Shown here: positions 1 through 64,000 of the stretch, piece after piece
Layout of the letters: every line of letters starts with the position of its first letter
Numbering within the stretch: position 1 is the first letter of the stretch
Assembly (NCBI GenBank): GCA_963565915.1
Contig: OY751490.1
Coordinates: 4,588,001 to 4,652,000 of the forward strand
DNA: 64,000 nucleotides
From: Entoloma clypeatum
Taxonomy: Eukaryota; Basidiomycota; Agaricomycetes; Agaricales; Entolomataceae
Direction: 5' to 3'
Position numbers and translations under genes: made by a program
The notes under the pieces: generated by a model
What the model was told of the DNA's origin: nothing
Seen by the model: the letters and a program-made list of their open reading frames with translations, nothing else
Databases searched by the model: none

Positions 1-2549
1 CGATGAATGGAAAGCTGCCTTTCTCACCAGTTGAGGATTGTTCGAACCGTTGGTCATGTTTTTCGGTCTTTGCAACTCCCCGGGAACGTTCTCTCGAATG
101 ATGGCTAGTCTATTTCGGGACCAGATCCGCCGACGTATCTGCGTGATCTACATGGATGACATCGTGGTTATTGGTAAAACCAAGGAAGAACTCGCATGAA
201 ACACTGAAGAAATCCTACAGATCCTATTGGACAATGATTTGTTCCTAAAGGAGAAGAAGTGTTTATGGGAAGTAACGAAATGTCCTATATTGGGATATGT
301 GGTTGGTGAGGGACGTGTTGAGATGGAAACTGAGAAGGTGGATACAATTCGAAACTGGCGAGCACCCACATCAAAAAAGGAAGTTCAGAAGTTCCTTGGA
401 TTTGCTAACTTCTATCGACGATTTATTGAAGGGTACTCAAACATCGCAAAGCCTCTCACCGCGCTCACAGGCGGTATGGCATTTAGTTGGGGACCAACAG
501 AGCAGCAAGCCTTTGAAGGCCTCATACGGGCAATTACATCGGCACCGGTCTTGGCATTACCAAAACCAGAGGGACAGTTCAGGGTTGAAACCGATGCATC
601 GGGCTATGCAATTGGAGCAGTACTCTCTCAGAAGCAAGACGACAAATGGCACCCCATCGCGTTCTTGTCGCGGACCATGTCCGCGGCCGAACAGAATTAC
701 GAGATATACGACAAGGAACTTCTGGCAGTCATGGAAGCATTGAAAGATTGGAGACACTATCTGCTCGAAGCCAAGGAACATTTTGAAATCTTGACCGATC
801 ATAAGAACCTGGAATACTTCCGTCGTCCTCAGGACCTGAATCAACGACAGCGACGCTGGAAAATGAAGTTACAGGACTATGACTTCGAATTACGGCATGT
901 GCCCGGCAAGACCAATGCGAAAGCGGATTCCTGTCACGCTTACCCTGGTATGAAGCGGAACTCAAACCACAGGACAGTGACCAAATGCTCAAGGAGGGAC
1001 TATTCTTGAAACGATTGGAATCAGAAGATGTGGTACAAATGGAGATGTTCACGGAGGAACAATTCTTTGAAGGGGGTGAAACATCTGATTCCATCAAAAT
1101 TGGAAACGTCACGACCATCGAAAATCCGTGGATTGCACGCATCAAGGGTTCAAACCGCATGGAGACAGAAGTAGCCCAGGGTCTAAAGAAGAATCCTCAT
1201 TGGTATCAACAGGAAAACGGCATCACATATGCAGGCGAACGAGTCTATGTCCCACCAGATCCACAATTGCGACAAGAATTGATGTTTGAATCACACGATG
1301 CACCAGTGGCTGGACATCCAGGACAGTACCGGACACATGAACTCCTCACTCGCACCTACTGGTGGCCTACCATACTGCATGATGTGAAGAAGTACGTGAA
1401 GGGTTGCGACACTTGTCAACGCAACAAGATTAACCGACAAAAGCGACATGCTCCGCTACATCCCCATGCAGCACCAAGTCACCCATGGGAAGACATAGGA
1501 ATCGACGTTGTGGGACCGATACCAGAATCTGATGGAAAAAACGCAATTCTGGTCATCACGGATAGACATTCAAAGATGCTTCACCTCATTCCGACAACCA
1601 TGGAACTATCGGCTGAAGGATTAGCCAAGATCTATCGGGATCAGATATGGAAGCTTCATCGGATCCCCAAGAAGATCATCAGCGATAGGGGACCACAGTT
1701 CGCTGCGAAGTTCATGGAGATACTCTGCCACATGTTAGGGATCAAGGGGAACCTGTCCACCGCATACCACCCACAGACTGATGGACAGGCCGAGTGATCG
1801 CATCAGGAAACAGAAGCATTCTTACGAAACTTTGTCAACCATCTACAGGATGATTGGGCAGAATGGATCGCAATCACAGAGTTCCAGTACAATGACAAAG
1901 AACATCAGGCGACAAGGCGCGCCCCATTCTATCTCAACTACGGTTCACATCCTTGGAAGGGAGAACTAGTGTTAGAAGATACCAATCCGGCTGCCAACGA
2001 CTTCTTGAAAAAACTCAAACAGGCACAAGAAGAAGCCAATGCAGCACTGAAACAAGCACAGGATCAGATGAAGAAGACAGTTGATACACGGCGAAGTCCG
2101 TCTTGGAACTACCGCATCGGGAACAAGGTGTGGCTGGGGGGGGCTAACATCAGGACCGATCGCCCCTCAAGAAGCTTGATGCACTCCGACATGGACCATT
2201 CAAAGTCCTAGAGAAGAAAGGAGCTAGTGCGTACCTTCTTGATCTTCTGAAGACTTGGAAGATGATCCACCCTGTGTTCAACGAGACCCTGTTATCGCCA
2301 TACGAAACCCCGAAGTATGCTATTCAGAAGAAGAAGCCAGCCCCTGATCCGATCATCGTCGAAGGACGAGAAGAGTACCATGTGTCTATGATCCTAGACT
2401 CTTGAAAGTTCCGTGGAAAGATCCAGTACCTCGTCCAGTGGGAAGGATATGGCCCAGAAGAGAACACATGGGAACCTCGAACCAACGTTCAGAACGCCCA
2501 AGATCTGATCCATGATTTCCATCGGCAGAAGCTGTCTCGCCCACGATAA
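1..2549 (+). pseudogene. Gypsy-1 copy A, pol (RT to chromodomain), broken and cut by the window edge
   Basis: Chromovirus polyprotein starting inside reverse transcriptase. In order: RT with the YMDD active site near 150, RNase H (ETDASG near 590), integrase with zinc-binding HHCC (1300-1430), the catalytic core (near 1500-1790, SDRGPQF and YHPQTDG), and a chromodomain (about 2370-2520). It is dead. In-frame TGA codons lie at 32-34, 197-199, 1795-1797 and 2403-2405. Comparison with the copy at 43419-47027 shows that the equivalent codon is arginine at the four sites, CGA where I could read it. Single-base losses near 935 and 2170 shift the frame. Downstream are ORF3 and the 3' LTR of the same element. 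Confidence 0.93.
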
Positions 2550-2682
2550 AAGACATCTTTCGAAAGCCACAACAGTACTGACCTCACCAGTCAAACACAC
2601 ACCGAGTTCCCCGCTCTAGTCCACTTCTCTGCCCAGTATAGCCTCCCCATTCTTCTTTTACCTCTCAACCATCCTCGCCGCC

Positions 2683-3003
2683 ATGTCTAACACCGCCGCT
2701 ACCTCCACTTCCACTGCCGACATCAACCCCGCCATCGCCGCCCTCATGAATGAAGCACTCTCCATGAGAGACCAAATCCATGCCCTTGAAACTTCCCTTG
2801 CCGATCTCCTTCATTGCCAGATGCATATCCAGCTCCACTCACTGTCCAACCTCCCTGTCGCCCCAAGTCCCGAGGAAAAACAAATTCTCAGAAATTACAC
2901 CAGCACCCTCGTCATTGAAAATCGGTGTATTTGGTTGGCTATCAAAGGCCTCGAGCTCACTGTTGCCATCAACGAGGAGATTGGAGCCTCAAGGAGAGCC
3001 TGA
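2683..3003 (+). CDS. Gypsy-1 ORF3, 106-residue protein between pol and 3' LTR
   Basis: Small ORF of unknown function on the pol strand, after the pol stop and before the LTR. It opens MSNTAATSTSTADINPAIAA. A stretch rich in Leu, Met and His (about residues 20-55) has spacing that could form a helix or coiled coil; no catalytic motif is visible. Full or partial copies occur at 12557, 13201, 21273 and 43067 in the same place relative to pol, so it belongs to the element and is not a chance ORF. The start ATG follows a C-rich leader (gccgccATG). I do not recognise the family. Confidence 0.6.
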   Translation: MSNTAATSTSTADINPAIAALMNEALSMRDQIHALETSLADLLHCQMHIQLHSLSNLPVAPSPEEKQILRNYTSTLVIENRCIWLAIKGLELTVAINEEIGASRRA

Positions 3004-3078
3004 ACTGGTCCGACCCCAACAACAATGAGGAATGGGGACAGTGACTCTGTGAGGACACAGAGCTTGAGGAGGGGAACA

Positions 3079-3480
3079 TGTTACGGACTCTACAGTATGA
3101 GGACCATGTCATATCTTTTACCTATCATCCGAACGCGGCGCCCTCTTATGAACTTACTATGTCTAATGTCTACTTTCGCAACCTTCGATTCCCAGTCTGA
3201 CTCACTACCTTACTTTGTCATCCCCTTTAGTATACTTCGCTCCCACGCTGACTTGCTTTCCACAGTCAGCTTACTCATTGTACATAGCCTTCCGCAGTTG
3301 CCTTACTCATGTGCACTGCCTTCCGCAGTACTGACTCATCCGCTATCGCCTATAGTCAGTACCTATATAAACCCTCTGTAGCATAGTTAGATTCCTTAGA
3401 TTTAGCAATCACATTGCTCTTCGCCTTTCCACTTCCTGCATACTCTGCCTGAACCTTGGAACGGTTTGTTAAGCATAACA
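3079..3480 (+). repeat. Gypsy-1 3' LTR, 402 bp
   Basis: Begins TGTTACGG and ends AAGCATAACA, so the termini are TGTTA...TAACA. It is preceded by a purine tract (GAGGAGGGGAACA) fitting a plus-strand primer. A TATA box (CTATATAAAC) lies near 3362. The same 402 bp unit recurs at 21669-22070 and, reversed, at 49835-50236; a 401 bp copy is at 17180-17580. Confidence 0.92.
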
Positions 3481-3541
3481 CTATGGAGGTACAGCACTTC
3501 TTTTCAGGGAAGAAACATTCATCTTCTAACTTCTTTCTTAG

Positions 3542-4591
3542 TCATTCGTCATTCACAAAAACAGTGCCTCAATCACAGAACCGCCCATACTGCATGCTGT
3601 GTTGCTGCCTTCTTCAGATGATTTGGCACTTTCAGCGGAGTTGAAGGAGCGGCATCAAGTCCCTTGGTGGGGGGTCAAGGTCATGGTTATCAAGCGTGGA
3701 CACCAGCGTAAAGGCCAGCCCGCGGTCGTTGAGAATGTTCTGCCCAATCAAGATACAGTGAGCGGCCTCAGGATTGAAGTCCGTTTCATGAACTATGATC
3801 CAAATGTGCCGTTCCTGAAGGCGATCTTCAATTATGATGACATGGTTGAATTTGAGTATGAGTTCCATCCAATATACATTCATCCTCTGATGCTAATTAA
3901 TGATCCTTACTTTCAGCACCAAGCAAGAGCTATTCAAGTTCCAGTACCCACAAAGTCGCCTCTTCGACCCACTTTTCCGTGACCCACTTCCCCGCGCCTG
4001 GCCCCCCCCACCCATCTTAATTGCGAGCACCCCCATGCCTGAGCCTGGAGGCTCATCGTCCACCCCAGCTTGGGATCCATCGTCGCTACTCCTGCCCCAC
4101 AACACCCTTCACATCCGTGCCCACTCCCAATCATGATCTTCTTGATCCACATTTCTTGGGCATCAAAGTACATCAAAGTACAGGTGAAGGTTACTGGTGG
4201 CCAGTTCAACCTGTCGCGGGTCTATGTTTCCAGCACCATGCGTGAAGGACAGCCAAAAATTATTTACACGGCGAATTGAAGGATGCACATTTTGGACCCA
4301 GATTGGGTTTCTATCATCCATCCGAATGTGAAGCAGGCTGACACTCTGCTTGTCGTTCTCAAGGGGGATCATCAGGGTAGGTTTGCTCTTCAAATTTGTC
4401 ATAGTCGCCGTGGCTCTGAGGAAGCAGCTCTCATCGAAATCATTGATTCTGTTGGTGCAAGTTCAACTCGGACAGGAATTGAGGTGCGGCTGCCTGCAGA
4501 CCACCTTGCAATTGTCTTCGAAATAAAGGAAGAGAAACGACGGCATGAGGAGTGCATGGTAGATCGTCGAAAGCAGGCTCGCAACTGACAT
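3542..4591 (+). pseudogene. KOW-domain protein family, broken host-type gene
   Basis: Remnant of a family common in Agaricomycetes with a KOW-like nucleic-acid-binding motif (VKVMVIKRGHQRKGQ, about 3670-3715), then a Ser/Pro-rich stretch (STPAWDPSS, near 4057) and a C-terminal domain (LDPDWVSIIHPN, then LLVVLKGDHQG, 4290-4380). A 61 bp intron at 3856-3916 (GTATGA...TTTCAG) restores the frame to VEFDTKQELFKFQ. Damage: a further frameshift near 4110-4130; a 10-base tandem duplication (CATCAAAGTA at 4161 and 4171) that shifts the frame; and a TGA at about 4277-4279 that fits a former CGA. The 5' end is cut by the Gypsy-1 LTR at 3480. The role of the family is not known to me. Confidence 0.7.
3856..3916 (+). 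other. Spliceosomal intron, 61 bp, in the KOW pseudogene
   Basis: GT...AG limits with a TGCTAAT-like branch site shortly before TTACTTTCAG. Removing it joins two open frames that make sense together. The size is typical of basidiomycetes. Confidence 0.65.
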
Positions 4592-4749
4592 TTTTTTACT
4601 ATCGTTTTATTTTGATAAGAATCCCTCCCCCGCTCTACCTACATACATCATTATCGTCACGCTTAGGGCATTTTATATGACATATTTACACTTGAATCAT
4701 ATTGCTTGCTTGCAGAAAGAAGTCTCAGAGATGCGCGAGTGTTTTGTTT

Positions 4750-5387
4750 GAATTTGTGTTTGTTGTGTTTACGAGGCACCGGCTCAAGCTGGCAGCCAAA
4801 CCGAAACCGCTTACAACCGTGGCTTTGGAACATCACGGTTCGGCTTGGTTTTGGCTCTGTGCAGTGCAGTTTCGGCTCAGAGCCAACTGGAGTTGGAACC
4901 GCGGCAACACTAAACTGGACTGGCCTGGACTGGAAGAGACCTGAACTGGCAGTTCAGGTCTCACTGATTTTGAGCTCAACCAGTCTCCAGTCTCTCCAAA
5001 TTTGGAAAACAATTGGACTGGTTCACCCCCAGTTCTAGTTTTGGGTCTGAAAAATATGAACTGGTTCCAGTTTTTGACCATATATTCATTCAAGAACTGT
5101 AATTTTATGGGCAAAGATGTTCTTTTATACAGTTTTCAATTATTTTTACAAGAGTTTATATCCAAAATGCTTGAGAAACATATTATTGATAACAAATTGA
5201 GTATATTTTCAAGTTTTTGATTGAAAAAACAGGCTTTTGGTAGGTTTATAAATGGTTGAGAATTTCAACAGTTTAAACTGGGTCCAGTCCAGTTTTTTCA
5301 GACTTTGAGAAAAAAAATAAACTGCCAGTCTCCAGTTCATCAATTTTTTGATCAAAAAACTGGACTGGACTGAACCCTCAAACACTA
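4750..5387. mobile_element. hAT-type non-autonomous element, family A, degraded copy
   Basis: The right end reads GAACCCTCAAACACTA, the terminal sequence of family A (see 8623-10804). The body consists of degenerate CTGGACTGG / CCAGTCCAG words on both sides, as in the long inverted ends of the better copies. I could not place the left end or a target duplication. No coding sequence. Confidence 0.5.
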
Positions 5388-5635
5388 CCACTGACCTACA
5401 TATTGGGGTGCAGCTTCAGCATGGCCTCTCACATGTGACGTGGCAGTCTCTAATTTGACTGCTATAGCTACTACTGGATGTCCAGCTGAGGGAACTGCTG
5501 TTCCCTTGGTAGGTCTGACTATATTACAGCCTGGGAAAGACTCATGTTTTCCCATGAATGTCAAAATAAGGTTTTTATCTTTAGTGTTACCAAAAAGCAT
5601 GGCAACACATTGATGATTTTTGCCATTTTTGGTTG
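5385..5635 (-). other. Short open frame, unrecognised
   Basis: A minus-strand frame of about 80 codons (…CVAMLFGNTKDKNLILTF…) with protein-like composition. It has no start that I trust, no recognisable motif and no partner. It may be a fragment of a retroelement protein. Confidence 0.2.
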
Positions 5636-5869
5636 CAAGAGTCTAAGAGAGTATAGAACCACTAGGATAGTTTAAAAAATGTAACATGTCGTTACAGGGA
5701 GCTCTGAATACCTCACCCAGCATGGAGTAAACTAGACCAGTGAATGGATTACTAGGGTTCTTGTGCAGGTGTGAAGATAAGGGCTAGGGCTTATGTAAGG
5801 TAAACAACTACCTAAATAGGGTTTGCCATGAAGCCCTAGCCAAACAACACCAGATCCATTACACATGCC

Positions 5870-6002
5870 CCATGACCACCCCTCATGTCCAACTGCTGCT
5901 CTTAATGCCCAACAGCTGTCTCTCATGCTCAACTGCCATCCCTCACTCCCAACATGCCCAATGTGCCCAACTGCCATTCCTTGCTTCCAACATGCCCCAT
6001 GA
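5870..6002. repeat. Minisatellite family 1 fragment
   Basis: Imperfect tandem units of about 20-24 bp built on TGCCCAACTGCC. A second block of the same family lies at about 6327-6505. The stretch between (6003-6326) is AT-rich and I see nothing definite in it. Confidence 0.6.
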
Positions 6003-6789
6003 CCACCTCTCATGTTAAAGTGCGATATATGTGATAAAACACTTTATTACATGTCAAGAAACATCCTACAATATAGTTATATATAAAATATCAAAAACAC
6101 GATATAGTGGACACCTAGAATCACACCTCATGCATTTCTGAACCGAAAAAGAAGCATACAGAACCAGAATCCAACTATGTCCCAGACTGGGACACATTAC
6201 TGCTTTTGCAAACTTGCGAAACACAGAACTATTAACAAACTCTGTGAATTGGTGAATTGCAGACTATTCTTGACATCATATCTGACTAGTGCTATCACTA
6301 GACTTGATTGGTTTAACATCTCATGCCCAACGGCCACCTCTAGAGTCTCTTGTACCCCATGGCTGCCTCTTGTGTCCAACAGCCATCCCTTGTACCCCAT
6401 GGATGCCCCTCATGCCCAACACCTGTCCCTCACACCCAACTGCTGTCTCCTGCTCTCAACATGCCCAACAGCCATCCCTCATGCCCAATGTGTCCAACTG
6501 CTGTTTAGTGTTTGAAAGTCCAGTCCAGTCCGGTTTTTTGCCCAAAAAATTAAAAACCTAGAACCAAGACTGGTTGAGTGGTTTCTCCAAAAAACTGAAA
6601 CCAGGACTGGACTGGTCAAAGACTGGTGAACCAGTCTTTCCTTTCTCAAAAAAGTAAACCAGGACTGGTTCGAACTGGTTTAAATAAACTGGTTATTTTC
6701 CAATTTATTAAAACTGTTTCGAAATATCATTTATGACACATTTCAAAACATTTTATAGAAGCTTTGATGAAACAATCTATGTGAACCTA

Positions 6790-8395
6790 CAGTGCCTCAC
6801 AAAACTGATTCAATGTTTGTTGCTTTTTGAATACCTTCAAGATAACTCTGCAAAGAATACCAATTGAATTAAACCTTTGGTATATAATTGAAAGCCCTAC
6901 TTCAGGGCTTTCAGAATATAAAGGAATCATATGATTCAGATCAGAATCCATGGAGATATGATTAAATTAAATCAGCAACTCATTGAATCAGTTTTGTGAG
7001 TACCTATGGCAATTATCAGAATCAAATGCTTCACTGGTTGTATGGTAACCAGTTGTCATGACTTACTGATGGAACTTGAATAGAACCCTGATGGGTTGTC
7101 AAGGAAAGTTGTATAAGAAGAATCCAACCTCAACAGCCTCCATAATTAATCATGCGCCCTATCTCCTCTTCCCACAAGGAAAACATTCTTTCTCTGGCCT
7201 CCAATGGTCACTCCACTCATCTAACCTGGGTGTCAGCCAACCAACTGTCTCCAGAGTGCTTCAGAATCTTCTTCCTCATCGCAATCTCTCTTCTGGTGGT
7301 CGTCCATCCAAGCTTTCTCCCACCAACACACGAAACATACTTTCACAAATCACCTCAGGGAGAGCCTCCAATGCTGTGCAGGCTACCAAACACATCAACA
7401 CTGTCATCTCCAATCCTGTCTCCCCAGAAACTGTGAGAAGGGTTCTCAGAAACATGAATTCAAGGCTGTAACAAAGAAGAAAAGACCTTTCTTAAAGGCC
7501 ATACATCGGAAGAGGCAGTTGGTATTTGCTATGAAGCACAGGGAATGGACAGTGGAGGACTGGAAGAGGGTCATTTGGTCAGATGAGACCAAAATCAACA
7601 GGTTTGGGTCAGATGGCAAGGAATGGGTCTGGAAAAAGAAGGGTGAGAGGCTTATTGAAAGAGAGGTTCAGGGCACAGTCAAGTTTGGGGGAGGAAATAT
7701 TATGGTTTGGGGTTGTATGGGTTGGGAAGGTGTGGGGAGACTTGCAGAGGTTGAGGGGAGGATAGATGCTGATCAGTATGTGTCCATTTTGGAGGACAAT
7801 TTGCTGCCCAGCATGGAGGAGAGTGGAATCTCTGAAGAGGAGATCATTTTTCAGCAGGACAATGACCCCAAGCACACCTCCAAGAAGGCCAAAAAATGGA
7901 TGGACAGCAAGAATATTGCTCTGCTGGATTGGCCTGCACAGTCCCCAGACCTCAATTCTATTGAACACCTCTGGGTTCATATTAAAAGGAAGTTGAATGA
8001 ATATCCAACACCACCCAAGGGTGTCTGGGAGATTTGGGACAGAGCAGCAGAGGTGTGGAATAATATAGAGCCAGAAGTGTGTCAAAGCCTGATAGAAAGT
8101 ATGCCAAGAAGGGTAGAGGCAGTAATCAAAGCTAAGGGGGGTAATACCAAGTACTAAAGTATAAAATACTGTATTTATTGTACATACTCACAAAACTGAT
8201 TCAATGAGTCCCTGGAGTAATTTGATCATATATTGATCATTTTTTATGGGAATTACATAATTATTGCAGATTCCGAGAGTCCTGAAGCAGGGCTTTTAAC
8301 CATGTACCAATACCTTCTTTTGATTGGCATTATTTGAAGTTATTTTGAAGGTATTCACAAAGTAGCAAACATTGAATCAGTTTTGTGAGGCACTG
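6790..8395 (+). mobile_element. Tc1/mariner element, 1606 bp
   Basis: Inverted ends start CAGTGCCTCACAAAACTG and are flanked by TA dinucleotides at 6788-6789 and 8396-8397. Each end holds two copies of CTCACAAAACTGATTCAATG facing each other: 6796-6815 with 6981-7000, and 8187-8206 with 8370-8389. Inside is one transposase gene on the plus strand. It sits in the hAT-type element at 6506-8615. Confidence 0.92.
7152..8157 (+). pseudogene. Tc1-like transposase, frameshifted N-terminus
   Basis: Cut-and-paste transposase of the DD34E type. The N-terminal part has paired helix-turn-helix character (LGVSQPTVSRVLQNLL, then GGRPSKLSP). The catalytic half from about 7455 is open: WSDETK (first Asp, near 7580), QQDNDPKHTS (second Asp, near 7855) and SPDLNSIEHLW (Glu, near 7945). 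The ORF ends at 8157. Start chosen at MRPIS by comparison with the second Tc1 at 58752. Two frame changes, near 7220 and 7455, break the DNA-binding half, so this copy is probably inactive as it stands. Confidence 0.88.
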
Positions 8396-8622
8396 TATAA
8401 GAACCTGTGTGAACCTATGACCAGTTTACATTTTTTGAGTCTCAAATCAAGACTGATGTCAAACCAGTCTTCTTCTTTTCCAAAAATTGAAGAACCTGAG
8501 ACTGGTCAATCCTCAAAAATCTGAAACTTGAGACTGCAGTCCAGTCTCTCACCAGTCTTCATCAGTCTGGTTCTGGTCCAGTTCTAGGTCTTTGAGACTG
8601 GACTTCAAAACACTACTGCTGT

Positions 8623-10804
8623 TAGTGTTTGAGGGTTCGGTTTGGTTCAGTTTTTTGCCCCAAAAACGGGTGGACCGAGACTGGACCGGTCTTTCAATCA
8701 CTCAGAAATATGATAGACTGAGACCGAACTGGGGGGAACCGGTCTCGGCATGTCATTTTGCTTGGACTGGACCGGTCCAAACTGGTCTAGACCGGTCGTA
8801 ACTATGGTAATACACTAATAATTTAAAAATGTGTGTTGGGCGCGAGACGACACCGTTGGACGCGAGTGGGGGAGCCGTGGGGCGCGAGTGAGGGGCCGTT
8901 GGTCGTGAGAGGAGGCCGCTGGACGCGAGAGTGGGCCATTGCGCGCGAGTGGGGAGCGTTGGGCGTGAGAAGGTGCTGTTGGGCATGATGGGCAGCCATT
9001 GGGCACACAAAGGGTCTGTTGGGCGCGAAGGGAGGCCATTGGGCATGAGGGGCAGCCATTGGCTGCACAGGGAGGCCGTTGGGTGCACAGGGAGGCCGTT
9101 GGGTGCACAGGGAGGCCATTGGGCATTAGAGGCGGCCACTGGGCACTAGTAGGGGCCATTGGGCATGTGAGGGGGCCGTTAGGCGTGAAGGGGCATTAGA
9201 GTGGGGCATTGGGCACGAAGGGAGGCCATTGGGCGTTAGAGGGGGCCATTGGGCAGCGGTAGTAGCCATTGGGCAGAAGTGGAGCCAGGTGGAGTGGAGG
9301 TGGGGGGATAAAAGAAGTGTGGGAATGTTTTGTTGGCTGTCTGTTGAATTATGGTTCAAGTTTTGGTGATTGCCAAAAGTGCTTGGCAGTCGATGCCGAG
9401 CGATGAGCATCGATGAAACATAAGGCCTCAATGCCCAAACTGTGGCATCACAGGCCTCAAGATAGCTTTGAACTTATGGATAGAGGTATATAGAGTCATA
9501 AAAAGTATATATATAGTTGGAAACTCAAGCTATGTATACTAGAGAATCTGTATTCTAAAATGATGCATCAAAACACACTGTAAATCGTGATGAACAGTGC
9601 ATCATCATGGGTTTTCTCAAACACAAAAACAACCTTTTGTTACTTCCCTCCCTTCCACAACCACTGTAGTCTATATGTACTGTATATATACCATTGTAAC
9701 ATTGTATGTAAATCTACTCACACCATTCAAATCAAGCCCAAGGACTTAATAAGGTGAATAGAAGCAAAATAGATCAAAAATTTGACCAAAAAATTCTGTT
9801 TCAGCTTTGGATTCTCCTCATTCAAGGGACCTCACAGCACATCTGTTTTTCAAATTTGGTGCATTCATTATGGACATATAACACTTTTACTGAAATATGC
9901 ACATTTCATCATTTCTATCTTATCTAGAGATATCTTGATGAGTTCTATCATGTTAAACTATTATTAGATCATGAGGAAGGCACCGCATGCCTGCGCGATG
10001 CATTTGCATATTGTTTACTGTTGTTTGGTGTAAAGCATCACATTATTATATGCTCAAATTCGTGGCAAAAATTCATGAAATAAATAAATATTTATTAACA
10101 TATAATACTCTGGTACATAATTGATATAGTCTGTAAGCTTACTTCCTCCTGTGTAGCCATATTAAGGAGAAATGCGATGTTTTTTGAGTTTGTTTACATA
10201 TATTTGACACATTTGATGCGCGCATGTCGCACATCATCCAATGTCAAATCGACACATCCACCCATTGCTCGCTCCGCAATGAGAGGCACACAGATATAAC
10301 AAAAATAACACAGTAATAATAGTACAGATACAACAAAAATAGCACTGTAAACACAGATACAAAGAAATAACACTGTAATCATATGTTTTAGCTATGTTTT
10401 CACCATGTTTCACTCAATTCTTAACCTTTGTGACTCTGAGCAAGAGTTTATATACAAGCTAGAAATATATTCCACTCAGTTGTAGCTTCAAAACAAGCCT
10501 TAGACCAATGAAATTGCACTATAAATATCTAGAATATTATGCAGATTACTGAAAAATCTCCAAAAATTGTAGAATATTAGGGGGGGGGGGGGTTGGAGGT
10601 GTATCCCAAAGGGCAAAAAGACCGGTCTAGACCTGTTTAGACCGGTCTTTTTGCAGTCTAAGTCAAAAAAAAAATCTAGACTGAACTGCAGTCTAAATTT
10701 TCTAAAATGTATAGACCTTAAACTGCGGTTCAGTCCAACGTGGTCTATTTTTAAATTCAGTTCAGTCCGGTTCAGGTCTATGTAGACTGAACCTTTGAAC
10801 ACTA
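8623..10804. mobile_element. hAT-type non-autonomous element, family A (copy 1), 2182 bp, with minisatellite
   Basis: Starts TAGTGTTTGAGGGTTCGG and ends GAACCTTTGAACACTA. Perfect 8 bp target duplication ACTGCTGT at 8615-8622 and 10805-10812. Long, imperfect inverted ends are made of GGTCCGGTT / GACCGGTCT words (about 8623-8810 and 10610-10804). The interior holds a minisatellite (8830-9290), AT-rich DNA and a run of G (about 10578-10592). I find no transposase. The copy at 39808-42187 is related over most of its length. Confidence 0.82.
8830..9290. repeat. Minisatellite family 1 inside hAT-type copy 1
   Basis: About 20 imperfect units of 21-24 bp on the theme GGCCRTTGGGCRYGAGRGGR. The unit length leaves several frames open on both strands, so the long ORFs here are artefacts. 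Confidence 0.85.
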
Positions 10805-10812
10805 ACTGCTGT

Positions 10813-11015
10813 CCCTTGTGCCCTCTCACATACAACACCCATCTCTCGTGTGCAACAGCCTTTTTTCTTTTTTTATCTTTTTTTATACACCTGATTTATA
10901 TTCCGGGGCTCAATTGCAGTCCAGTCTGGGCCAACACCACACCTGGTGCCCAATGCCAGCTCTTGCCCAACCACCCAACGGCCATCTGCTGCTCCCAACG
11001 GCCACATCTTGCACC
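10813..11015. repeat. Minisatellite family 1 remnant and T-rich stretch
   Basis: Degenerate CCCAACGGCC units (about 10920-11012), preceded by a T-rich stretch. This is the sequence into which hAT-type copies 0 and 1 inserted. Confidence 0.5.
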
Positions 11016-12433
11016 TGTTACGGACTCTACGGTATGAGGACCACATCATATCTTTTACCTATCATCCCAACGCGGCGCTGATAAGGCCGCGCTGCATCTA
11101 GGCCTAAAATCTGCGCATTTGCACCCTTTCACACTATCTCTAAGGGATATAGAGAGTCCTAGATGAGCTCCGATTCTGAGGACTTAGTGGCGACATTAGA
11201 GAGAGACCAGCGACCCTGGCAATGTAGGACATAGTGCTGGTCACCACTATGGGCTTAGCTATGATACTCGAGAGCTATGGGATCATCTCGCAAGATAGAA
11301 AAGACTATCGAGTGCCTCTTGTGACGAAGCGTGAAACAAGGAGATGGGTTATATTGGAATTATCGATGACACTAGCACTGTCTACTGTATGTCGGGGCTT
11401 GACCGGAGACATTCTCGCGAGAGGTTTGGTCAACGTGCGCCGTGCTTCACGTCCAAATCGTCCGTATCAGGAATATCAAAATGACATCGGATGATACAGA
11501 CCGAGATTGGGTTTGATATGTCGCGATCAACGTGACCTTATGGTGAACTGTGATAGAGATTGAATCTGATGGGTGGCTTACCAAGGCGACCCTTAATTGA
11601 TGCAGTTGATACCTCACGGTAACCAGTCGGCATTGTCCTGGGTACATCGCAAAACCAAGTTATTGAAATAGTGGCCTCTCCAGTACGGCAGAGGTTTGGA
11701 TATGAAAAAGGGGCATACCTGTGGTGTTGTCTACCACATGGGCACATCGAAACGACTTTAGCGGAGGTCATTTGACTAAATACCATTTATCAATACCACA
11801 TGCAACCTTTTTCTATATTTATTGCTGCTCATGTATAAAATCTCGTAGTTTCATCGTAGATAGGTAGGTTAGATTGTGCCCCAGAATTGATAGCATTTGT
11901 CTTGTGCATCTGTCGTCGTTCGTGAGTATCATTGAAGCCTCGAGATTGTTTGGTTTGCATCAGAAGTCAGTTGTGATTGTGTTTTGTGTGTTCGAGAACT
12001 TGTCAATCGTCAAATCGTGTTATCTATCAGTCGTATTGGTCATTGTCGTGTTCGTATTCAGTTGAGATTGTGTTTGCGAAGTCTTGTTGGTTGGGAAATC
12101 ACAAACCTCAGTTCATTATCTATTGAGAACTATCTCTAAGTCTTGTTCGAGACTTATTGAGCCATCGCTAAACGAGTTATCCAATTGTTGTTTGGAATAC
12201 CCCGAACTATATCGATTGAGAAGTACGCATCGCGAGACTTGTTTGGTCTTCGTTGTTGTGTTTGGTGTTTGTGTGTGTGATAGAGATATCGCTCGTGCTC
12301 ATCCCCAGACTCACTTCCTTCGTTTCAGCACCCTCTTATGAACTTACTATGTCTAATGTCTACTTTCGCAAGCTTCGATTCCCAGTCTGACTCACTATCT
12401 TACTTTGTCATCCCCTTTAGTATATTTTGCTCC
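11016..12433 (+). repeat. Gypsy-1 LTR fragment (copy E), split by a solo LTR
   Basis: Bases 11016-11078 match the first 63 bases of the 402 bp LTR (TGTTACGG…). The match resumes at 12332 (CCTCTTATG…) and runs to about 12433, where the LTR is cut. The insert is the element at 11079-12327. The joined halves read as the intact LTR. Confidence 0.82.
11079..12327. mobile_element. Solo LTR, 1249 bp, family X
   Basis: TG...CA limits (TGATAAGGCC…CGTTTCA). Flanked by GCGC at 11075-11078 and GCAC at 12328-12331, which fits a 4 bp target duplication with one CG to CA change; the uninterrupted LTRs show the empty site. A TATA-like TGTATAAAA lies near 11830. No convincing coding region. I call it a solo LTR by its structure; the full element is not in this window. 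Confidence 0.65.
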
Positions 12434-12556
12434 CGCACTAGGCGTTCTTTATCGACCTCATCAGTCAAACACACACTGAGTTCCCCGCTCTAGTCTACTC
12501 CCCTGTCCAATATAGCCTCCCCATTCTTCTTCTATCTTTCAACCATCCTTGCCGCC

Positions 12557-12737
12557 ATGTCCAACACCATTTCTATCTCCACTTCCACCACCGACATCAA
12601 CCCTGCCATCGCCACTCTCATGAACAAAGCACTCTCCATGAGAGGCCAAGTCCATGCCCTTGAAACCTCCCTTGCCGACCTTCTTCATCGCCAGATGCAC
12701 ATCCGGCTTCACTCACTGTCCAACCTCCCTGTTGCCC
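12557..12737 (+). pseudogene. Gypsy-1 ORF3, truncated copy
   Basis: The first 60 or so codons of ORF3 (MSNTISISTSTTDINPAI…), diverged from the copy at 2683. It is preceded by the usual leader (12440-12556). It is cut at 12737, where an opposite-strand Gypsy-1 LTR begins, and then reads into LTR sequence. Confidence 0.7.
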
Positions 12738-13125
12738 AACCGTTCCAAGGTTCGGGCAGAGTATGCAGGAAGTGGAAAGGCGAAGAGCAATGTGATTGCT
12801 AAATCTAAGGAATCTAACTATGCTACAGAGGGTTTATATAGGTACTGACTATAGGCGATAGCGGATGAGTCAGTACTGCGGAAGGCAGTGCACATGAGTA
12901 AGGCAACTGCGGAAGGCTATGTACAATGAGTAAGCTGACTGTGGAAAGCAAGTCAGCGTGGGAGCGAAGTATACTAAAGGGGATGACAAAGTAAGGTAGT
13001 GAGTCAGACTGGGAATCGAAGGTTGCGAAAGTAGACATTAGACATAGTAAGTTCATAAGAGGGCGCCGCGTTCGGATGATAGGTAAAAGATATGACATGG
13101 TCCTCATACTGTAGAGTCCGTAACA
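12738..13125 (-). repeat. Gypsy-1 3' LTR of copy D
   Basis: Matches the 402 bp LTR except that the last 14 or so bases are missing at the left joint with the ORF3 fragment. At 13126 the purine tract of the minus-strand element follows. Confidence 0.88.
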
Positions 13126-13200
13126 TGTTCCCCTCCTCAAGCTCTGTGTCCTCACAGAGTCACTGTCCCCATTCCTCATTGTTGTTGGGGTCGGACCAGT

Positions 13201-13521
13201 TCAGGCTCTCCTTGAGGCTCCAATCTCCTCGTTGATGGCAACAGTGAGCTCGAGGCCTTTGATAGCCAACCAAATACACCGATTTTCAATGACGAGGGTG
13301 CTGGTGTAATTTCTGAGAATTTGTTTTTCCTCGGGACTTGGGGCGACAGGGAGGTTGGACAGTGAGTGGAGCTGGATATGCATCTGGCAATGAAGGAGAT
13401 CGGCAAGGGAAGTTTCAAGGGCATGGATTTGGTCTCTCATGGAGAGTGCTTCATTCATGAGGGCGGCGATGGCGGGGTTGATGTCGGCAGTGGAAGTGGA
13501 GGTAGCGGCGGTGTTAGACAT
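13201..13521 (-). CDS. Gypsy-1 ORF3, copy D
   Basis: Predicts the same 106 residues as the ORF at 2683-3003, on the opposite strand. It lies between the copy D pol remnant and its 3' LTR. Function unknown. Confidence 0.6.
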   Translation of the reverse strand: MSNTAATSTSTADINPAIAALMNEALSMRDQIHALETSLADLLHCQMHIQLHSLSNLPVAPSPEEKQILRNYTSTLVIENRCIWLAIKGLELTVAINEEIGASRRA

Positions 13522-13654
13522 GGCGGCGAGGATGGTTGAGAGGTAAAAGAAGAATGGGGAGGCTATACTGGGCAGAGAAGTGGACTAGAGCGGGGAACTC
13601 GGTGTGTGTTTGACTGGTGAGGTCAGTACTGTTGTGGCTTTCGAAAGATGTCTT

Positions 13655-15510
13655 TTATCGTGGGCGAGACAGCTTCTGCCGATGGAAATCATGGATCAGA
13701 TCTTGGGCGTTCTGAACGTTGGTTCGAGGTTCCCATGTGTTCTCTTCTGGGCCATATCCTTCCCACTGGACGAGGTACTGGATCTTTCCACGGAACTTTC
13801 AAGAGTCTAGGATCATAGACACATGGTACTCTTCTCGTCCTTCGACGATGATCGGATCAGGGGCTGGCTTCTTCTTCTGAATAGCATACTTCGGGGTTTC
13901 GTATGGCGATAACAGGGTCTCGTTGAACACAGGGTGGATCATCTTCCAAGTCTTCAGAAGATCAAGAAGGTACGCACTAGCTCCTTTCTTCTCTAGGACT
14001 TTGAATGGTCCATGTCGGAGTGCATCAAGCTTCTTGAGGGGCGATCGGTCCTGATGTTAGCCCCCCCCAGCCACACCTTGTTCCCGATGCGGTAGTTCCA
14101 AGATGGACTTCGCCGTGTATCAACTGTCTTCTTCATCTGATCCTGTGCTTGTTTCAGTGCTGCATTGGCTTCTTCCTGTGCCTGTTTGAGTTTTCAAGAA
14201 GTCGTTGCCAGCCAGATTGGTATCTTCTAACACTAGGATTTCTTTGGAGTTTTGCATGAGTTCTTCCTTGGTTTTACCGATAACCACAATGTCATCCATG
14301 TAGATCACGCAGATACATCGGCGGATCTGGTCCCGGAATAGACTAGACATCATTTGAGAGAACATTCCCGGGGAGTTGCAAAGACCGAAAAACATGACCA
14401 ATGGTTCAAACAATCCTCGACTGGTGAGGAAGGCAGCTTTCCATTCATCGCCCTCCTTAATCCAGACATTGTTATAGCCCCACATGATGTCCATCTTATT
14501 GAAGTAGACTGCATCTTTCAGCACGTCCAAGAGGTCGGAGATGCGTGGGAGTGGGAACTTGTCTTTGACCGTAAATTTGTTGACCATGCGGTAATCTTGT
14601 ACCAATTGTTTGGAACCATCCTTCTTGTTGATGAAGAAGCAAGGGGAGGCATAAGGGGATTTGGACGGGCAGATCTTTCCTGTTGCTAGACCCTCATTGA
14701 TGAATGCGTCCAATTCCTCTTGTTCCTTTTGTGTCATGGGATATGTATTTCCCCCTAGTTCCTTTGGTGTGTCCGGTGTAAGTTCGATATCATGGTCCCA
14801 TTCCCTTTCCTTTGGGATCTTGTCAAAGTTCTCCTTCTCGAAGAGGTGAGCAAATCGATCAACTTATGAGGGTCATTTAGTTGTGGGAGGTGGTGTGGGA
14901 GTGACAGCTTCTAAAATAGGGTCTCCAGGTTTCCATTTCTGACTTGACTTCTTGGGTGCATCTTTGTCGCATACTTCAACCATGCGAACCCAGTGTTTGT
15001 GACCATCAAGGTTAACCTTGAAATCCGAATGTTTGGTTCGACATGTAGTTGGGCACCGGTTAAATGTTACCGCGCCGGTTGTCCAATTGATTGTGGGGTT
15101 GTGGTGTACCAACCAGTCATGTCCCAAGAGCATGTCCGTTCTCCCAATGTCCAGTACCATTGCTTCCATGGTTTCCTGATGTGCTCCCAAATCCAGTTTG
15201 ACTTCGGCAAGTTGGCTCGCTTTCTGTTGTTGATTTGGTGATCCATCCGCATTTAGAATTGCTATGGGCAGTATTCCTCGCGTGGGGAGGTTCTGTTTGT
15301 GTACTATTCTGGGATGGATGCATGTACGTTCACATCCGCTGTCAACCTCAGGTTGGATGACCTTTGGTCCTTGTCATGTTTTGAGCTGAGCTAACAGCCT
15401 GATCTCTCGTCTTTTCAGAGGTTTATCTTCCTTCACAATCTTGGTCAACAGGTTCTATTGTCTGCAGTCATACAAGGCAAGCAAGTCCATTTAATAGATA
15501 AGGGTCACGA
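13655..15510 (-). pseudogene. Gypsy-1 copy D, pol with internal deletion
   Basis: Reading right to left: protease region with VDSGCE (near 15340), RT (VQDYRMVNKF, YMDD near 14300), then a direct jump near 14233 from RT into the integrase C-terminal linker (LEDTN), and last the chromodomain. RNase H and the integrase core are missing. RT and integrase share CTA at the joint, so a short-homology deletion or template switch is likely. The 3' half shares its damage (the run of G, the lost A, the TGA in the chromodomain) with copy A. Confidence 0.88.
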
Positions 15511-15521
15511 CTTAGCATCGT

Positions 15522-16975
15522 TTAATGAGACCCTTCAGGAAAATCCTTCTCGTCGGCTTCTAAGATTGTGGTTTCATCATTCTCGGCATCTTCCTCGGAC
15601 ACCTTCCTAATCCTTCCAGAGTTCTTCTTCGGCTTGCGGCAGTTGCGCGCAATATGGCCTTCCTGGTCACAGTTGAAACACTTGCGACCATCTTTCTTCT
15701 TTGGAGCACTACAGTCTTTAGCCAGATGACCGAAGCGTTGACATTTGTAGCAATGGGCTACTCCTGCTTTGTCGATCTCCATGGCCTTGCCCTGACCACC
15801 ATAAGTGGTGCCTGATCCGGTACGCATGTCACCACCACCTCAGATGACCAGTGTGTGTCCTTCCATCTGTCGTCCCTTGTTTCGGATCTCCTTTGCATAA
15901 TCGGAGTACGTCTTGCCGTCGCTAGTCACTTGTTCAGAGATTCTGCGGTTGACGTTCTTCTCTAGGATTTATTTCCCAGTTTCTTCACCAAGGTTTGACA
16001 GCTTCAAGAGTTCTTCAAATTCATCCAAGAATTCGTCAACGGTGCGTTTCTCTTGTTTCAGGACTTCGAGTCTTGCTTTGGCAGCGACCGACTTGTTGGC
16101 GATGGAGAATCGGGTGGCAATGTCATCGGAAAAACCTAGCCAGGTAATGTTCTCGTTGTCAACAGCAAGAGCGTCTAACTTGTTACTGGCCCAGTGTCTG
16201 CCGGACCCTTCCATCATATGGGATAGTACCACAAGAATCTTCTGATCGTCTGTGAGGCTCTTTTGGAATCTGATGTATAGTTTGGTGGCTTTCCACCACT
16301 CGTCAAAGGTGTGTCTGTCCTTGAACATCCCAGGATCCTTGATGATCTTGGATATATCCATTGTTTGTACTGCCGGAGCTTCTGCCATGTCTAGAGTCTG
16401 CGGAGGAGAAGAGGGGTTGGGTTGTTGGGATGAAGATGGGGTTCGGGATACAGGTAAGGATTGAAAATGAGTCCCTGTTCTAGGCATCTGTTCAATATCT
16501 GACTGCACGGAGTCAAAAGTAAATTCGTCAGGGGACTCGTCGGCGGAATCGGTGGCAAAACGTTCAGAGTATTTCCTCTGTAAATCTCTAAGGAATCTCT
16601 GTTCCTGCACGTCTGTTGGTTGCGAGAAGGGGTCAAGTCTCTCGTTTTGTGCCCAACAGTTGTACTCGGTCTGTTGTTCTTCGGTGGTGAAGTGGGCGTA
16701 GATCTGCTGCTTTGAGTAAGACGTGATGATGTGGCTCTGGGACGTCTTGATGTGAGCATCCTAATCAATCTTCTGATAATGGTTGTCTGGACACCGATAA
16801 ACTCTCTGATCTCTGTGATCCGACCTGTCTGAGGTCCTTCTTGAATGCGAAAACTTTCGAGTTCGTTCTGTCGGGCGTTGTAACGCGTGATCTGGTGTTG
16901 CCGAGCAAGATGGATGCTCTCTGCTATCTCGCCGTGGGGGCGATGCTTGTCGTTGTCTAGTTCTTTGTCAAGCAC
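15522..16975 (-). pseudogene. Gypsy-1 copy D, gag
   Basis: Nucleocapsid-type Gag. The N-terminal part is charged and helical (LDKELDNDKHRPHGE…). The central part is capsid-like (FDEWWKATKLYIRFQKSL…HWASNKLDAL). Two CCHC zinc knuckles lie at about 15640-15770 (C-x2-C-x4-H-x4-C twice, CYKCQRFGHLAKDC and CFNCDQEGHIARNC). A TAA near 15969 replaces the TAC seen in copy C. The N-terminal segment and the main Gag frame differ, with a TAG between them in both copies, so a spliced or separate upstream product is possible. Confidence 0.85.
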
Positions 16976-17179
16976 CTGCTGTAGGATGCGACGGATCTCC
17001 GATTCGATGTACTGCTGGATGAGTGTAAAATCGATACTGTCTCGAGGACTTAGCTCCTCCTGTCAGGCTTCTGGCATGCTGAATGGGTTACTGGTGAAGT
17101 CTTCAAAGAAGCGTGATGTCTTGACTCGTCTGGTAGTTGCTCTCTTCGCTCTGGGCGAACCTAATGAGATTCAGCAACT

Positions 17180-17580
17180 TGTTATGCTTAACAAACCGTT
17201 CCAAGGTTCGGGCAGAGTATGCAGGAAGTGGAAAGGCGAAGAGCAATGTGATTGCTAAATCTAAGGAATCTACTACAGTACAAGAGGTTTATATAGGTAC
17301 TGACTATAGGTGGTAGCGGATGAGTCAGTACTGCGGAAGGCAGTGCGCATGAGTAAGGTGACTGCGGAAGGCTATGTACAGTGAGTAAGCTGACTGCGGA
17401 AAGCGAGTCAGTGTGGGAGCAAAGTATACTAAAGGGGATGACAAAGTAATGTAGTGAGTCAGACTGGGAATCGAAGGTTGCGAAAGTAGACATTAGACAT
17501 AGTAAGTTTGTAAGAGGGCGCTGAGCCGGGCCGATAAGTAAAAGTGATGATGTCGTCTGCATACCGTAGAGTCCATAACA
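17180..17580 (-). repeat. Gypsy-1 5' LTR of copy D
   Basis: 401 bp, TGTTATGC…CATAACA on the plus strand. Just inside (17167-17177) is AGATTCAGCAA, the candidate primer site. It matches the reverse complement of the LTR word at 17252-17262 (TTGCTAAATCT) with one wobble. Confidence 0.9.
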
Positions 17581-17589
17581 ATCGCCGCC

Positions 17590-17800
17590 AATGGCCACCT
17601 TTTGTCAATGACCACTGCTCATGCCCAACAGCCACGTCTTGCCTGCAACACCCTCCTCTCACACCCACTCGCACCCAACGGCCGCCTCTCGCCACCAACA
17701 GCCCCCACACGCGCCGCATGGCCCCCACACATCTCCAACAGCCACGACTCACCCCCAATGGCTGTCTCTCCCGCCCACCACCTTGAATGGCTGTGCATGA
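17590..17800. repeat. Minisatellite family 1 block
   Basis: Imperfect CCCAACGGCCNCC units directly beside the copy D LTR. No inverted ends found around it. From 17801 to 18170 I see no gene. Confidence 0.7.
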
Positions 17801-18174
17801 CGCCCCACTCGCACCTGGAGGAAGGGATGGGGCTGGGGACAACAAGTCGCATAGGGACTTAGGCAGTTCCACCCATGTGAAAGGGCTCATCAGAGGGCTT
17901 AACCGCTGCCCTAACTGCTCTAACTGGATTATAATCTGAGTACATCTGACTACCCAACTTAGATTTAACAGCAGGAGTCTATCAGTGATCCTGATCACCT
18001 GACTTGACCCCAGTGTCATGGGTGTATGTAATGGGTCACACTTCTCACCCTTGAGAGAATATGCCGCCAATATGTTTTTTAGGCATACAGGACTTTTTCA
18101 TCAGGTACCTCCACCACATGATAAGATCATATATGATGGCGGCCATGTGGTCACATGACCCACATAACAGAAAG

Positions 18175-18255
18175 TCCCAAAGTGCGCGGTCATGGGGGCT
18201 CGAACCCATGACCCAGCAGGGTGTAGTATGACACATGCATGCCACACGCGTCTCA
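18175..18255 (-). other. tRNA-like segment, possible SINE head
   Basis: On the minus strand there is a good B-box-like word (GGGTTCGAGCC) inside a TCATGGG…CCCATGA stem, with a poor A-box candidate (GTGTGGCATGC) upstream. It does not fold into a convincing tRNA by eye. It could be the head of a tRNA-derived SINE running left, or chance. Confidence 0.25.
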
Positions 18256-18295
18256 TAGTTTTTATTTTTGTAGTTTAATTACATGTTTTTTCTAC

Positions 18296-18927
18296 TGTGA
18301 ACACCCGTGTGGGAACCCAAACCCGTCCCTACCCATGCATTGATGTGTTGCTACCTGTGCGGGTACAGGTATGGGTCGGCATTGCAGTATCCGCGGGAGT
18401 ACCCATGCCATTGTCTAGCCACCTCTCTTCAACTACCCCCCCTCCCCACTGCCAGCTCACTTCCATGAGCCTCCTCTCCCCCAGGTCCTGACAACCATTT
18501 TCAAGATCACCCTCCCAATCATGAAATGGGCTGCCAGTGGACCTCCTATGGTAAACTTCGAGACCTTTATGATTCCCTCAGTCTGATTACTTATATAATA
18601 GACTATTATTTACTTCTCTCTTTATTACATACAATACATATACAACACATGTCATCACACACACTTGCGTATCTCTCTCTCATAACTTTATGTATCATCA
18701 GATGGACTGTGTAATGGGATCTTACTCTCCCATGCTACACACTACTGTAGCAGTTGTATCCAAATTGTACTCTAGTAAGAGTCGTGAGGCAGTGCCACGT
18801 CAGAGCGTGGCGTGTGATGGGTACTGCCATGGGTTCAGGTTGCGAAATCACAACCCATACCTGTAGCCATGGATACCTGTACCTGTGACCCCATGTGGGT
18901 TACCCATACCCGTGCTATTGCCTAGGG
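18296..18927. mobile_element. hAT-type family B end fragments
   Basis: Two blocks of GGGTAC / GTACCC words end in GCCATTGTCTA (near 18416) and GCTATTGCCTA (near 18927). They resemble the right end of the family B element at 39766-42465. The left ends are not clear. Bases 18425-18829 between them hold no gene I recognise. Confidence 0.4.
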
Positions 18928-19229
18928 GTGGCATGGGGGCAGCCTGTGGTGGAAAAGCCCTGGGGGCCAGGGGTGCAGGAGGTGCTTGCACGCGAAAGGC
19001 AGCAGCATGTGGGGGTGCAAAGGGCTTGCATTGAGGGGAGTGAAGGTGCCCTGGGCAGTGGGGGAGGTGGAGGCAATGGTTGGGGGACTGCCGTAGGAGG
19101 GGGAGGGGCAACAGGTTGAGGGGCCTGTTTACCACAGGGAGAGGGCAGTTTGCAAGCCGACCCTTAGCCTTCTGGGGCCAGGTCTGGCATTTGCGAGGGT
19201 GCTGGTGGGAATGGATTGGTGATGACAGA
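18928..19229. other. G-rich stretch without recognised gene
   Basis: Strongly strand-skewed DNA. The minus strand would read as a proline-rich peptide, but there is no start, domain or partner to support a gene. It continues at 20126 once the element at 19230-20117 is removed. Confidence 0.3.
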
Positions 19230-20117
19230 TAGTGATGGACAAGGGTACACAAAATCCTCAGGGTTTTGGTGAAGGATAAGGGAGGGTAAGGGTGAGGGTC
19301 AGAATTTCTTACCCTCCGAAAACCCGCACCATTTGGATGGGTTTGGAGGGTCACATGATGTTTGGTTGAGCCAAACAATCAACAATCAACAAGTTGAAGT
19401 TGATGTTGATACTTTTATCCTCCCTACTCATGCCCAACAGCCCCCCTTCGTGCCCAATGGCCCCTACACACATCGACTCACACCCAACAGCCCCCCATTG
19501 TGCATAATGGTCCCCCTTCTTGCCCAATGGCCCCTACTCACATTGACTCATGCCCACTCACATCGACTCATGCCCAATGGCGTCAACTCATGCCCAATGG
19601 CCCCCCCTTCGCGCCCAATGGCCCCTACTCACACCGACTCATGCCCACTCACATCGACTCACACCCAATGGCCCCACTCACGCCCTCTTGCCTAACAGCC
19701 CTCACCATTCCCCACCCTCCCATACTCGCCCACTGCCACCACCTACCCATCCGCCAAATGGCGCGGGAGGCAAAGGCAGTGGCTAGAGAAGGGGAGGTGG
19801 GCTGGGAGGTCCACAACAGGGTAGATGTAGTATGTGAGAGCACCAGGACGCAACACGATGCACACATGAGGAGCGAGGAGGGTTGCACATGCACCCCCAC
19901 AAGGTCCGCAATGGCGCGCGGCGCGCAGACAGGCTGCATAGCACCAAGGGTGTCTACCCTTGTGTGCTGCCCCGTGGGTATTCTGTACCCCCGCATACCC
20001 TCGAAAGCTGTCACCCATAGGTGAGGGTTTTCCTTACCCTTGACGAGGGGGTACGGTTTTTCAAGGGTAGGGGTACGGGTATGGAGTTTTACCCGCAGGT
20101 TACCCATGTCCATCAAT
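19230..20117. mobile_element. hAT-type non-autonomous element, family C, 888 bp, with minisatellite
   Basis: The left end (TAGTGATGGACAAGGGTA) and right end (TACCCATGTCCATCAAT) are inverted. The flank ATGACAGA occurs at 19222-19229 and 20118-20125, an 8 bp target duplication. The interior holds a minisatellite (about 19420-19730). No transposase gene. Confidence 0.65.
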
Positions 20118-20125
20118 ATGACAGA

Positions 20126-20591
20126 GGAGAGATGTTGAAAAGTGTTTCAAACGGCAGCAATTTTTCATGCAGGGACGGATGCTAACTGCTGCAGGGAGAA
20201 GCTTCCAATGTCTGGTATGTGACATTGGTGGGAGGGGGTGTCTGTTGCTGGAGATCAAACGGCGTGGGGCCAAAAGACCAACCATGAGATGGTGTTGCGG
20301 AAGAGGTCCTCAAGACTCTTGGAGAACTGATGTCTCTCCCTGTGAGGGGTGGTGTATTTGCGGCCATCTTGTGATGACCACGAGTCAGAGGACGGCGATC
20401 TGGGCAGAGGCCAAGAAGTCCTGCTCAACACAGATCTCTCCGCCCTCCCTCTGAACATGCAGAACCCAGGTGGTTCTGCCTCATCCCTCCCATGAGGCTG
20501 TGGCTATACAAGCTGCACCTCCAGCATCTCTTTTGGCATCTACTCAGAAGATCTCCAAGCAAGTGGCTAGTGACAGAAAGAGATCTGGAAC
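20126..20591. other. Unrecognised stretch before Gypsy-1 copy F
   Basis: Several medium ORFs overlap here, but none has a recognisable domain or clear start. It ends where Gag homology begins near 20592, so it is either flanking DNA or a host-gene scrap. Confidence 0.25.
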
Positions 20592-21139
20592 AAGGGGCGA
20601 CAGATGAAGGGCATGCACTTGTCATCCGAGGTGGCAGCAACATGCACACCAGATCGGGTACCACTTATGGTGGTCAGGGCAAGGCCATGGAGATTGACAA
20701 AGCAGGAGTAGCCCATTGCTACAACTGTCAACGCTTCGGTCATCTGGGTAAAGACTGTAGCGCTCCAAAGAAGAAAGATGGTCGCAAGTGTTTCAACTGT
20801 GACCAAGAAGGCCATATCACGCGCAACTGCCGCAAGCCGAAGAAGAACTCCGGAAGGGTTAGGAAGGTGTCCAAGGAAGATGCCGAGAATGATGAAACTC
20901 CGAAGTATGCCATCCAGAAAAAGAAACCAGCCCCTGATCCGATCATTGTCGAAGGACGAGAAGAGTACCATGTGTCTACGATCCTAGACTCTTGAAAGTT
21001 CCGTGGAAAGATCCAGTACCTCGTCCAGTGGGAAGGATATGGCCCAGAAGAGAACACATGGGAACCTCGAACCAACGTTCAGAACGCCCAAGATCTGATC
21101 CATGATTTCCATCGGCAGAAGCTGTCTCGCCCACGATAA
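20592..21139 (+). pseudogene. Gypsy-1 copy F: Gag zinc knuckles fused to chromodomain
   Basis: The frame runs through both CCHC knuckles (CYNCQRFGHLGKDC near 20720, CFNCDQEGHITRNC near 20790). At about 20893-20900 it jumps straight into the pol C-terminus (TPKYAIQKKK) and the chromodomain ([30 protein letters not shown]). Protease, RT, RNase H and integrase are gone. Gag and pol share GAAAC at the joint. A TGA (20993-20995), the same one as in copies A and D, stops the frame inside the chromodomain. The 5' part of gag is missing. Confidence 0.85.
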
Positions 21140-21272
21140 AAGACATCTTTCGAAAGCCACAACAGTACTGACCTCACCAGTCAAACACACACCGAGTTCC
21201 CCGCTCTAGTCCACTTCTCTGCCCAGTATAGCCTCCCCATTCTTCTTTTACCTCTCAACCATCCTCGCCGCC

Positions 21273-21971
21273 ATGTCTAACACCGCCGCTACCTCCACTT
21301 CCACTGCCGACATCAACCCCGCCATCGCCGCCCTCATGAATGAAGCACTCTCCATGAGAGACCAAATCCATGCCCTTGAAACTTCCCTTGCCGATCTCCT
21401 TCATTGCCAGATGCATATCCAGCTCCACTCACTGTCCAACCTCCCTGTCGCCCCAAGTCCCGAGGAAAAACAAATTCTCAGAAATTACACCAGCACCCTC
21501 GTCATTGAAAATCGGTGTATTTGGTTGGCTATCAAAGGCCTTGAGCTCACTGTTGCCATCAACGAGGAGATTGGAGCCTCAAGGAGAGTCCGAACTGGTC
21601 CGACCCCAACAACAATGAGGAATGGGGACAGTGACTCTGTGAGGACACAGAGCTTGAGGAGGGGAACATGTTACGGACTCTACAGTATGAGGACCATGTC
21701 ATATCTTTTACCTATCATCCAAACATGGCGCCCTCTTATGAACTTACTATGTCTAATGTCTACTTTTGCAACCTTCAATTCCCAGTCTGACTCACTACCT
21801 TACTTTGTCATCCCCTTTAGTATACTTCGCTCCCATGCTGACTCGCTTTCCGCAGTCAGCTTACTCATTGTACATAGCCTTCCGCAGTCACCTTACTCAT
21901 GTGCACTGCCTTCCGCAGTACTGACTCATCCGCTATCACCTATAGTCAGTACCTATATAAACCCTCTGTAG
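21273..21971 (+). CDS. Gypsy-1 ORF3, extended copy F
   Basis: Same N-terminal 105 or so residues as the ORF at 2683. The stop used there (TGA) is CGA here, so the frame runs on through the spacer and into the LTR to 21971. The extension is probably not functional. Its presence shows the spacer is open in this frame up to the LTR. Confidence 0.5.
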   Translation: MSNTAATSTSTADINPAIAALMNEALSMRDQIHALETSLADLLHCQMHIQLHSLSNLPVAPSPEEKQILRNYTSTLVIENRCIWLAIKGLELTVAINEEIGASRRVRTGPTPTTMRNGDSDSVRTQSLRRGTCYGLYSMRTMSYLLPIIQTWRPLMNLLCLMSTFATFNSQSDSLPYFVIPFSILRSHADSLSAVSLLIVHSLPQSPYSCALPSAVLTHPLSPIVSTYINPL

Positions 21972-22070
21972 CATAGTTAGATTCCTTAGATTTAGCAATC
22001 ACATTGCTCTTCGCCTTTCCACTTCCTGCATACTCTGCCCGAACCTTGGAACGGTTTGTTAAGCATAACA
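21669..22070 (+). repeat. Gypsy-1 LTR of copy F, 402 bp
   Basis: TGTTACGG…AAGCATAACA, TATA near 21953. At 22071 the sequence passes directly into the middle of another Gypsy-1 pol, so it is not followed by its normal flank. Confidence 0.92.
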
Positions 22071-23691
22071 ACATCCTGTCATGCTTACCCTGGTATTAAA
22101 CGGAACTCAAACCACAAGACAGTGACCAAATGCTCGAGGGACCACCTTGAAACGATTGGAATCAGCAGATGTGGTACAAATGGAGATGTTCATGGAGGAA
22201 CAATTCTTTGAAGGGGGTGAAACATCTGATTCCATCAAGATTGGAAACATCACAACCATCGAAAATCCATGGATCGCACACATCAAGGGTTCAAACTGCA
22301 TGGAGACAGAAGTAACTCAGGGTCTAAAAAAGAATCCTCATTGGTACCAACAGGAAAACGGCATCACCTATGCAGGTGAACGAGTCTATGTTCCACCAGA
22401 CCCACAACTGTGTCAGGAACTGATGTTTGAATCACATGATGCACCAGTAGCTGGACATCCAGGACAGTACCAAACACATGAACTCCTCACTTGTATCTAC
22501 TGGTGACCTACCATCCTGCATGATGTGAAGAAATACATGAAGGGTTGTGACACCTGTCAATGCAACAAGATCAACAGACAGAAATGACATGCTCCACTAC
22601 ACCCCCATGCAGCACCAAGTCATCCATGGGAAGACATAGGGATTGATATCATGGGACCGATACCAGAGTCTGATGGAAAGAATGCAATTCTGGTCATCAC
22701 AGATAGACATTCAAAGATGCTTCATCCCATTCTGACAACCATGGAATTATCAGCTGAAGGATTAGCCAAGATCTATTGGGATCAGATATGGAAGCTTCAT
22801 GGGATCCCCAAGAAGATCATCAGCGATAGGGGACTGCAGTTCACCGCGAAGTTCATGGAGATACTCTGCCGCATGCTAGGGATCAAGAGGAACCTGTCCA
22901 CCACATACCATCCACAGACTGATGGACAGGCTGAATGATTGCATCAGAAAACAGAAGTGTTCTTATGAGACTTTGTCAACCATCTGCAAGATGATTGGGC
23001 TATATGGATCGCAATTGCAGAATTCCAGTACAATAACACAGAACATCAGGCAATAAGGCACACACCATTCTATCTCAACTATGGTTTACATCCTTGGAAG
23101 GGAGAACTCATGTTGGAAGACACCAACCTGGCTGCCAACAACTTCTTGAAAAAACTCAAACAGGCATGAGAAGAAGCCAATGCAGTACTGAAACAGACAC
23201 AGGATCGGATGAAGAAGATGGTTGACACATGACAGAGCCCGTCTCAGAACTATCACATTGGAGACAAGATGTGGCTGGAAGGGACTAACATCAGGACTGA
23301 CCATCCCTCAAAGAAACTTGATGCACTCCGACATGCACCATTCAAAGTCCTAGAGAAGAAAGGGGCTAGCACATACCTTCTTGATCTTCCAAAAACTTGG
23401 AAAATGATTCACCTCATGTTCAATGAGACCCTGTTATCACCATACAAAACTCCGAAGTATGCCATCCAGAAGAAAAAGCCAGCCCCTGTTCCGATCATTG
23501 TTGAAAGACGAGAAGAGTACCATGTCTCCACAATCCTGAACTCTCAGAAGTTCTGCAGAAAGATCCAGTACCTTGTCCAATGGAAAAAATATGGCCCAGA
23601 AGAAAATACATGGAAACCTCGGACTAATGTCCAGAATGCTCAAGAACTGATCCATGATTTCCATCGACAGAACCCGTCTCACCCATGATAA
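22071..23691 (+). pseudogene. Gypsy-1 copy B, pol C-terminal half, heavily mutated
   Basis: Starts near the end of RNase H and runs through the integrase zinc finger (near 22440-22590), core (22640-22930) and chromodomain (23510-23660). It has many stops and substitutions against copy C, largely C to T and G to A (for example TGG to TGA near 22503, CGA to TGA near 22586 and 22936). This is the most decayed Gypsy-1 copy. The 3' leader follows to about 23765, where it is cut. Confidence 0.9.
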
Positions 23692-23768
23692 AAGCAGCAT
23701 ACCAAGATCCATCATCATATTGACCCATCAATCAACCAGCCCACCAAGTTCCCTGCTCTAGTCACTTG

Positions 23769-23936
23769 TGTTACACTTTTTCACCCTCTTCCTATGCACC
23801 TTCACACGACCCTTCAACCCTCGATCTCTATCCAACCCCGTTTCACTTAACTTCAACAACCCTGGGACACATGTCCCCTCTATCAGCGCTATGACTCACA
23901 ATGGAGCCTTAGCGGTACAATATAGCCTTCTGTATC
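23769..23936 (+). repeat. Gypsy-4 LTR, 5' fragment
   Basis: Matches the first 165 or so bases of the Gypsy-4 LTR, which lies reversed at 59891-60512 (TGTTACACTTTTTCACC…, then GGGACACATGTCCCCTCTATCAG). Cut at both sides. Confidence 0.7.
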
Positions 23937-24000
23937 CTGGCTCTAGCCACAAGAATTGAATCATTTATCCCCGACGCTAGCCACTGGTGGCTAGAGCCAC
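23937..24000. repeat. Inverted repeat, 12 bp arms
   Basis: GGCTCTAGCCAC near 23940 and GTGGCTAGAGCC near 23985 are perfect inverted copies about 36 bases apart. Role unknown; possibly the edge of a lost element. Confidence 0.5.
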
Positions 24001-24128
24001 AACTCATATCACACAGGCAATAACCCTGCCTGTTGCTTTAGCCATGTGTGTAATTGTGTTTATATGAACAAATAATGAAATAAAACATTATTAATTCAGT
24101 AACTACGAATAATACAGGTGCATCCCGC

Positions 24129-25322
24129 TGAGAAGATGGGTCTGAATGGACGGAGAAATGTGTCGAACACTGAGTGAGTGCCCGAAAAACACCTCTAACC
24201 AATCACTAACACAATCCTTCAATAAGTTCTAGGTGGGCGGGACGAAATCCCTTTGTTTCGGTGAGGTTCGGGGGGGGTTTGTCTGGGGTGTGAAATTCAA
24301 CTTGCAAACACACGTTGAAATCCGGGTATGTGATTCAATAAAGAGTTTTTTAAGGGATCGGTTTTGATCTCAAGGTCCACAGAGTCCCTTTCAATCCAAC
24401 AGGCAACAATCAAGGTTTCAACAAGGCAACAGGTGAGCACTCAGGCTCCAACAATCAACTGGTTCAATATGAGACTTAGACAACCACAGCGCACTCAAAC
24501 ACACAGAGGAGAGAGCTATGTTATGATCTGGGGGAAGACCCGGCCTAATTCTACTGTACATGACAATATCGAGAGGTTTTTATACATGAGACGGCAATTT
24601 AGAATAAATAAAGTTTATCATGAGTAAAAGGTAAAATCAAATCGGTCTGTGGTATATTGTCCATTGCGAGCATGTGAAAGGGTCACCAGGGACCATATCT
24701 GATGTTTTTCCATGCGTCAAGAGGGTTACGGACCCTAACGGAGTGGAGCGACAAGGGCGCGTTGTTTCGCGAGCATTCCAGAGCATCGCATCAATATTGA
24801 TGGAGTCGATCAAGGGTCCGGTTTCCATGAATCAAGGGTTTGGGCCCTTGGGTACCAACTCGGTGCCTCGGCAGCCATCAACGATCCCGTTTCCAAGGGT
24901 CGTTCTATCTCGGGTAAGTTACGCATTTGGCATTACGGCATCAGTGATCGTGCATTGCATTTCGTGATGCTGGGCATTATTGCTTGATTATAAGTCCCCC
25001 GGGCCTCTGTAGTGTCCATAGACCATAGTGTTGTATATTGGATAGGGTGATAGGTCAAAGAAATATTATTACTGCCTCCCTCACTGGTCTTATCCAGTGA
25101 GAATAGAAAGTTTGTGTCAAGCCTATAGTTAAGCCCTCAGAATGTGACTGTTCCTATGATCATGACCAAAGGTGGTTCAGTGGTATTTAGACACTCTTAG
25201 GTAGCCAGTAGTACCATCAGTTCCAATAGAATAATGTTTAACGGAGCCGATATAATGTTCTTTCATTGACAAAACCATGGGAATTTCGCAAATTTGGCTG
25301 TAGCCGCGCGACAGTCGTATCA
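24129..25322. mobile_element. Solo LTR, 1194 bp, family Y
   Basis: TG...CA limits (TGAGAAGATGGG…CAGTCGTATCA) with a 4 bp target duplication CCGC at 24125-24128 and 25323-25326. The element at 48207-49310 has the same ends and shared interior words (GAGTGGAGCGACAAG, TTTCGCGAGCATTC). No coding region, so a recombined solo LTR is the simplest reading. Orientation is uncertain. Confidence 0.72.
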
Positions 25323-25329
25323 CCGCCGT

Positions 25330-26725
25330 TACAGAGCATCCCCCTCGTGCCAGCGCGCATCCCGCCTTTCCCGTGCAGATCCATGCGCCCCCGCCCCCAC
25401 CGCTTGCTCACATGTCCCGCCCCTCTTGCATGTCCTGCACCGTTCATTGCGTGCCTCGCCGTTTCTCATGCACCTCCTGTCATTGCCGTGTGCCCCATCC
25501 TGTTTCTAGCATGTCCCACAGTTCTGACATGTCTGCACCATTGCTCACGTGTGTCCTGTCCTGTTCGTCGCATGTTGCACACATGCCCCGCCGCCTCTGG
25601 GCTGTTTCTCGTGTCTGCCGCCATTCCTCCCGCGTCTCCTGCCTTGGCCGTGTCGTTTCTGTGTCATTGCTGGGATGTCTCTCGCTGTTTTTGGCGCATC
25701 AGTGGTCTGAGGTGATGGGAAAGGTGGGGTGCTTACCAATATGGGGGCTCCGTGGACCTCGCGTGAAGGGGGGGAGGAGGAGGGAGGAACGGAGGAGGAG
25801 GGAGTGGAAGAAGGTGATGTGGGGACAAGAACTTGACGTGGCAAGTTTAGGCTATTGATATATAGCAGGCATGTTCCAGGCCCAGGCACTCATGATGAAA
25901 TGTCGGAGCTTGCCAAACCCGGCAACGGCCGAAAGTTGAACAATAGTCACATGTCTTCTTGTTTTCCCCCCATCACCTCATCCTCCATCACCTCCCTCCT
26001 CCCTCCTCTGTTCACCGTGGGCCACGGAGGCGCCGTGTATGTAAGCACCCCACCTTTTACGTTACCCCAGACCTCTGACGAAACACGCAGAAAACGATGT
26101 GGGAAACAGCACAGGACACATGGAAAGGTGAGAGATGCGGGAGAAATGGCGGGAGACATGGGAGGAATGGCGGGAGACATGGGAGGAATGGCGGGAGACA
26201 TGGGAGGAATGGCGGGAGACATGGGAGGAATGGCGGGAGACATGGGAGGAATGGCGGGAGACCCGAGAAACGACACGGGAGATGCAGGAACGGCAGAACA
26301 CGCGACGAATGAGACAGGACATGCGTGACAAATGGTGGGACACAAGGGAACGGCGGGAGGCACGCGCCCGGCGGTACGGGACACACAGGAACGGTCGGAG
26401 GTGCACGCCCGGCGGTACGGGACATGCGAGAAGTGGCACATGACACACGGGAAAGGCGGGATGCACGCAAGAACGGTGGGATACACGCGAGACGGCAGGA
26501 TGCACAGGAACGGCAGGACATGCAAGCAACACACGACGAGCGGCATGCGGGAACGGTGCCAGGCGCATGAGAAGTTGCACAGGGCACACAGGCAAGACCA
26601 GATATGCAGGAGGAACAGCCAGACATGCAAGAAATGGCGCAGGAACGGTGGGGCACGTGAGCAACACGCGACAAACGGCACACAACATGTGCGAACGGCA
26701 GGGCACACAATCAGGGGCACGGTGT
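25330..26725. repeat. Inverted block of minisatellite family 2
   Basis: The left arm (25330-25690) is C/T-rich with units like CATGTCCYGCACC. The right arm (26100-26720) is the G/A-rich reverse type (GGGACATGCGAGAAYGG). Between them 25690-25860 and 25950-26100 are also inverted (GGTGGGGTGCTTAC on the left, GTAAGCACCCCACC on the right). Long ORFs here are repeat artefacts. The block cuts Gypsy-2 copy 1 near 26726. Confidence 0.65.
26143..26265 (+). repeat. Perfect 21 bp tandem repeat, about 6 units
   Basis: The unit GGCGGGAGACATGGGAGGAAT repeats without change five times plus part of a sixth. It has no spacers. Confidence 0.95.
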
Positions 26726-29156
26726 TTTCTTTAATTCTTCCACTGCTTTGAGCACTTGCTCATCAAACTCTTTTGCATCCCTGGTGTGTTTCAATAGTTG
26801 AGTTTCTTCTCCATCAATAAGTAGATGTCCCCAATCCATTGCACGCAAGTGGAAATATTTGGGTTTCAATAGTGTTACATCCTCATTGTCATTTTTCACC
26901 CCCTTTCTATGGTCGACTCTTCTTGAAAGAGCATCCGCCTTCCCCATTGAAGTTCCTGCCTTGTGTATTAATTTAAAGTTGAAACATGTTAGATACAATG
27001 CCCAACATGCTTGTCTGCGATTAAGCTTTCAACCCTGCATGAAGTACTTGAGGTTTTTATGATCGGTCCAAATCTCGACCTCATGTTTGGCTCCTTTGAG
27101 GTGGTGTCTCCATGCTTCCAGCGCTCGAATTATGCCCAGCATTTCTGTATCGTGTACGTCGTAATTTCTTTCCACATCATTTAATCCTTTAGATAGAAAG
27201 GCACATGGCCTCCACTTCTCATCTCCACATTCCATAGATAGAATCACTCCCGTGGCGAAGTCCGATGCGTCTGATTCTATTCTTAACTTCTGATCCATAA
27301 ATAACTTTTTTAGTGCGTCAAACGCCTCCTCCTGTTCCGTACTCCATTTCCATACTATTTCTTTCCTAGTTAACTTATGTAGTGGTCCGGCTACTTTAGA
27401 GAAATCCTTGATGAATCTCCGATAGAAGTTGGCGAGTCCAAGGAATAATTGTACTTCCTTGACCTTGGTCGGTGTCGGCAATTGTTTGATGGTGTCTACT
27501 TTCAAAGGGTCCATCCGAATTCCGTCTTTCCCAATAATTAATCCCAAGAACTCTATTTTGTCTCTATCAAAGAAACATTTTTCTGGTTTCAAGAATAAAT
27601 CGTTTTCTCATAATCTTTACAAAACTTCCTCCACTATGGCGTCGTGTCCTTCCTCTCCTTCTGTTGCCACCAATATATCATTGATATAAATCACCACATA
27701 TTCTTGGTTGATCAAGTCCCTAAAGATATCGTTCATCATGGTCTGGAATGTGCTCGGGGAATTATTTAATCCAAAAAACATGACAGTCGGTTCGAAGGCT
27801 CCATCAGGGGTCGTAAATGCCGCTTTCCACTCGTCTCCCTCCTTGATGTGCACATTGTTGTAGCCCCATCTGAGATCCATCTTGGTGAACCTTTTCTTCC
27901 CTTTCACCTTATTGATCAACTCTGGAATCAATGGGAGTGGATAATTATTGCGGATGGTCCAGCTGTTAATATGTTGGTAATCCTGTACCATTCGTTTCCT
28001 TCCATCCTTTTTGGGTATAAAGAATACTGGCAAAGTTTGTGGTGACTTGGTAGGTCGAATATGTCCTTTGCGTAATTGATCGTCCACAAATTCGGATACT
28101 TCTTTCCTTTCATCTGGTGACAGGGGATAGACTTTGGCCTTCTTTGGTACGAAATCCGGTTTTAAGTCTATAGCGTGATCCCATGGTTTCCTGACTGGTA
28201 ACCTCTCCAATGCTTTCTTTTCAAAGACTGATAGATATTTATGATATTTTCGGGGGACAGCCTGTTCCGCTGGTATTTCATCTGAGGGTTCTCCCTTAGC
28301 TGCCCTGAGCATGTGGATTACCTCTTCTTCCACTTCTTCTTCATTTCCTTCTACTACCTCTTCAATTCTTCCACCCCATCTGGTTCTTGCAGTTTTATTC
28401 AAATAACGTGTTCGACACATGCCGCATTCTTCTGGACATCTTGATAGTTTAATCTCTGCTTTTTCCCAATCTATTTCTGGATTATGGCATTTCAGCCAGG
28501 TGTGTCCAACGATGATTTTAGCTTTCCCTAGGTTGCATGCTTCAAACACTGCTATCTCCATGTGTCCCTTATACCGCATAGCCATGACTGCTTCATGCGT
28601 GATCAAACCTCCTTGGTTAAGCATGCCATCAATGTTGTAGACCTGAATGGGGAAAGGTAGTTCCCTTAATTTAATATTGTTCCTTTTGGCAAAGTCCAGA
28701 TCAATGAACATCCCTGTCGCCCCTGAGTCTAATAATGCATCAACATCAAAGGTGCGTTTGTCCTGCAATGTTTCCAGCATGATTTTCATTATAAGCTCCT
28801 TTTCCAAAGAAGTGGATTGAATAAAAGATGGTTCCCCCATAGAGTCCGTTTGTCTAGTTAAATTATCTGATTCTCCGCAACAGGGAATTAAGCATTTGTC
28901 CATAAGGGCCGAACCAAGCCTCGTTTCCGAGGGCTCCCCAATGATATAGTTTACAAGTGTATCTAAGTCCGAATCATCTGTGCTATTTTTTTCAGTTTTT
29001 ACCTTTTTGGGTTTGTCCAATAGTATTTTATTGTATGTAACTGCTGCGTCTGTAAGTTTCTGAAACCGTGATTTTACTGTGTCCTTATGTATATAAGAGT
29101 CTATAGGCAATTGTTTGTAACGACTTGCCAGAGCCAGTGGGGGTCCACCACAGTTA
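26726..29156 (-). pseudogene. Gypsy-2 copy 1, pol (protease to RNase H), inactive
   Basis: Right to left: protease with DSGAT (near 28725), RT ([34 protein letters not shown]) and RNase H (ESDASDFATG near 27270, WTDHKNLKYF near 27060). The active site reads YIND (about 27678-27689) where copy 2 has YIDD. Stops lie near 27614. Integrase and chromodomain are missing because the inverted minisatellite block replaces them. The N-terminal joint is a deletion that removes half a zinc knuckle. Confidence 0.92.
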
Positions 29157-30006
29157 TAGCAGTTACCAGGAGCTTGTCGCTGGTTCCTGTCAATGTTCAT
29201 TGCATTCGGATCCTGTCGTTGTTGCTGCTGACCGTTTTGCTGGGGACGGTACCCCCCATTCTGTTGTTGCCCAAAGGGCCTTCCAAAATTATTCTGGCCT
29301 TGCGGCCGCAGTGCTTGCTGATTCTGAGGGCGATTTCCCCATTGGTTCCCTTGTCTTTGAGGTCCCTGCCTCATTCCTTGCCTCATGGTGTAATTCTCTT
29401 CAGCCCTTCCAATGGCTGAGATTTCCTCGACAGTTTCCTGCATGGTGTTCTGATGTCTTCCTTGCTGAAATAATTGTTGTATGATTGAGTCCTAGGCATT
29501 TCTCTCCAGTAAGGAAATCCCATGATGATCCTCAATTTTCCCTTTGATCGCCAGTGTTCCAAACTGCGTGATCCAATTGTCTGTCTTCATCTGGTTCTGT
29601 TTGAACCCTTCAATCTTTGCTCTGGCCCATTCCACTTCGGTGGGAGGGCGAAACCTCATGGTGATCTCATAGACTAAGTTTTGGTACGTTGGCCAATCAT
29701 TAGATTCCATGCATTGGGTGAGTCGTGTCTCCCCATACGTTCCTGCAATCAGTCCATCTAATCGGGACCAGACTGCGATACAGATTTCGTCATCTCCATG
29801 TGGCAAATCTTGATTTACTCAGATCCACGTGAGCATTTTTGCCCACCATCCCGAAAACAGGGGTCGGGATCCATTGTATTTGCTGGGATCTGCGGCTATT
29901 TCAATTCTTCAGCCTGGTCGGTGAGGAGGTGGAGGAGGTGGTGCGATGGGGGGGTCATGATGCTCAGGGACTTCGGGCCTTTGTTCTGAAAATCTTGGTT
30001 GTCCAT
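29157..30006 (-). pseudogene. Gypsy-2 copy 1, gag
   Basis: Start ATG at 30006 by comparison with copy 2. Capsid-like region at 29500-29800 (EICIAVWSRLDG, WARAKIEGFKQN), then a Gln/Asn/Gly-rich tail. Only the first half of the CCHC knuckle (CYNCGG) remains, and it runs in frame into the pol leader (PPLALASRYKQ). Stops break the N-terminal third, and a TAG near 29493 replaces AAG. Confidence 0.85.
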
Positions 30007-30262
30007 GATGGTGTTTTGATGGGGGGGAGTGTTTTGGTTGGAACAATAGTACCTTACGTCGGGCGTGCAACCCTGTTCTGACGCTTAGGCAAAAAAAATC
30101 TGAAAAGAAAACCCAAAGAACAATCTGTCTACCGAGGCAATCGGGATGCCCAAATGGAGGAAGATCTAGGAAAGATGAAGTCCACACAGTCAATACCCCT
30201 ATGCGCGCTGGACTGTTCGAATCGAGATGTCGAGGAGTCAGAGATTGGAACACCTGTTGCGA

Positions 30263-30407
30263 TGGAGTAGGGCATAGCCCGACTCCACCACGGTCATGTG
30301 ACCTAGCCAGGTAGACACGAGCCCGCCTGTTCTAGAGTAGATCTGCTACCATCTGCTTGCCTTTGCCGTGCCTCAGGTGCCGCCTCCAGACCGCCTCCAC
30401 CTCTCCA
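30263..30407 (+). repeat. 5' LTR of the small LTR element
   Basis: 145 bp, TGGAG…CTCCA. The 3' copy at 32434-32578 has the same length and three transitions. Confidence 0.9.
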
Positions 30408-30409
30408 CG

Positions 30410-30431
30410 TGGTGATGAGAGCACGATTCGA
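30410..30431 (+). promoter_or_regulatory. Primer binding site of the small LTR element
   Basis: TGGTGATGAGAGCACGATTC… begins two bases after the LTR. Its complement ends in CCA and contains TCGAATC, the usual T-loop sequence, so it looks like the last 20 or so bases of a tRNA. Which tRNA is not known. Confidence 0.7.
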
Positions 30432-31142
30432 CCTTTAACACATCGACTACCTTGCTTACTACTGCACTCTGCTTTGCTGCCTTTTTCGGCGCGTTTTTTT
30501 GCCTTCACGCCACAGTCTTCGCACCCCTCACGTCCAGCTCTTTTTTCCGCACTCAGAACGGCCTTTTCTGCCTCAGAGAACTGACCTCTGACCCTCTCTG
30601 GTCCACCTGCATCTGCAGTCGCGTTTTTTTGTCGTCTTCACCCCTGGAGCACCTGCCCTTGACCCCCTCTGGTCTAACTGCACCCTCAGCATCGCATCTT
30701 TCGGCCACGTCACGGTGCCGAAGTGTTTTTCGCATTTTTTTCGCTGCCACATCATAGGCTTTGCATCCTTCACATCCTGGCGTCGTTTGCATCTAGCACC
30801 TGCTTTTTCACTACCAGCACCAATGTCCTCCAGTTTCCCAGCTCGCTACGAGCTCCATTCCTGTTTTTCAACACATAACAGCATTTTCATGTGTTTTTTC
30901 GCATCCTTTGTTTCCGTTTGCACCCGCCGCCTTTTCATCCGTCCGGAGTTTTCTCCACTAGAGTCTAGAGTCCAGAGTCACCGTTTCGCACTGCTACGAC
31001 CTCGAGTATCCCGCATTCATCGCCGCTTTCGAGCCAGAGGTACACACAAGAGTCTAGAACCCCGAGGATCCCAGCGTTTTTGCAGCTTTTGAGCCAGAGG
31101 TACCCCAAGAGAGTTTAGAGTTTTTTGCCACACGTCGTCATC

Positions 31143-32485
31143 ATGCCCGCCCCCAGTAATCCAAAGAAGAATAAGAAGAAACCTAATGCCACGACCCCAC
31201 CTGTTACGACCCCATCCACGACCACATCCGTGACGACGTGTACACCCACACATGCTGCACCATCCCCAACCATGGCTGTACCACCAGCTGCAGAGACACC
31301 CCTGCCACATCTTACGGTGACCTTCGCGTCCCTCATGGCGCAGTTCCCGAGCGATGAGCCACCCGACCGCATCGTCTATCTGAACAAGCCTCAGCTCGAG
31401 GCAATGTTGGGTGAGATCCTCGGTCGAGGGGTGGACGATGGGAGGAAGGAGGGGTATACAAAGGGAGAGGTGGATGGTTATGAGAGAGGAAGGAAGGAAG
31501 GAAGGAGAGTTATGAGAAGGGGAGAAAGGAAGGTTATGAAGAGGGGAGGAAACGAGGGATGAAGGAGGGTTTTGAGAAGGGAAAGAAAGAGGGTTATGAG
31601 AAAGGGAGAGAGGATTTTGTGCGTACCCCGAGCGCGCTGCTACCGCCACCACCATTGTCGTCATCGGACCCGATCAAGGACTACAATGTGTACATCTGCG
31701 AGCTCGCGTCCAGAATATTTTATCTGCAGCCCTTCATTGTCGCCATATGTGAAGCTGCTTTCGCTGCAGGAGAACGAGTTGGGTATAATTCAGGCTTTGA
31801 CAATGGACTATCGGAACCTCGAAACGATGACATGTTCAAGATCTCAACAGCTGTACAGACCAACTGTGAAGACGCTACGAGTCCAGCTCCCAACCCTGTC
31901 CAACATCAAGATGCTTCAAGCCAAACCACTTCGACGACTGACCCTACCCAGTACCATGATGCCACCATCCAGACTTCATTGCCAGCACCTGTCGACTGGG
32001 CTGAAGACGCCGAATCTCTCCCGGTTACGTCTATTCAGCCACCGCTTTCGCCTGTTCCGCCACTGATTTCGCCTGTCCCACCACCTACGATACCTAATTT
32101 ACCAATAATTCTGCAGGCCCGCGATTTCTCAAGTTTGCGTTCACCATCAACAGACCCGTTTTTCTCATTACGCCGCCGATCCCAATGCAAGGTACCTACA
32201 CGTCCACCGCCTCGCCATGCCCGAGATGATCACATTCGTGTTCTGCCACATCATTTCCCTCATCAACCAGCTTGCTACACCCCCAGGCAGCCACCACCTG
32301 ATTTTCGAGACAATGTTCAATGTCATAAAGATTCTGGCCTTGGGGATGCTCTTGCAGTTCTGAAGGAAGGTCTCAAGGTTTTGGTTTTGGTTCTCGAGGC
32401 GACGAGGACGCCGCCATATAAAAGGGGGGAACCTGGAGTAGGGCGTAGCCCGACTCCACCATGGTCATGTGACCTAGCCAGGTAG
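31143..32485 (+). pseudogene. ORF carried by the small LTR element, function unknown, one frameshift
   Basis: About 450 codons in two frames. The N-terminus is basic then Thr/Pro-rich (PAPSNPKKNKKKPNATTP). Next comes LTVTFASLMAQFPSDEPPDR, then a repeat of the type GYEKGRKEG (about 31430-31620), a conserved-looking block (DYNVYICELASRIFYLQPF…ERVGYNSGFDNG, 31675-31810) and a long Pro/Ser/Thr-rich tail. The frame changes inside a GGAA run (31488-31505), so slippage explains the break. The frame ends inside the 3' LTR. No polymerase, protease, integrase or zinc-knuckle motif. It may be a captured host sequence. I do not recognise it. Confidence 0.6.
32422..32433 (+). promoter_or_regulatory. Polypurine tract of the small LTR element
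   Basis: AAGGGGGGAA-type tract directly before the 3' LTR, where plus-strand DNA synthesis would start. Confidence 0.75.
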
Positions 32486-32578
32486 ACACGAGCCCGCCTG
32501 TTCTAGAGTAGATCTGCTACCATCTGCTTGCCTTTGCCGTGCCTCAGGTGCCGTCTCCAGACCGCCTCCACCTCTCCA
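32434..32578 (+). repeat. 3' LTR of the small LTR element
   Basis: Matches the 5' LTR except at three transition sites; followed by GCGA, the target duplication. Confidence 0.9.
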
Positions 32579-32582
32579 GCGA

Positions 32583-33223
32583 ACTAGATGTGTACGGTCT
32601 TCTCTTCCAAACCGTCCCACATGCCAGCAACTTCCCCAAAGGTTAGATGTGTCGGCCTTTGGTCACCTCGACACGGGACGGGCTCAACATTTCCCTGTGT
32701 GTCTCGAACCGCAACGCTAGTTATAATGGGTGTTCCAAGTGTTTCTCTTCTTATCCCTGAAGTCTGGGCAGTCCCCCTTAATGCTAGGGTCCACATATAG
32801 ATGTGTACTTTTGATGAGAAAGCACGAAACGGCGAGGTTGAAATGGAGGAAAGGGAAGTGAGTTTGGGCGGGCGAGTTTGAGAGCTTGTTCTTCTGTTGA
32901 GGTGAGGCTAAGTCAAACAATGTCATGAGCCCAAACTTAGGAACTTAGAAGATGGAACGTAGAAAGATGAAGAAGGAGCTGTATTGCCAAGAGACCCAGC
33001 GGGAATCTCAAGAGAACAAGCTATCGAATACAAGTGAAAGTACCCTACTTATATATGTAAATACCATGAGGCTGCGTTGAGGCAGCGTCATGCTGCGTGA
33101 CTCCGGATCCTTTGCATCCTGCTGCGTGCTAATGATAAGATGTCCTCATGTATGACACGATGTAGATAAGATAAGATCGAGATAAGATAAGATAAAGTGA
33201 AAAGTGAAAATACGATCATAACA
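32583..33223 (-). repeat. Gypsy-2 copy 1, leader and 5' LTR
   Basis: The LTR is at 32895-33223 (TGTTGAGG…CATAACA on the plus strand). Leader 32583-32894 continues at 30262 to 30007 once the small element is removed. The candidate self-primer site (AGAACAAGCT in minus-strand sense) is just inside the LTR, as in copy 2. Bases 33224-33484, between the two Gypsy-2 copies, hold no gene I recognise. Confidence 0.85.
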
Positions 33224-33484
33224 ATAACAAGTCGTGTTCTCCAGTTGTGTTTGCGGGACTGAATCAGGTCTCCCACCTTCCACACTGCTTGGATTCCTTT
33301 GGAGTCTTTTCCAGTGGGTAGATATACACTTAGGACACCCTCTACAGGTGTCTATACATTTATCTACCATGTAATACTAATGCTAGGTGAGGAATAGGTA
33401 TTTTCGATGTATATCTCATCATCTACACTTTCCTAGCTGATCTTGCCATTGAACACCTTGTAATACTGACGCTTGGAGACCTAG

Positions 33485-33772
33485 TGTTATGATCGTATTT
33501 TCACTTTTCACTTTATCTTATCTTATCTCGATCTTATCTTATCTACATCATATCGCACATGAGGACATCTCATTATTATCACGCAGCATGACGCTGCCAC
33601 AACGCAGCCTCATGGAATTTACATATATAAGTAGAGTACTTTCACTTGTATTCGATAGCTTGTTCTCTTGAGATTCCCGCTGGGTCTCTGGGCAATTCAG
33701 TTCACTTCACATTTCCCACTTCGTTCTTAAGTTTGGGCTCGCGACGTCGTTTGACTTAGCGTCGCCTCAACA
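33485..33772 (+). repeat. Gypsy-2 5' LTR, 288 bp
   Basis: TGTTATGATCG…CGCCTCAACA. TATA box TATATAA at 33624-33630. The expected start of transcription lies near AGCTTGTTCT at 33657-33666. Confidence 0.92.
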
Positions 33773-33774
33773 GA

Positions 33775-33784
33775 AGAACAAGCT
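33775..33784 (+). promoter_or_regulatory. Candidate self-primer site of Gypsy-2
   Basis: AGAACAAGCT starts two bases after the 5' LTR. It is the exact reverse complement of AGCTTGTTCT at 33657-33666, about 30 bases past the TATA box. In Tf1 and sushi-type elements the 5' end of the transcript folds back on such a site and primes reverse transcription. No tRNA-like primer site is visible. Confidence 0.7.
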
Positions 33785-34329
33785 CTTATCATCATCGCCC
33801 GCCCAAACACACACACTTCCCACATCACCATCACTATCCCCGCCGTTTCGTGCTTTTGCGTTAAAAGTCACACCTCGCCACTACACGCGGACCCTAGCGT
33901 TAAGGGGGACCTCCCGGACTTCAGGGATAAGAAGAGAAACGCTTGGTGCACCCACTATAACTAGCGTTGCCGTTCGAGACACACAGGGAAACGTTGAGCC
34001 CGTCCCGTGTCGAGGTGACCAAAGGCCGACGCAACTGACCTTCGGGAAAGCTGCTGGCGCGTGTGGCGACTTGGAAAAGAAGGTCGCGCACGTTTAGTTC
34101 TCAAAAGGTGTTCCAACCCCCGATCTTTTCCCGGATTCGACAGAACCAGCGCGCGTAGGGGTGTTGACCGCGTGGTTTTCATTTTTCCCAGATCTTCCTT
34201 CATTCGGGCATTTCGGCTGCCTGGGTAAACAGATCGTTCTTTGGGTTTTCCTTTTTTTAGGTTTTCTTTTTCGCTTAAATAGCAGAACAGGGTCGCGCGC
34301 CCGCTACAAAGCACTATTGCTCACACAAC

Positions 34330-35418
34330 ATGGCCGACAACAACGACGACGAGTTCGACAATCCCCTTCCCAATCCCCCTCTCCCTCCTCCCGCTCATAA
34401 TCCCGCCGCCCCGCGTCCCAATGGAAGACGACTAGAAATCGCTGCAGACCCCGGCAGGTACAATGGGGCCAAGGCAACGTTCGGAGTATGGTGGACAAAG
34501 ATGCTGGCATGGATCAGGGTCAACCGGGACCTGTTCCAAGGACAGGAAGAAATTTGCATTGCAGTATGGTCTCGCCTGGAAGGCGCTACCGCCGGCACCT
34601 ATGGGGAAACACGCTTGAGGCAGTGCATGGAATCAGAACATTGGCCCACGTTCCAGCAATTAATGAGAGAGGTGACATCAAGATTCCAATCAGCAACAGA
34701 AATAGAATGGGCACGTGCCAAAATCGAAACCTTTAAACAAGGAAACATGCGGGTGGACGATTTTATTACACAATTTGGAACGTTGGTCATCAAAGGCCAA
34801 ATTGAGGAAATGCATGGGATATCTCTGCTAGAAAGGAACACCAAGGATTCGATCATACAACAAATGTTCCAGCAGGGAAGACGACAGACCACCGTGCAAG
34901 ACACGAGTGAGGAAATTTTAGCAATCGGAAGAGCAGAGGAAACTTACGCGGCAAGACCGGGCATGAGGACCGGCAACAACTTTGGACAGCAGAGAACCGG
35001 TTGGGGCAATCGGCCCGCAAACCAGCAGAATCAGCAGCGACCATTCGGACAACAACAGTACGGGGGGTACCGAGCCCCGCAGCAAAACGGACAGCAAGGT
35101 CAGGGACGCCGAGATCCCAATGCTATGGAGGTCGATAGAAACCAGCGCCGAGCGCCTGGTAATTGTTACAACTGCGGAGGACAGGGGCATTTCGCCCGGG
35201 AATGCAGACGGCCACAACGCAGGGTGCGAGCGGCTGTGATTGAACAAATCGACGAACATGAGGAAGAAGAAATCTTAAGACAAATCACGGCAAGGCGTCA
35301 AGCACGACAAGCCGCAAACGGACCAAGGGGTGTGATTGGCGCGCCTGCGCCGAATCCCAATGGTCAGAACAATGGACAAGCTGCTGGGCAGCAGGGTTTT
35401 GTGAACGTCAACCAGTAA
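34330..35418 (+). CDS. Gypsy-2 Gag, 362 residues, intact
   Basis: Structural capsid protein of the element. Start at MADNNDDEFDNP, the first ATG after the leader. Pro-rich N-terminus, then a capsid-like domain (about residues 50-200: WWTKMLAWIRVNRDL, EICIAVWSRLEG, WARAKIETFKQ). Next a Gln/Asn/Gly-rich linker and one CCHC knuckle (CYNCGGQGHFAREC, near residue 280) for binding RNA, followed by a charged tail. The stop TAA (35416-35418) separates it from pol, which begins a few bases on; how pol is translated is not clear. This is the only complete structural gene in the window. Confidence 0.9.
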   Translation: MADNNDDEFDNPLPNPPLPPPAHNPAAPRPNGRRLEIAADPGRYNGAKATFGVWWTKMLAWIRVNRDLFQGQEEICIAVWSRLEGATAGTYGETRLRQCMESEHWPTFQQLMREVTSRFQSATEIEWARAKIETFKQGNMRVDDFITQFGTLVIKGQIEEMHGISLLERNTKDSIIQQMFQQGRRQTTVQDTSEEILAIGRAEETYAARPGMRTGNNFGQQRTGWGNRPANQQNQQRPFGQQQYGGYRAPQQNGQQGQGRRDPNAMEVDRNQRRAPGNCYNCGGQGHFARECRRPQRRVRAAVIEQIDEHEEEEILRQITARRQARQAANGPRGVIGAPAPNPNGQNNGQAAGQQGFVNVNQ

Positions 35419-35419
35419 A

Positions 35420-38400
35420 TCCCCCGCTGGCTCTGACAAATCGATATGAATGTTTGCCTATAGACTCTTACGTACATAAGGACATTGTAAAATCTTGGTT
35501 TCAGAAACTTACGGATGCTGCAGTTACGTACAATAAAATACTATTAGATAAACCTAGTAGGAAAGAAAAACCAAAAAAGATGAATCGGACTTAGACACAC
35601 TTGTAAACTACATCATTGGGGAGCCCTCAGAAACGAGGCTTGGTTCGTCCCCTACGGATGAATGCTTAATTCCCTGTTGCGAAGAATCAGATAACTTAAC
35701 TAGGCAAACGGACTCTATGGGGGAACCATCTTTTATTCGATCCGCTTCTTTGGAAAAGGAGCTTATGATGAAAATCACGCTGGAAACGTTGCAGGACAAA
35801 CGCACATTCGATGTTGAAGCATTATTAGACTCAGGGGCGACAGGGATGTTCATAGATCTGGACTTCGCCAAAAGGAACAACATTAAATTAAGGGAACTAC
35901 CTTTCCCCATTCGGGTCTACAACGTTGATGGCACGCTTAACCAAGGAGGTTCGATCACGCATGAAGCAGTCATGGCTATGCGGTATAAAGGACATGTGGA
36001 GATAGCCGTGTTTGAGGCATGCAACCTAGGGAAAGCTAAAATTATTGTTGGACATACCTGGCTGAAACGCCATAATCCAGAAATCGATTGGGAAAAGGCG
36101 GAAATTAAACTATCAAGATGTCCAGAAGAATGTGGCATGCGTCGAACACGTTATTTAAATAAAACTGCAAGAACCAGATGGGGCGGAAGAATGGAAGAAG
36201 TAGTAGAAGGAAATGAGGAAGAAATGGAGGAGGAAGTAATCCACACGCTCAGGGCAGCTAAAGGAGAACCCTCAGATGAAGTACCGGCAGAACAGGTTGT
36301 CCCCCGGAAATATCACAAATATCTATCAGTCTTTGAAAAGAAAGCATCGGAGAGATTACCAGTCAGGAAACCATGGGACCACGCTATAGACTTAAAACCG
36401 GATTTCGTACCAAAGAAGGCCAAAGTCTATCCCCTGTCACCAGATGAAAGGAGAGAAGTATCCGAATTTGTAAACGATCAATTACGCAAAGGATATATTC
36501 GACCTACAAGTCACCACAAACCTCGCCAGTATTCTTTATACCCAAAAAAGGACGGAAAGAAACGAATGTACAGGATTACCGACACATTAACGGCTGGACC
36601 GTTCGCAATAATTATCCACTCCCGTTAATTCCGGAATTGATCGATAAATTAAAGGGAAAGAAAGGTTTACCAAAATGGACCTCAGATGGGGGTATAACAA
36701 TGTACGCATCAAAGAAGGAGACGAGTGGAAAGCGGCATTCACAACCCCAGACGGAGCTTTCGAACCAACAGTCATGTTCTTCGGATTAAATAATTCCCAA
36801 GCACGTTTCAAACCATGATGAACGACATATTTAGAGACTTGATTGATCAAGGAGACGTAGTTATCTATATCGATGATATATTGGTAGCAACTGAAGGAGA
36901 AAAAGGACACAGTGAAATCGTGGAGGAAATTCTAAAAGATTACGAGAAAACGACTTATTCTTAAAACCAGGAAAATGTTTCTTTGACCAAGACGAAATAG
37001 AGTTCTTAGGGTTAATTATTGGGAAAGACGGAATTCGAATGGATCCTTCAAAAGTAGACGCCATCAAACAATGGCCGAAACCAACAAAAGTCAAAGAAAT
37101 TCAGTCGTTTCTAGGATTGGCCAATTTCTATCGAAGATTTGTCAAAGACTTCTCTAAAGTGGCAGGGCCCTTACATAAATTAACAAGGAAAGAAACAATC
37201 TGGAATTGGAAAGAGGAACAGGAGGAAGCGTTTGATATGCTAAAGAAATTATTTACGGAAGCACCTATATTAGTATCTCCCGATCCGGATCGGAAGTTGA
37301 GAGTAGAATCAGACGCATCGGACTTTGCTACAGGAGCAATTCTATCTATGGAATGCGAGGATGAGAAATGGAGGCCATGTGCCTTTCTATCTAAAGGATT
37401 AAATGATGTGGAACGAAATTACGACGTACACGATAAGAAATGCTGGGCATAATTCGAGCGCTGGAAGCATGGAGACACCACCTTGAAGGAGCCAAACATG
37501 AGGTCGAGATCTGGACCGATCATAAAAACCTCGAGTACTTCATGCAGGGACGAAAGCTTAATCGCAGACAAGCACGCTGGGCGTTGTATCTAACACGCTT
37601 CAACTTTAAATTAATACACAAAGCTGGCACCTCAATGGAAAGGCGGACGCTCTTTCGAGAAGGGTCGATCATAGAAAGGGGTGGAAAATGACAACGAAGA
37701 CGTAACATTATTAAAACCGGAATACTCCACTTGCGAGCAATGGATCGAGGTCACATACTTATTGATGGAGAAGAAAGTAAACTATTAAAACGCATCAGGG
37801 ATGCCAAGGAATTTGACGAACAAGTGTGAAAGCAGTAGAAGAGTTAAAGAAAACAAATACCAAAACATTACGCGCAGACGAATGGCATGAAGAGCAGGGA
37901 CTCTGGTTACATAGAGAAAGGTTTATGTTCCGAAAAGTCAGGAACTCAGGGAGGAAATAATTAAATTACACCACGACAACCCAGTTGCAGGACACCCAGG
38001 GCAGTGGAAGACCCTGGAATTGGTTACACGTAATTATTGGTGGCCTAGTATTACAAACATGGTCAAAGCATACGTCGAGGGCTGCGACAGATGTCAACGA
38101 TCAAAAAACGTGCCTCAACCGCTAGCTGGTAAATTAAAAGCAAACACGGAACATGCAGGACCATGGAAACATGTTACAGCAGATTTTATTGTAGGACTCC
38201 CAGAAGCTCAGGGGTACAACGCAGTATTAGTCGTGGCTTGCAGATCAACAAAGCAATCACACTTTATCAAAACACGCGATGAAGTCTCAGCAGAAGGATT
38301 AGCTAAACTATATCGGGACGAAGTCTGGAAACTTCATGGACTGCCAGAATCGTTAACGTCAGATCGAGGACCACAATTTGCGGCAATATTTATGAAGGAA

Positions 38401-39318
38401 CTAAATAAAATATTGGGATCACAACTAAATTATCAACGGCGTATCATCCGCAAACAGACGGACAGACGGAGCGCATCAACCAGGAGTTGGAACAATATCT
38501 AAGATCATTTATTTCCATCGGCAAACAGATTGGCCCGAATGGATGGCAACCGCGGAGTTCGCCTATAATAATAAAATTCACACGGCAACTCAGTTCTCGC
38601 CGTTTTATGTAAATTATGGGTTTAACCCTAGGATGGGCGTAGAACCTCGGAGGGCAGAAAAGTCAGAACCGGCAAAAGAATTCGCAGAGCGAATGAAGAA
38701 GATTCATGAGGAGGCGGAAGCGGCGCTAGTAAAAGCACGAGAAGAGATGAACGGTATGCGAACCTGAAAAGGGTGATGCACCAGTTTACAAAGTTGGCGA
38801 CAAAGTTTGGTTATCGACTAAAGACCTGAAGTTGAACCGACCCTTAAAGAAACTTGCCGAACGATGGATTGGACCCTATACCATAACCAAAATCATTTCG
38901 TCACACGCCGTAGAACTTAAATTACCGAAAACCTGAAAATCCACCCGGTCATCAATGTATCACGAGTCCGATTATTTAAGGAACCACTATTTATGTCACA
39001 AAGGGTGCAGGCACCAAACCCGATAGTCATCAATGGCGAAGAGGAGTACGATGTCGCAAAAGTTATTGACTCAAGGTTGAAGAGAGAAAGCTGGAATATT
39101 TAGTGCAATGGGAGGGTCTGACTCAGGATCACAACACGTGGGAACCTGAGGATCACCTAGAACATGCCAAGGAAGCGGTGGAGGACTTCTTTAAATTAAA
39201 CCCGAATGCACCTCGGCGCTTACGCGCAAACATCTTTGAAGGATTGGAATTTAAACCATATGAAAATTTCACGAACACCCCGGACAACATCATATCTCGC
39301 CTGGAAGTCGAGATCTAG
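35420..39318 (+). pseudogene. Gypsy-2 copy 2, pol, with many one-base frame changes
   Basis: Protease DSGAT at 35828-35842. RT with VQDYRHINGWTVRNNYP-type sequence near 36570 and active-site YIDD at 36867-36878 intact. RNase H (ESDASDFATG near 37310, [10 protein letters not shown] near 37520). Integrase HHCC (about 37970-38100) and core (38165-38470: [23 protein letters not shown]). Chromodomain (39040-39180: LEYLVQWEGLTQDHNTWEPE). Frame changes near 36510, 36665, 36800, 36940, 37435, 37640, 37830, 38440 and 38760 are mostly single-base losses, often in short runs, while motifs are well kept. Confidence 0.9.
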
Positions 39319-39329
39319 AAAGGGGGTAA

Positions 39330-39618
39330 TGTTATGATCGTATTTTCACTTTTCACTTTATCTTATCTTATCTCGATCTTATCTTATCTACATCATATCG
39401 CACATGAGGACATCTCATTATTATCACGCAGCATGACGCTGCCACAACGCAGCCTCATGGAATTTACATATATAAGTAGAGTACTTTCACTTGTATTCGA
39501 TAGCTTGTTCTCTTGAGATTCCCGCTGGGTCTCTGGGGCAATTCAGTTCACTTCACATTTCCCACTTCGTTCTTAAGTTTGGGCTCGCGACGTCGTTTGA
39601 CTTAGCGTCGCCTCAACA
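39330..39618 (+). repeat. Gypsy-2 3' LTR, 289 bp
   Basis: As the 5' LTR plus one G in GGGTCTCTGGGG. Preceded by the purine tract AGAAAGGGGGTAA (39317-39329). Confidence 0.92.
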
Positions 39619-39757
39619 ATTCCTTCATCTGGGACTTACCACCGGTCGATGATGACAAAAAGTGTTACACCTATCTCAAAGACATCCTCACCACTGCTGA
39701 GAAAGAAAACCACCAAGCGGCCTTTTGCATGGCTGCCTGGCCCAGCGTCGGCAAGAC
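39619..39757 (+). pseudogene. Fragment of an unrecognised coding sequence
   Basis: An open frame (SFIWDLPPVDDDKKCYTYLK…MAAWPSVGKTLS) with protein-like composition runs from the LTR to the element at 39766. Once the nested elements are removed it continues at 42474 for some 20 codons. It is probably a scrap of a host or transposon gene. The GKT alone is too short to call a P-loop. Confidence 0.3.
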
Positions 39758-39807
39758 GTTGTCGTTAGGCAATAGCATGGATATGAGTAACCCTCACAGG
39801 TCATGGA

Positions 39808-42187
39808 TAGTGTTTGAGGGTTCGGTTCGGTTTGGTTTTTTGCCTCCGAGGGGCATAGACCGAGACCGAGACCGGTCTTCATATATGACAAAAGGGCAAA
39901 AAACCAGACCAGACCACTCAGGACGGTCCATCGGACCCATGGACAGTGGATTGAACTGGTCTGGACCAGTCAGAACCGTTTGGTGGGTCGATTAATTATA
40001 CATCGTGGCTAAATATATATATGTATGGGAGTGGTAGCCGTTGGGCATGAACGGAGGCTGTTCGACACATTGGGCGTGAGTCGGCGCTGTTGGGCGCGAT
40101 CAGCGGCTTTGGTGTGATTCAGCGGCTTTGGTGTGATTCAGTGGCTTTGGGCGTGATTTGGCGGCTTTGGGCATGATTTGGCGGCTTTGGGCATGAGTGG
40201 AGGCTGTTGGGCGCAATAGGGGGCGTTGGGCATGGGTGGAGGCCGTGGGGTGTGAGTGGAGGCCGTTGGGCGTGGGTGGAGGCGTTGGGCGTGAACGGAG
40301 GCCGTTGGGCGTGAGTGGAGGCCGTTGGGCGCAGGAGGGGCTGTGGGGCACGAGTTGACGCCGTTGGGCATGGGTGGAGGCCGTTGGGGGTGAGTCGAGG
40401 CCGTGGGGCGCGAGTGGAGGCCATTGGGCACAGGAGGGGCCGTTGGGCGCGAGTCGACACCATTGGGCATGGGTGGAGGCGTTGGGCGTGAATGGAGGCC
40501 GTTGTCCGCAAAAGTAGGCCGTTGGGCGCTAGAGGGGGCAATAGCGGGCCGTTGGCCACAAGTGGTGGTCGTTAGCCATGAGTGGTGGGCATTGGGCGGA
40601 GGTGGTGGCCATATGGAGTGGAGGTGGGGGATAAAAAGAACTGTGGGAACGTTTCGCTGGCCGTCGACTTATGGTTCAACTTTTGGCGATTGCCGAGGTG
40701 CTCGGCAGTCAATGCTGAGTGAGTGTGTCATTGAAACTCGCGGCCTCAATGCCCAAACCGTGGCATCACAGGCCTCAAATATACTTATTAACTGATTTAG
40801 GGATGTTTATAAACCTATAAGAAGTATATATACAGTTAGATACATGAGCCATGTATGGTAGAGAGTCTGGGCAGCAAATTGATGTATCAAATCACATTGT
40901 AAATCGTGATAAACAGTGCATCATGAGTTACCTCAAACACAAAAAACATCATTTCCTCACTTTCTCCTTTCCACAACCCCTTTAAACTACATGTAGTAAA
41001 TATATACTATTGCAACATTGTATGTAAATCTATTCAGACCATGCAAATCAAATTCAAGGACTTAATAAGGTGAATATAAGCAAAATAGGTCGAAAATTTG
41101 ACCAGAAAATTTTACTTCAGCTTTGGATTCTCCCCATTCAGGGGATCTCACAGCACATTTGTTTTTCAAATTTGGTGGATCAATCATGGAGATATAACAC
41201 TTTTACTGAAATATGCACATTTGATTATTTCTATCTTATCTAGATATCTTAAAATTATTCAAGGTGTTTCAGAAGGTCAATATATATGTATTTATGAGTT
41301 CTATGACTTAAAACCCTTATTAGACCATGAGGAAGGTGCCGCGCGCACCCACGCGATGCATTCTGCGCATTGTTTACTATTATTTGGTGCAGAGCTCTGC
41401 ATCGCTATATCATAAGATCTGTGGCGAAATTTCACAAAATAGATACATAGTCAGTGACACAAAATGCTCTAATACTTAATTGATATAGTGCATAAGCTTT
41501 TGCTGCCCCTGTGTAAGACATGTAGGCAGATGTGCGATGTTTTTTAAGTGTGTGTATATTTAGTTGACACATTTGATGCGTGCCTGATGCGCGTCCAAAC
41601 GAGGGCAGGCTATTTGCCCTTATTTGCTTTGGCTGCTTTCTGGCCAAACAAACCCTTTGCCCAGTTCGCCATCTGACTTTCATGCCCACTCTTGCCCAAC
41701 GGCCCTTTCTGGCCTCGACTCGTGCCCAACGCCCCCCTCTAGCACCCAACGGCGTCCTTTCATGCCCAACGGCCTCCCTTCGTGCTCAATGGCCTTCCTT
41801 CGCCCCCAATGGCCTCCACCCACGCCCAACAGCCTCCACTCGTGCCCAACGGCGTCCCTTCGCCTCCAACGGCCTCCACTCATGCCCAACGGCCTTGACT
41901 TGCGCGCAACTGCCACCACTCGAGCCCAACAGCCCCACTCGCGCACAGACGGCCATCCTCACATCCTGTAAATACATATGTAGACCCTGTATTAGCACCC
42001 AAAAGACCGGTCTAGACCGGTCTCAACTGGTCTTTTACCAGTCTTCAAAAAAAAATTTTTGTCAAGACCGAAGACTGGGGCCGTCCCAATTTAGCAAGAC
42101 CGAGACCGCGGTCTCGGTCTATTTCAGTTCATTTTTCGGTTCAGTCTGGTCGGTTCCAGTCCTATTGGACTGAACCTTGAAACACTA
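39808..42187. mobile_element. hAT-type family A element (copy 2), 2380 bp, with two minisatellite arms
   Basis: Starts TAGTGTTTGAGGGTTCGG and ends CCTTGAAACACTA. The target duplication is GTCATGGA at 39800-39807 and 42188-42195. The left arm minisatellite (40025-40620) and right arm (41680-41950) have opposite orientation. The middle (about 40620-41560) resembles 9290-10200 of copy 1, including GCATCACAGGCCTCAA. No transposase. Confidence 0.85.
40025..40620. repeat. Minisatellite family 1, left arm of hAT-type copy 2
   Basis: Units of about 21 bp on the theme GGCCGTTGGGCGYGAGTGGA, many copies. The reverse type recurs at 41680-41950 (TCCACTCRTGCCCAACGGCC). Confidence 0.88.
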
Positions 42188-42473
42188 GTCATGGATAAGG
42201 GTACATGCGGGTATGGGTACACATTCCCCTACCCGTCGCTTCAAAACAAGCCAGAAATCATCGAAAACGATCAGTATTGAGTGAGTTATGAGCAAAACAG
42301 CAAACTGGGATTGTTTTGATCATAACTCACTCAAATCTTGACCATTTTCAATGATTCTTGGCTTGTTTTGACAGGTACACCCACCGGGTCACTGGTATGG
42401 GTCGCCAGGGGTACGGATATGGGTACAGCGTGAGATACCCTCGGATTTATCCGTGCCATTCCCTAGTTGTCGT

Positions 42474-42866
42474 CGGCAGTAGCAGTAGTCCGCTTTGCTC
42501 CCTCCATTGGTTGTCACGCTCAAGACCCCCAAATGACCTGAGCCAGCACAGGTAGGAGTCTCACTCCCAAGACTCTCATCGTCGCCACCCTCCTGGCCTT
42601 AGCAAAGTCATCACCACTGCACTTATGCCATGGAGATCCACATCTTCGCCCGAAACATACAGGCTGTCCGACTCACTCTCAATACAGCTCCATTCATGTG
42701 GGCCATTCCATCTCATGTGCCATCTCCCGTCTTCTCCGGCCTTTCCTCACTGGAGCAGGCATCATTCACATTCATCTCAACCTGCCTCTCATGTCTGAAT
42801 GGGGCTCTGTCTTCCTGATCCCTCATGTCACTTCAAATTGACTCAAGGAACAGCTCTGTCTCCTCT
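42474..42866. other. Unrecognised stretch before the assembly gap
   Basis: Several short open frames, protein-like in parts, but no start or domain I can defend. It is interrupted by the gap at 42867. Confidence 0.25.
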
Positions 42867-43066
42867 NNNNNNNNNNNNNNNNNNNNNNNNNNNNNNNNNN
42901 NNNNNNNNNNNNNNNNNNNNNNNNNNNNNNNNNNNNNNNNNNNNNNNNNNNNNNNNNNNNNNNNNNNNNNNNNNNNNNNNNNNNNNNNNNNNNNNNNNNN
43001 NNNNNNNNNNNNNNNNNNNNNNNNNNNNNNNNNNNNNNNNNNNNNNNNNNNNNNNNNNNNNNNNNN
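42867..43066. other. Assembly gap, 200 N
   Basis: Exactly 200 undetermined bases. The expected rest of ORF3 and the 3' LTR of Gypsy-1 copy C are not seen to the left of it, so real sequence has been lost or collapsed here. Confidence 0.99.
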
Positions 43067-43285
43067 GGTGTAGTTCCCGAGAATTTGTTTCTCTTCGGGA
43101 GTCGGGGCGACGGGGAGATTGGACAATGAATGAAGTCGGATATTCATCTGGTGATGAAGGAGGTCGGCGAGGGAAGTTTCGAGGGCATGGATTTGGTCTC
43201 TCATGGAGAGCGCTTTGTTCATAAGGGCGGCGATGGCGGGGTTGATGTCAGTGGTGGAGGTGGAGGTAACGATGGTGTTTGACAT
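43067..43285 (-). pseudogene. Gypsy-1 ORF3, copy C, cut by the gap
   Basis: N-terminal 73 codons (MSNTIVTSTSTTDINPAIAA…) in the usual place after pol. It differs from copy A at several residues and keeps the frame, which favours selection or recent origin. Confidence 0.6.
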
Positions 43286-43418
43286 GGCAGTGAGGATGGT
43301 GGAGAGATAGAAGTAGAATGGGGTGGCTATATTGGGCAGGGAGAAGACTAGAGCGGGGAACTCGGTGTGTGGTTGACTGATGAGGTCGATGCTGCCATGG
43401 GTTTTGAGAACTCATCTT

Positions 43419-46400
43419 TTATCGTGGACGAGACGGGTTCTGCCGATGGAAATCACGGATCAAATCTTGAGCGTTCTGAACATTAGCTCGAGGTTCCCAT
43501 GTGTTCTCTTCTGGACCATATCCTTCCCACTGGACGAGGTACTGGATCTTTCCACGGAACTTTCGAGAGTCTAGGATCGTAGACACATGGTACTCTTCTC
43601 GTCCTTCGACGATGATCGGATCAGGGGCTGGTTTCTTTTTCTGGATGGTGTACTTCGGAGTTTCATATGGTGACAACAGGGTCTCGTTAAACACAGGGTG
43701 AATCATCTTCCAAGTTTTCGGAAGATCAAGAAGGTACGCGCTAGCTCCTTTCTTCTCTAGGACTTTGAATGGTCCATGTCGGAGTGCATCAAGTTTCTTT
43801 GAGGGGCAATCGGTCCTGATGTTAGTCCCTTCCAGCCACACCTTGTCTCCGATGCGGTAGTCCCGAGACGGACTTCGCCGTGTGTCAACTGTCTTCTTCA
43901 TCTGATCCTGTGCTTGTTTCAGCGCGGCATTGGCTTCTTCTTGTGCCTGTTTAAGTTTTTTCAAGAAGTCGTTGGCAGCCGGATTAGTATCTTCTAACAC
44001 GAGCTCTCCCTTCCACGGATGTAAACCATAGTTGAGGTAGAATGGGGTGTGCTTTGTTGCCTGATGTTCTTTGTCATTGTACTGGAACTCTGCGATTGCG
44101 ATCCATTCAGCCCAATCATCCTGTAGATGGTTGACAAAGTTTCGTAAGAACGCTTCCGTTTCCTGATGCGATCGCTCGGCCTGTCCATCAGTCTGTGGGT
44201 GGTATGCGGTGGACAGGTTCCTCTTGATCCCTAACATGTGGCAGAGTATCTCCATGAACTTCGCGGCGAACTGTGGTCCCCTATCGCTGATGATCTTCTT
44301 GGGGATCCCATGAAGCTTCCATATCTGATCCCGATAGATCTTGGCTAATCCTTCAGCCGATAGTTCCACGGTTGTCGGAATGAGGTGAAGCATCTTTGAA
44401 TGTCTATCCGTGATGACCAGAATTGCGTTTTTTCCATCAGATTCTGGTATTGGTCCCACGACGTCGATTCCTATGTCTTCCCATGGGTGACTTGGTGCTG
44501 CATGGGGATGTAGCGGAGCATGTCGCTTTTGTCGGTTAATCTTGTTGCGTTGACAAGTGTCGCAACCCTTCACGTACTTCTTCACATCATGCAATATGGT
44601 AGGCCACCAATAGGTGTGAGTGAGGAGTTCATGTGTCCGGTACTGTCCTGGATGTCCAGCCACTGGTGCATCGTGTGACTCGAACATCAATTCTTGTCAT
44701 AATTGTGGATCTGGCGGGACATAGACTCGTTCTCCTGCATAGGTGATCCCATTCTCCTGCTGATACCAATGAGGATTCTTTTTTAGACCCTGGGCTACTT
44801 CTGTCTCCATGCGGTTTGAACCCTTGATGCGTGTGATCCACGGATTTTCAATGGTTGTGACGTTTCCAATTTTGATGGAATCAGATGTTTCACCCCCTTC
44901 AAAGAATTGTTCCTCCGTGAACATCTCCATTTGTACCACATCTTCTGATTCCAACCGTTTCAAGAATAGTCCCTCCTTGAGCATTTGGTCACTGTCCTGT
45001 GGTTTGAGTTCCGCTTCATACCAGGGTAAGCGTGACAGGATGTCCGCTTTTGCATTGGTCTTGCCGGGCACATGCCATAATTCGAAGTCATAGTCTTGTA
45101 ACTTCATTTTCCAGCGTCGCTGTCGTTGATTCAGGTCCTGAGGACGACGGAAATATTCCAGGTTCTTGTGATCGGTCAAGATTTCAAAACGTTCCCTGGC
45201 TTCGAGCAGATAGTGTCTCCAATCTTTTAATGCTTCCACGACCGCCAGGAGTTCCTTGTCATATATCTCGTAATTCTGTTCGGCCGCGGACATGGTCCGC
45301 GACAAGAATGCAATGGGGTGCCATTTGTCGTTTTGCTTCTGAGAGAGTACTGCTCCAATTGCATAGCCTGATGCATCGGTTTCAACCCTGAACTGTCCCT
45401 CTGGTTTCGGTAATGCCAAGACTGGTGCCAATGTGATTGCCCGTATGAGACCTTCAAAAGCTTGCTGCTCTGTTGGTCCCCAAGTAAATGCTGTACCGCC
45501 TGTGAGCGCGGTGAGAGGTTTCGCGATGTTTGAGTACCCTTCAATAAAACACCGATAGAAGTTAGCAAATCCAAGGAACTTCTGAACTTCCTTTTTTGAT
45601 GTGGGTGCTCGCCAGTTTCGAATTGTATCCACCTTCTCAGTTTCCATCTCAACACGTCCCTCACCAACCACATATCCCAATATAGGACATTTCGTTACTT
45701 CCCATAAACACTTCTTTTCCTTTAGGAACAAATCATTGTCCGATGGGATCTGTAGGATTTCTTCAGTGTTTCGCGCGAGTTCTTCCTTGGTTTTACCGAT
45801 AACCACGATGTCATCCATGTAGATCACACAGATACGTCGGCGGATCTGGTCCCGGAATAGACTAGCCATCATTCGAGAGAACGTTCCCGGGGAGTTGCAA
45901 AGACCGAAAAACATGACCAACGGTTCGAACAATCCTCGACTGGTGAGGAAGGCGGCCTTCCATTCATCGCCTTCCTTAATCCGGACGTTGTTGTAACCCC
46001 ACATGATGTCCATTTTATTGAAGTAGACTGCATCTTTCAGCATGTCCAAGAGGTCGGAGATGCGTGGGAGTGGGAATTTGTCTTTGACCGTAAATTTGTT
46101 GACCATGTGGTAATCTTGTACCAATCGTTTGGAGCCATCCTTCTTGTTGATGAAGAAGCAAGGGGAGGCATAAGGGGATTTGGATGGGCGGATCTTTCCT
46201 GTTGCTAGACCCTCGTCAATGAATGCGTCCAATTCCTCTTGTTCCTTTTGCGTCATAGGATATGTATTTCCCCCTAGTTCCTTTGGTGCGTCCGGTGTAA
46301 GTTCAATACCATGGTCCCATTCCCTCTCCTTTGGGATCTTATCAAAGTTCTCTTTCTCAAAAAGATGAGCAAATCGTTCAACATATGAGGGTCGTTTGGT

Positions 46401-47027
46401 TGTGGGAGGTGGTGTGGGAGTGACAGCTTCCAAGATAGGGTCTCCAGGCTTCCATTTCTGATCCGACTTTTTGGGTGCATCTTTGTCGCGCACCTCAACC
46501 ATGCGAACCCAGTGTTTGCGACCATCCAGGTTAACCCTGAAATCCGAGTGTTTGGTTTGACATGTTGTTGGGCACCGGTTAAATGTTACTGCGCCGGTTG
46601 TCCAATTGATTGTGGGATTGTGGTGCACCAACCAGTCATGTCCCAAGAGCATGTCCGTTCTCCCAATGTCCAGTACCATTGCTTCCATGGTTTCCTGATG
46701 TGCTCCCAAATCCAGTTTGACTTCGGCAAGTTGGCTTGCTTTCTGTTGTCGATTTGGTGATCCATCCGCATTTAGAATTGCTATGGGCGGTATTCCTCGC
46801 GTGGGGAGGTTCTGTTCATGTACTATTCTGGGATGGATGCATGTGCGTTCACATCCGCTGTCAACCTCAGGTTGGATAACCTTTGGTCCTCGTCGTGTCC
46901 TGAGCTGAGCTAACAGCCTGATTTCTCGTCTTTTCAGAGGTTTATCTCCCTTCACAATCTTAGTCGACGCAGCGGCTCGCTTGGCAGGGATGACATAGGT
47001 TCTATTGTCTGCAGTCATACAAGGCAA
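43419..47027 (-). pseudogene. Gypsy-1 copy C, pol, complete length with one stop
   Basis: The best pol copy, about 1200 codons. Residue numbers from 47027: protease DSG at 56-58, RT active site YMDD near 400, RNase H DAS near 550, then integrase HHCC ([11 protein letters not shown]…CDTCQRNK), core ([25 protein letters not shown]), a GPF-type linker, and the chromodomain (EEYHVSTIL…[16 protein letters not shown]). One TGA near 44697 interrupts it where copy A reads CGA. With Arg there, the frame is open throughout. Gag lies just upstream in another frame, ORF3 just downstream. Confidence 0.94.
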
Positions 47028-47068
47028 GCAAGTCCGTTTAATAGATAAGGGTCGCGACTTAGCGTTGT

Positions 47069-48206
47069 TTAATCGGACCCTTCGGGAAAATCCTTCTCAT
47101 CGGCTTCTAAGATTGTGGTTTCATCATTCTCGGCATCTTCCTCGGACACCTTCCTAACCCTTCCAGAGTTCTTCTTTGGCTTGCGGCAGTTGCGTGCAAT
47201 ATGGCCTTCTTGGTCACAGTTGAAACACTTGCGACCATCTTTCTTCTTTGGAGCGCTACAGTCTTTAGCCAGATGACCGAAGCGTTGACAGTTGTAGCAA
47301 CGGGCTACTCCTGCTTTGTCGATCTCCATGGCCTTGCCCTGACCACCATAAGTGGTACCCGATCCAGTGCGCATGTCTCCGCCACCTCGGATGACCAGTG
47401 CGTGTCCTTCCATCTGTCGTCCCTTGTTTTGGATCTCCTTTGCGTAATCGGTGTACGTCTTGCCATCGCTAGCCACTTGTTCAGAGATTCTGCGGTTGAC
47501 GTTCTTTTCTAGGATGTATTTCCCAGTTTCTTTGCCAAGGTTTGACAGTTTCAAGAGTTCTTCAAATTCATCCAAGAATTCATCAACAGTGCGTTTCTCT
47601 TGTTTCAGGACTTCGAGTCTTGCTTTGGCAGCGACTGACTTGTTGGCGATGGAGAATCGTGTGGTGATATCATCGGAAAAACCTAGCCAGGTGATGTTCT
47701 CGTTGTCAACAGCAAGAGCGTCTAACTTGTTACTGGCCCAGTGTCTGCCGGACCCTTCCATCATGCGGGATAGCACCGCAAGAATCTTCTGATCATCTGT
47801 GAGGCTCTTTTGGAACCTAATGTATAGTTTGGTGGCCTTCCACCACTCGTCAAAGGTGTATCTGTCCTTGAACATCCCAGGATCCTTGATGATCTTGGAT
47901 GTATCCATTGTTTGTACAGCCGGAACTTCTGCCATGTTTAGAGTCTGCGGAGGAGAAGGGGGGTCGGGTTGTTGGGATGAAGATGGGGTTCGGGATACAG
48001 GTAAGGATTGAAAATGAGTCCCTGTTCTAGGCGTCTGTTCAATATCTGACTGTGCGGAGTCAAAAGTAAATTCGTCAGGGGACTCGTCGGCGGAATCAGT
48101 GGCAAAACGTTCAGAGTATTTCCTCTGTAAATCTCTAAAGAATCTCTGTTCCTGCGCATCTGTTGGTCTCGAGAAGGGGTCACGTCTCTCATTTCGTGCC
48201 CAGCGG
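47069..48206 (-). pseudogene. Gypsy-1 copy C, gag main part
   Basis: Capsid-like domain (FDEWWKATKLYIRFQKSLTDD…) and two CCHC knuckles (CYNCQRFGHLAKDC, CFNCDQEGHIARNC; about 47190-47310), then an acidic tail (EEDAENDETTILEADEKDFPEG). The stop at 47069 precedes the pol frame. The N-terminal part is separated by the solo LTR at 48207-49310. Confidence 0.9.
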
Positions 48207-49310
48207 TGAGAAGCGAGTTTGTGACGAGCGCCGAAAAATGCGAGAGACTCTGGTCAGAGCTCTACAAACACCTCAAACACCCAACAACACTCTCAACAAT
48301 TAGTTCAAGGGTGGCGGGAACTTAACCACTTATTTCGTAAGTAGTTAGACTTGTTTGTCTTTTGTAGAAAGTCGTCGCGAGGTCGCGCGTCGACAATCAA
48401 GGGTTTTGATCAAATAAAATAATAATATGAGATCGAGTTTCCTCAGGGTTCACTGAGACTCCCTTTGGATGAGACTTAGAAAATCTAACCACTCAATCAA
48501 TCACTGAGAGAGAGAGAGGGATTGGATCTGGCTGGGGGGCCTTTCTAATCTACAGTACATGGCAGGAAACTACAGTTTTTATACATGACAAGAGATGAAA
48601 TATATATATAAGGTTTATCACAAGATATGTCCATAACAAATCGGTTTCCAGGGTATCTGTTATTTGGGCATGGTCCAAATATTCACAGGGGTCCTTTAAA
48701 CATATTTCTGAGGTGTCGAGAGGGCAACCGGCCCTGGCGGAGTGGAGCGACAAGAACACGTCGTTTCGCGAGCATTCTAGAATGCCGCATCAATATTGAT
48801 GTTGTCGATCAATCAATCAAGTTCCCGGTTGTCATTGATCAAGGGTCTGAAGCGTCACGGACCGGGAACCCGTTTCCAGGGTTCGGTCTATTTCTGGTAA
48901 GTCACACAGATCGGCATCACGGCATCTGTGATCGCGCATTGTACACTGTGATGCTGGGCATCCTGCTCATTAATATGAGTCCCCCGAGCCCTCAGATTGT
49001 CCATAGTCAATAGTAGTGATTGGATAGGGTGATATGTCATAGAATATTCTTATTAATGACTGGTCCCCTCAATGGTCTTATCCATTGAGAAATAAAGTGT
49101 TTTGTGTCAAGTTTTGGTTAAGCCCTCAAAGTGACTGTTCCCAAGATCATGACCAAAGGTGGTCCAGTGGTATTTAGACACTCTTAGGTAGCCAGTAGTA
49201 CCATCAGTTCCAATAGAATATGTTTGTGAAGGGGCCAGCATTATATTCTTATATTGACAAAACTGTGGGAAAAGTGAATTTTCACGCACAGCCGCGCAGC
49301 AGTCGTATCA
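48207..49310. mobile_element. Solo LTR, 1104 bp, family Y, inside Gypsy-1 gag
   Basis: TGAGAAGCG…CAGTCGTATCA, with target duplication GCGG at 48203-48206 and 49311-49314. Copy D (near 16650) shows the empty site. Same family as 24129-25322. A possible polyadenylation signal (AATAAA near 49091) lies on the plus strand. Confidence 0.75.
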
Positions 49311-49732
49311 GCGGTTGTACTCGGTCTGTTGTTCTTCGGTGGTGAAGTGGGTGTAGATCTGCTGCTTTGAGTAAGACGTGATGATGTGGTTCTGGGACGT
49401 CTCGATGTGAGCGTCCTAATCAATCTTCTGATAACGGTTGTCTGGACACCGATAAACTCTCTGATCTCTGTGATCCAACCTGTCTGAGGTCCTTCTTGAA
49501 CGCGAAAGCTTTCGAGTTCGTTCTGTCGGGCGTTGTAACGCGCGATCTGGTGTTGCCGAGCAAGATGGATGCTCTCTGCTATCTCGCCGTGGGGGCGATG
49601 CTCGTCGTTGTCTAGTTCTTTGTCAAGCACCTGCTGTAGGATGCGACGGATCTCCGATTCGATGTACTGCTGGATGAGTGTAAAATCGATACTGTCTCGA
49701 GGACTTAGCTCCTCCTGTCGGGCTTCTAGCAT
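49311..49732 (-). pseudogene. Gypsy-1 copy C, gag N-terminal part
   Basis: MLEARQEELSPRDSIDFTLI… then a charged, helix-rich stretch and a Ser/Thr/Arg-rich tail. The same segment lies at the 5' side of copy D. A TAG near 49432 separates its frame from the main Gag frame in both copies, so translation may need splicing or starts separately. Confidence 0.7.
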
Positions 49733-49821
49733 GCTGAATGGGTTACTGGTGAAGTCTTCAAAGAAGCGCGACGTCTTGACTTGTCTGGTAGTTGCTGTCT
49801 TCGCTCTGGGTGACCCTAACG

Positions 49822-49832
49822 AGATTTAGCAA
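49822..49832 (-). promoter_or_regulatory. Candidate self-primer site of Gypsy-1
   Basis: In element sense TTGCTAAATCT, two bases inside the 5' LTR. It is the exact reverse complement of AGATTTAGCAA in the LTR (plus coordinates 49908-49918), about 30 bases past the TATA box at 49942-49951. Same arrangement as Gypsy-2. Confidence 0.7.
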
Positions 49833-49834
49833 CT

Positions 49835-50236
49835 TGTTATGCTTAACAAACTGTTCCAAGGTTCGGGCAGAGTATGCAGGAAAGTGGAAAGGCGAAGAGC
49901 AAAGTGATTGCTAAATCTAAGGAATCTACTATAGTACAAGAGGTTTATATAGGTACTGACTATAGGCGGTAGCGGATGAGTCAGTACTGCGGAAGGCAGT
50001 GCGCATGAGTAAGGCGACTGCGGAAGGCTATGTACAGTGAGTAAGCTGACTGCGGAAAGCGAGTCAGCGCGGGAGCGAAGTATACTAAAGGGGATGACGA
50101 AGTAATGTAATGAGTCAGACTGGGAACCGAAGGTTGCGAAAGTAGATATTAGACATAGTAAGTTCATAAGAGGGCGCCGAGTCGGGCCGATAAGTAAAAG
50201 ATATGACGTGGTCCTCATACCGTAGAGTCCGTAACA
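49835..50236 (-). repeat. Gypsy-1 5' LTR of copy C, 402 bp
   Basis: TGTTATGC…CCGTAACA on the plus strand. Complete; cuts the hAT transposase remnant on its right. Confidence 0.92.
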
Positions 50237-50781
50237 GATGTCCACCTCTCGAGATCAAGCTATGGGTTCGTACTCGCTGGGGAAGCCTCAGTGACTGCCT
50301 TCGTGTCTTTCTGCTCCAGCGAAAGGTTTGTGAGATGCTGCTCCATTCTCCGGTCTTTAGTGACATCATGGCTTCACAGGCAATCAATGATTTCTGCCTT
50401 CTTGCCGACAACGACCATGATATACCATCTCTTGCCCAGGGCAAGCAATGGTCTGATTATCGGCTGATGACGTCTGAATGGCGTATAGTGGATCTTGCAT
50501 ACCAAGCACTCAAGGTATGCCTCCATTCTTATATTTGAAGTTTCTAAATTTGACTTGATTGATAGATTGTTGCGTTGACCCATGGTGAACTTTCGGCGAA
50601 CAAAACGGCAACAATTCAGAAGGTTTTTCCATTACTGGAGAAAGTCCAATCAAACTGGGAGCAACTAACAGAAGACCCCGACTATGTACCCATCAAACAC
50701 GCTCTTGAGGCAGGCTTGACGAATATGAGGAAGTGGTACTGAAAGACTGACGACATGTCAATTTATTTTATTTCCCATGGT
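50237..50781 (+). pseudogene. hAT transposase fragment with intron
   Basis: Typical hAT core text: TRWGSLSDCL near 50265, then YRLMTSEWRIVDLAYQALK near 50460-50514. A 51 bp GT-AG intron (50515-50565) follows, then IVALTHGELSANKTATIQKVFPLLEKVQ and LEAGLTNMRKWY. A TGA stands where the next residue is probably Trp (near 50742). The 5' part is lost at the Gypsy-1 LTR and the C-terminal dimerisation region is missing. It could be related to the source of transposase for the hAT-type elements here, but that is a guess. Confidence 0.7.
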
Positions 50782-50840
50782 ATGTTTTACACCAATTCAT
50801 TTTATCATTTAACTAATCATCGCGGCATTTGTGATTGAGC

Positions 50841-50972
50841 TTCTTAGCAGGGCGGGTGGTCATGATATCAGCACCATCCAACCAAGCCGGGTCCCCTGGC
50901 TCGTAGTCATGTGCCTTGCTATGATGTGCATCATAGAACCGTTTCATACACTCAGCAGTCTTTTTCAATGAT
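50841..50972 (-). pseudogene. Chromovirus integrase C-terminal fragment
   Basis: About 43 codons ending GDPAWLDGADIMTTRPAKK, the linker that follows the integrase core in Gypsy elements. Compare [17 protein letters not shown] in Gypsy-1. It belongs to a family not otherwise present. The neighbourhood (50782-50840, 50973-51247) shows nothing else. Confidence 0.6.
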
Positions 50973-51247
50973 CATATCCTAACACCTTAGCATGACTGTG
51001 TTGCATGTACAGCATTAATTACAGGTCTGCTGGGTAATACATCATGAGTGATATATCACCCTCAGTGTAATATATCACAGCCAACTCCTGTGAAGTGTTT
51101 GTGGCTCGGTTCATGCAATGTAGTTAGTAGGCCTAATATAGTGCACCGTGGCCACGCTTGTGCGCCATTCTGTTTTTAGTTCATCGGCATAGTTATTTTT
51201 ATTCCTTCCTGACCAGCCCCCGCCCCACGCGCCCCACGCGCGCCTGC

Positions 51248-51716
51248 TGTAAGGGCGACCTTACGAACTGACGACTCCGAAGTGCTCCGAAGCGACTTCG
51301 ACGTTGGATGATTTGCAAGGGAGATCCGAAGTTTAGATTGAGCAGTCTGATAACTAATACAACACATACCTTGCAAGGGAGATCCGAAGAGAAGGTTCTA
51401 AGGATTCCCTTGCAAGCTAGTTAGATAAATAGTAAAATGAGATATGAAATATGAAATACGTAAAGGATAAAACGAGACGTATGAATGATGAGTAATGATC
51501 AGGAGTAGGGATGGGGGATGAATGGAAACAAGATGAATGATAGTACTGGCGATCCGACGTGCGGAGTAGCAGAGGGGCGCGGAGTCATTGGATGCGGAGA
51601 GGTGCGGAGAGGTGGATAAGATGTCGGAGGCAGCGGATATGATCGGAGGGCGATGGAGGACGTCGGAGATGGTGGAATAGAAAGGAAAGGAAAAGTGCAA
51701 ACTGGTTGCCCTTACA
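51248..51716 (-). repeat. Gypsy-3 3' LTR, 469 bp
   Basis: TGTAAGGGC…GCCCTTACA, 9 bp inverted termini. On its right is a purine tract in element sense (GAAGGGGGGG), then the chromodomain ORF. Inside, CTTGCAAGGGAGATCCGAAG is repeated twice about 60 bases apart. Confidence 0.8.
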
Positions 51717-51727
51717 TCACCCCCCCT

Positions 51728-52587
51728 TCAAGGCACAGCGTCTCGACGTGTCAGGTGAAATGAGTCGAATATCGCAGCAGAGATCCAACGCGGAGCTCCC
51801 GGATGACGTCGGTAGAAGTCGTGGACTAGGCGCAGAGCGTGGACATTGTCTTCTGCTTCCCAGGAATTCTCTTCGTAGCCATATCCCTTCCATTTGACCA
51901 AGAATTGAAGCTTGCCTCGATGCAGTCGGCTGTCCAAGAGGTTTTCAACATCGTACTCCAATTCTTCTCCGACTACCGTTGGAGGCGGAGGAGAATGGAC
52001 TTGGCGGCGGAAAGGGTCGTCGGGAACTAGTGAAAGTTTGATGACATGGAATACTGGGTGAATGCGGGACATGGAAGGGGGAAGGCGAAGTTCGTAGGCA
52101 TGTGTTCCGACAGGTCGGACCACTGGGAAAGGGCCTACGTACTGATGTGCAAGTTTTTTTGTGGGTCGGGTGGTTTTGAGGTCTGATGAGTCTAAAAAGA
52201 CCTTGTCCCCCGGGCGGAATGTCGGAGTGGTGCTCCGATGCTGGTTGTAGTATCACGCCATGTTGTCTTTTGCCTTTGTCAGTGCTGCGCGAGCCTCCTC
52301 CAGAGCGGACTTCATCCGCTCGCTGAAATCCGCTACCACCTCGATCTCCGTCCGCTTCTTCCGAGGTTTGAATCCCATGCATGGATGGCGGCCAGTGTCG
52401 ATGTAGAACAGAGTTTGACATGTTGATGTGTGAACATGGTTGTTGTATGCAAATTCAGCCATCGGAAGCCATTCGTCCCGGTCGTCTTGACGTTCATTGA
52501 TGAATAGGCGAAGATATTGTTCCAATCCTTGATTGACCCGCTCCGTCTGTCCGTCCGACTGCGGATGGTAGGCTGTCGAGGCAGCTT
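51728..52587 (-). pseudogene. Gypsy-3 integrase C-terminal half and chromodomain
   Basis: Starts in the integrase core (AASTAYHPQSDGQTERVNQ), continues through the linker (FRPGDKVFLDSSDLKTTRPTKK) and a chromodomain (EYDVENLLDSRLHRGKLQFLVKWKGYGYEENSWEAED). One TGA near 52256 replaces Arg. To the right the frame passes at once into the hairpin array. A third chromovirus family, distinct from Gypsy-1 and 2. Confidence 0.88.
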
Positions 52588-53045
52588 GCTTCATTACTAC
52601 ATTGAAGCACATCTCGAGGGTCCCAAAATTGGCCCTCCCTTTCTTTTTGGGGACATCATATTTCCCTGTCGCATTTTGCGACTTTTCGTTTTCGAAACAA
52701 CATAACGTCGTTTTGATAACTGGATGATATTTCATCTCCAGTTCTGTTGGGGAAAACTTTTGAGTTCCCCAGGTTTGTTTTTTCCGGGCGACATTCATTG
52801 TCGTCCAATGCACTTTACTCTTGTACTGACTTCGTGTCAGTACTTATCTCCATCTCAGGCTCAGATGAGCCTGAAGCTTTCGGAGGTTCTATTGAACCTT
52901 CTTGACCTCTCTGTGGTGTTTTCACACCATTCGATAATTGTTACTGAACATTTTGTGAACGACTGGTGTTGTCCTATATCTCTATTTGGCCAGGTCAATT
53001 TGGTTAACCATTCTATCATAACCAAGGGGTCTCCATCAGCAAAAT
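52588..53045. repeat. Array of short unique hairpins, left block
   Basis: Perfect or near-perfect short palindromes with small loops follow one another. Examples: 52668-52682 (GTCGCA), 52749-52770 (GGGGAA), 52823-52843 (GTACTGAC), 52855-52874 (TCAGGCTCA), 52884-52899 (AGGTTC), 52914-52929 (TGGTGT); the stem arm is in brackets. Each stem differs. No gene or domain is recognisable. Confidence 0.8.
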
Positions 53046-53053
53046 GTCTTTTT

Positions 53054-54974
53054 ACTTGAAAGTGTCTTGGAGTTTCTTGAGGGATTGTCCAGATCTCAAG
53101 ATGGTGTTCAAGGCATTCAAGACTCTCAAGATACCTCTCAAGGCTCTCAAGGGTTCATGATTTCCAAGAGAATTCATTGTTCTTGACACTGTCTTGGCCC
53201 TTTCAATGCTCAAGTATTCCAAGACACCTTTCAAGACATATATCCAAGCATTCAAGAAATTTACCCATCTTCAGTCTTCCAAGACACCCCCAAGTGTTCC
53301 CAAGCAGCAGTCATGTACAGACCCTGCCTCAAGTAATATACATTAGGGCATTTCACACCATCCAACTTTTTGTCAACTTTCAACCAACTTGATGCCCAAC
53401 TTAACACCCAAGATTGGAGGCAAAACAAACAGACATTCCCCGCCGTTCTCGCATGTTCCGTGTTGTTCGGTCCACACATTCCTGCATGCCCCCCCCCATT
53501 CTCGCATGTCGTTCTTGCATGCCCTGTGCCTGACCGTTCCTCGCACGTGCCCTGCCATCCTTGTGTATTCTGTGCCATCCCACTGTTTCACCACTGCCAT
53601 GCATTCCGTTGTTCCTGCATGCGCCCACTGTTGTTGTGTGTTGTTCTCGTGTGCCCTGCCATTCTGGCATCTAGGGTGCAGTTTCTCACGTTCCTGCCGC
53701 TGTTCCTGCATCCCCTCGCCCATCCCTCACACATGCCCTGTCATTCTCACATGTTCTGTGCTATTCCTCTGCCGTTCCCCCATGTCCCGCTATTTTGGCG
53801 TGAGTCAACACTGTTGGGTGTGAGTTGAGGTCGTGTGGCGGCAGTTGGGCGTGAATGGGGGCTGTTGAGCATGAGTCGAGATCGTTGGGCATGAAGGGGG
53901 CAGTTGGCCATGAGTCGACACCGTTGGGCGTGAATGAGGGCCATTGGGCACAATCGATGCCCCCTCCCTCCATTCAAACGAGGGCTACAGACCCCCCTAT
54001 ATAGGTAAGCACTGACCTTTGCCCCCCTTCGCGCCCAACAACCCTCACTCATGGCCAACTGCTCCCCTTCATGGCCAATGGCCCTCATTCATGGCCAATG
54101 GTGCCGGCTCAAGGCCAACTACCCCCTTTGCATCCAACGACCTCGACTCATGCTCAACGGCCCCCCTTTGCACCGAACTGCCACCACACGACCTCAACTT
54201 GTGCCCAACGGCCCTCACTCATGCCCAACTTCCCTCCTTCGTACCCAATGGCCCCCCTTTGCACCCAACTGCCGCCACTCATGCCCAACAACCTCAACTC
54301 GAGCCCAACAACCCTAACTCATGCCCAACTTCCTCCCTTCACACCCAATGGTGTCGACTCATGCCCACCATCCCATCCTCCACCTACCCATCCACCAAAT
54401 CATGCAGGAGGCAAAGGCAGTGGCCAGAGAAGGCAAGGTAGGCTGGGAGGTCTATGAACACGAGGCACTGGGATGCAACACAACACGCGCGTGAGGAGGG
54501 AGGGGGGTCCCACGGGTATTCCATACCCCCGCATAGATTAGTAGCCAGTATATCAGCTCATTAATTTCAATAATTTTATTGCTCAGGTCCACTTGATATG
54601 ATCTTGAAGCTGCTTTTGATTGTGACTTGACAACCAGATAGTGTCTTGACAAGCATCTTGGAAGGCTTGATTATTGCTTGAATTTTTAATGTCTCAATGA
54701 TTTATCTTGATGAGGTCTCAAAGATGTCTTTGTTGTCTTGATGAGTTATCTTGATCTCCTTGATATCATCTTGGCAGCCAGAAATTCTGGTAGAGTGTTG
54801 GGCAATTTCTTGTAAGGATCTTGAGATCTCTTGGCTGACTTGGGCCAAAACTTCAACCACTTCAAGTAGACCTCAAGACAGAGACCTTTCTGGGCTTGTC
54901 TTGAGACTAGCTTGTCTTGAAAGACACTTGGAGTGCCACTTGGTTCCAAGAAAGTTCCAAGACAATTTTCAAGT
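53054..54974. mobile_element. Inverted-repeat element between the hairpin blocks
   Basis: Left end ACTTGAAAGTGTCTTGGAGT and right end, reversed, ACTTGAAAATTGTCTTGGAA. The left arm (to about 53400) is rich in CTCAAGA and the right arm (from about 54550) in TCTTGAG. Inside are minisatellite family 2 (53420-53790) and family 1 in both orientations (53800-54370). No transposase. CATCAGCAAAA beyond the left end and its inverse beyond the right end suggest that symmetry continues into the hairpin blocks. Confidence 0.55.
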
Positions 54975-55013
54975 AGCTCAAGTGTGGATTAAAAAAATTG
55001 ACTTTTTGCTGAT

Positions 55014-56475
55014 GAGTCTTGACTCCTCCATGGTTGACAACGACCACATCTTTGGTCATTCTCATCATGGATGACTCTCAAGTCATCTTTGATGCAGGTT
55101 CTTTCGAACCTGCTTGGTTTCGTGGCATATTTTCTTTGAATGTGCAAGGTGTATTGACACCATGTATATTACGAGGTGGTGCTGTTGTACCACCTGTCAT
55201 TTGATGACTATTGTGGGGATGACACCTGATGTTCCCACTGGTTCTCATGTTTCACGGTCATCTCTGTCCATGCAGGTTTATTTAAGCCTGCTTGTTCCAT
55301 TTTTGGGGTGGATTCGTGGGACAACTATGTTCCCATTTCCTCCCCTTCTTGCTTCATACTATGATGAAGCACATCAGGGTTTCTGTGAGGCAATTTCCTT
55401 CACTTCTCCTCTGGTAATAATTTATCCCTCGTCATTTGCAACGACCTTTTCTATTCTTTCGTATGATGGTATCTTTGTATGCCATCTTTATATCCATCAT
55501 ATTGGGACTTATATTTCCCAAGTTGTGGTCCACGAGTTTTTGTACAACGAACAACATATGTTTGTTTTTTAATTGGCAGGACTTTTGCCAAGTATATTAT
55601 CTTTGGTGAGCTTAGCTCGCCATGTCATTTGTTCATTTCTGGGGTTCGCGAGAATCCCCATGTTCACATGAACCTATCATAAATGACATGTTGTCATTTC
55701 TATCTTTCTTTGGCATGAACATCATTTCTGGGCAATGAGATCTTTTCATCTCGAGGGTTATTAGAACCCTCTCAGCTACAATTTTTGTGTGGGCGACACT
55801 TTTGTCGCCACTGTTTTTGTGAATTTTGGAAGTTCAGAGAACCTCCAGCCCATTTTGGGCTCTCACCATGCATTTGCAGTTGATGGCGTCTTTCGGACCA
55901 CAGATGTGGTGCTGATTCTTCTGTCGAGGGTAAAGGTACCCTCGGAACTCTTGTTCCCATTGTTGGTGGTCGTATTCTATGGGTTGATTGGGATTTTGCA
56001 GCCTATTCTGACCGCCATGAAGGCAATTGATCTGCCTTTGATAAAGGTCTTTGAATTTCAAGACCTTCTTTTGAAGTTGACAGAACTTGTGTTCTGTCGA
56101 GACTATCTTTGTCTCTTTTGCAAAGGGGACCTATAGAGTCTTTACTCCATATTTTGAGACAACTGTTCTTGTCTTCCCCCGCCGTTTCTACTTTGGTGAT
56201 GATTTCCGGAGTCTCTTCATTGACTCCAGAGGAGGTTATTCTAACCTCTGTTTCTTGATTCATATTAACGGAAATGTTTCCGTGTTCCTCTCTATACTCT
56301 ATGAGAGATTTGGAAGACTTGAAAGTCTTCCGTTCTAGTCCGTCGACTACATGTCGTGGCCTTATTGGACTTTCAATTGAAGACTCAATAGTCTTCAGTT
56401 CTTCATGATCCACTTTGGATTGGTGGTCAACACCATCTCTGTGGTTCAGAAGTTGATGAGGCTCATAAGCCTCAT
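55014..56475. repeat. Array of short unique hairpins, right block
   Basis: At least 20 perfect stems of 5-9 bp with loops of 2-8 bases in 1.46 kb. Examples: 55094-55113 (GCAGGTTC), 55681-55699 (AAATGACA), 55753-55771 (GAGGGTT), 55897-55910 (ACCACA), 55925-55944 (CGAGGGTA), 56044-56067 (AAGGTCTT), 56079-56098 (GACAGAAC), 56268-56283 (ACGGAAA), 56312-56331 (GGAAGACTT), 56378-56397 (TGAAGACT), 56456-56475 (ATGAGGCT). The stems are all different, so this is not a repeat of one unit. ORFs across it show no known domain. Confidence 0.85.
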
Positions 56476-56527
56476 GGTTTCTTTCCACGACAATATCTCC
56501 CAATACGTGCTGGAATCTGAGGACTGC

Positions 56528-57256
56528 TTACCATTTTTTTGACTTGGTCGTCTTCTCCGATCTGTCCTCAGCTTGGGCTGCGCAGGCATTTGCTTTGGCA
56601 TTAGAAGATGATTTTTTTGAGTAGTTGACTGCCCTGTGACCAACGTTTCCGCAAAACATGCATAAATTGTTGTCAAATTGCCGCTGGCATTCTTGGGGAG
56701 TCAATTTCCCGTCTTTGCCAAGTTTGTCAGAGAGGGCAGATTTTGGAGAGGTGGATGACAACTTTTGTTGTTGTTGCGAGTTGGGTTTAGATGATGAGGA
56801 GTTGTTGTTGGAAGATGATGAAGTGGGGGTCTGTTTCTTGTCGGGGTGCATTGTGTCAGGAAACTGGTGAGTTTCCCGAGAGTCAGAGCCATCAAAAGTG
56901 TCAGGTTCCTTCAACTTCTTTTTCAGAGATCTCGGAGTTTCTCTACATTGGAGCTCCTGCATCATAAGCATAATCGCTTCGGCGAGGTTTGGAGTCTGTT
57001 TGCGATGGAAAGGGTTGTCGAAAGGAGATGTCAGAGATTTGTGAAAAGGACAGGATCCTTCAGGAATGGGAGGTCCCTGAGTCTGAGGTGTTCAGAGACG
57101 AGGTGTCGGAGATATGGGATCAGGTTTGGGTGCAGATTCTTCTGCAGAAAGATCTTGGAACGTATGTAGAAATGATGCCCTGGTGTTCTGCAGATTTGAA
57201 GCTTCTGCCGTGGCTGCTGCTGCGCGGGAGTTCTGAGTGGTGCGGGCTGCTGCCAT
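56528..57256 (-). pseudogene. Gypsy-5 Gag with internal deletion
   Basis: Start MAAARTTQNSRAAAATAEAS. Then a Pro-rich stretch, AEAIMLMMQELQCRETPRSL, the usual capsid entry KLKEPDTFDGSDSRE, and an abrupt pass into a Ser/Asn/Gln-rich linker and one CCHC knuckle whose last Cys is Tyr (CMFCGNVGHRAVNY). About 150 residues of capsid seem to be missing. One TGA lies near 57075. Its left neighbour, where pol should be, is the hairpin array. Confidence 0.75.
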
Positions 57257-57302
57257 AACTGGAATTTGAAATACAGATAAGCGAGTGGCAGTTTGAATAT
57301 AC

Positions 57303-57789
57303 TGTTAAGAACTGATCGACAAAAATGTCGGAGCTACGTCGGAGGTGTCGGAGGGTCAGAGGGTTGGAGCGTGTGCAACGTAGGGACAAGGACTTGGCTT
57401 CAACTTGTATGTTGTGCCCTCACTAATATGTCGGTGTTCTTATTTCAGAGGATCGGAGGATCAGAGGGTTGGAGGTCGGACTCAAGTTAAGAGTCGGAAA
57501 GAGAATGGGAGGTGTGATGTTGAATCTAAGTTGATATTCAAACTGAAGCTAATACACGATTCTACATAAGCTTAAATACTATGTCGGAGGACATGTAGCT
57601 TTGTTGGAGTCAGATAACGAGTGGCTGTCAGAGATGTTTAACATAAGTAAAGTGGTTGGATGTAAGTAATGTACATAGTAACCAGATTCATAACAGTAAG
57701 TATGCATAATAAGTATTTGTCAAAATGTCGGAGGTGTCAGAGGTGTCGGACTTGGTCAGAAATTGTTGGAGCTGATCAGACTGTAACAT
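57303..57789 (-). repeat. Probable Gypsy-5 5' LTR, 487 bp
   Basis: TGTTAAGAACTGATC…GATCAGACTGTAACA on the plus strand: TG...CA limits with inverted ends, placed just upstream of the Gag start. Rich in GTCGGAG words. It differs from the Gypsy-3 LTR, so the two belong to separate elements. Confidence 0.6.
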
Positions 57790-57869
57790 TTGGCCCCATG
57801 TTTGGAAATGTTCGGGGCTTCGGCCCGAACCTGTACCCTGAGTAAGTGTTTGTGTTCGGCCCCAACCCA

Positions 57870-58103
57870 AACCCAAACCCAAACATTAAGGTTCAGTTTG
57901 TTTTCAAACTACTTGAGTACCTCCTTTGCAGTCTCCCTTTCAATGCTCTTGAGGTCAAGGGTAGATGGGCCAGTGAAGCCTTCACAGTATACCTATGTGC
58001 TCACACCAAAATAATGGCCCCTTACATGCAGGATGATATTGTTGTCTCTCGAGAACTCAACAAGCTTTCGCTTCCACCCATCAAACGAGGCAGGGTGCAC
58101 TAA
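57870..58103 (+). pseudogene. Tyrosine recombinase C-terminal fragment
   Basis: About 70 codons: FKLLEYLLCSLPFNALEVK, GRWASEAFTVYLCAH, KIMAPYMQ. The GRW…YL text resembles the end of the catalytic domain of Crypton-like and other fungal tyrosine recombinases, with the candidate nucleophile in VYL. All earlier active-site residues are missing. A short CCCAAACC run precedes it (57855-57885). Confidence 0.5.
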
Positions 58104-58387
58104 CTGACCTGATGACCGCAACTAACATATCCGGGAACAGGCTTCACATCACGCATCACACTGCTACTATTAGCATAGGGGAGCACTGTTCAACTCGTTC
58201 TCATGGTTTCTCAGGTCGCGGCTAGTCGGAGCCCCTGGCGGGGCATCTCCCATTTCTTTCATATCGTACTATGCACATCTGAATACTAGCTCTACTCCCA
58301 TAAATACATGCTCCCCGTGATCATCACACCACGGTCACTCTATCCTCGCAATAACGATAGAGTCACAGAGCATCATTCTGGATGTTG
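58104..58387. other. Stretch without recognised feature
   Basis: No gene or repeat recognised between the recombinase fragment and the Tc1 left end. Confidence 0.3.
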
Positions 58388-58389
58388 TA

Positions 58390-59890
58390 CAGTGGCTTAC
58401 AAAACTGCCCCAATGTTACCTTGTTTTTGAATGTTTTATATATAGCTTGGGAATGAGAACAAATAAAACCAAGGTGTAAGTTAATGACTAATACTAATTA
58501 ATTCTGGCTATCCACCAAGAGAAGAATTATATAAGTCCGATCAAAAATGATGGAGATATAATCAAAATAAAACAGGGACTCATTGGGGCAGTTTTGTAAC
58601 TCAGTAAAGTTTTCTGATTTTATTCCTATTGTGCAGTAATAAAGCATGAAAGTACACTGTGGGAGTAATAAACAATGTGATGTGACCTTGTTTGTATCAA
58701 TTTGACATGTTGAACTTGGTTCAACTCTCTTCTTTACTTCTTGCCACCATCATGAGACCTATCTCTGCTGCTAAGCACTCTTCTGTGGTTTCTCTTCTTG
58801 CTGAAGGTTACTCTCATCGCCAAATTGAGTCCAGAACTGGTGTTGGGAAGGGTGCTATTGGGTGAATCAGCAAGGAAGTGGAGGGAGACAAGGAAAACCA
58901 TCCTGGAGGTCGTCCATCCAAGCTCTCTGCACGCGACAAACAGACTGTTATTTGCCAAATCAGTACCGGCAAGCTTGATAATGCTGTTCAAGCTGCACAG
59001 TTCATCAATCCCATCATTCCCAATCCTGTCAATCCTCAAACAGTCAGAAGAGCACTTGAAGAGGCTGGTCTTCGCTCAGCAACCAAGAAGAAAGTTCCTC
59101 TTCTCAAGGCTGCACATCGTGCATCTTGTCTCAAGTTTGCTAGATATCATCAAAACTGGACTGTGGAGGACTGGAAGAGGATATTATGGAGTGATGAGAC
59201 AAAGATTAATCAGATTGGATCTGATGGAAAGGTTTATGTGTGGAAAACACTAGGTGAGCCAGTATCTGATCGCACCACCACACTGACTGTCAAGCATGGA
59301 GGGGGAAACAATCTAATGGTATGGGGTTGCATGGGCTGGAATGGGGTGGTGGAAGATGCATGTTGAGTACCACAGCAGTAGTTGAACGTTTAGGGTAGGT
59401 ACTTGTTACGACTAGTATATATAGTAGATAGTTTGAACATGGAACCCCAGTCTTGAGCTGGTTTCTACTGCCTCAAACCTCTTTCTAAGCCTTTCCCTCT
59501 CCTCCCCACGTTTCCTCTCTAGCAAGAACTGGGTTTGTGTTGGCGTCGCTAACAAAAAGCTTTGAGAAGTTGGAGATGAATGAGGGCGAGCGGTATTTCC
59601 AGCAGGACAACGACCCAAAACATGCCTCCAAACTGGCTGACAAGTGGTTTGAAGACAACGATATCATTGTGATTCACTGGCCTGCACAATCCCCTGATCT
59701 CAATCCCATTGAACACCTTTGGGTTCACATCAAGCACAAACTTCTGGAGTACAAGATACCACCAAAAGGAGTGCATGAGTTATGGGACAGAGTGGTGAAG
59801 GAGTGGAATGAAATACCACCAGAGGTATGCCAAAAGCTAATAGAAAGCATGCCTAGAAGGATGGAGGCAGTTATCAGGGCAAAAGGAGGT
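58390..59890 (+). mobile_element. Second Tc1/mariner element, right end missing
   Basis: Left end CAGTGGCTTACAAAACTGCC after TA at 58388-58389. The inner inverted copy (GGGGCAGTTTTGTAAC) is near 58583, the same palindromic end design as the first Tc1. The right end is cut at 59890 by the Gypsy-4 LTR. Confidence 0.85.
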
Positions 59891-59896
59891 TGTTGA
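58752..59896 (+). pseudogene. Tc1-like transposase, interrupted
   Basis: MRPISAAKHSSVVSLLAEGY… gives the helix-turn-helix part. A TGA at 58863-58865 fits a former CGA. GGRPSKLSARDKQTV and WSDETKINQIG (first Asp) follow. The frame stops at 59364-59366 (TGA). About 165 bases of foreign, AT-then-CT-rich DNA follow, replacing some 10-15 codons. The frame resumes near 59530 (VLASLTKSFEKLEM), with QQDNDPKHAS (second Asp) and SPDLNPIEHLW (Glu). The end is altered by the LTR joint. Confidence 0.88.
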
Positions 59897-60512
59897 GGCG
59901 ATGCTAAGTCTGACGACATCGCGAGCCCAAACTTAGAAACTTAGAGAAGGAATGTGGAAGGGGCTGTATTTGTTATGGCGATAGCCTACAACAACAAGTC
60001 CAAGGATCGGATCACGTGGGTTTGAACTGGTTCCACTACAAGTCCCTCAGTAGGTTGACTTGGCCTGTCAGCGAGTTCCTCAGAAGGTCGACTCGGTTCG
60101 ATTCAGCAGAGCTAAGTCCTCGCAAGGCACTTAGTTTGAGAGCATTTCAGATAAGACAGGTAAGTGTTATTTGTCTAGGTCAAGCTGAGGACCTCTACTC
60201 TAAGGTTACAAGTCTTATATATGTTATCCTATGGCTATAAATAAGTATATGCTGCACAGGAGCTAAATAAGCCATTGGTTAGATAGATGTTTCAAGGGGG
60301 CTGTGGCATAGGAGTCAGAGATAAGGCCTCAAGGCCGTGAGTCATAGATAACAAGTGAAAAGATATACTAAAGGGAAAGTAGTCCGAGTCAATGTGAGTC
60401 ATGACACTGATAGAGGGGACACGTGTCCCAGGGTTGTCGGAGTTTGTTGAAATGGTGTCTGATAGGAATCGAGGGTGGAAGGGTCATAGGAAAGGGGTGA
60501 AAAAGTGTAACA
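59891..60512 (-). repeat. Gypsy-4 3' LTR, 622 bp
   Basis: TGTTGAGGCG…GTGTAACA on the plus strand. The first 60 or so bases resemble the Gypsy-2 LTR end (CTAAGTC…GACGACATCGCGAGCCCAAACTTA), so the families are related. A TATATAA lies near 60215 in element sense. A purine tract (AGAAGGGGGGTAA) abuts it on the right. Confidence 0.85.
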
Positions 60513-60553
60513 TTACCCCCCTTCTATGGTTGAAGTCACCGGCTTCAATGCTT

Positions 60554-61473
60554 TCAGGTCGCCATGTTGTGCACGGCATTGTCGTCGAATTCGTATGGCT
60601 CGCCTTCGAGCTCTGCATGTCCAGGACCTAAGCACTCATAGTCATAGTGTCCGGGTGCCTTCCTCCAACACTTCTGACACACGTAATATCCACATTGACA
60701 CTCAATGTGTCCGTCGGCCCTAGCACAGAGGCCGCACTTGCGTCCCTTGTTGATGTGTGGCCATCCTGCAGGACGGTGCCAGGGTCCGCTCGGAGAGTGA
60801 GCGCGTCCATGTGTGTCAATTTCGTAGCCAATGCAATCAGGTTTGTTGGTGAGGTCAATTGGGATTTGGTATGATGAACCATGTCCAAGAGGGACAGACA
60901 TGGTGGTGCGTGTGGTTTTTCTTCTGGAGTGTTTAACAACTCCATAGGACGGTTTCTTTATTTTTACGTCAGTCTTGACGTCGGAAATGCTTTGGTCGCT
61001 GGTTAAGGGCGATGCGGATTTGGTAGGGGAAGGGGTACTCGGGGGATCGGGGTTTCTGATGACAAGGGAAACTGGGTCAGGGACGGGGGTCGGTTCAGGG
61101 GTAGGTTCAGGGATGGGGATTGTGGGAGTGGGAATTCTGCGGACAGGGTTTATAAGCGAGAGGTCAGGTAGTTGGAGCGTGTGGGGAATAATCGTTCAAA
61201 CTGTCTATAGACTCCTCGGTCTACTAGAAGGTCAGTGTGGCTGTCAATGAGGCGGGCGATGGAGGCGGAGGTGTTATAATGGTATTCACAGATGTTAATC
61301 AATCCGTACAGTGTGTTGACCAAAAGCTGGTCGGTTTCATCTTCAATACATCCAAGGACATTGTTCTTGTCTTCAGGATTGGTGAAAAGATTCAGGAGGC
61401 GGGATCGGCGGGTGTGTCTGTCGGTGTTGAACACGACTTCTTTGGTGGGGGTGATGTGGAGGTCGGACATGAT
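60554..61473 (-). pseudogene. Gypsy-4 ORF3 with C-terminal zinc-binding domain, one frame change
   Basis: Starts MSDLHITPTKEVVFNTDRHT just after pol. The first half (about 105 codons) looks helical. The frame changes near 61150-61180, then a Pro-rich linker (IPEPTPEPTPVPDPV) and a Cys-rich end follow: CGLC, then ECQCGYYVCQKC, then YEC, with His between, enough ligands for two zinc ions. It lies between pol and the 3' LTR, the place of env in retroviruses, but shows no signal peptide or membrane span. Family not recognised; the zinc part is vaguely RING/ZZ-like. Confidence 0.55.
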
Positions 61474-61499
61474 GAATATGAGAATGTAGGTTGTTGCAT

Positions 61500-62228
61500 T
61501 CAAAGGTGGTGGGTTTGTTTGTAAAGATCCAACATTTCCTGGGCTCTTTTTAAGTTGATTTTGGGTTCCCATGTGTTATCGCTCGATGGGTATCCCATCC
61601 ATTTGACCAAATATCTGTACCCTCTGCCCTGTCGCTTATGGGTAAGGATTGCTTCTACTTCATATTCATGTTCTCCTTCGATCAGATCAGGAGGTGGGTT
61701 GTGGAAGTTTGGTCCGTGTGTGTCGTTCTCCCAATATGGTGTTAACAAGGAGGCATGGAAAACAGGGTGGATCTTCCATTGTTCTGGGAGTTTCAGTCTG
61801 TATGTCAGGGGTCCGAGTACCTCGGCAATAGTGAAGGGTCCTTCTCTTTTGGGTGCCAGTTTTCTGGAAGGATATCCGATTCGGAGGTTCTTCCCTTCTA
61901 GCCATACTTGTTCTCCTTTCCCAAATGGGGTGAAGCCTCGTGTTGATCTTTCAGCCATCAACTGACGGGCTAGTTCGTGTGCCGCTAGCGCTTCATCTCT
62001 TGCTTGTTTTAGCTCCTTGAGCCATTCTTCTATGCTTGGCACATTTGTTTTTTCGAATGCCAGCGGTATGTCCCTTGGTTCATATCCCATCATTAGATAG
62101 AATGGAGATCGTTTCATTGTGGAATGGGTCCTCTGATTGTGACAGAACTCCATTGTTGAGTTGTGATCGTGCCATGTTTCAGGATTGTTTGAACAGAACA
62201 TCCGGAAATAGATCTCAAGATTCATTAA
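61500..62228 (-). pseudogene. Gypsy-4 integrase C-terminal region and chromodomain
   Basis: About 240 open codons: end of the integrase core (SNNPETWHDHNSTMEFCHNQ), the linker with WLEGKNLRIGYPSRKLAPKREGPF, the IHPVFHASLLTPY motif, and the chromodomain (EYEVEAILTHKRQGRGYRYLVKWMGYPSSDNTWEP). No stop in this part. Truncated near 62228 where Copia sequence begins. Confidence 0.88.
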
Positions 62229-62230
62229 CA

Positions 62231-63484
62231 ATGTCTACCTCTCACTCTGCTCTTGATATCATCACCCCCTTTGACGGCATCGACTACCAAAGTTGGGCCG
62301 AAAGGATGAAGTCCTACCTCCTCCATCAAGGAGTCTGGCGCCTCGTCTCTGGCGACATCACCCGTCCCGTGATCGCCGACTTCACCACTACAGTCTCCAC
62401 TCCCGGTCCCACTGCTGCTGCTCCCCCTGTGCTGGTTACCACTGTTGACCAACCCGGCTTCCGCAAGGAAGAAAAAGCCTGGATTAGGGATGATGACATA
62501 GCCTTTGGAGCAATCCGTCTGAAGGTCTCTGAGGCGATCAGGCGCCACATCAAAGACAGCACCTCGGCACTTGACGTGTGGAAAACGCTAAAGGATGCCT
62601 ACTCCAAGGTATCCCCGGCTGTCATCTTCGGCGACTTCAAGGCCGCCGCCACCTTCAAACTGTCTGGACGCAACCCTGTGCCCGAGATTGAGCGCCTGGG
62701 GTCCCTTTTTGCCCGGCTCGCCGATTCAAATTTTATCGTCCCTGATCTGATGCAGGCAATGATCCTGGCCAATGTGATTCCTGACACCTGGTTGTCACTC
62801 TCCACCGCCATTTTCCAGGTCTACGACGCCAGCAATTTCACCTACAGAGCCGTCGCCGAGAGCATCATCTCTGAATACCGGCGCAAGTACTCAGTTGGGT
62901 CTACTCGTGCGTCCAATGAGCAGGCCCGGAAAATCTCTGGGACAAAACGAAAGGGGCAGGACCCTAAATGGGAAAAGCAGCAAAAGCCGAGTACCTCGCA
63001 GAACGACGCTGACGAGCAGCCTAACTCGACCGACCCTAGTACCGCTTCCGAAAAGAAGAAGGGAAAAGGACGCTGGCGCAATCAGAAGAAAAACGCCAAC
63101 ACTGCGGACAACGCGTCCGACAATGTGGAAGAAACGGTTGAGTTTATTGCTCCCGCCATCCACTTCCCTCCGCTGCCGACTCCAACCCTCATGATGATCA
63201 CTGGGCGCGGAACAACTTTGAGTACCGCCCAGCCCGACTCCCAGAGGATGCAGTCTCTACTGCAGCGGATGAACCCACCTCCGTCACAGTACACCGGACA
63301 GACTCCTAGAATGTCGTCAGCGTGGAAAAAGAATGAGAAGGTTAGAAACTCGCCCGAGAAATCGGCGCCTGACCCTCTGGGTCAAATCTTCGTATCCTGG
63401 ATACCATCATCCCGGACATTGACGAAAGGCCATCCAAGCAGCGTCGAGTCACTCCGCCGCTGGATCAATCCCTCAGCCGCATAG
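62231..63484 (+). CDS. Copia Gag, 418 residues
   Basis: Start MSTSHSALDIITPFDGIDYQ. The order fits Copia Gag: FDGIDYQSWAERMKSYL, ALDVWKTLKDAYSK, FKLSGRNPVPEIERLGSLF, IPDTWLSLSTAIFQVYD, then a basic Lys/Arg-rich tail (about residues 245-300). No CCHC knuckle is visible. Near 63375-63395 the natural frame changes to the one that carries protease, so the last 35 or so residues may not be real. The ATG directly follows the Gypsy-4 fragment; no LTR or leader precedes it, so the 5' end is lost. Confidence 0.82.
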   Translation: MSTSHSALDIITPFDGIDYQSWAERMKSYLLHQGVWRLVSGDITRPVIADFTTTVSTPGPTAAAPPVLVTTVDQPGFRKEEKAWIRDDDIAFGAIRLKVSEAIRRHIKDSTSALDVWKTLKDAYSKVSPAVIFGDFKAAATFKLSGRNPVPEIERLGSLFARLADSNFIVPDLMQAMILANVIPDTWLSLSTAIFQVYDASNFTYRAVAESIISEYRRKYSVGSTRASNEQARKISGTKRKGQDPKWEKQQKPSTSQNDADEQPNSTDPSTASEKKKGKGRWRNQKKNANTADNASDNVEETVEFIAPAIHFPPLPTPTLMMITGRGTTLSTAQPDSQRMQSLLQRMNPPPSQYTGQTPRMSSAWKKNEKVRNSPEKSAPDPLGQIFVSWIPSSRTLTKGHPSSVESLRRWINPSAA

Positions 63485-64000
63485 ACATTGACCATCAGAG
63501 CGAGCATATAGGGCCGGATCAATTTGAAGATGGGCTTATTGAACTTGACGGTTCGTCATCTTCCTCTCCTGACTCTGACCAAATAAGGAAAGCTAATAAC
63601 ACCTTCTTTCAGACATGTAAAATATTAGCTAGTACTAGTGCAGAATGTATGGATCATATTGACAACGATCTATATAAAAACTATACAAAGCACTTTGCGT
63701 CATGCACACACTGCAAGGAGAAAGAACGTGCACAATGGATCTTAGACTCCAGTGCCTCGTTACACTTTACCCATGAGTTCAAGGACTTTGCGTACTACAG
63801 GCCTCTCAAGGCTAAGCGATTTGTCCAGACAGCTGCAAAGGGAAAGAAACTGGAGATACTCGGAGTTGGGGCCGTTCCAGTATGGCATACCCTAAATGGG
63901 GAAACTAAAACCCATCTCCTACGACCGGTATTTTACATTCCGGATATGGACACACATCTATTGTCCCTAGGCGTCTTCCTTAACCATGGTTACAAAGTTG
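63390..64000 (+). pseudogene. Copia pol start with protease, runs off the window
   Basis: A frame one base off from Gag: LRILDTIIPDIDERPSKQRR…, an acidic and Ser-rich linker, then the protease near 63740 with WILDSSASLHFT. In Copia elements this is normally WILDSGASxHF, so the Gly after Asp-Ser is Ser here (GGT to AGT would do it). It continues to the edge with HLLSLGVFLNHGYKV, the usual text after protease. Confidence 0.8.

What the first reader, a model, noticed from the sequence alone, without database searches (positions are those of the whole stretch)
55014..56475. Dense array of short hairpins, each with its own stem
Seen: over 20 palindromes of 5-9 bp stems and 2-8 base loops in 1.46 kb, about ten of them with perfect 8-9 bp stems (for example 55094-55113, 55681-55699, 55925-55944, 56044-56067, 56079-56098, 56312-56331, 56378-56397, 56456-56475). 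By simple counting, an 8 bp perfect stem with such loops is expected about once in 9 kb. The stems differ in sequence, so this is not copying of one hairpin; the process makes or keeps hairpins as such. I know no named nuclear element built this way. Possibilities: repeated fold-back copying errors, a structured RNA, or an arm of a foldback element.
Basis: partly seen in the sequence, partly recalled or inferred. Interest (0 to 1): 0.88.

Follow-up and report, generated by a model that had tools for sequence, protein, structure and literature searches.

The report
Fungal jumping gene packed with hairpins
The hairpin cluster is a broken copy of an LTR retrotransposon (a copy-and-paste jumping gene) in a likely mushroom-group fungus; its roughly 7,000-base interior carries about a hundred small hairpins, mostly of one size, a trait shared with the full Ty3-type element that likely moves it but not with more distant Ty3-type elements tested in the same genome, and the hairpins, predicted to fold equally well in the RNA and in its complementary strand, are likely kept by selection.

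Summary
The 1,462 bases hold 15 perfect stems of 7 bp or more (loop 2-8), against a mean of 0.57 and maximum of 3 in 100 dinucleotide shuffles. It is a deleted fragment of a repeated LTR retrotransposon: 181-bp TG..CA LTRs and 5-bp target duplications at five element pairs. One long copy (L009) carries the hairpins over about 6.7 kb, in an ORF part and in a stop-rich part.

No pol was found in its ORFs. Its LTR tips, leader and polypurine tract resemble those of an autonomous Ty3/gypsy family (L056), otherwise unrelated in sequence. L056 is hairpin-rich too, inside pol and beyond synonymous-codon shuffles (39 stems against 3.7). Seven more distant Ty3-type stretches of this genome are not.

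In five sequences of both families stem length, one mismatch allowed, peaks at 8 bp and few exceed 9. Folding excess is similar on both strands, and single mismatches do not favour sense G-U.

Likely reading: selection for hairpins that form in both the RNA and its complement. Main rival: fold-back copying by this lineage's reverse transcriptase. Function is untested.

The parts
55017..56498 (-). Main array fragment of the hairpin retrotransposon; sense is the minus strand. Two pieces joined: 55017-55728 (L009 3788-4497) and 55720-56498 (L009 6462-7240); about 2 kb of the element is missing between them.
   Evidence: blastn against L009, 91% and 89% identity; hairpin count 15 stems >=7 bp against 0.57 in shuffles
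52589..53025 (-). Second piece of the same copy (L009 3328-3749), separated by an insertion; holds stems at 52823-52843 and 52855-52874
   Evidence: blastn 82%; hairpins listed
53026..55016 (.). Insertion inside the copy, bounded by short inverted ends CATCAGCAAAA / TTTTGCTGATG; not part of the hairpin element
   Evidence: neighbouring L009 stretches (to 3749, from 3788) lie either side of it; junction letters printed
56003..56527 (-). 174-codon open stretch, a remnant of the element's long ORF, overlapping the hairpins
   Evidence: the same protein sequence in other copies
55094..55113 (.). hairpin, 8-bp stem, 4-nt loop
55681..55699 (.). hairpin, 8-bp stem, 3-nt loop
55925..55944 (.). hairpin, 8-bp stem, 4-nt loop
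56044..56067 (.). hairpin, 8-bp stem, 8-nt loop
56079..56098 (.). hairpin, 8-bp stem, 4-nt loop
56312..56331 (.). hairpin, 9-bp stem, 2-nt loop
56378..56397 (.). hairpin, 8-bp stem, 4-nt loop
56456..56475 (.). hairpin, 8-bp stem, 4-nt loop
5388..5871 (-). Remnant of the partner Ty3/gypsy family in the same window: LTR plus leader, 91% identical to L056
   Evidence: L056 304-780 to window 5865-5388; L056 9230-9421 to 5871-5680; junction pattern hit

Best explanation
It is a broken copy of a pol-less LTR retrotransposon whose interior is packed with short hairpins mostly of one size, a trait shared with the autonomous Ty3/gypsy element that likely mobilises it, and the hairpins are likely kept by selection for a fold predicted to form in both the RNA and its complementary strand. 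Shown by sequence: 181-bp LTRs with 5-bp target duplications; an open frame implied over roughly 900 codons on the window's minus strand and a stop-rich rest, both full of hairpins; a partner with similar LTR tips, leader and polypurine tract but otherwise unrelated sequence, marked in the same way. Predicted by a folding program: similar folding excess on both strands. Inferred: the element travels with the partner's Gag, reverse transcriptase and integrase. Inferred: each strand (genomic RNA, and minus-strand cDNA or antisense RNA) would fold on itself into a string of ~20-nt hairpins, so that the two strands would be slow to anneal and the nucleic acid would be compact for particles. Stems would stay below about 10 bp so as not to offer a Dicer-type target or block the reverse transcriptase. 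A demand for pairing in both strands would explain why sense G-U pairs are not favoured, since a G-U in one strand is an A-C mismatch in the other.
For: Element: five of five same-orientation LTR pairs lying within 50 kb share a 5-bp target duplication (AATAC, ATGCT, GAACG, TCCAG, CCTCT; matched by eye in the table, positions). Excess: L009 interior 70 stems >=7 bp against 2.5; partner L056 53 against 3.3 (60 shuffles); partner copy L057 14 against 1.38 (50 shuffles). Not explained by protein: in eight L056 ORF stretches 39 against 3.73, and in the hairpin element's ORF (L028) 17 against 1.55 (max 4), with synonymous codons shuffled (100 shuffles). In both the ORF part (36 in 2,691 bases) and the stop-rich part (33 in 3,859) of L009. 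Not host-wide: five other Ty3-type stretches in the window give 2, 0, 0, 0, 1 against 1.7, 1.1, 1.0, 0.2, 0.7, and L058 and L059 give 0 against 1.32 and 0.98. One size in unrelated sequences: with one mismatch allowed, stem length has its mode at 8 bp in all five sequences examined (L009 6-10 bp: 22/37/47/25/4; L056 27/36/53/20/8); perfect stems 26/23/32/16/2 and 31/23/30/6/2; pairing beyond the stem is near chance. Strand symmetry: mean folding z, sense/antisense, -5.16/-5.21 (L009, 11 windows) and -3.57/-3.37 (L056, 15 windows), against -0.17/-0.48 and 0.62/0.69 in two controls; window piece 55720-56475 gives -12.9/-11.2. Between diverged relatives both-side changes exceed independence in the hairpin element (18, 12 of them Watson-Crick, in 250 pairs; about 8.6 expected by my arithmetic). 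The genome holds RdRP and Piwi-family exons.
Against: No RNA, small-RNA or structure-probing data were available; every function step is inference. Individual hairpins are not conserved between more distant families: in L056 against L062 (70% identity) stem sites differ as often as all sites (0.304 against 0.303), and none of the seven hairpins tallied is perfect in both (against L061, 87% identity, several are shared). Covariation among close copies is weak: many both-side changes look like CpG decay, and in the partner's diverged relatives both-side changes (13, 9 Watson-Crick, in 238 pairs) hardly exceed independence (about 9.5). The sense strand shows A-C over G-T single mismatches (50 against 27, p 0.012), so exact strand symmetry may not hold; G-to-A bias is possible. 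Stems are denser in the ORF part of L009 than in the stop-rich part (13.4 against 8.6 per kb), which a simple cost of coding would not predict. The size limit is not absolute: one of four hairpin-element copies (L016) has a perfect 11-bp stem and, with a mismatch, stems of 12 and 14. A related gag stretch beside L009 has 0 stems >=7 in 657 bases (0.23 expected) where L056's homologous stretch has 4. The partnership rests on short shared ends; other gypsy elements here have a similar polypurine tract (L009 700-720). No primer-binding site was identified.
Confidence: 0.5

Rival explanations
1. Mutation, not selection: this lineage's reverse transcriptase tends to fold its new strand back and copy it (template switching, quasipalindrome correction), so any RNA it copies fills with perfect short hairpins. 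The pol-less element shares the trait because it is copied by the same enzyme.
For: The trait follows the likely replication machinery and not the sequence: blastn finds only a 31-bp match at the LTR/leader between L056 and the hairpin element. No preference for sense G-U, similar folding on both strands, hairpins in coding and non-coding parts, spacing with sd near the mean (75.8 and 64.4 in L009, 122.1 and 97.4 in L056), fewer stems >=7 in the RT ORF (5 in 1,371 bases) than in L056's two downstream ORFs (11 in 1,482; 8 in 1,350). Such a mechanism is proposed for RNA genes by Monttinen and Loytynoja 2022 (PMC8794818; abstract and start of text seen).
Against: A search of copies for multi-base clusters explained by reverse-complement copying found 5 of 890 distinct clusters, about as many as controls (complement 4, forward 4, reversed 1). 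Single mismatches persist in stems instead of whole arms being rewritten. A mode at 8 bp with few stems above 9 is not what variable-length copying tracts would give, unless the enzyme sets the length.
Confidence: 0.27
2. Dispersed packaging signals: each ~20-nt RNA hairpin is a low-specificity Gag binding site in the sense RNA, and the pol-less element keeps more of them to compete for the partner's particles.
For: Similar hairpin size in both families; high density in the pol-less element (70 in 6.7 kb against 53 in 8.7 kb); sense unpaired regions of L009 A-rich (loops 0.40, linkers 0.35 A). Such signals are described for several virus families (search listing and abstract starts only).
Against: Selection on sense RNA alone should favour G-U over A-C; the tally is 27 against 50. 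Antisense folds about as well as sense. Hairpins turn over between families.
Confidence: 0.12
3. DNA-level palindromes: the hairpins matter as palindromic duplex DNA or cruciforms, for example as sites for a host factor or as integration targets.
For: Strand symmetry and no G-U preference.
Against: Stems differ in sequence, loops of 3-7 nt outnumber loops of 0-2, and the trait was found in one retroelement lineage and not in the more distant elements tested.
Confidence: 0.06
4. Ordinary: chance, low complexity, assembly error, or a known foldback or miniature transposon.
For: Outside the array the window also has about twice the shuffled number of stems >=7 bp (52 against 25.35 in 20 shuffles).
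Against: Excess of 15 against 0.57; many copies; LTRs and target duplications; no inverted arms >=40 nt within the element; no Rfam match.
Confidence: 0.02

Closest known systems
Ty3/gypsy LTR retrotransposons (yeast Ty3 as type)
   Same: Partner L056 has RT, RNase H and integrase zinc-binding matches in gypsy order, LTRs of about 190 bp, 5-bp target duplication CCGTG, and a PDB Ty3 relative (7q5b). A palindromic dimerisation site near the Ty3 RNA 5' end is proposed (PMC11381356, passages seen).
   Different: Hairpins mostly of one size along the whole element, absent in the seven more distant Ty3-type stretches tested here. In the passages seen, the Ty3 RNA work describes stable and dynamic regions, not such arrays.
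LARD and other non-autonomous LTR elements (recalled; plants mostly)
   Same: LTRs, polypurine tract, long interior without detected pol, likely moved in trans.
   Different: Keeps a long ORF without detected relatives; the hairpin array.
Template-switch-made RNA hairpins (Monttinen and Loytynoja 2022, PMC8794818)
   Same: Perfect stems, and a mechanism that can create and repair them.
   Different: There proposed for RNA genes during DNA replication; here an element-wide array in one retroelement lineage, without detected copying clusters.
Satellite tobacco mosaic virus and RNA phage genomes (recalled)
   Same: Recalled: genomes folded as many short stem-loops; phage RNAs thought to self-fold in both strands.
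   Different: Those are RNA viruses; this is a reverse-transcribing nuclear element. No homology tested.
Foldback elements (recalled)
   Same: Self-complementary DNA.
   Different: Foldback elements have long terminal inverted arms; none of 40 nt or more found within the element.

Membership tests
LTR retrotransposon | Direct LTRs with TG..CA ends | tested here: met
   181-bp repeat TGTAAC..GTTACA at both ends; 26 rows (25 distinct LTRs, because L014 and L029 show the same one), some cut or with changed tips
LTR retrotransposon | Target-site duplication | tested here: met
   5 bp in five of five same-orientation LTR pairs within 50 kb (matched by eye)
LTR retrotransposon | Polypurine tract before the 3' LTR | tested here: met
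   CTTGAAGGGGGATA before the LTR in 7 of 11 distinct 3' LTRs shown whole at that end, near-matches in the other 4; pattern search
LTR retrotransposon | Primer-binding site after the 5' LTR | tested here: inconclusive
   Conserved leader TTTTTTAAGCTATC, similar in the partner; not compared with host tRNAs
Autonomous Ty3/gypsy (hairpin element itself) | gag-pol with RT, RNase H, integrase | tested here: not met
   No Pfam match in the four ORFs scanned; no RT match lies in L009's element, though only 93 of 2,848 candidates were scored there
Autonomous Ty3/gypsy (partner L056) | RT, RNase H and integrase in that order, LTRs | tested here: met
   the integrase match is its zinc-binding domain; this copy carries stop codons, left as they are
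LARD | Large interior without coding capacity (recalled) | tested here: not met
   Open frame of roughly 900 codons implied by stop tallies; 466 codons open from an ATG in L028
Foldback element | Long terminal inverted arms (recalled) | tested here: not met
   the only inverted pair >=40 nt in L009 lies outside the element (9496-9927)
Template-switch hairpins | Multi-base arm changes explained by reverse-complement copying | tested here: not met
   5 of 890 clusters, controls 4, 4 and 1; only recent copies could be tested
Known RNA family | Rfam match at gathering score | tested here: not met
   0 matches in 52500-57300

The most novel reading that the evidence does not exclude
A lineage of mushroom Ty3 elements rebuilt its entire genome, pol included, as beads of ~20-nt hairpins that fold in both the RNA and its complement: a strand-symmetric stealth fold, too short-stemmed for Dicer yet strong enough to keep sense and antisense strands apart, and a pol-less hitchhiker carries it to the extreme.
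Probability: 0.33. Interest if true: 0.9.

Novelty: new variant of a known kind. Interest (0 to 1): 0.8.

Why it matters
If selection is the cause, an LTR retrotransposon has put an element-wide structural rule on its RNA on top of its protein code, and a parasite of that element shows the rule in purer form. That would give a natural test of why RNA genomes fold locally, and possibly of how transposons escape RNA interference. If copying is the cause, a reverse transcriptase is writing hairpins into every RNA it copies, and this genome is a record of that mutation process. Either way the pair of unrelated sequences with one shared mark lets the two be told apart. I found no description of such an array in the listings of nine searches of open full text; most subscription papers are not in that library, and only three papers were opened.

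Tried and rejected
Foldback element: rejected, no inverted arms >=40 nt within the element. Rfam RNA: none. Protein relatives of the hairpin element's ORF: none with E <= 0.001 among 2,454 word-sharing candidates, no Pfam match; AlphaFold of the ORF gave mean pLDDT 34.6, so no fold search was made. Covariation among close copies: the first count (78 double changes against 19 expected) looked strong but on inspection is largely independent C-to-T type decay at CpG, so I do not use it as proof of structure. Stem conservation (0.056 in stems against 0.109 between hairpins) is inflated because stems were picked as perfect in L009; not used. Template-switch clusters among copies: no excess. Amino-acid cost of hairpins in RT: private changes at conserved positions 2 of 33 in stems, 18 of 233 elsewhere, no difference. 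Relatives in viral contigs: none; in prokaryote genome contigs one lichen-associated contig, L063, 33% identity, 5 stems >=7 against 2.11 expected (max 6), not enriched. A second, ~1-kb hairpin tract (L035-L043) was found and compared, but its own element type was not settled. A sister gag without hairpins (L009 8834-9490) was too short to decide when the trait arose.

Full report
What is in the window. The finding is confirmed: in 55014-56475 there are 22, 15 and 9 non-overlapping perfect stems of at least 6, 7 and 8 bp (loop 2-8), against 2.42, 0.57 and 0.10 on average in 100 dinucleotide shuffles. In 1-kb bins the window shows 8 stems of >=7 bp in each of the two bins of the array and 0-4 in every other bin. 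A DNA search of the host assembly (60 Mb, 20 contigs) gave 60 matching pieces, itself included. I fetched 20 stretches of 8-10 kb; all 19 others matched the one I took as reference, L009. Against L009 the window copy is a fragment: 52589-53025, then an insertion with short inverted ends, then 55017-56498 with about 2 kb of the element missing inside.

What the element is. In L009 hairpins run from 1948 to 8667; 101 have at least 7 Watson-Crick pairs and at most one mismatch. The right end is a 181-bp sequence TGTAAC..GTTACA that also lies about 390 bp left of the array in other copies. Oriented by the purine tract GAAGGGGGATA next to the left LTR, the sense strand is the window's minus strand. 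Five same-orientation LTR pairs lying within 50 kb carry identical 5-bp flanks: AATAC, ATGCT, GAACG, TCCAG, CCTCT (matched by eye). These were all the same-orientation pairs within that distance that I could form from the 33 places. It is therefore an LTR retrotransposon. L009 itself lacks its left LTR. On the sense strand, from near 8495 down to about 5800 of L009, the best frame of each 300-base bin shows 0, 1, 1 and then, in another L009 frame, 0, 0, 0, 1, 0, 0 majority stop codons per 100 codons; further on each frame has at least one in 11 of 13 bins. This implies an ORF of roughly 900 codons, broken by shifts in L009. One copy, L028, is open for 466 codons from an ATG. No Pfam match and no relative with E <= 0.001 among 2,454 word-sharing candidates from 5.8 billion proteins. 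Hairpins fill both parts and are denser in the open one: 36 stems >=7 in 2,691 bases against 33 in 3,859.

The partner. Searching the junction patterns led to L056, a Ty3/gypsy element of 9,116 bp between 5-bp repeats CCGTG, with reverse transcriptase, RNase H and integrase zinc-binding matches; its pol is cut by stop codons. Its LTR tips, leader and polypurine tract resemble those of the hairpin element; beyond a 31-bp match at the LTR/leader, blastn finds no shared sequence and tblastn of the ORF gives nothing better than E 0.6. That the pol-less element is moved by this family is inferred. Other gypsy elements here carry a similar purine tract (L009 near 700-720), which weakens that point; the leader and LTR tips are more specific. 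L056 has 53 stems >=7 bp against 3.3 (max 9) in 60 shuffles, and eight of its ORF stretches 39 against 3.73 when only synonymous codons are shuffled. A second copy, L057, has 14 against 1.38. Five other Ty3-type stretches in the window have 2, 0, 0, 0 and 1 (expected 1.7, 1.1, 1.0, 0.2, 0.7), and two next RT relatives, at 37-38% protein identity, have 0 and 0. Other tested stretches: the second hairpin family 5 against 0.6, its neighbouring ORFs 0 against 0.6, L044 2 against 2.5, window 56500-57300 1 against 0.3, and mixed repeats 13 against 3.1 and 7 against 2.5. So there is some background, below the arrays. Three relatives of L056 at 71-83% DNA identity are also enriched (L060 9 against 0.98, L061 6 against 0.33, L062 6 against 0.53), while a related gag stretch beside L009 has 0 in 657 bases against 0.23 expected.

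Anatomy of the hairpins. Perfect stems number 26, 23, 32, 16, 2 for 6, 7, 8, 9, 10 bp in L009 and 31, 23, 30, 6, 2 in L056. Allowing one mismatch the mode is 8 bp in all five sequences examined (L009, L011, L012, L016, L056); with perfect stems only, 6-bp stems are as common or more so in three of them. Above 10 bp only L016 has any (11, and 12 and 14 with a mismatch). In L009, 47 of 73 hairpins with stems >=7 measure 19-21 nt; L056 is broader. Beyond the first mismatch pairing is near chance. Shuffles fall about fourfold per added base pair. Loops of 3-7 nt are favoured. Spacing looks random (standard deviation near the mean).

Which molecule folds. RNA folding of 300-base windows gives similar excess on both strands in L009 and L056, and none in two controls. 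The piece 55720-56475 has z -12.9 sense and -11.2 antisense. In stems compared between diverged relatives, single mismatches in sense orientation are G-T 27, A-C 50 (p 0.012). RNA-only selection would predict the reverse. Similar folding in both strands fits a need for Watson-Crick pairs in both strands, or copying that yields Watson-Crick arms. The A-C surplus may come from G-to-A bias in the sense strand; I could not separate the two.

Selection or copying. For copying: the trait follows the likely replication machinery across unrelated sequence. Against: no excess of reverse-complement clusters among copies (5 of 890, controls 4, 4, 1), mismatches persist in stems, and stems have a preferred size. 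For selection: both-side changes in the diverged repeats of the hairpin element (18 in 250 pairs, 12 Watson-Crick; about 8.6 expected) exceed independence, though the partner's relatives barely do (13 in 238, about 9.5 expected; both expectations are my arithmetic). Hairpins in RT do not cost extra amino-acid changes (2 of 33 against 18 of 233), which fits either. I commit to selection for a fold in both strands at about one half, copying at about a quarter. The idea that short stems avoid Dicer-type enzymes rests on recalled knowledge; the host has RdRP and Piwi-family exons, which makes RNA interference plausible, not proven.

Limits. One genome, no expression or probing data, decayed copies. 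Close-copy covariation is largely CpG decay. The host is inferred from protein relatives in Agaricomycetes. Literature: PMC8794818 outline, abstract and start of text; PMC11381356 and PMC11963269 passages only; others as search listings. Remarks on satellite tobacco mosaic virus, RNA phages, LARDs, foldback elements and Dicer substrate length are recalled.

Noticed in passing
window 53026-55016: Insertion inside the array with short inverted ends CATCAGCAAAA / TTTTGCTGATG and internal 20-bp tandem repeats; looks like a DNA transposon.
   Followed up: partly
window 51313-52428 and 56528-57091: Parts of gypsy-type elements on both sides of the array: a pol end 92% identical to L009 1-1116, whose ORF there has a chromodomain, and a gag-like ORF with a zinc-knuckle-like motif (recalled; no Pfam match above its cut-off), suggesting nested insertion.
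   Followed up: partly
window 5388-5871: LTR and leader remnant of the partner Ty3/gypsy family lies in the same window, 50 kb away.
   Followed up: yes
window 40070-40627 and 41711-41954: Long arrays of a 20-bp repeat (TTGGGCGTGAGTGGAGGCCG and its complement), seen in several places of the window and beside L056.
   Followed up: no
L035 3117-4175 and relatives L036-L043: A second family of ~1-kb hairpin tracts, 74-76% identical to L009 2216-3060 and mostly 93-94% identical to L035; its element type is unknown.
   Followed up: partly
L056 against L057: Substitutions between copies are 289 transitions to 24 transversions, as expected of cytosine-methylation decay of repeats.
   Followed up: no
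L044 3993-4919: Alpha-kinase domain ORF (Pfam 4e-08) near a second-family copy.
   Followed up: no
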